Shown piece after piece: positions 1-22,291 of a stretch of DNA of 22,291 nucleotides. The stretch comes from a virus. How positions within the stretch are numbered: position 1 is the first letter of the stretch; each line of letters begins with the position of its first letter. The notes under the pieces were generated by a model. That model was not told where the DNA came from. It saw nothing but the letters and a program-made list of their open reading frames with translations, and did no database searches. The position numbers and the translations under genes are program-made. The DNA is taken from the IMG/VR virus record IMGVR_UViG_3300037010_000199, positions 1 through 22,291 of that record. One strand, given 5' to 3'.

Positions 1-2
1 TT

Positions 3-206
3 GGTGATAAGGTATGGTCTCCCACATTCGGTTGGGGCGAGATCACCGAAATAGGTATGGGCGGTCACCCAATCCATGTATTGTTTTTTCACAACTATGT
101 ATCTAACTCCTACACAGTAGAGGGTTATCTCTCTAATGAGTTACCGATTCAGTCTTTATTTTGGGATGTAGTAGCTTTTGTAGCACCTGCTAAACCTGTA
201 CAATAA
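3..206 (+). CDS. C-terminal part of an unidentified phage protein (5' end outside window)
   Basis: Frame 3 is open from the first bases to a TAA at 204-206 and reads 67 residues beginning GDKVWSPTFGWGEITEIG and ending AFVAPAKPVQ. The GDKVWSP..GWGEI..I pattern followed by alternating hydrophobic residues suggests a small beta-rich domain; I have seen this type of segment in short phage proteins of unknown role, but I cannot assign a function. A strong hairpin plus T-run follows 16 bases after the stop, which supports this as a true gene end. The start lies upstream of the window, so total length is unknown. Confidence 0.7.
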   Translation, partial: GDKVWSPTFGWGEITEIGMGGHPIHVLFFHNYVSNSYTVEGYLSNELPIQSLFWDVVAFVAPAKPVQ

Positions 207-222
207 AACAAAATAGTTCGAT

Positions 223-249
223 GGGGGTTGACAACCCCCCTTTCTTTTT
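223..249 (+). terminator. Rho-independent terminator overlapping the next promoter
   Basis: A 7-bp stem GGGGGTT / AACCCCC (223-229 and 233-239) with a GAC loop is followed by C and TTTCTTTTT (241-249). It closes the gene ending at 206. The TTGACA box of the following promoter (228-233) lies inside the hairpin, so terminator and promoter share DNA. Confidence 0.8.
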
Positions 250-257
250 GTTATAAT
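228..257 (+). promoter_or_regulatory. Sigma-70 type promoter for the 297-602 gene
   Basis: TTGACA at 228-233, an 18-bp spacer, and TATAAT at 252-257 preceded by TG one base upstream (extended -10). The start codon of the next gene is 40 bases downstream of the -10. It belongs to a set of four near-identical promoters in this window. Confidence 0.85.
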
Positions 258-296
258 AGTCACATACAGTAAAGAAACAACACGGAGATCACAACA

Positions 297-602
297 ATGG
301 CAACTAAAGCACCAAAAGAGTTTACAGTTGAAACAACTCGCATTTCACTTCGCTCAGATGATAGAGTGTCATATACAACTAAGACACTCGAAGGCTTACT
401 TCAACACTTCAAATACACTTTAGAATGTGGTGCAAGTTGGTCAGGTAGTAAGGGAATGAAAAAGGTTAACACAACCCCAAAAGGCATTAGTGGCCTTGTT
501 ACTGCACTGAACAACTCTGCACACAACACAGGTATCAACTACCAAAGCTACTACTACAATCTAGTAGACACTAACCCAACACTAGTTGACAACGACGAGT
601 AA
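297..602 (+). CDS. Small conserved-looking phage protein, function unknown (101 aa)
   Basis: The ATG at 297 follows a GGAG ribosome site (acGGAGatcacaaca) and a consensus promoter, so expression is likely early and strong. The protein is soluble, with no membrane segment or signal peptide. The central part reads KTLEGLLQHFKYTLECGASW, then a basic linker with KKVNTTPKGISGLVTALNNS, an arrangement that suggests two helices joined by a charged loop. The outline recalls small T4-type early proteins such as the Cef modifier of suppressor tRNAs, but this is an impression from memory and not an identification. The gene's last codons (VDNDE) also hold the -35 box of the folE promoter. Confidence 0.75.
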   Translation: MATKAPKEFTVETTRISLRSDDRVSYTTKTLEGLLQHFKYTLECGASWSGSKGMKKVNTTPKGISGLVTALNNSAHNTGINYQSYYYNLVDTNPTLVDNDE

Positions 603-614
603 CTTTGTTATAAT
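586..614 (+). promoter_or_regulatory. Consensus sigma-70 promoter for folE, embedded in the end of the previous gene
   Basis: TTGACA at 586-591 and TATAAT at 609-614 with a 17-bp spacer and a TG extension (TGTTATAAT). The -35 box sits in codons of the preceding gene and that gene's TAA (600-602) lies in the spacer. A leader of about 100 bases follows before folE; I see no riboswitch-like structure in it. Confidence 0.85.
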
Positions 615-721
615 AGACAAACAGTGTAAAAAATCACTCTAATTAGAGATGGCAGCAGAGATATTTGACGCCATCATTCACACCAATAAACACATAGACT
701 ATAACCCTCGGAGATCCTAAT

Positions 722-1399
722 ATGTTCCAACCCACTAAAGTTAACGCCGATCTTGGCCAAAAAATTCACCAACACTTAATGAGCTTGGGGTTAGAAACCC
801 CACTGGCACCGAATCAATTCTCAACTATGGTTGACGATGAGCGAGTAGCATTTATTGAGTCTAAAATGACTGATGTTATGTTAGCACTTGGCTTAAACTT
901 AACAGACGACAGCTTAATCGATACACCTAAGCGCATTGCTAAGATGTTTGTATATGAAAAGTTCTGGGGACTTAAACCAGAGAACTTCCCAAAATGTACT
1001 GTTATCGACAACAAGATGAACTATGATGAAATGGTCACTGAGAAGAACATTACAGTTTTGAGCGATTGCGAACATCATTTCGTGCAAATTGACGGTAAGG
1101 CTCATGTATCATACATCCCCAATGCAAAAGTCTTAGGCTTGAGCAAATTAAATCGTGTTGTCGAATACTTTAGCCGTCGTCCACAAGTACAGGAACGCCT
1201 AACTCAACAAATTGGTGAAGCCTTAAAGTACATCTTAGGCACCGATGACGTTGCTGTAGTGATTAACGCTAAGCACTACTGTGTTATTTCACGTGGTGTT
1301 GAAGATCATGGCTCAGAAACAGTTACAAGCTATTTGAGTGGTCGTTACCGCGAGAGCCCAGACACACGGGCAGAGTTTTTTCGAACTTGTCAGGGTTAA
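722..1399 (+). CDS. folE: GTP cyclohydrolase I (FolE)
   Basis: FolE converts GTP to 7,8-dihydroneopterin triphosphate, the first step shared by folate and 7-deazaguanine synthesis. The 225-residue length matches bacterial FolE. Family signatures are in order: DTPKRIAKMF (about 67-76), SDCEHHF with zinc ligands C116 and H119 and the catalytic-position H118, AHVSYIPNAKVLGLSKL, the RRPQVQERLTQQI segment, and HYCVISRGVEDHGS with the third zinc ligand C187. All key residues are present, so the enzyme should be active. Start: ATG after a GGAGAT site. It has its own consensus promoter and its own terminator (1416-1445). A nearby DpdA-like gene and PTPS-like gene point to DNA-base synthesis, not folate supply. 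The first 40 residues are less conserved. Confidence 0.95.
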   Translation: MFQPTKVNADLGQKIHQHLMSLGLETPLAPNQFSTMVDDERVAFIESKMTDVMLALGLNLTDDSLIDTPKRIAKMFVYEKFWGLKPENFPKCTVIDNKMNYDEMVTEKNITVLSDCEHHFVQIDGKAHVSYIPNAKVLGLSKLNRVVEYFSRRPQVQERLTQQIGEALKYILGTDDVAVVINAKHYCVISRGVEDHGSETVTSYLSGRYRESPDTRAEFFRTCQG

Positions 1400-1415
1400 T
1401 TAGGATTGTTAACAC

Positions 1416-1445
1416 AAATGGGAGTCTTTGGCTCCCATTTTATTG
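1416..1445 (+). terminator. Rho-independent terminator after folE
   Basis: A 9-bp stem AAATGGGAG / CTCCCATTT (1416-1424, 1432-1440) with a 7-base loop TCTTTGG is followed by a short T/A run. It separates folE from the homing endonuclease gene starting at 1456. Confidence 0.75.
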
Positions 1446-1455
1446 AGTTTAATTT

Positions 1456-3069
1456 ATGTCAATCCTGACACCAAATGAAGTCTCAGAACTTATTAATCAA
1501 AACCCAAGAAACTACCCACAGTTAAAAGCAATTCGTGATACTATTGGGTATTTGGAATCAGTTCAGCCGGAACTAGACTACAAAGAAAGCCTTTATCTCT
1601 ATATCAACCAAATAAACGCAATACCCAAATGCGAGTGTGGGTTACCAATTAAATTTCGAAGTCTAAAATTCGGATACGGTGAGTGTCCAGATGCGAAATG
1701 CCCTCACCGTAAAAGAAGAAATACTGAGAAGATGAAACAAACCAACCTAGAGAGGTATGGTGTTGAATATCCACAGTCGACAGATGAATACAAAGATCAA
1801 GTTGAGCAAACTAACTTAGAGAAGTATGGCGTAAGAAACCAAAGCCAACGTAAAGAAGTTCAACAGAAAAAGATTCAAACCTGTCAAACCCTTTATGGTT
1901 ATGACTATGCTTCACAGTCACCCGAATTTAAGCAACGGGTAATGGATACTAACATTGATAGATATGGATGCTATGCTTCTGGTACAAGTGAGTTCCGGAG
2001 TAAAGTAGAAAACACTTGTCTAAACAGATATGGTGTTAAACATCCACAAATGAGTCCTACATTTCATCAGCAATCTAGACTTACATTCTGGATTAAGTTC
2101 TACGAAAGAAACAAAGATCAATTGAAGTTTACAGTTCAGAGCTTTGATAAAAGACTTGAAGCTGGTGATATTGTTACTTGTAAATCTTGCAACAACTCTT
2201 CTTCTTATCCCGAAACATATCAAAGCCCAATGAAATGGAGATGTCCTCATTGCGATCCAGTGATTAAAGGTGCATCTAGTTATGAGTTTGAGATTTTAGA
2301 ATATATTAACTCAAATTATCAGGGAGAAGTTATTCACGGAGATCGAAGTGTTCTTAAACCAAAAGAGCTTGACATTTGGGTTCCTAACTGTAAATTCTCA
2401 ATTGAATTTAATGGGACTTATTGGCACAGTGCAGACGAAGAAACAGATCAAACACAAAAGGTGAAACACCTCTGGAAAACTCAAAGGTGTAATGATCTCG
2501 GTATTACACTGTTTCATATTTGGGAACACGATTGGGTCGACCTGAGAAAACAACAGATATTGAAGTCAATGATACTATCCAAATTAAATCAAACTAATAA
2601 GGTCTTTGCAAAGAAAACAAGTATCACAAAGGTTAACCCCAAAGAAGCCAGTGACTTTTTAAATCAATGTCACTTAGAAGGCACAGTGCAGGGTATTCAC
2701 TATGGATTAAAGTTAGACAACAATCTAGTCGCAATAATGTCCTTTCAAACTATAAAGGGACAAATGACTCTACAGAGATACTGTAGTCGACTAGGTGTTA
2801 CAGTTGTGGGTGGTGCTACTAAGTTGTTTAATCACTTTAGAAGACAACATCGTGACTCGGTTCTAGCTTACATTGATCGTGAATTTTCAAATGGGGAACT
2901 CGCAAGGATACTGGGGTTCAATCTAATTGGTGTACAAAAACCCGACCATAAATGGTTTCGCAATGATACATTTACTAAGAAGGGCACCCCAAAAAAGATG
3001 TTCAGTGAGGGATATCTTAGAATTTGGTCTTGCGGGAAACTTGTCTTTAAGGTTGACAAGTTATCATAA
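1456..3069 (+). CDS. Free-standing EDxHD/Vsr-like homing endonuclease with zinc-binding and YGV repeats
   Basis: A 537-residue protein likely to cut a specific DNA site and copy its own gene into it. Order of parts: an N-terminal helical region ending in a cysteine motif (KCECG...GECPDAKCPH, about 58-84); five repeats of the type TNLERYGVEYPQS (about 95-200), a presumed DNA-binding repeat; a second zinc ribbon (CKSC...CPHC, about 235-265); the nuclease core ELDIWVP..KFSIEFNGTYWHS with downstream HIWEHDW, matching phage Vsr-like (EDxHD, I-Bth0305I type) endonucleases; and a C-terminal domain (YGLKLDNNLVAIMSF, VVGGATKLFNHF, YIDREFSNGELARILGF) typical of this family. It sits between folE and the T-fold gene and interrupts neither. 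I see no clear ribosome site in front of the start. Its last codons carry a possible -35 box for the next gene. Confidence 0.85.
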   Translation: MSILTPNEVSELINQNPRNYPQLKAIRDTIGYLESVQPELDYKESLYLYINQINAIPKCECGLPIKFRSLKFGYGECPDAKCPHRKRRNTEKMKQTNLERYGVEYPQSTDEYKDQVEQTNLEKYGVRNQSQRKEVQQKKIQTCQTLYGYDYASQSPEFKQRVMDTNIDRYGCYASGTSEFRSKVENTCLNRYGVKHPQMSPTFHQQSRLTFWIKFYERNKDQLKFTVQSFDKRLEAGDIVTCKSCNNSSSYPETYQSPMKWRCPHCDPVIKGASSYEFEILEYINSNYQGEVIHGDRSVLKPKELDIWVPNCKFSIEFNGTYWHSADEETDQTQKVKHLWKTQRCNDLGITLFHIWEHDWVDLRKQQILKSMILSKLNQTNKVFAKKTSITKVNPKEASDFLNQCHLEGTVQGIHYGLKLDNNLVAIMSFQTIKGQMTLQRYCSRLGVTVVGGATKLFNHFRRQHRDSVLAYIDREFSNGELARILGFNLIGVQKPDHKWFRNDTFTKKGTPKKMFSEGYLRIWSCGKLVFKVDKLS

Positions 3070-3081
3070 ATCAGTTAAACT
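3053..3081 (+). promoter_or_regulatory. Possible promoter for the PTPS-like/dpdA genes
   Basis: TTGACA at 3053-3058 lies in the last codons of the endonuclease gene. Seventeen bases later is TAAACT (3076-3081), a 4/6 match to the -10 consensus. It is weaker than the other promoters but is well placed, 35 bases before the ATG at 3117. Confidence 0.4.
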
Positions 3082-3116
3082 TACACAAGTTACATTACAC
3101 TACAAAAGGAACAGAC

Positions 3117-3482
3117 ATGACATACACAATATCACGCAAAATCTACATACGAACTCAGAAGGAAGGCATTCATCGTTACCCAGCTGCTGCAACAGACCCA
3201 AAGCTAAGCGCAGTCAGTTTCCTCGCAAATCCACACCGACACATCTTCCACTTTCATGTTGCCATCTCAGTAGAACACACTAATCGTGACTTAGAATTCA
3301 TCCTTGTTAAACGAAACATCGAAGACTGGCTAAGCACTGTTTACGATATTGACTATAAGAGTTGTGAGATGATGGCAGAAGACCTTTTACAATATCTACG
3401 TACATGCTATGGTGCTGAGCGACAATACACAATTGATGTCTCTGAAGACAACGAAAACGGAGCAGTAATCCAATGGAACTAA
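3117..3482 (+). CDS. PTPS/QueD-like T-fold protein (6-carboxytetrahydropterin synthase candidate)
   Basis: No family member matches outright, but the layout is that of a 6-pyruvoyl-tetrahydropterin synthase fold: EGIHRYP with H19, then HRHIFHFHV with H40 and H42 (the H...HxH zinc triad), DLEFILVKRNIEDWL where QueD has MVMDF..LK, CEMMAEDLLQYL where QueD has PTAENLA, and VSEDNENGAVIQW where QueD has V.ET....A.Y. At 121 residues it is QueD-sized. The catalytic cysteine that QueD carries between the first His and HxH is not seen; C82 lies elsewhere. QueD turns dihydroneopterin triphosphate into carboxytetrahydropterin, directly after FolE. ATG follows an AAAGGA ribosome site. The stop overlaps the dpdA start by 10 bases, so the two are probably translationally coupled. 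Confidence 0.65.
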   Translation: MTYTISRKIYIRTQKEGIHRYPAAATDPKLSAVSFLANPHRHIFHFHVAISVEHTNRDLEFILVKRNIEDWLSTVYDIDYKSCEMMAEDLLQYLRTCYGAERQYTIDVSEDNENGAVIQWN

Positions 3483-4741
3483 GTAAGCGCTTAGAGTATG
3501 TGTCATCTGGCAATAGCCATATTCGTATTAATCATTCGCCACAAGATACACCAGAGTATCGACAATACCTAAAAACAATTAATCATGCCTTTACTGAAAT
3601 GAATACAGGTAGCCATAATCACCATTATTCTTTGTTGTACAATGCCTACGTAGAAGCTGGTTTCGGTGAGATATTCCAGAACTATCGTGAAGGTGTTTAT
3701 AAGATTCACGCAGACTCGGGCGGTCTACAAGTAGTCACACAGGGATTATCAATTACTAACGAGCTCAAGACTAAAGTCTATCAAAACCAAGGCAAATGGG
3801 CTGATATTGGTATGAGCTTCGACGAAATCCCAGTAACACTAACTTCTCAACGATCAACTCGATTAGACTTTAGTAATCGATACTTTGATATTGATAAGTT
3901 CCACTCGAGCGCAACGCAAACTGGCTTAAACCTCAATGAGCAAATTAACTACTTCCGAGATAATAACAGTAACTGTAAACCATATCTAATCACTCAAGGT
4001 AATGACCTAGATACATACACTCAATGGGTAGAGATTATACTAGAGCAACTCGAAGGCGACAACTACAATTATATCGGAGGAGTTGCTATGGGGGCTGCAG
4101 CATTTGGAATGGGGACTTTAGAAGATATTAAGAAGAACTTCTTCTACTCAGAAATCTGTAAGCTGCTCCCTAACCGACACTTGCACTTGCTTGGGGTCGG
4201 ATCAATTTCTCGTTTGTTGCCTTCGCTAATCTTTATGAAGAATGGACGGTTTGATTCTGATGATCACCCAGCTCAAGTAAGCTATGATTCATCAACTCAC
4301 ACTAGTGGACAGAACTACGGAAGAGTTTATGATGAAGATATGAAGATTTGTAGCATGACTACACCGGCTGACTATGACCGTGCATATCAGTTGATTATTA
4401 AACAGTTCCCGTGGGCTGCTAACGAATTCACTTCGAGCCAATATCGTGATTTGTTATACTCTGCTTTTAAGGAAACCGAACCAGAAGATATCTACCGACG
4501 CTACCTTACTAAGAACTTAACTGGACTAACTGATATTAAAACATTCATTAGTCACGTTGATAGAGTTTATGATAACTTGGAAGTTGGACTAGAGTATATC
4601 TCTAATAAGCAAGAATACTACCCAATGAAGGCTTTATTTGGTGTTCGCTCAAAAGAAGATTACTATGAATGGGAAAAACAATATGCACAAGTCTTAACAT
4701 CTAAAGCATACCCAACCTGTAAACCAAACACATTATTCTAA
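3473..4741 (+). CDS. dpdA: DpdA-like DNA guanine transglycosylase
   Basis: A 422-residue member of the tRNA-guanine transglycosylase (TGT) superfamily. Visible motifs: IHADSGGLQ (79-86, the TGT DSGGFQ substrate-pocket motif with the presumed acid/base Asp81); WADIGMSFDEIPV (109-121, like TGT ADI.MAFDE); GGVAMGA (202-208); HLHLLGVGS (236-244, like TGT H.LGVG); and YDSSTHTSG (271-279), the likely site of the nucleophilic Asp272. The CxCxxC zinc motif of tRNA TGTs is absent. Phage DpdA proteins replace guanine in DNA with a 7-deazaguanine base and so block host restriction. Adjacent folE and a QueD-like gene support a DNA role. The ATG at 3473 lies inside the upstream gene, with a GGAG site about 10 bases before it. 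Confidence 0.85.
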   Translation: MELSKRLEYVSSGNSHIRINHSPQDTPEYRQYLKTINHAFTEMNTGSHNHHYSLLYNAYVEAGFGEIFQNYREGVYKIHADSGGLQVVTQGLSITNELKTKVYQNQGKWADIGMSFDEIPVTLTSQRSTRLDFSNRYFDIDKFHSSATQTGLNLNEQINYFRDNNSNCKPYLITQGNDLDTYTQWVEIILEQLEGDNYNYIGGVAMGAAAFGMGTLEDIKKNFFYSEICKLLPNRHLHLLGVGSISRLLPSLIFMKNGRFDSDDHPAQVSYDSSTHTSGQNYGRVYDEDMKICSMTTPADYDRAYQLIIKQFPWAANEFTSSQYRDLLYSAFKETEPEDIYRRYLTKNLTGLTDIKTFISHVDRVYDNLEVGLEYISNKQEYYPMKALFGVRSKEDYYEWEKQYAQVLTSKAYPTCKPNTLF

Positions 4742-4751
4742 GGATTGAACC

Positions 4752-5276
4752 ATGCTGAGACCATACACTGATAATATTGTTGTGAATACAGTTAGCTTCT
4801 TTGTTGGTACAGAAATTGAAAATACACCTTTTAAGGGGCAACGAACACTCTTCGTTGCTAACCCTATTAAGGATAATCAAGATCTGTTATACACCCAAAA
4901 ACAAATCAAAGAACTAACAGCACTCCACCAATGTGAACACATTTATTTGGGTGCCAACAAGTGGATTGAAACCAAAATCGACTTAACGTGGACAGTGTTA
5001 CTGTTGAAGGATATTGAGTGCAATGTTACCCTTGATCTACCATATCAACTCTACATTGAATCACACGAATTCCTAAATCGTAAATTAGCTACTATACCGA
5101 ATCTACACTATAACATCTCAGTAGAAATACCGAACTGTGCTGTTGGACAGATTACTGTAAAAGTTGATGACATTGGCTTCAACGCAACCAACCCAGGTGT
5201 TTGGTGCTACACTCCAACTCATAACGCAGCTGAGTTCACAGGGTGGGCAGACTATAGCAAAGATCAACCCATCTAG
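4752..5276 (+). CDS. Unknown 174-residue protein linked to dpdA
   Basis: I do not recognise a named family. The start is 10 bases after the dpdA stop with an AAGGA site, so it is co-transcribed. The N-terminal half reads VSFFVGTEIENTPFKGQRTLFV and HIYLGANKW, suggesting alternating strands and helices. The C-terminal half contains FNATNPGVWCYTP and FTGWADYSKD, a sharply patterned segment that looks conserved. Two cysteine pairs are too scattered to claim a metal site. Proteins with a similar FNATNPGVWC ending seem familiar to me from other phages carrying deazaguanine genes, but I could not check this. Position between dpdA and a glycosyltransferase suggests a role in base modification or substrate handling. 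Confidence 0.75.
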   Translation: MLRPYTDNIVVNTVSFFVGTEIENTPFKGQRTLFVANPIKDNQDLLYTQKQIKELTALHQCEHIYLGANKWIETKIDLTWTVLLLKDIECNVTLDLPYQLYIESHEFLNRKLATIPNLHYNISVEIPNCAVGQITVKVDDIGFNATNPGVWCYTPTHNAAEFTGWADYSKDQPI

Positions 5277-5278
5277 GG

Positions 5279-5307
5279 TTGACTTCTGCTATCTAAGGTG
5301 TTATAAT
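5279..5307 (+). promoter_or_regulatory. Sigma-70 promoter for the glycosyltransferase-uvsY operon
   Basis: TTGACT at 5279-5284, a 17-bp spacer and TATAAT at 5302-5307 with a TG extension. A perfect 7-bp inverted repeat TCAACCC / GGGTTGA (5264-5270 and 5276-5282) overlaps both the stop codon of the previous gene and the -35 box. No T-run follows, so this is better seen as a possible operator than as a terminator. Confidence 0.8.
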
Positions 5308-5336
5308 AACAACATTAAATCACAAAGGAACAAATA

Positions 5337-6521
5337 ATGCGCAAACTATACTACATGGGCCTAGAGAGTTACGAAGCTCGTTACACAATGCAACTCACTG
5401 ATTGGAACATGCGAGTGTTTAACAAGCGTGGACTTGATGTTGTTTGTGTGCCTGGATCTCAGCTAGATACAGATAGCAATGGCAAGATTGTAACAGGTCA
5501 AGTCTTAGATGCTCATAGTCGCAGTTACTTTAGCATGAGCCAATTGCTGAACCTTGTACAGTTGATGCAACAAGGTCAAGTAACATCTGATGATGTGATC
5601 TATTTTGAGGATATGTTCTCTCCGGGCATTGAGTCTTTGCCATATATCCTAAATCAAACCCCGAAACACCTTCAACCTAAAGTGTATGTTCGCTGCTTAG
5701 CACAAACAGTTGATCCAGATGACTTTGTTCACGTTTGGGGAATGAGCAAGTGGATGAGCTTGTATGAGCACATGGTGGGCGAGTTTGCTACAGTATTAGC
5801 AACAAATGAAGAAATGGTCGCTATGATGAAAGTAGCAGGTTGGACTGCCCCAATCTACAACATCAGTGGACTAGCATTTGGCAAAGAAGAAGTCCAAGAG
5901 CGTGTTGGGAATAAAATTCAACCATTCCAAGATCGCAAGATGCGGGTTGTGTTTGCTGCACGATGGGATCAAGAAAAGCAACCAGACTTCTACATGGATC
6001 TAATTGAACACTATATGCAATATGGTAAACATCGTGAGACTATTGAGTTTGCTATCCTGCAGGGCGGAACACTACGAAGCAATGATCAACGATATGTAGA
6101 TCGTGCTAAACAAATGCAGAGTGATAACTTGCTTACTATTCACGAAAACTTAAAAAAGAATGAATACTATGCAATCTTAAATGATAGCCGTGTAATGTTT
6201 AACTGTGCTCTACAAGATTGGGTGTCTAATACAGTGAGCGAAGCAGACGCACTCGGATGTAATGTACTATACCCAGCATACCGCAGCTTCCCAGAAACAT
6301 TTGCAAATGATCACGAAAGATTATATGTACCATGGTCTATGGAAGATGCCTTTAATAAACTAGAAGTATTACTAGAGAACCCACACAAGAACCAAGGTAA
6401 AATCTCAGATTGGACTAACGGTACAATTGATCGAGTTGTTGATATTATGTTAGGCGATGGCGAAGAATGGCTTCGCAACGGGAACCAATATCGTAATCAC
6501 TGTGCAACTGCAAAGTTCTAA
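5337..6521 (+). CDS. GT-B fold glycosyltransferase
   Basis: The 394-residue length and the C-terminal half fit GT4-like glycosyltransferases: MRVVFAARWDQEKQPDF (about 202-218, the usual strand-turn at the start of the donor domain), AILQGGTL, and WVSNTVSEADALGCNVLYP (about 293-311), which matches the EALA.G..V donor-binding motif. The N-terminal half (DDVIYFEDMFSPGIE) should bind the acceptor. Phage glycosyltransferases often decorate modified DNA bases; the neighbouring dpdA group makes a sugar on a deazaguanine, or on another base, a reasonable but unproven role. Capsid or cell-surface glycosylation is the alternative. Start: ATG with an AAAGGA site. It is first in the operon with uvsY. No signal peptide or membrane helix is seen, so it is cytoplasmic. 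Confidence 0.75.
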   Translation: MRKLYYMGLESYEARYTMQLTDWNMRVFNKRGLDVVCVPGSQLDTDSNGKIVTGQVLDAHSRSYFSMSQLLNLVQLMQQGQVTSDDVIYFEDMFSPGIESLPYILNQTPKHLQPKVYVRCLAQTVDPDDFVHVWGMSKWMSLYEHMVGEFATVLATNEEMVAMMKVAGWTAPIYNISGLAFGKEEVQERVGNKIQPFQDRKMRVVFAARWDQEKQPDFYMDLIEHYMQYGKHRETIEFAILQGGTLRSNDQRYVDRAKQMQSDNLLTIHENLKKNEYYAILNDSRVMFNCALQDWVSNTVSEADALGCNVLYPAYRSFPETFANDHERLYVPWSMEDAFNKLEVLLENPHKNQGKISDWTNGTIDRVVDIMLGDGEEWLRNGNQYRNHCATAKF

Positions 6522-6527
6522 AACCAA

Positions 6528-6554
6528 TGCGCTCATGAACAAAACATGGGCGCA
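6528..6554 (+). terminator. Intergenic hairpin between the glycosyltransferase and uvsY genes
   Basis: A 10-bp stem (TGCGCTCATG / CATGGGCGCA, one G-T wobble) closes a 7-base AACAAAA loop. There is no T-run after it, so it is more likely an RNA stabilising or processing hairpin, or a weak attenuator, than a full terminator. Confidence 0.45.
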
Positions 6555-6574
6555 TCAACTCAAAGGAGTTAACA

Positions 6575-7006
6575 GTGGCACAAATAGATGATTGGATTGA
6601 AGAATCAGAGCAAGACCTACACATCGACTATCACGGGAACTTAGGTGAACAAGCATCGTTAAACTACAAGAACTTCACAAAGTGGCTAGGCAGATTAAAG
6701 AAAATCTCTCTAGAATATAGAAAGATTCAGATTGAAGTAGAAAAGCTAAACTCAGAGCTTTGGGTTTATTACACAGGGAAAGCACCAGATGAAACCTACA
6801 AGCAAAAGCCAATGGATCACCGCTTCCTTAAATCTGAAGTCAAAGAAGCAATTGCACAAGACCCAGAAATGATGAAGATTAAACTAAAGTTAGCTATTAT
6901 ATCCGAATACGTCGACACACTCGAGAGAATTTGTAAGGCAGTAAAGGATCGTGATTGGGCTATTAAAAATGCCATCGAATGGCGTAAATTTGAATCAGGA
7001 GTTTAA
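6575..7006 (+). CDS. uvsY: UvsY-like recombination mediator
   Basis: In T4, UvsY loads the recombinase UvsX onto gp32-coated single-stranded DNA. This 143-residue protein is close to T4 UvsY in length and shares its landmarks: an acidic N-terminus, KNFTKWLGRLKKI (T4 has a similar YSKWL segment), ELWVYYTGKAPDE (YYSG in T4), FLKSEVKEAI (KSEMK in T4), and a closing AIKNAIEWRKFESG (T4 AIKHIQDMRAFEAG). It is strongly helical. The start is GTG at 6575, eight bases after a strong AAAGGAG site. The stop TAA is directly followed by the ATG of the helicase, so the two are coupled. The recombinase itself is not in the window. Confidence 0.85.
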   Translation: MAQIDDWIEESEQDLHIDYHGNLGEQASLNYKNFTKWLGRLKKISLEYRKIQIEVEKLNSELWVYYTGKAPDETYKQKPMDHRFLKSEVKEAIAQDPEMMKIKLKLAIISEYVDTLERICKAVKDRDWAIKNAIEWRKFESGV

Positions 7007-8644
7007 ATGCATTCAGTAGACATTCAACACATAGAGAAGCTTGTTAAGTTAAAGTTTCCATTCCCAACAGCAAACCCAGGTCAGCTTGAGGCAATTGTGT
7101 TTGCTGTAGACTCATTCTTAAATGGAACTAGACACGTAATCTTAGATCTACCAACAGGGATTGGCAAATCTGCTGTTGCTCAGACAGTCCATAATGTTAT
7201 CAAAGAACTTCATCCTGCGCATCGCTCTACTATTATCACAGCTACAAAAGGACTGCAAAACCAATACGTCCACTCTGTTAGTGGTGTCTACGACTTAAAG
7301 GGGAAAACAAACTACAGTTGCCCATTAGGACACGGATTTTACGGTGCACCTAAATGTAAACAGGCTTGTGGTGGAAAGATATGCAACCCTAAAGGTCAAT
7401 GCCCTTACGTTATCCGCAGAGAAGAGTGGGTAAACAACGCACAGCTTCGCCTTACGAATAATGCTTTCTTTTGTGCAGCACCATACGACTTAATCGGGGA
7501 TAGTAGCTCAGGTAAAAGGGCACAGTTATGCATCATTGATGAGTGTCATGAACTAGAAAACTCTGTGATTGACGCAGCTGCGATTGACTTAGACTTAACA
7601 AACATTATGAGCAACATCAAGGAAACTAATAAACTCTATGCTGAACCAATCCTAGAGCTAATTGGTGCAATCTACGAAACATTCGGTAAGAGTCCCTTTA
7701 AGAACACTATACCAATCCTGCAGGACCTTATTAACGCTTCAATGCAGGGACCAATGCAACATCTAGCAAATCTGAAGAAAAAGGTGGATGCTGGTGATAC
7801 TGGATTACAACCACAACTAGATGAAGTTGATGAAGTTGTAGGTGCAATCCGTTATCTGTTAAATGCCGATGAGGGCGAATGGATTGTTACTGACTATGAA
7901 AAGCTAAAGAAGATTGTTATTAAACCAGTCTACGCTGCTACAGTAGCTCAGCAGGTTGTTTATAGTAAATCAGACTTCTTCTTGCATATGAGTGCAACTA
8001 TCATCGGAGCACAGCAATACGCAACAACTATGGGTATCCCAGATAATACTTGGAAATATATGGGAGTTGATAACCCAATCCCTGTAGGGCAGCGACTGGT
8101 TAAAGTGATTAAAGGATTAGCCGTGGGTGCTAAGTTCACTGAGTGGACTAGATACTATACATTAATTGATAAGCTGCTAACAAAACACCACAACCAAAAT
8201 GGTGTCATCCACACAGTGAGTCACGACTTAGCTAAAAAGATCCACGAAAACCTCAGCAAAGCAAATCAGCGTAGGGTGCTAGTGTCTAGTAACACAAACG
8301 ACATCATGAACCACTTGAGCTCAGTTCAAAATGCTGTGGTTATTAGCCCAAGCATTGAAAAGGGATACGACTTTAAAGATGATCTCAGCAGATTCCAGAT
8401 TGTGGCTAAAGTCCCATACGGTTATCTAGGTGACCCCCATATTAAACTAAATATGGAGAGAAATAGCAAATGGTATGCACGAAATACTATTATGCGATTG
8501 GTGCAGATGTGTGGGAGAAGTGTTCGTGGTGTAAATGATTATGCGACAACTTATGTAGTTGATGAAAACTTCTTGAAACTAACTAAGTCAAACTATGACC
8601 TCTTCCCCGAATGGTTCACAGAATCAATTCAGGTCCTAAACTAA
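7007..8644 (+). CDS. DinG/XPD-like superfamily 2 helicase with a probable Fe-S domain
   Basis: A 545-residue DNA helicase. Motifs in order: Q-like GQLEAI (25-30), Walker A LPTGIGKS (48-55, K54), ITATKGLQNQY (motif Ia), DECH at 178-181 (Walker B), HMSATI (motif III), IHTVSHDLAKKI (motif IV region), and QMCGRSVRG (motif VI). Between Ia and DECH lies a cysteine cluster, C105, C117, C121, C126 and C132, placed like the 4Fe-4S ligands of XPD and DinG helicases, which unwind DNA 5' to 3'. The start abuts the uvsY stop, and the ribosome site (GGAG) lies within uvsY. The location suggests a role in recombination-dependent replication, R-loop removal or repair. T4 itself is not known to me to have this enzyme beside uvsY. 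Confidence 0.88.
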   Translation: MHSVDIQHIEKLVKLKFPFPTANPGQLEAIVFAVDSFLNGTRHVILDLPTGIGKSAVAQTVHNVIKELHPAHRSTIITATKGLQNQYVHSVSGVYDLKGKTNYSCPLGHGFYGAPKCKQACGGKICNPKGQCPYVIRREEWVNNAQLRLTNNAFFCAAPYDLIGDSSSGKRAQLCIIDECHELENSVIDAAAIDLDLTNIMSNIKETNKLYAEPILELIGAIYETFGKSPFKNTIPILQDLINASMQGPMQHLANLKKKVDAGDTGLQPQLDEVDEVVGAIRYLLNADEGEWIVTDYEKLKKIVIKPVYAATVAQQVVYSKSDFFLHMSATIIGAQQYATTMGIPDNTWKYMGVDNPIPVGQRLVKVIKGLAVGAKFTEWTRYYTLIDKLLTKHHNQNGVIHTVSHDLAKKIHENLSKANQRRVLVSSNTNDIMNHLSSVQNAVVISPSIEKGYDFKDDLSRFQIVAKVPYGYLGDPHIKLNMERNSKWYARNTIMRLVQMCGRSVRGVNDYATTYVVDENFLKLTKSNYDLFPEWFTESIQVLN

Positions 8645-8661
8645 TAAACTAAGGAATTATA

Positions 8662-9081
8662 ATGAAAAGCTTTAAAAACTATATGCTGGAAGCGAGTTTA
8701 ACACAAAACACTACCGAGATGATCTCTGCTAGAATCTTTAACATTTTAGAAATTGCAAATCAAATCCACTTGTTCCATTGGCTAACAACAGACCACAAAG
8801 TCCACGTTGCAATGAATGAACTCTTTGATGAACTTCGTGATCACGCAGATTCACTTGCCGAAGCGTGGATTGGACTAGGAAACACTGTAACAGTACCGAC
8901 TCCACAAGCAACTTTAGCTTCTGGGGATAAGAAACTGATTCAAAAGTACCTAGCAGATCAACTAGATATGATTAATCACTGTGTTGAGACTACTAACACA
9001 ACAGAGTTGATGAGTATGAATACCGTAATTGTTGATATCCAAGCAGATTTACAAAAAGCAATCTACTTAATCCGCGATTAA
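8662..9081 (+). CDS. Small ferritin-like protein (DUF5856-type)
   Basis: A 139-residue helical protein, last in the glycosyltransferase-uvsY-helicase run, with an AAGGA site 10 bases before its ATG. IANQIHLFHWLTTDHKVHVAMNELFDELRDHADSLAEAWIGLG (about 29-72) has the spacing of the Dps/ferritin four-helix bundle (H...W...H...L.E....D..AE), with possible metal ligands H39, H47, D58/D62 and E66. T4-like phages commonly carry such a gene, annotated as DUF5856 with no proven function. Iron storage or DNA protection is only inferred from the fold. The gene ends just before a strong terminator. Confidence 0.7.
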   Translation: MKSFKNYMLEASLTQNTTEMISARIFNILEIANQIHLFHWLTTDHKVHVAMNELFDELRDHADSLAEAWIGLGNTVTVPTPQATLASGDKKLIQKYLADQLDMINHCVETTNTTELMSMNTVIVDIQADLQKAIYLIRD

Positions 9082-9092
9082 CACTTTCCACT

Positions 9093-9118
9093 GGGAGACT
9101 TCGGTCTCCCTTCTTTTT
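9093..9118 (+). terminator. Rho-independent terminator with UUCG tetraloop
   Basis: A perfect 7-bp stem GGGAGAC / GTCTCCC (9093-9099, 9104-9110) around a TTCG loop is followed by TTCTTTTT. It ends the operon that begins at 5337 and insulates the tail sheath gene. Confidence 0.92.
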
Positions 9119-9125
9119 GACTAGA

Positions 9126-9145
9126 ATTTATCATCATGATAAATA
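9126..9145. promoter_or_regulatory. Palindrome with a late-promoter-like GATAAATA upstream of the sheath gene
   Basis: ATTTATCAT-C-ATGATAAAT (9126-9144) is a perfect 9-bp inverted repeat with a single central base. Its right arm continues as GATAAATA (9138-9145), close to the T4 late promoter TATAAATA, about 59 bases before the sheath ATG. There is no sigma-70 -35 box at the expected place. The same octamer occurs upstream of the tail tube gene. Confidence 0.4.
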
Positions 9146-9203
9146 TTCTGAACGGGAAGCTAATTCCCATATTCCTTAAACAAAACTATATGAGGTAGCT
9201 ATT

Positions 9204-12140
9204 ATGGCTTTAATGTCTCCTGGAGTTGAGATTCGCGAGTTCGATCTCAGCAACGTTACACCACAGGTCGGTTTGTCAGTTGGAGCTTTTGCTGGTGCAT
9301 TTACTTGGGGTCCTGTTATGGTCCCAACATTCTTAGCAAATGAATCAATGTTGATCGACACATTTGGTATTCCTAAAGTAGGATATAACCGTAAGGATTG
9401 GTACTCAGTATCTAAATTCTTGCAATCTAGCCCAGGTTGTTGGGTGACTCGTGTTGTTGGTCCTAACGCAGCAAACGCAGTAGCAACAGCAGATGGTTTA
9501 GCGAATGTATTGGGCAAAGAAGTGTTTATCCCTTCTGAGACATACTTCAACGAAACCTTTATTAACGGTGCACCTAAAGTTGGTACATCATATATTGGTG
9601 TTGCTACTCCTGCAACAGCAGCTCGTGGTGGTAGTGTAACTTATACACTTCCTTCAATGATCCGCATTAACGATCGCATTAAGTTTACAATCGGTACTGG
9701 TACAGAGCAAGTCTTTACAGTAGTAGATGAACGCAGCGTTGATGAGTTAATTGTTAGTATTAACGGCTCAACTGCAACTCAAGCATTAGTAGTTGCTTCT
9801 AAAGATTCTACTGGTAAACTTGTTTTAACAGCTAAAGATATTAGCGAAAACATGGTTGGCTCATACTCAACTGATGTTGCTACTGAAACTGCTGCTGTGA
9901 TTACTGCTCCTACTAGCGGTAATGGTGCAACTGGCGGTAAAGCTACTTTCGCTCTTCCTGTTACAATCCGTAATGGCGATAAGATCAAGTTCTCTGTGAA
10001 CGGTGGCGCTGACTTAATTTATACTACAACCGGCTCTTCAACTTTAGATTCTATTGTTACTGCAATTAACGCTGATACCGACTTAAACGCTTTAGTAACT
10101 GCTTCTAGTGTTTCAGGTGCTCTTGTGTTGACTACTGTATCTACTACAGCTACTATCACTGGTTATTATGCGTCTAAAGCTGCAACTGAAATCCCAGGTG
10201 TTGCTGTTGCACTACAAACTGCATTGTCAGGTTCTGTGTTGATTGAAATGCCTACAGTTGGTGCATATGATGTGCTCGACTTCCAGTTGAATGTTGAAGG
10301 CAAAGACTTCGGCACTCACTTCTATATTGAAGTAGAAGCTCAGACTTCAATTGCTGATGTGATCGCTACTATTAACGAAGATGCTCGTATGACTGCTTCT
10401 GTAACAGCAGCAGAAGTTGGCGGTAAGTTGAAGTTAACAGCAGTTGATACCCTTAAAGGTGTTAAAGGTACTTTCCAAGATAATATCCCAGGTCACCCAG
10501 TTGATTTCATTGCAAAATACCCAGGCTCACTAGGTAACGGTATTGAAGTTCACATCTTAGATACCTTCTCTTTTGGCACTAGCCCATACGCTCCTATCTT
10601 TGATGGCGCGCCAAGCGGCACTGAAGTACACGTGGTTATCGCTAAAGACGGCGAAATCTTAGAACGCTACGACTTCCTAAACACACTTGAAGGCACTCGC
10701 AAGATTGATGGCACTAAGGCTTACTATGTTGATGTCTTAAACGAAATGTCTAAGTATGTTTACATTACTAACCCATGTGGTGCTTGTTCAGTATTGTTAC
10801 GCGGTGGCACACTAGGCGCTACTTTCGCTCAATACGGCTCAATCAATGACCCAATGAACTTAGCTGCTCCTGCAATGCCATTGGCTCGTAGCTTGTACCC
10901 AGCAACTGGTAACGGTGTTCGCATTGTGATCGTTGATCGTAACAACTACTCAACTCAAACTGCAAACATTAAAACAGCTCTAGACACTGAAGTTGGCGGC
11001 GGCGCTGGGTCAGGTCAACCAGGCTTTGACGGTGTTGCTATTGTTGTGTTTGAAGGTCCTTATATCCGCGAAACTCACGTTGATATGGTGAAGGATTGGA
11101 ACTCTGTAGACTACTTCGTGAATAAGTTCAACGCTGTTTCTGCATACGCTGACTTGCTAGATGTTGACTCTCCTACTGCTACATACCCTGTAGACTTTAC
11201 AAAGGCTGCGATGCTTGACTTCACGCTAACTGGCGCTACTCGTGACTTACACCCTCAAAACTTCCCAGGCTACGAAAATGTCCAGATTGATGGATACGAC
11301 GCTATGAAAGACTTTGAGACTTACGACTACGGTATGCTGATCCAAGGCGCGGCTTCAAACTTCGTTGGTAGCTACTTGGTTGAACTTGCTGAAATCCGTA
11401 AATTCACAGTTGCTTTTGTAAGCCCACAATATGACTCAGTGAAACAAGGTGGCTCAGCTTCATTGGCTAAAGTCCTTAATGATCGTCAACAAATGTACTC
11501 TGTAAGCTACGGCTATATGGATTCAAACTGGGCTATGGTATACGATCGCTTTAATAAGACGACTTTCTGGATGCCCATGAACCCAATCACCGCAGCTCTA
11601 AACGCTAAGGTTGAGTCTGACCGCTTTGCTTGGTATGTTGGTTATGGTTTCAATTACGGTAAGATTGCTGGTATTGTTAAGTTGGCTTGGGAACAACCAC
11701 AAGGCATTCGCGATGAACTGTATAAGTCTCAAGTTAACCCAGTTACGACTTTCCGCAACGAAGGTCCTACTGTATTCGGCTCTAAGACTTTACAAGCTAA
11801 ACCAAGTGCATTTGATAGATTGAACGTTCGTCGTTTGTTTATCTACTGTGAATTAGCAATTAGCAGAACAATGAAATACTACATTGGCGAATTGAACACT
11901 CCACAGACTCGTTTACGTGTTCTGAATACAGTTGCTCCATTCTTACGTGATGTACAGTCTAAGCAAGGTGTTTATGACTTCTTCTTACGCTGTGATGAGA
12001 AAAACAACACTCCTTACGTGATTGATACAAATCAGTTAGCGTTGGATGTTGCACTTAAACCATCTCGTGTAATTGACTTCGTGAGCTTATCATTCTACGC
12101 TGTACCAACTGGCGTTGAGTTTAGCGAAGTGTTCCAATAA
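9204..12140 (+). CDS. 18: Contractile tail sheath protein (gp18-like) with three inserted tandem domains
   Basis: The 978-residue protein is the main contractile component of a myovirus tail. The N-terminus (MSPGVEIREFDLS, GAFAGAFTWGPVMVP, IDTFGIP, WYSVSKFLQ) and C-terminus (FNKTTFWMPMNP, ISRTMKYYIGELNTP, FLRDVQSKQGVYDFFLRCDE, DVALKPSRVIDFVSLSF) carry gp18-family signatures. T4 gp18 has 659 residues; the excess is largely accounted for by about 300 residues (roughly 133-430) made of three repeats of about 100 residues, each with a strand pair, NGDKIKFSVN-type turn, SLDSIVTAIN-type helix and GKLVLTA-type strand. Core sheath sequence resumes at KYPGSLGNGIEVHI. ATG follows GAGG. The repeats should lie on the outer face of the tail, as an inference from gp18 insertion domains. 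Confidence 0.93.
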   Translation: MALMSPGVEIREFDLSNVTPQVGLSVGAFAGAFTWGPVMVPTFLANESMLIDTFGIPKVGYNRKDWYSVSKFLQSSPGCWVTRVVGPNAANAVATADGLANVLGKEVFIPSETYFNETFINGAPKVGTSYIGVATPATAARGGSVTYTLPSMIRINDRIKFTIGTGTEQVFTVVDERSVDELIVSINGSTATQALVVASKDSTGKLVLTAKDISENMVGSYSTDVATETAAVITAPTSGNGATGGKATFALPVTIRNGDKIKFSVNGGADLIYTTTGSSTLDSIVTAINADTDLNALVTASSVSGALVLTTVSTTATITGYYASKAATEIPGVAVALQTALSGSVLIEMPTVGAYDVLDFQLNVEGKDFGTHFYIEVEAQTSIADVIATINEDARMTASVTAAEVGGKLKLTAVDTLKGVKGTFQDNIPGHPVDFIAKYPGSLGNGIEVHILDTFSFGTSPYAPIFDGAPSGTEVHVVIAKDGEILERYDFLNTLEGTRKIDGTKAYYVDVLNEMSKYVYITNPCGACSVLLRGGTLGATFAQYGSINDPMNLAAPAMPLARSLYPATGNGVRIVIVDRNNYSTQTANIKTALDTEVGGGAGSGQPGFDGVAIVVFEGPYIRETHVDMVKDWNSVDYFVNKFNAVSAYADLLDVDSPTATYPVDFTKAAMLDFTLTGATRDLHPQNFPGYENVQIDGYDAMKDFETYDYGMLIQGAASNFVGSYLVELAEIRKFTVAFVSPQYDSVKQGGSASLAKVLNDRQQMYSVSYGYMDSNWAMVYDRFNKTTFWMPMNPITAALNAKVESDRFAWYVGYGFNYGKIAGIVKLAWEQPQGIRDELYKSQVNPVTTFRNEGPTVFGSKTLQAKPSAFDRLNVRRLFIYCELAISRTMKYYIGELNTPQTRLRVLNTVAPFLRDVQSKQGVYDFFLRCDEKNNTPYVIDTNQLALDVALKPSRVIDFVSLSFYAVPTGVEFSEVFQ
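9600..10493 (+). repeat. Three tandem protein-domain repeats inside the sheath gene
   Basis: Sheath residues about 133-228, 231-330 and 334-430 align with each other: each has a hydrophobic strand, a turn (NDRIKFTI, NGDKIKFSVN, YDVLDFQLN), a helix (SVDELIVSIN, TLDSIVTAIN, SIADVIATIN) and a strand (GKLVLTAKD, GALVLTTVS, GKLKLTAVD). The pattern resembles the IN motif of flagellar hook and filament-cap proteins. DNA identity between copies is modest, so the duplication is not recent. Confidence 0.75.
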
Positions 12141-12172
12141 GTTAATTGGCCTAGGCAAAGCTTAGAGATTAG

Positions 12173-12200
12173 AAAGGGAGCTTAGGCTCCCTTTTTGTTT
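12173..12200 (+). terminator. Rho-independent terminator after the sheath gene
   Basis: A 9-bp stem AAAGGGAGC / GCTCCCTTT (12173-12181, 12186-12194) with a TTAG loop runs into TTTTTGTTT. It closes the sheath transcript 33 bases past the stop codon. Confidence 0.9.
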
Positions 12201-12271
12201 GACTAAATTTCTTAGTCAAGTTGATTTAACGTTAATGGGCATATTAGTCAGGTTGATTTAACTTTGATAGG
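12201..12271. repeat. Small inverted repeat and a 28-bp direct repeat before the GIY-YIG gene
   Basis: GACTAA/TTAGTC (12201-12206, 12212-12217) can form a hairpin. Positions 12212-12239 and 12244-12271 are imperfect direct copies sharing TTAGTCA, GTTGATTTAAC and TT.AT.GG, repeated at a 32-bp interval (three turns of the helix). The arrangement suits a protein-binding site controlling the gene at 12306; no clear promoter is seen here. Confidence 0.6.
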
Positions 12272-12305
12272 TCGATGCTACTAACAATAAACAAGGATGT
12301 CTACT

Positions 12306-13589
12306 ATGCGCAATCATGCACTAAACATCTATGGCGTAAATCCAATTCAGCCTTCATCACCAGACTCCAAATATCACTATGTCTACCGTATTACTAACCT
12401 AGCAACTCAAAAACACTACTACGGTAAAAGAAGCTCAGTAAATCACCCTTACAATGATCTAGGGACAAGATACTTCTCAAGTAGCTCAAAGAAAGAATTC
12501 ATACAAGAACAAAAGTCCAACCCTCACAACTTCAAGTATAAAGTAGTCGGTGTCTATACCACATCTGAACAAGCACTACAAACAGAAGTAAAACTCCACG
12601 CAAAATTCAATGTATCTGAGAACCAATCCTTCCTAAACATTGCTAGACAAACAACATCAACATTCAAACCAATTGGACTAAACTTAGCAAAGAACTCAGT
12701 TACTGGGGAATATATTGGTCCAGTTTCTAAAAGCGACTCAAGATGGGCTAGTGGGGAAATAGTAAACATACAAAGAGGAACAAGAAATGCAGTCTGCTCA
12801 ACTACCCACAGGAAATTAGGTAAAGTAGACACTAACGACTCAAGATGGAATACTGGAGAGATACTATGTGAGCAAGTTGGGGCAACCCAAGCTATTTGTT
12901 CAAAAACTAAAGAATATCTTGGGTTTATTTCTATAGATGATCCTAGATGGAATACTGGAGAAATAGTACACATTAATAAAGGAATGATTACTGCTTACTG
13001 TTCTAAGACCAATCAAAGTTTAGGTAAAGTTCACCTCAATGATCCTAGATGGAATACTGGAGAGATCTACAACAACTACTGCAAGACAGCATCTGCATTT
13101 TGTGCAAAGACCAATCAGAGTCTAGGTAGAGTTAGTGTTGAAGATCCTAGATGGAATACTGGGGAGATTTGTGGGACAACTAAAAATCAAAAGTTGTTGT
13201 CTGCTTCTGCAATTGAAGTCACATCTGGCAAGAAACTTAAAAAGGTTCCAATTGATGACACTAGATGGTCTACAGGAGAAATCATTGAACATAGATCACC
13301 ATATGCTCGGATTACTAATGGAATAGAAGAACGAACTTATAAAGTTGATGGTTCCGATACTATACCCGAAGGCTGGTGGGTTAGCTTTTCTACTGTGATT
13401 CTAGCAGACATTTACTGTGCGGATGGCACCCTAGTTGCACACTCAGTTCATCCAAAATCATTTCAACCTAGAATCCTACCTAATGCAAAGAACCCCAATG
13501 GACTCACTATCACTATTAACCGTAATAGTATCTATCAAGGTTACTACGCAAAGAACCCTAAAACCGTCTACACTGCGACTTCTATCTAA
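12306..13589 (+). CDS. GIY-YIG homing endonuclease with six DxRWxTGEI repeats
   Basis: A 427-residue protein. The nuclease domain spans about 20-115: YHYVYRITNLATQKHYYGKRSS (variant GIY...YYG), DLGTRYFSSSS, FKYKVVGVY, EVKLHAKFNV and NIARQT. Behind it stand six copies of a roughly 35-residue repeat beginning DxRWxTGEI and ending with a CSKTNQSLGKV-type strand, a likely extended DNA-reading tail. I prefer the ATG at 12306 over the one at 12297 because the AAGGA site (12293-12297) is 8 bases before it and overlaps the first ATG. The N-terminus closely matches the minus-strand GIY-YIG gene at 15734-17134. The last nine codons and the stop lie inside a palindromic repeat element, so the gene's end may be a later addition. 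Confidence 0.85.
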   Translation: MRNHALNIYGVNPIQPSSPDSKYHYVYRITNLATQKHYYGKRSSVNHPYNDLGTRYFSSSSKKEFIQEQKSNPHNFKYKVVGVYTTSEQALQTEVKLHAKFNVSENQSFLNIARQTTSTFKPIGLNLAKNSVTGEYIGPVSKSDSRWASGEIVNIQRGTRNAVCSTTHRKLGKVDTNDSRWNTGEILCEQVGATQAICSKTKEYLGFISIDDPRWNTGEIVHINKGMITAYCSKTNQSLGKVHLNDPRWNTGEIYNNYCKTASAFCAKTNQSLGRVSVEDPRWNTGEICGTTKNQKLLSASAIEVTSGKKLKKVPIDDTRWSTGEIIEHRSPYARITNGIEERTYKVDGSDTIPEGWWVSFSTVILADIYCADGTLVAHSVHPKSFQPRILPNAKNPNGLTITINRNSIYQGYYAKNPKTVYTATSI

Positions 13590-13650
13590 AGTAACATCAA
13601 TGTACATCTTTTAAGAGATCGTTCACTGTAGAGCTTGTAAGAGCGTTTAA
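13567..13650. repeat. Palindromic repeat element, copy A
   Basis: Left arm TCTACACTGCGACTT (13567-13581), core about 13584-13614 (TATCTAAAGTAACATCAA and onward), right arm GATCGTTCACTGTAGAGCTT (13617-13636), with a TAAGAGCGTT flank. The core has the same orientation as in copies B and C, but the left arm is the reverse complement of B's right arm and the right arm is the reverse complement of B's left arm (19/20). The left end lies in the endonuclease gene and supplies its stop codon. Confidence 0.8.
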
Positions 13651-13677
13651 ACTACCAAATAAAAGTCAACTTCACAC

Positions 13678-13706
13678 TTGACAAAAGGTCTACGTGGTGT
13701 TATAAT
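13678..13706 (+). promoter_or_regulatory. Consensus sigma-70 promoter for the zinc-ribbon gene
   Basis: TTGACA at 13678-13683, 17-bp spacer, TATAAT at 13701-13706 with a TG extension. The ATG of the next gene is 36 bases downstream of the -10. Confidence 0.88.
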
Positions 13707-13741
13707 AGACACATAAACAACTTAAATGCTAAGGACTTGAT

Positions 13742-13990
13742 ATGGCTTGGCTATGTACAGATGCTCAATTAAACCCACAAAGGGTTCCGTCCCCTAGACC
13801 AACCTACTTTCAATGCCCAAGCTGTGGCAACAAGAAACACTTCCACTCAGAAGAAATATCAAATGGGTGGGAATGTCCACCAGATCATGTTTTGGGTTGC
13901 TCAGCTTGTGACTCTTGGGAAGACCCTATAGAAATTACATACTCAAACTGGAGTGGCAATTGGGTTAAGTCAAGGTTTCGGCGTGGGTGA
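13742..13990 (+). CDS. Small zinc-ribbon protein, function unknown
   Basis: An 82-residue protein with four cysteines arranged CPSC (25-28) ... CSAC (53-56), plus C46, which is a treble-clef or ribbon zinc site. It is rich in Trp and aromatic residues and ends with basic residues (KSRFRRG), so nucleic-acid or protein binding is likely. The ATG follows AAGGA and a consensus promoter, so it is probably made early as a single-gene transcript. It meets the convergent endonuclease gene at 14006 with only 15 bases between and no visible terminator. I cannot place it in a named family. Confidence 0.78.
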   Translation: MAWLCTDAQLNPQRVPSPRPTYFQCPSCGNKKHFHSEEISNGWECPPDHVLGCSACDSWEDPIEITYSNWSGNWVKSRFRRG

Positions 13991-14005
13991 GCATTGTAGA
14001 CAGCT

Positions 14006-15718
14006 TTAAAGTTGAGTTGTGGCTGTTCTATTAACTTGTGTAATGTCTAGTTGTAAGTGAACCCACCCAGTATCCCATATTCTTCTCCAACCCTCACTGA
14101 ACATCTGACCCTCACCTAAACCAAAATCTGGAACAAATGACTGCTTCCTCCACCAGATGAATTTGGGTAACGTGTAGAAGATAGGAACAAACCCAACCAA
14201 AACCTCTTCACTTATACTGAAATATGATCGATTTAGTTTACAGTGTAACAAGCCCTCATAGTTCTCACTCAAATGGTTTATGAACTTGTTCAACCCACCA
14301 ATAATCTCAAAACCATTAAGCTTAGTATATGAATCTATGGTTAAGTCATTATTAGTATGTGAAATAGATAAGACACCAACCAACTCATTATCTAACTTCA
14401 GACCATAGTAAGCATCGGATTTAATATTACCTAGAATTGAATTACTACAGTTGAACACACTAGCTTCTTGTTCATCAAGTTCACAAACAACACAATCATC
14501 TGCTTGGATATTCTCAGCGACTCTAAGCTCTCTTTGAATAATAGACTTAATCACTTCACGTTTAATAGGATCGGCCCAATCTTGCTCAAAGACATGCAGA
14601 AGATGAATCCCCTTTTCGTTGCACATGTTAGTCTTGTTTAGGTGCTTGTATCTAAATCCAAGGTCCTTATCCTTTTCTGAGTCGGCACTATGCCAATAGA
14701 ACCCATTGAACTCAACTGCGAAGGAAGCACTTGGAACATAGATGTCTAATTCTAAAGGAGCAATGATCTTCTTGTTTGATTGATAAACTTCACCAGAATA
14801 AATTGATTGAATATACTCAAAGACTTCATCCTCCCCGCGAGATGTTCCAAACCTAGGTGGATCACAAACCCAACATCTCCAACTTAAAGGGCCATTGGAT
14901 TGCCAATATTCACTTTTACTCCCACAGGTCTTACAAGTAACTGTATCACCGAAGACTGGTTTCCTGCTTGGATCCGTGATCCAAAACTTTAGATTTGACT
15001 TGTTCCTCTTGAAATAAGTTTCCCAATTTGATTGCTGATTACGATTAGCAACCTCTTGGGTTTGTACTGGATAAGCTACACCATATCTCTCTAGGTTAGT
15101 AGACTCAAACTTCTCCTTATGCCGCTGTATTCGATACTCACACTTTAAATTGCTACACTCACCAAATCCATTATTTGCACCTCTAAAGGACAAGTCTCTC
15201 CCACATTCACATTTCGGAATCTCTTGTAGATGATTGATGTATAGATACAACTGAACTGATATTTGATTGACTCTAGCATAATACACTTTAAGATGCCGAA
15301 ATGTAGATCTAAGTTCTTTAAGTTGATAGACACCCTTACCATGTTGATCATAGAGGAGTCTTAATTCCTCCGGTGAAACAATATCACTATTAACGTCTTG
15401 TTCTATGGTCTTTTGTCGTTTAGATCTAGACTGCTCTCTTTGATGTTTGCAGCCTTTAACTGGGCATCTCGTATAACCAACAGCGATGCTACTAAAAGTG
15501 AGTTTTGAACCACAGTTGCAATAGCTTGGCTCTTGTTGATTAATGTAAAGATATAACAGCTCACTCGCAGACTCAATATACGGATACTGAATTCTTAGAT
15601 GAGATATTAGACTTTGAACTCTAGCTAACTTGGTTAGGTTTTTGGGATAAGCATTACTGAGGTCTTGTACCTCTTGAGGGGATAGATTTTCAGACTGATA
15701 ATTACATTTGTTGCACAT
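14006..15718 (-). CDS. EDxHD/Vsr-like homing endonuclease with duplicated zinc domain
   Basis: A 570-residue relative of the endonuclease at 1456-3069. The N-terminal helical-plus-cysteine unit is present twice (ending YCNCG...CPVKGCKH, about 72-97, and KCECG...CSNLKCEY, about 168-194); only one TNLERYGV repeat follows, against five in the other copy. Then come a zinc ribbon (CKTCG...CWVC), the nuclease core LELDIYVP..SFAVEFNGFYWHS with HVFEQDW (EHDW in the other copy), and the family C-terminal domain (YGLKLDNELVGVLSI, IIGGLNKFINHL, MFSEGWRRIWDTGWV). The C-terminal DRR/S.G segment is degenerate here (CKLNRSYFS), so activity is less certain. Start: ATG with an AAGGAA site, 15 bases after the stop of the GIY-YIG gene upstream, so the two form one minus-strand unit. 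Confidence 0.85.
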   Translation of the reverse strand: MCNKCNYQSENLSPQEVQDLSNAYPKNLTKLARVQSLISHLRIQYPYIESASELLYLYINQQEPSYCNCGSKLTFSSIAVGYTRCPVKGCKHQREQSRSKRQKTIEQDVNSDIVSPEELRLLYDQHGKGVYQLKELRSTFRHLKVYYARVNQISVQLYLYINHLQEIPKCECGRDLSFRGANNGFGECSNLKCEYRIQRHKEKFESTNLERYGVAYPVQTQEVANRNQQSNWETYFKRNKSNLKFWITDPSRKPVFGDTVTCKTCGSKSEYWQSNGPLSWRCWVCDPPRFGTSRGEDEVFEYIQSIYSGEVYQSNKKIIAPLELDIYVPSASFAVEFNGFYWHSADSEKDKDLGFRYKHLNKTNMCNEKGIHLLHVFEQDWADPIKREVIKSIIQRELRVAENIQADDCVVCELDEQEASVFNCSNSILGNIKSDAYYGLKLDNELVGVLSISHTNNDLTIDSYTKLNGFEIIGGLNKFINHLSENYEGLLHCKLNRSYFSISEEVLVGFVPIFYTLPKFIWWRKQSFVPDFGLGEGQMFSEGWRRIWDTGWVHLQLDITQVNRTATTQL

Positions 15719-15733
15719 GGCATTTCCTTGATG

Positions 15734-17134
15734 TTACTTAGAATGTGTAAGGCCTCTTCCTCTGTTTAGTAACCTACCTCGGACCCATCCTTGATCTAGA
15801 TAAGATTGGATCTCACTAGATTTAACACGGAGCTCTTCGTTTGTTATGTGATTTGAGACGTAAGATGTCCCTTTAACCTTCGATGTGAAATTCTTTCTAC
15901 CCTTAACCCATCCAGCTGGAACTTCTCCTAAATCTGTAAAGAGTTTACATTCTAAACTGATAGGGTTAGTATAATATGTACCGGAAACACTTCTACCTGG
16001 AACCCATCCTTTGGGAATATCTTCATCTGGATAGAACTTTGTTGACTCATTGGTCTCTGGATTATAGAACCAATTTAATATAGTCCCTTGACCTTGAACC
16101 CATCCATCCGGTATAATATCATCTTCTGAAAACATTCTCGATTTGAGTGTGTTTGGGTTGTGATACTTTTTCAATCCAGATGGACCCGTGCCACGAACCC
16201 AACCTTCTGGTGCCTCATCGTAGAACTTGCCAGTCTCTTTCGTTGCTGGATTGTGCCACCACTCAAAACTATCAACACCCATCCCACGAACCCAGCCTTC
16301 AGGTGTAGTATCAGAGTTAATAATTGCCCTCTCTTTTGTTGCAGGATTGTGCCACCATTCCCCATTTAAGTCTAAACGCCCAGAGATCCAGCCTTCGGGA
16401 ACTGTTTCACCTGAGAAGATTCTTCTTGTTTGTTTAGTAATTGGGTCTGAGTACCAAGAGAAGTCTACACCCATTCCCACGATCCATCCTTTGGGTATTT
16501 CAGCATCTGGATAGAACTTACGATACTCTTTTGTTGCTGGATTGTGCCAGAAATTCATTCCCTTAATAAACCCAGGATTTGCTTCTAACTCATCGTTAGC
16601 GGAATCATTGTATACTAAGCTGACTTGTCTATTATGAGAATCAAAGTACCACTTTGCACCACGACCCTTAACCCAGCCCTCTGGGATGACATCATCCGGA
16701 CTAAATCTGCCACTAATTTTAGTTTCGGGATTGTGATACCAGAATTTGCCACTAACCATAGGGATAAATCCACTAGAGGTTTGATTTGCTAGGTTATAAA
16801 AGCTTTCATTAAATGCAACATTAAAAATACGATGTAGTTTGACTTCTAAATCATAAGCCTTTGCCCTTTTATCAAAACACTGAACTACCTTGTAAGTATA
16901 GTCCTCGGGATTATTGATTTGGTCTTTACGAAAACTTTCATCAGTTGAGGATGATCTATACCAAATACCTAAATCTTTGTGGGGGTGTATATTGGATGTT
17001 CTAGACCCATAGTAGTGCTTATTGGTTACTAGGTTAGTGATGCGATAGACATAATGATACTTGTTGTCTAGTGTACTGGGTTGGGTTGGATTAGCACCAT
17101 AGATTTTTGGCGCATAAGTAGCTGTGTTGCTCAT
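15734..17134 (-). CDS. GIY-YIG homing endonuclease with about nine HNPxT...PxGW repeats
   Basis: A 466-residue protein. I chose the ATG at 17134 (MSNTATYAPKIYGAN) because a GAAGGA site lies just before it; an upstream in-frame ATG at 17197 adds 21 residues with no ribosome site. The nuclease domain (YHYVYRITNLVTNKHYYGSRTS, DLGIWYRSSST, EVKLHRIFNV, NLANQT) is very close to that of the 12306-13589 gene, starting from the same KIYGxNPxQPS leader. The tail is different: about nine repeats of roughly 30 residues, W(Y/W)HNPxTxxxxxF....(I/V)PxGWxxGxG, ending in a degenerate copy. The repeats probably read DNA along the homing site. It lies just past the tail tube terminator. Confidence 0.85.
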   Translation of the reverse strand: MSNTATYAPKIYGANPTQPSTLDNKYHYVYRITNLVTNKHYYGSRTSNIHPHKDLGIWYRSSSTDESFRKDQINNPEDYTYKVVQCFDKRAKAYDLEVKLHRIFNVAFNESFYNLANQTSSGFIPMVSGKFWYHNPETKISGRFSPDDVIPEGWVKGRGAKWYFDSHNRQVSLVYNDSANDELEANPGFIKGMNFWHNPATKEYRKFYPDAEIPKGWIVGMGVDFSWYSDPITKQTRRIFSGETVPEGWISGRLDLNGEWWHNPATKERAIINSDTTPEGWVRGMGVDSFEWWHNPATKETGKFYDEAPEGWVRGTGPSGLKKYHNPNTLKSRMFSEDDIIPDGWVQGQGTILNWFYNPETNESTKFYPDEDIPKGWVPGRSVSGTYYTNPISLECKLFTDLGEVPAGWVKGRKNFTSKVKGTSYVSNHITNEELRVKSSEIQSYLDQGWVRGRLLNRGRGLTHSK

Positions 17135-17225
17135 ATTGAGTCCTTCAATTGTTAGAATGAGTAAAGCCAGTAGATGGTGGTACATCGTGACTGGCACTTT
17201 TTATTTATTACGAACACACAGTCAC

Positions 17226-17253
17226 AAAAAAAGGAGCATATAGCTCCTTTTTT
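17226..17253 (-). terminator. Terminator of the tail tube gene (works on the minus strand)
   Basis: A stem GGAGC / GCTCC extended by A/T pairs (17226-17237 and 17243-17253) closes an ATATA loop. Read on the minus strand, it ends in a run of seven T. It lies 17 bases past the tube stop codon, and could act in both directions. Confidence 0.88.
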
Positions 17254-17269
17254 CTTAGGTTCTAAAACC

Positions 17270-17782
17270 TTACTTGATACGCTTGAACGAACTGTACGAG
17301 AACACCATTGGGCACTCTGCGATGCTGTTGTTAGAATCCCATGCTAAGCTAACTTCACCAACAGAATTTGGGAAAAGGTGATAAAACTCATATTGAGCAT
17401 CTTCGGTGCCATCTCTACTGTATGTTGACACCGTGGCGGTAATCATATGATCCTTGACAGACGCCTTTTGTGTAACGTTCGTTTGACGACCGTTAATTGC
17501 TTCCATCCAGTCTTCAAAAGTTTTGCGAGACTTCAGCCCCTCATCTAGAATTACAGTAACATTCCAGTCTGCAAATTCCTGATCTCCCGGGACTTTAAAT
17601 TGACGTCCCATATAAGGTAGTGTCACAGTAGGGATAGTAACCGCCGGTAGCGAAGCAGCCTTTGCTTTAAACGCCAAGTTCTCTGAGTCACCGTAAGGTG
17701 ATTTAATTTCAACCGTAAACAAGTTAGGGCGCATACCACCCTTAGCGAGTTCGCCAATAAATGAATCCAAGTCCATTGCCAT
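17270..17782 (-). CDS. 19: Tail tube protein (gp19-like)
   Basis: The 170-residue protein forms the inner tail tube through which DNA passes. It follows T4 gp19 closely in length and plan: GGMRPNLFTVEI (T4 FARPNLFQVEI), AFKAKAASLPA (CKATALPA), MGRQFKVPGDQEFADWNVTVI (NRKINVAGDRTFDDWTVTV), FEDWMEAI, and the ending LFPNSVGEVSLAWDSNNSI (LWPTNVGELQLDWDSNNEI). Start: first ATG of MAMDLD, 8 bases after GAGG. In T4 the sheath and tube genes are adjacent and co-directional; here the tube is on the opposite strand, about 5 kb from the sheath, with homing endonuclease genes on both sides. A GATAAATA box lies upstream. Confidence 0.92.
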   Translation of the reverse strand: MAMDLDSFIGELAKGGMRPNLFTVEIKSPYGDSENLAFKAKAASLPAVTIPTVTLPYMGRQFKVPGDQEFADWNVTVILDEGLKSRKTFEDWMEAINGRQTNVTQKASVKDHMITATVSTYSRDGTEDAQYEFYHLFPNSVGEVSLAWDSNNSIAECPMVFSYSSFKRIK

Positions 17783-17869
17783 AATAAAATACCTCTATAG
17801 CTATAATTGTGTGTAGTTTGTAGATTATTCAACAGTACAGTCAAATTCAACCTACACGGTTAACCTTAT

Positions 17870-17877
17870 TATTTATC
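17870..17877 (-). promoter_or_regulatory. Late-promoter-like GATAAATA upstream of the tube gene
   Basis: On the minus strand the octamer GATAAATA, one base from the T4 late consensus TATAAATA, lies about 88 bases before the tube start. The identical octamer precedes the sheath gene at 9138, so the two structural genes may share a late promoter class. Confidence 0.35.
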
Positions 17878-17917
17878 GTAAAGTTTGAACGTTACTAAAG
17901 TCCCATCTATTCTATCC

Positions 17918-19147
17918 CTAGTTCAATCTAACCGCCAACCAGCCCATCAGTTCCCCATATTTTGACTTTTGTTTAAAATCAATTCTCTGATGAGTTCTAG
18001 CAGACTCTAGGAACAGTCTAGGGGGATATCCGTGTTCCTTGCACCATGAGTTTAGTGAGCAAGTCAAGCTAACCACCAGTTCGTCCTGACTGTTATAGAT
18101 TGCGTAGAGTCCGAGTGAGCCGTTCTCGAGCTTCTTCTGGTGTTCTTGCTGTTTTGCAATCTTTCTAGTCTGTGTTCGGAGATCTTCAGCCCAGTCTGCT
18201 ACAAAGACATCCGGTGTTCCCATCAGTTCGTTTAGTAGCAAGTTATAGTGCAGCTCAGTATCTAGGGGTTCTTTAGACACTGTTTCACCAGTTGGTGTCA
18301 TGCCATCTTTTAGCAGTTTAGTAAGCTGTCTAACAGTCAACTGTAGATGTTTGCGGAGGAAGCGTCTAGTTCCAATGCAGTAAACTGTTTGGTTTGCTGA
18401 GAAGCTAACTTGTCGTGTTGAGTCAATGTGGTCTACAACACAGACCTTTCTGCTCAGGAGGTCAAAGATAAACTGCTTGTTCTTGTTGTGGGATTCCTTT
18501 GTCCAGCCATCTGGGATTGGGAGATCTTGTGGGTGACGTTTGAACACACCACTCTTGGTGCATTTGATTGACACTGTGCCTTTGCTTGGGCTGAAGATCC
18601 CCCAGTCTGGGTGAGGCAGGTCTCGGTCAAAGAACTTGATCTCTTTTGTGCTGGGGTCAATCAATGCAACCTTGCCTAGCTTTGGGCCGTGTTTGATGAA
18701 GCCATCTGGGATTGGTTGATCTTGTGGGATGTAGGTCCTGATGTTTGTTTCGACGTTGAGGATGCTTGTGTGGCCCACATGACAGAATTTCAATCCATCG
18801 TTTGAGTTCCTTGCGCGATTGAGGAACAGTGGGTTTTTGTGAACGTTGAACATCTCGTGAAGCTGGTTCTCGTGGTTGAGTGCTTCTGCGTGACTCTCCC
18901 ATGCACTCAGGATGTGATGAGTGAAGACTTCTGGGTGTTGCTGTTGTTCTTTGATGAAGAGTTTGTTTGATGAAGAGCTGAAGTAGACCACACCTAGATC
19001 AAAGTGTGGCGTTGTCTTCTTGCTAGTGCGGCAACCAATGTAGGCAACACAGTCTCGGTGGTTGATGATGATGTATGTGTATGATTTTAGACTTGTAGAA
19101 AGGATTTCGTTGTTGTGGACCCAGTTGATCAGATCATTGAAATCCAT
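17918..19147 (-). CDS. GIY-YIG homing endonuclease between two tail genes
   Basis: A 409-residue protein from the ATG at 19147 (MDFNDLINW); a longer reading from a TTG at 19195 would overlap the upstream tail gene. The GIY-YIG domain has YTYIIINHRDCVAYIGCRTS, DLGVVYFSSSS, NQLHEMFNV and LNRARN, sharing the DLG..Y.SSSS block with the other two GIY-YIG proteins but otherwise distant. The middle has short copies of (I)PxxxPIPDGW-type repeats. The C-terminal part, VVSLTCSLNSWCKEHGYPPRLFLESARTH, resembles a helix-turn-helix specificity module (NUMOD-like). By eye the gene is more GC-rich than the tail genes around it, suggesting recent arrival from another genome. The ribosome site is poor, so it may rely on coupling to the tail gene that ends 14 bases upstream. 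Confidence 0.8.
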   Translation of the reverse strand: MDFNDLINWVHNNEILSTSLKSYTYIIINHRDCVAYIGCRTSKKTTPHFDLGVVYFSSSSNKLFIKEQQQHPEVFTHHILSAWESHAEALNHENQLHEMFNVHKNPLFLNRARNSNDGLKFCHVGHTSILNVETNIRTYIPQDQPIPDGFIKHGPKLGKVALIDPSTKEIKFFDRDLPHPDWGIFSPSKGTVSIKCTKSGVFKRHPQDLPIPDGWTKESHNKNKQFIFDLLSRKVCVVDHIDSTRQVSFSANQTVYCIGTRRFLRKHLQLTVRQLTKLLKDGMTPTGETVSKEPLDTELHYNLLLNELMGTPDVFVADWAEDLRTQTRKIAKQQEHQKKLENGSLGLYAIYNSQDELVVSLTCSLNSWCKEHGYPPRLFLESARTHQRIDFKQKSKYGELMGWLAVRLN

Positions 19148-19161
19148 GAAATTCCATCTTG

Positions 19162-19995
19162 TTACAATCGACTTGACACAATGCCAACGCCACAAGTGCT
19201 ATCGTTGTTATTGTTACTGTGATTGATATGGTTGCCACTGTTGCCACTGTTGCCATTGAGGACTTGTTCGGATTGAGTTGTTGCTAGACTAGCCATAAAG
19301 TTGTCACCCATCATGTCAATGTGCCATGGTTCGCCGTTGATCAGTGAATAGCCAACTGGCACTGTACCAGTCTTCTGATACTCTTTAGACATTTTAAACA
19401 GCTTACCTTCGTAGACCTTATAGTCTGCATCGTTGTTGTAAGTCTCAGCTGATCCAATGCCATCACCTTTGAACATGCCGTGGGTGCCTGGACCGCTACC
19501 TAAGTTATGTTCACCTGCTGTTCCAATCTTTCTGAACTTGAACCCAGAGAATTCAAAGGTCGCATCAAACACAAATGAGTCATCCGAGTATTCAGTATTA
19601 AAGGTGGGTGATTGTACATTAGTAATCACCATATTAGCAAACTCAAACTTAAACCGTGGTACGTTATAAGTGTCCATAGCAAAGAGAGTGCAATTCCCAG
19701 TGATTGGTGCGTGTGCAGATGCTCGACTCTGAGTAAACAAGTTACCATACAGGATTGTCATGATTTCCCAATTCTCATCTAGGATGAATCTAGCACTAAT
19801 TGAGTCAAATTGTGGAGTATCGCCCATTGTCTTAAACACTCCTGGGCCATACGAAGCATTAGCACTAGACAAAGTAACACTAGGAACAGTGAAACTCTGA
19901 ATCCATGGGGTAATATCAACCACCTTGCCACCTGGGATTACAACATCCATAGTGATCATCCAACCTGAGTTTCTTGCTGGGTTGATTAATAACAT
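19162..19995 (-). CDS. Tube-fold tail protein, possibly the tail tube initiator (gp54-like)
   Basis: A 277-residue protein. The first 185 residues have the strand pattern of tail tube proteins: an opening NPARNSGWMITMDV, WIQSFTVPSVTLSSANASYG (like gp19 ATALPAG..), DTPQFDSISARFILDENWEIM (like gp19 DRTFDDWTVTVMNDE), and FKFEFANMVITNVQSPTFNTE. It is longer than gp19 and not closely similar to it, so gp54 (the protein that starts the tube on the baseplate) or another tube paralogue are the options. The last 90 residues are glycine- and asparagine-rich (GNSGNSGNHINHSNNNND), low-complexity sequence that may have changed when the endonuclease gene inserted behind it. Start: ATG with an AGGA site. 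Confidence 0.6.
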   Translation of the reverse strand: MLLINPARNSGWMITMDVVIPGGKVVDITPWIQSFTVPSVTLSSANASYGPGVFKTMGDTPQFDSISARFILDENWEIMTILYGNLFTQSRASAHAPITGNCTLFAMDTYNVPRFKFEFANMVITNVQSPTFNTEYSDDSFVFDATFEFSGFKFRKIGTAGEHNLGSGPGTHGMFKGDGIGSAETYNNDADYKVYEGKLFKMSKEYQKTGTVPVGYSLINGEPWHIDMMGDNFMASLATTQSEQVLNGNSGNSGNHINHSNNNNDSTCGVGIVSSRL

Positions 19996-20012
19996 CTCTT
20001 ATTCCTGCCTAT

Positions 20013-20032
20013 AACTATTTTATAAAGTAGTT
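20013..20032. promoter_or_regulatory. Near-perfect palindrome in the divergent intergenic region
   Basis: AACTATTTTATAAAGTAGTT is a 20-bp inverted repeat (9 of 10 pairs match) centred on TTTATAAA. It occupies the gap between the minus-strand tail gene (starts 19995) and uvsW (starts 20045). It could be a two-way promoter core or an operator; no -35 boxes are seen. Confidence 0.4.
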
Positions 20033-20044
20033 AAGGTGCTAAAA

Positions 20045-21571
20045 ATGTCAGAATTTGAAAATGTGATTACCATAAGTGTAAAGAATACAAGCTATATTAA
20101 AGTAGATTGCACAAGTGCTGGTGTGTGTCACGACATCTATGAGAGATTCAGTTTCTTTGCTGATGGATACAAGTTCCACCCGAAGTTTAAAATGAAGGTC
20201 TGGGATGGCAAAGTTCGCCTGTTCAACTTAAAAGATCGCACACTCCCATTTGGACTCTACCCAGACCTGCTAAAGTGGGCACAGACTCAAAACATTAAAG
20301 TGATTGAGACTTCTCAGGTGATGCCCACTATCCCATTAACTGATGAGGCAATTGAAGAGTTCTCAATGGACAAGCTGTTGCTACCATTTGAACCTAGAGA
20401 CTATCAAGTTAATAGTGCTATTGAAGCACTGCGCATTGGACGCAGGTTGATCATTTCACCAACCGGGTCTGGCAAGTCATTGATTATGCACATTATAACC
20501 CAGTACCTTGAACGTGAAATGGGTTTTAAAAACATCTTAATCGTGGTGCCAACTGTTAGCCTTGTAACTCAGCTCAAATCTGACTTCACAGAATATGCAG
20601 TTAACGATGAGACTTTTGACCCAGATAACATTCTATTAGTTCCAAATGCTAAGAAGATTAAGTGGGACCCAACTAAGAACATCACCATCACAACATGGCA
20701 GAGTATGATGTCAGTAGTCAAAGGTGAGAACGCAGAAGAGTTCTTCTCAAAGTACGAAGCACTGTTAGTTGATGAAGTTCATACAATGGCTGCTAACGTG
20801 GCTAAAGAGATTGCTTTAATGTGTTCACATACTCCAGTGAAAATTGGTATGACTGGAACACTTAGCAACACTAAGTCCGGTGAACTAGCTCTTAAAGGTT
20901 TATTTGGTGCACCATATCATACTACTACTACAGCAGAGCTAATTGAAGATGGTACCCTAACTGATGTTAAGATTAAAGCGATTCAAGTAACTCACGAAGG
21001 GTTAGTTGAGAAGATGAACTATCATAGCGAAATCGAATACATTAGAAACTCAACTGTTCGGAATCAGTTTATTTGTAAACTAGCTAATAAAGTATCAGAT
21101 ACTGGCAATACACTAATCTTATATCAGAACTTAGACCAAGGTCAGTATTTGTTTGATTGGCTTGTTGCTAACACTACAAATAAGAGTGTCTTCTTTATTA
21201 ATGGAGCAGCTAAGGCAGATGCTAGGGAACACTCTAGAAAGTTCACTGATGCGAATGATGATGTTATTATCGTTGCTAGTTATCAGTTAATGAGTACAGG
21301 GGTTAACATTAAGAATCTACATAACCTTATACTAGCAAGTCCAACTAAGAGTATGATTCGCTTATTACAGTCAGTGGGCAGAACACTTCGTAAACATGAA
21401 AGCAAAGACCAAGCAGTTGTTTATGACTTATATGATATCTTAACATATAGAAAGAAGTCTGATAAGAGCTTTGGTATTAGTCACTTCACTGAGCGATATA
21501 AGATCTACAACCAAGCTAAACTTAGTGTTGATTTAATCAAAGGCCCATTAATCACTGTGACATCCGAATAA
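20045..21571 (+). CDS. uvsW: UvsW-like recombination DNA helicase
   Basis: In T4, UvsW is an SF2 helicase that unwinds R-loops and branched DNA and shifts replication from origins to recombination. This 508-residue protein carries the UvsW N-terminal domain (FSFFADGYKFHPKFKMKVWDGKVRLFN; T4 has the same FF-DGY-F-P-F-WDG-IRL pattern), then FEPRDYQVNSAIEAL (Q motif region), Walker A SPTGSGKS (about 136-143), VVPTVSLVTQL (Ia), LLVDEVHTM (DEVH), GMTGTL (III), VIIVASYQLMSTGVNIKNLHNLILA (V), and LLQSVGRTLRKHESK (VI). T4 UvsW has about 587 residues, so this is somewhat shorter at the C-terminus. The start is taken as the ATG at 20045; an in-frame GTG at 20036 overlaps the ribosome site TAAGG. Confidence 0.92.
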   Translation: MSEFENVITISVKNTSYIKVDCTSAGVCHDIYERFSFFADGYKFHPKFKMKVWDGKVRLFNLKDRTLPFGLYPDLLKWAQTQNIKVIETSQVMPTIPLTDEAIEEFSMDKLLLPFEPRDYQVNSAIEALRIGRRLIISPTGSGKSLIMHIITQYLEREMGFKNILIVVPTVSLVTQLKSDFTEYAVNDETFDPDNILLVPNAKKIKWDPTKNITITTWQSMMSVVKGENAEEFFSKYEALLVDEVHTMAANVAKEIALMCSHTPVKIGMTGTLSNTKSGELALKGLFGAPYHTTTTAELIEDGTLTDVKIKAIQVTHEGLVEKMNYHSEIEYIRNSTVRNQFICKLANKVSDTGNTLILYQNLDQGQYLFDWLVANTTNKSVFFINGAAKADAREHSRKFTDANDDVIIVASYQLMSTGVNIKNLHNLILASPTKSMIRLLQSVGRTLRKHESKDQAVVYDLYDILTYRKKSDKSFGISHFTERYKIYNQAKLSVDLIKGPLITVTSE

Positions 21572-21574
21572 TTC

Positions 21575-21672
21575 CTGCTTGTAAGGTGTCAAATAAGCTC
21601 TACAGTAAACGATCTATCTAAAGTGACATCAATATACATCTTTTAGGTGAAGTCGCAGTGTAGAGCTTATAA
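21575..21672. repeat. Palindromic repeat element, copy B
   Basis: Left flank CTGCTTGTAAGGTGTCAAAT, left arm AAGCTCTACAGTAAACGATC (21595-21614), core about 21615-21645 (TATCTAAAGTGACATCAA and onward), right arm AAGTCGCAGTGTAGAGCTT (21650-21668). The outer 10 bp of the arms pair perfectly. It lies directly behind uvsW and could also act as its transcript end. Confidence 0.85.
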
Positions 21673-21787
21673 TTAAGTCTAAACCCCCACTCTATATTAT
21701 CCCTCTATTCATTTCTATTCATCTTTGTTGAGATGTTCTAACTGTTTTAACAAGCCCCAATCTCACCTTTGCTGTTCCCTTTATTTC

Positions 21788-21898
21788 TGCTTGTACAGTG
21801 TCAAATAAGCTCTACACTGCGAGATCAATCTAAAGTGATATCAATATATGTCTTTTAAGTGAAGTCGCAGTGTAGAGCTTATAAGAGCGTTATAACTG
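21788..21898. repeat. Palindromic repeat element, copy C
   Basis: The same left flank as copy B (CTGCTTGTA..GTGTCAAAT), left arm AAGCTCTACACTGCGA (21807-21822), a 42-base core, and right arm TCGCAGTGTAGAGCTT (21865-21880): a perfect 16-bp stem. The right flank TATAAGAGCGTT matches copy A. C therefore combines the left flank of B with the right flank of A. Confidence 0.9.
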
Positions 21899-21962
21899 CC
21901 CACTTAATTGCCCACTTGATTTCCCTATTTGATACACTCAATCAATCTCCCTGTTAATTTCA

Positions 21963-21989
21963 GTTCATCACGTTCATCACGTTCATCAA
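21963..21989. repeat. Three tandem GTTCATCAC iterons
   Basis: The 9-bp unit GTTCATCAC occurs three times in a row (last copy ends in A). Its octamer GTTCATCA is the reverse complement of TGATGAAC, which occurs in every unit of the 13-bp array beginning at 22165. Confidence 0.85.
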
Positions 21990-22100
21990 GCAATCTCTGC
22001 TGTCCTACTTCACCACTTATGAAATTTTAGTCGTGGTTACCACCCTTTCTTCCTTTCTGGGAAATGTCTTTGTAACACACATTATAAAAGTATTATTATA

Positions 22101-22199
22101 ATGCGCAATAACAAGAGACATTATCCAGAACACCCCAATAGCAAATGGGATGTTGATTACTACTCTCAACTGATGAACTCAACTGATGAACTCAACTGA
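22101..22199 (+). pseudogene. Possible short or broken gene running into the tandem array
   Basis: An ATG at 22101 opens 32 codons (MRNNKRHYPEHPNSKWDVDYYSQL...) before a TGA inside the first repeats. The first 24 residues look protein-like, but there is no ribosome site in the AT-rich sequence in front of it, and the 13-bp repeats stop all frames. It may be the start of a gene cut off by repeat expansion or by an assembly error, or chance. Confidence 0.2.
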
Positions 22200-22291
22200 T
22201 GAACTCAACTGATGAACTCAACTGATGAACTCAACTGATGAACTCAACTGATGAACTCAACTGATGAACTCAACTGATGAACTCAACTGAT
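22165..22291. repeat. 13-bp tandem array reaching the window end
   Basis: The unit CTCAACTGATGAA is repeated about 9.8 times without visible variation and continues to the last base. Because 13 is not a multiple of 3 and the unit contains TGA on both strands, no frame stays open through it. It could be an iteron or a collapse/expansion point at a contig end. Confidence 0.95.

Follow-up and report, generated by a model that had tools for sequence, protein, structure and literature searches.

A phage gene module proposed to place a glycosylated 7-deazaguanine in DNA

Does a glycosyltransferase gene that lies beside deazaguanine genes in a phage genome act on the modified DNA base? We addressed this question with a 22-kb fragment of a phage genome, IMG/VR record IMGVR_UViG_3300037010_000199, which was analyzed over its whole length (the window). 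An earlier note, made from the sequence alone, had read five of its ORFs as a 7-deazaguanine DNA-modification cluster with an adjacent glycosyltransferase. All five are present where they had been placed, on the plus strand. The features are as follows.

722..1399, + strand: folE, GTP cyclohydrolase I, 225 aa (Pfam, NCBIfam, identity to phage folE)
1456..3069, + strand: homing endonuclease, 537 aa (phrog_3339, E=5.7e-93)
3117..3482, + strand: T121, a small PTPS-like T-fold protein, 121 aa (phrog_17812, E=1.2e-32)
3473..4741, + strand: DpdA2-type DNA guanine transglycosylase, 422 aa (identity to nt-1 DpdA2; phrog_10773)
4752..5276, + strand: u174, a protein of no known family, 174 aa (linkage to DpdA and the glycosyltransferase; IMG/VR relatives)
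5337..6521, + strand: GT-B glycosyltransferase (GT), predicted to be of the retaining GT4-like type, 394 aa (Pfam, AlphaFold/Foldseek)

The five genes share one direction, but the cluster is not continuous, since the homing endonuclease gene (1456-3069) intervenes between folE and the T-fold gene. It has no counterpart at the folE-T121 position in phages BUCT-ZZ01 and ACP17, and is an insertion outside the pathway. T121 (3117-3482) and dpdA overlap by 10 bases; a 10-base gap follows between dpdA and u174, and a 60-base gap between u174 and GT.

FolE was matched by Pfam PF01227 (GTP_cyclohydroI, E=1.3e-58) and by NCBIfam FolE (302 bits against a cut-off of 202). It is 62-64% identical to the FolE of KVP40 and ACP17, in which folE adjoins dpdA. 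This enzyme performs the first step from GTP toward 7-carboxy-7-deazaguanine (CDG).

The transglycosylase, previously called DpdA-like, can be specified as DpdA2 by its homology to nt-1 DpdA2 (YP_008125322; 38% identity over 280 aa, E=6e-52). It matched phrog_10773 (E=4e-86), and no match was obtained in Pfam and NCBIfam searches. The motifs DSGGLQ (81-86), FDEIP (116-120) and YDSxTHT (271-277) are conserved, and DSGGLQ and YDSxTHT are invariant across the proteins of the window, nt-1, BUCT-ZZ01 and X1. By analogy, we assign to these two the putative roles of the TGT-type catalytic motifs (two Asp). In BLAST, loci of big phages appeared to be devoid of DpdA (0/80). This was ruled out, since a second TGT-like family was found there: a protein of 522 aa with DSGGFQ, encoded beside u174 in 75 of the 80 loci, which aligns with DpdA2 with a probability of 94. 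For the small TGT-like proteins found in phiST and other phages, the match to DpdA was weak (probability 24), and a link to DpdA is a tentative lead. In Stenotrophomonas phage DLP_6, tried as a contrast, DpdA2 was not found.

The GT-B assignment of the 394-aa protein was borne out by Pfam PF13524 (Glyco_trans_1_2; 26.0 bits, barely above the cut-off of 25) and by Foldseek, in which the AlphaFold model (pLDDT 83.7) matched MshA, BshA and sucrose-phosphate synthase with a probability of 1.00 and E-values to 2e-12. R209, K214, E302 and E320 are invariant in 21 sequences down to 19% identity. As modeled, GT is predicted to have the two-Rossmann GT-B fold of a retaining, GT4-like enzyme with the donor-site Arg, Lys and Glu kept. 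GT-B folds take many acceptors, and nothing in the GT sequence points to DNA as the acceptor. At least 600 relatives of GT occur in IMG/VR, and every adequately long locus that was sampled has dpdA alongside. In the relatives, GT lies among DNA replication genes (polB and clamp) and not among tail or capsid genes. From the linkage to dpdA, we propose that GT is a putative transferase of a sugar to the inserted base in DNA.

The linkage was analyzed by four IMG/VR scans with one query gene each (GT, u174, dpdA2 and T121), counting only those contigs that extend 5 kb or more on either side. All four scans recovered the same gene set. With the GT query, dpdA, T121 and folE were each present in 40/40 loci; the earlier note had named GT without dpdA in related phages as a finding against its reading, and no such locus appeared among these 40. 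With u174, the count was 41/42 for dpdA, T121 and GT alike, and with dpdA2, T121, GT and queE were each found in 37/37. With T121, dpdA was detected in 36/36 and GT in 30/36, and in the six loci that lack GT a further small TGT-like gene is present. The order of the module genes is shuffled (DuTG, DTG, gDTG, TGDu, DGuT and uDGT), and they are co-directional in 282/282 loci with at least three of them. Thus, the near-obligate linkage is not just inherited synteny. Sugar genes often follow the module, namely genes of the NAD-dependent epimerase (Pfam E=1.2e-54) and DegT-type aminotransferase-like kinds, and BUCT-ZZ01 has a second GT. Isolates with the same set include the PA5oct group, Xanthomonas X1 and Sinorhizobium Phosso; the P. 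aeruginosa phages PA5oct and Paride both carry it. The set is common in public data, where it is mostly annotated as hypothetical. The assignment of GT to a deazaguanine DNA-modification pathway is therefore strongly supported by genomic linkage.

As had been noted, queE and queC are lacking in the window, and so is queD. However, the view that queC merely lies beyond the window is not supported, since it is missing even in complete relatives. Relatives carry folE, queD and queE, and a separate true QueD was found by genome searches in 18 of the 23 records searched. With KVP40 as a positive control, QueC (PF06508) was detected in none of the 22 module-bearing records first searched, including three complete genomes, and it was absent also from nearly all module-bearing records searched later. 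The QueC model matched 12 of 14 control genomes. With KVP40 QueC as the query, 319 phage records were matched, and queC is often phage-borne elsewhere. Among the DpdA2 phages examined, KVP40 and pf16 have queC and lack T121 and GT, whereas in BUCT-ZZ01 and ACP17 both T121 and GT are present and queC is lacking. Since QueC is absent, the usual preQ0 nitrile would not be made by the phage.

T121 had been called a QueD-like T-fold gene. It matched the QueD family phrog_2389 weakly (E=0.008), and the profile match with phage QueD (probability 67, E=5e-5) was restricted to the C-terminal half. In the Pfam search, PF01242 gave no match. H19, H40, H42, E60, E84 and E110 are invariant. T121 keeps the histidines and the C-terminal Glu seen in QueD, but it is devoid of the Cys of C-x3-HGY and of the DH (Asp-His) pair, both of which are invariant in phage QueD. 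These missing residues and the separate QueD of most relatives rule out that T121 is QueD. Thus, T121 is a T-fold relative as described, but it forms a distinct family. It is present in 77 of 80 GT loci, and it occurs without any GT in Cellulophaga phiST, Chryseobacterium MA9V-3, Vibrio D479 and Aeromonas Ahp1. T121 takes the place of queC in three distinct DpdA contexts. We propose that it acts on CDG. Cui et al. reportedly described in 2023 the nucleosides 2'-deoxy-7-carboxy-7-deazaguanine and 2'-deoxy-7-deazaguanine together with a proposed CDG decarboxylase, DpdL; the T121 homologue of phiST might be DpdL. That system is alike in having deazaguanine DNA without QueC and differs in that it is not known to include a glycosyltransferase.

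The product of the 174-aa ORF of the earlier note, u174, belongs to a real and widespread family with at least 591 IMG/VR relatives. No match was obtained in Pfam, NCBIfam, PDB sequences or PDB folds, and Foldseek against PDB and BFVD with the AlphaFold model (mean pLDDT 87.6) matched the ACP17 homologue alone. G19, E21, E23, T32, N69, K137, D140, N147, GVW149-151, T163, W165, Y168 and D171 are invariant. Many GT-bearing phages (BUCT-ZZ01, X1 and Phosso) are devoid of u174. A PDB sequence search with profiles of T121, u174, GT and DpdA2 gave no credible match.

Based on these results, the cluster probably belongs to a phage pathway by which DNA guanines are replaced with a glycosylated 7-deazaguanine. 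We infer the identity of the base, what T121 does, which atom accepts the sugar, the sugar itself and the sequence of steps as follows. FolE, with QueD and QueE encoded outside the fragment, would produce CDG. T121, as a QueD-type T-fold enzyme, would remodel CDG, and our first guess is a decarboxylation to 7-deazaguanine. DpdA2 would then swap guanine in DNA for the remodeled base, and the GT-B enzyme would glycosylate this base within the DNA, with a nucleotide sugar as the donor. In a subset of phages, u174 may assist DpdA or GT. Since unmodified 7-deazaguanine has no hydroxyl group for a sugar, the T121 product may differ from it, u174 may add a handle, or the bond may be unusual. The chances seem evenly balanced that the first glycosylated guanine in DNA is carried by a large phage class (hundreds of IMG/VR contigs plus PA5oct, Paride, ACP17, BUCT-ZZ01, X1 and Phosso). 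It would be made without a phage QueC from CDG through T121, DpdA and a GT-B enzyme dedicated to this step, and u174 would be a new family specific to the pathway.

The DNA might instead contain an unglycosylated deazaguanine (CDG or the T121 product), with GT acting elsewhere, for example on a protein or on a surface molecule of the host. The four phages that have T121 without any GT are in agreement with this, and surface-glycan GT-B enzymes are common in phages. However, a surface GT would be expected without dpdA at times, and 0/40 loci were of this kind; GT was beside dpdA in all 37 adequately sampled loci of the dpdA2 scan, with reshuffled order, and in large phages it lies within replication neighborhoods. 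We therefore consider this reading unlikely. Still more doubtful is glycosylation of the free deazaguanine base or nucleotide, followed by insertion of the sugar-bearing base by DpdA. The order of the steps is not fixed by gene linkage, and T121 accompanies a small TGT-like gene without GT, which suggests that the base is built stepwise. Against this stand the narrow pockets of TGT-type enzymes. Furthermore, the known hypermodified guanines acquire their additional groups after insertion, namely archaeosine, queuosine and, in tRNA, mannosyl- and galactosyl-queuosine (PMC12518689 for the sugars).

Most bacteria have QueC, as the matches in the control genomes illustrate, and host QueC could turn the phage CDG into preQ0. 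Ordinary dPreQ0 or dADG would then be present in DNA, and T121, u174 and GT would be accessory. Given the lack of queC in the module-bearing records, its frequent presence in other phages, and the replacement of queC by T121 in three DpdA contexts, we regard this outcome as highly improbable. It is harder still to believe that the target is RNA, with the TGT-like protein and GT giving a glycosylated deazaguanine in tRNA. Although DpdA belongs to the TGT superfamily and animal tRNA has sugar-bearing queuosine (PMC12518689), the window protein resembles the DpdA2 of nt-1, whose virion DNA is modified (PMC6884629), and the genes adjoin DNA polymerase and clamp genes in relatives.

If the DNA does carry a glycosylated deazaguanine, as we propose, a sugared guanine would be a hypermodified base of a new class and would affect restriction, CRISPR and the sequencing of environmental phage DNA. 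Sugar-bearing bases of phage DNA are known on hydroxymethylated pyrimidines, and our literature searches found no report of glycosylated deazaguanine or sugared guanine in DNA. The proposed pathway would also explain why many phages retain FolE, QueD and QueE without QueC. In addition, at least two of the protein families defined by the gene set, T121 and u174, have no assigned function.

In T-even phages, the alpha- and beta-glucosyltransferases of T4 act on hydroxymethylcytosine (PMC13216743). The system proposed here is alike in that a phage GT would sugar a modified DNA base after replication, whereas the base would be a deazaguanine. The best structural matches of the window GT are retaining GT4/GT5 enzymes, and no T4 enzyme is among the best matches listed. 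Mannosyl- and galactosyl-queuosine of animal tRNA (PMC12518689) likewise have a sugar on a 7-deazaguanine base inserted by a TGT-superfamily enzyme. However, they occur in tRNA, not DNA, and the sugar is on the queuosine cyclopentene, which is made by no gene seen here. A similar gene layout is seen in the DpdA2 system of the T4-like phages nt-1 and KVP40 (Hutinet et al. 2019, PMC6884629), in which folE adjoins a DpdA2-family transglycosylase. The virion DNA of nt-1 carries dPreQ0, dADG and dG+ in traces that amount to no more than about 0.1% of G (PMC6884629); therefore, the activity of DpdA2 could be low. nt-1, KVP40 and pf16 carry queC, and KVP40 and pf16 also have a QueF-type gene, whereas in the relatives of the window queC is missing and T121, GT and, in many cases, u174 are present in addition.

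The 22,291-base IMG/VR fragment originates from a T4-like myophage, with genes for UvsY, a UvsW-type helicase, tail sheath and tail tube. The cluster at 722-6521 runs in one direction, as the earlier note had described, and additionally contains a homing endonuclease gene. Five homing-endonuclease-like ORFs lie within 18 kb.

722-6521 (+): cluster, in the order folE, 537-aa homing endonuclease, T121 (121-aa T-fold ORF), DpdA-like transglycosylase (422 aa), u174 (174-aa ORF), GT (394-aa GT-B glycosyltransferase)
1456-3069 (+): homing-endonuclease-like ORF
12297-13589 (+): homing-endonuclease-like ORF
14006-15718 (-): homing-endonuclease-like ORF
15734-17197 (-): homing-endonuclease-like ORF
17918-19195 (-): homing-endonuclease-like ORF

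Given the ten-base overlap of T121 with dpdA and the gaps of 10 bases between dpdA and u174 and 60 bases between u174 and GT, these four genes look like one transcript. The homing endonuclease within the cluster is an insertion, since it is missing at the same place in the nearest isolates, BUCT-ZZ01 and ACP17. Two of the GIY-YIG-type ORFs among the homing-endonuclease-like ORFs of the window contain internal peptide repeats (DPRWNTGEI; HNPATKE), and a homing endonuclease is flanked by two tail-tube-like ORFs, 17270-17782 and 19162-19995 (-). The tail sheath (9204-12140, +) is unusually long at 978 aa, and a ferritin/Dps-like ORF (8662-9081, +; DUF5856, E=2.9e-10) lies between a gene for a helicase and that for the tail sheath.

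No match for the 422-aa protein was found in Pfam or NCBIfam. It shares 38% identity over 280 residues (E=6e-52) with YP_008125322 of Vibrio phage nt-1, the protein named DpdA2 by Hutinet et al. (PMC6884629), who measured dPreQ0, dADG and dG+ at low levels in nt-1 DNA. The TGT-like motifs DSGGLQ and YDSxTHT were invariant in the window protein and the compared DpdA2 homologues. The protein is therefore classed, on homology, as a DpdA2. Large phages possess a transglycosylase of a second family (522 aa, with DSGGFQ), which aligned with DpdA2 at probability 94 in the profile comparison.

Linkage was analyzed by four IMG/VR scans with GT, u174, DpdA2 and T121 as queries, each comprising the best 80 loci by likeness to the query rather than random draws; a contig was counted only if it extended for 5 kb or more to each side of the query gene. 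Among such loci of the GT scan, dpdA, T121 and folE were each present in 40/40 and u174 in 37/40. Thus, the tie between the glycosyltransferase and a DpdA-type cluster, proposed in the earlier note, is strongly supported. The u174 scan, the widest of the four (30-38% identity), gave dpdA, T121 and GT in 41/42 each, and the DpdA2 scan gave T121, GT, folE and queE in 37/37 each. In the T121 scan, dpdA was found in 36/36 and GT in 30/36, the six without GT carrying a small TGT-like gene instead. The gene orders varied (DuTG, DTG, TGDu, DGuT and uDGT; D, dpdA; u, u174; T, T121; G, GT), and the genes were co-directional in 282/282 loci with three or more of them. Isolates with dpdA, T121 and GT are ACP17, BUCT-ZZ01, PA5oct and relatives, Xanthomonas phage X1 and Sinorhizobium phage Phosso.

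A phosphoribosyltransferase-like gene (contig L002, 10093-10554, and many related loci) was observed in 53/80 of the best loci of the dpdA2 scan and 30/79 of those of the u174 scan; it might salvage the guanine freed by DpdA. Cyanophage-type loci carry a conserved ORF of ~187 aa between dpdA2 and T121 (L185, 11266-11832; L232, 11263-11823), which by eye seems to resemble the pyrimidine-dimer glycosylase family of T4-like phages.

u174 had no sequence match in Pfam, NCBIfam or PDB. Its confident model (pLDDT 87.6) had no fold match in PDB and matched only the ACP17 homologue in BFVD. With at least 591 relatives in IMG/VR, u174 is a new family. It was not found in BUCT-ZZ01. In PA5oct (L005, 9986-10492; L169, 6227-9372), u174 lies ~27 kb from dpdA-GT-T121, an exception to the tight clustering, and L124 (5269-5778) is the sole long-flanked u174 contig without dpdA, T121 or GT nearby.

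Pfam support for GT was marginal (26.0 bits against a cut-off of 25). Its AlphaFold model (pLDDT 83.7) matched retaining GT-B enzymes at probability 1.00, namely sucrose-phosphate synthase, MshA, BshA and SenB. R209, K214, E302 and E320 were invariant across 21 sequences with identity down to 19%, and by analogy with GT4 enzymes we infer that they may have catalytic roles. In large phages, the genes after GT are those for an NAD-dependent epimerase (Pfam E=1.2e-54) and a short DegT-type aminotransferase-like protein, joined at times by a GT2-like gene. In BUCT-ZZ01, a second GT-B-type gene abuts dpdA. The same position is taken by GTs of two classes, one scoring near 700 bits and the other near 130, which could transfer different sugars.

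The profile comparison of T121 with phage QueD (probability 67, E=5e-5) matched in the C-terminal half, which fits a T-fold relative of QueD. Three histidines and a C-terminal glutamate are invariant in T121. However, T121 lacks two features that are invariant in phage QueD, the cysteine of C-x3-HGY and the Asp-His pair, and a true QueD is encoded separately in BUCT-ZZ01, ACP17 and large phages. T121 is therefore not QueD; of the "QueD-like T-fold gene" in the earlier note, the T-fold kinship stood and the QueD identity did not. In Cellulophaga phiST, Chryseobacterium MA9V-3, Vibrio D479 and Aeromonas Ahp1, T121 lies near a protein of 260-290 aa with TGT-like motifs (phrog_20335 in phiST), whose TGT kinship is weak by profile (probability 24), and in some of them also near a kinase-like gene.

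L168 9804-10583: small TGT-like protein
L174 9809-10603: small TGT-like protein
L173 9683-10540: small TGT-like protein
L176 9417-10289: small TGT-like protein

Neither GT nor u174 was found in phiST, MA9V-3, D479 and Ahp1. Since T121 occurs there without GT, it probably acts before the sugar step and does not depend on it. Cui et al. 2023 reportedly described 2'-deoxy-7-deazaguanine in phages and proposed DpdL as the decarboxylase of 7-carboxy-7-deazaguanine (CDG, the FolE-QueD-QueE product); T121 may be this DpdL, which is to be taken as a lead and not as a result.

The absence of queC from the window might mean merely that it lies elsewhere in the genome. This explanation was not supported: PF06508 (QueC) was not found in 22/22 records bearing the module (dpdA, T121, GT and often u174), including the complete genomes of BUCT-ZZ01, ACP17 and PA5oct and contigs up to 352 kb, and the positive control, KVP40, was detected as expected. 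In further T121-bearing records, QueC matches were only weak or partial (D479, X1 and one contig). What is shown is the genetics: GT, T121 and DpdA make up one unit, accompanied by FolE, QueD and QueE and lacking QueC.

A role of this unit in DNA modification is suggested by the homology of its transglycosylase to DpdA2. We infer that the sugar is finally carried by the base in DNA. This is the main uncertainty of the reading: should the T121 product be plain 7-deazaguanine, there is no obvious acceptor chemistry. Searches of a literature collection that covers only a minority of subscription papers gave no account of a glycosylated deazaguanine in DNA.

The DpdA2 phage nt-1 possesses queC. 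KVP40 and pf16, also DpdA2 phages, possess queC and lack T121 and GT, in contrast to the module phages, and the DpdA2 contig L184 has a weak queC-like gene and neither T121 nor GT. Given this distribution, T121 and GT appear to be an alternative, starting from CDG, to the QueC branch.
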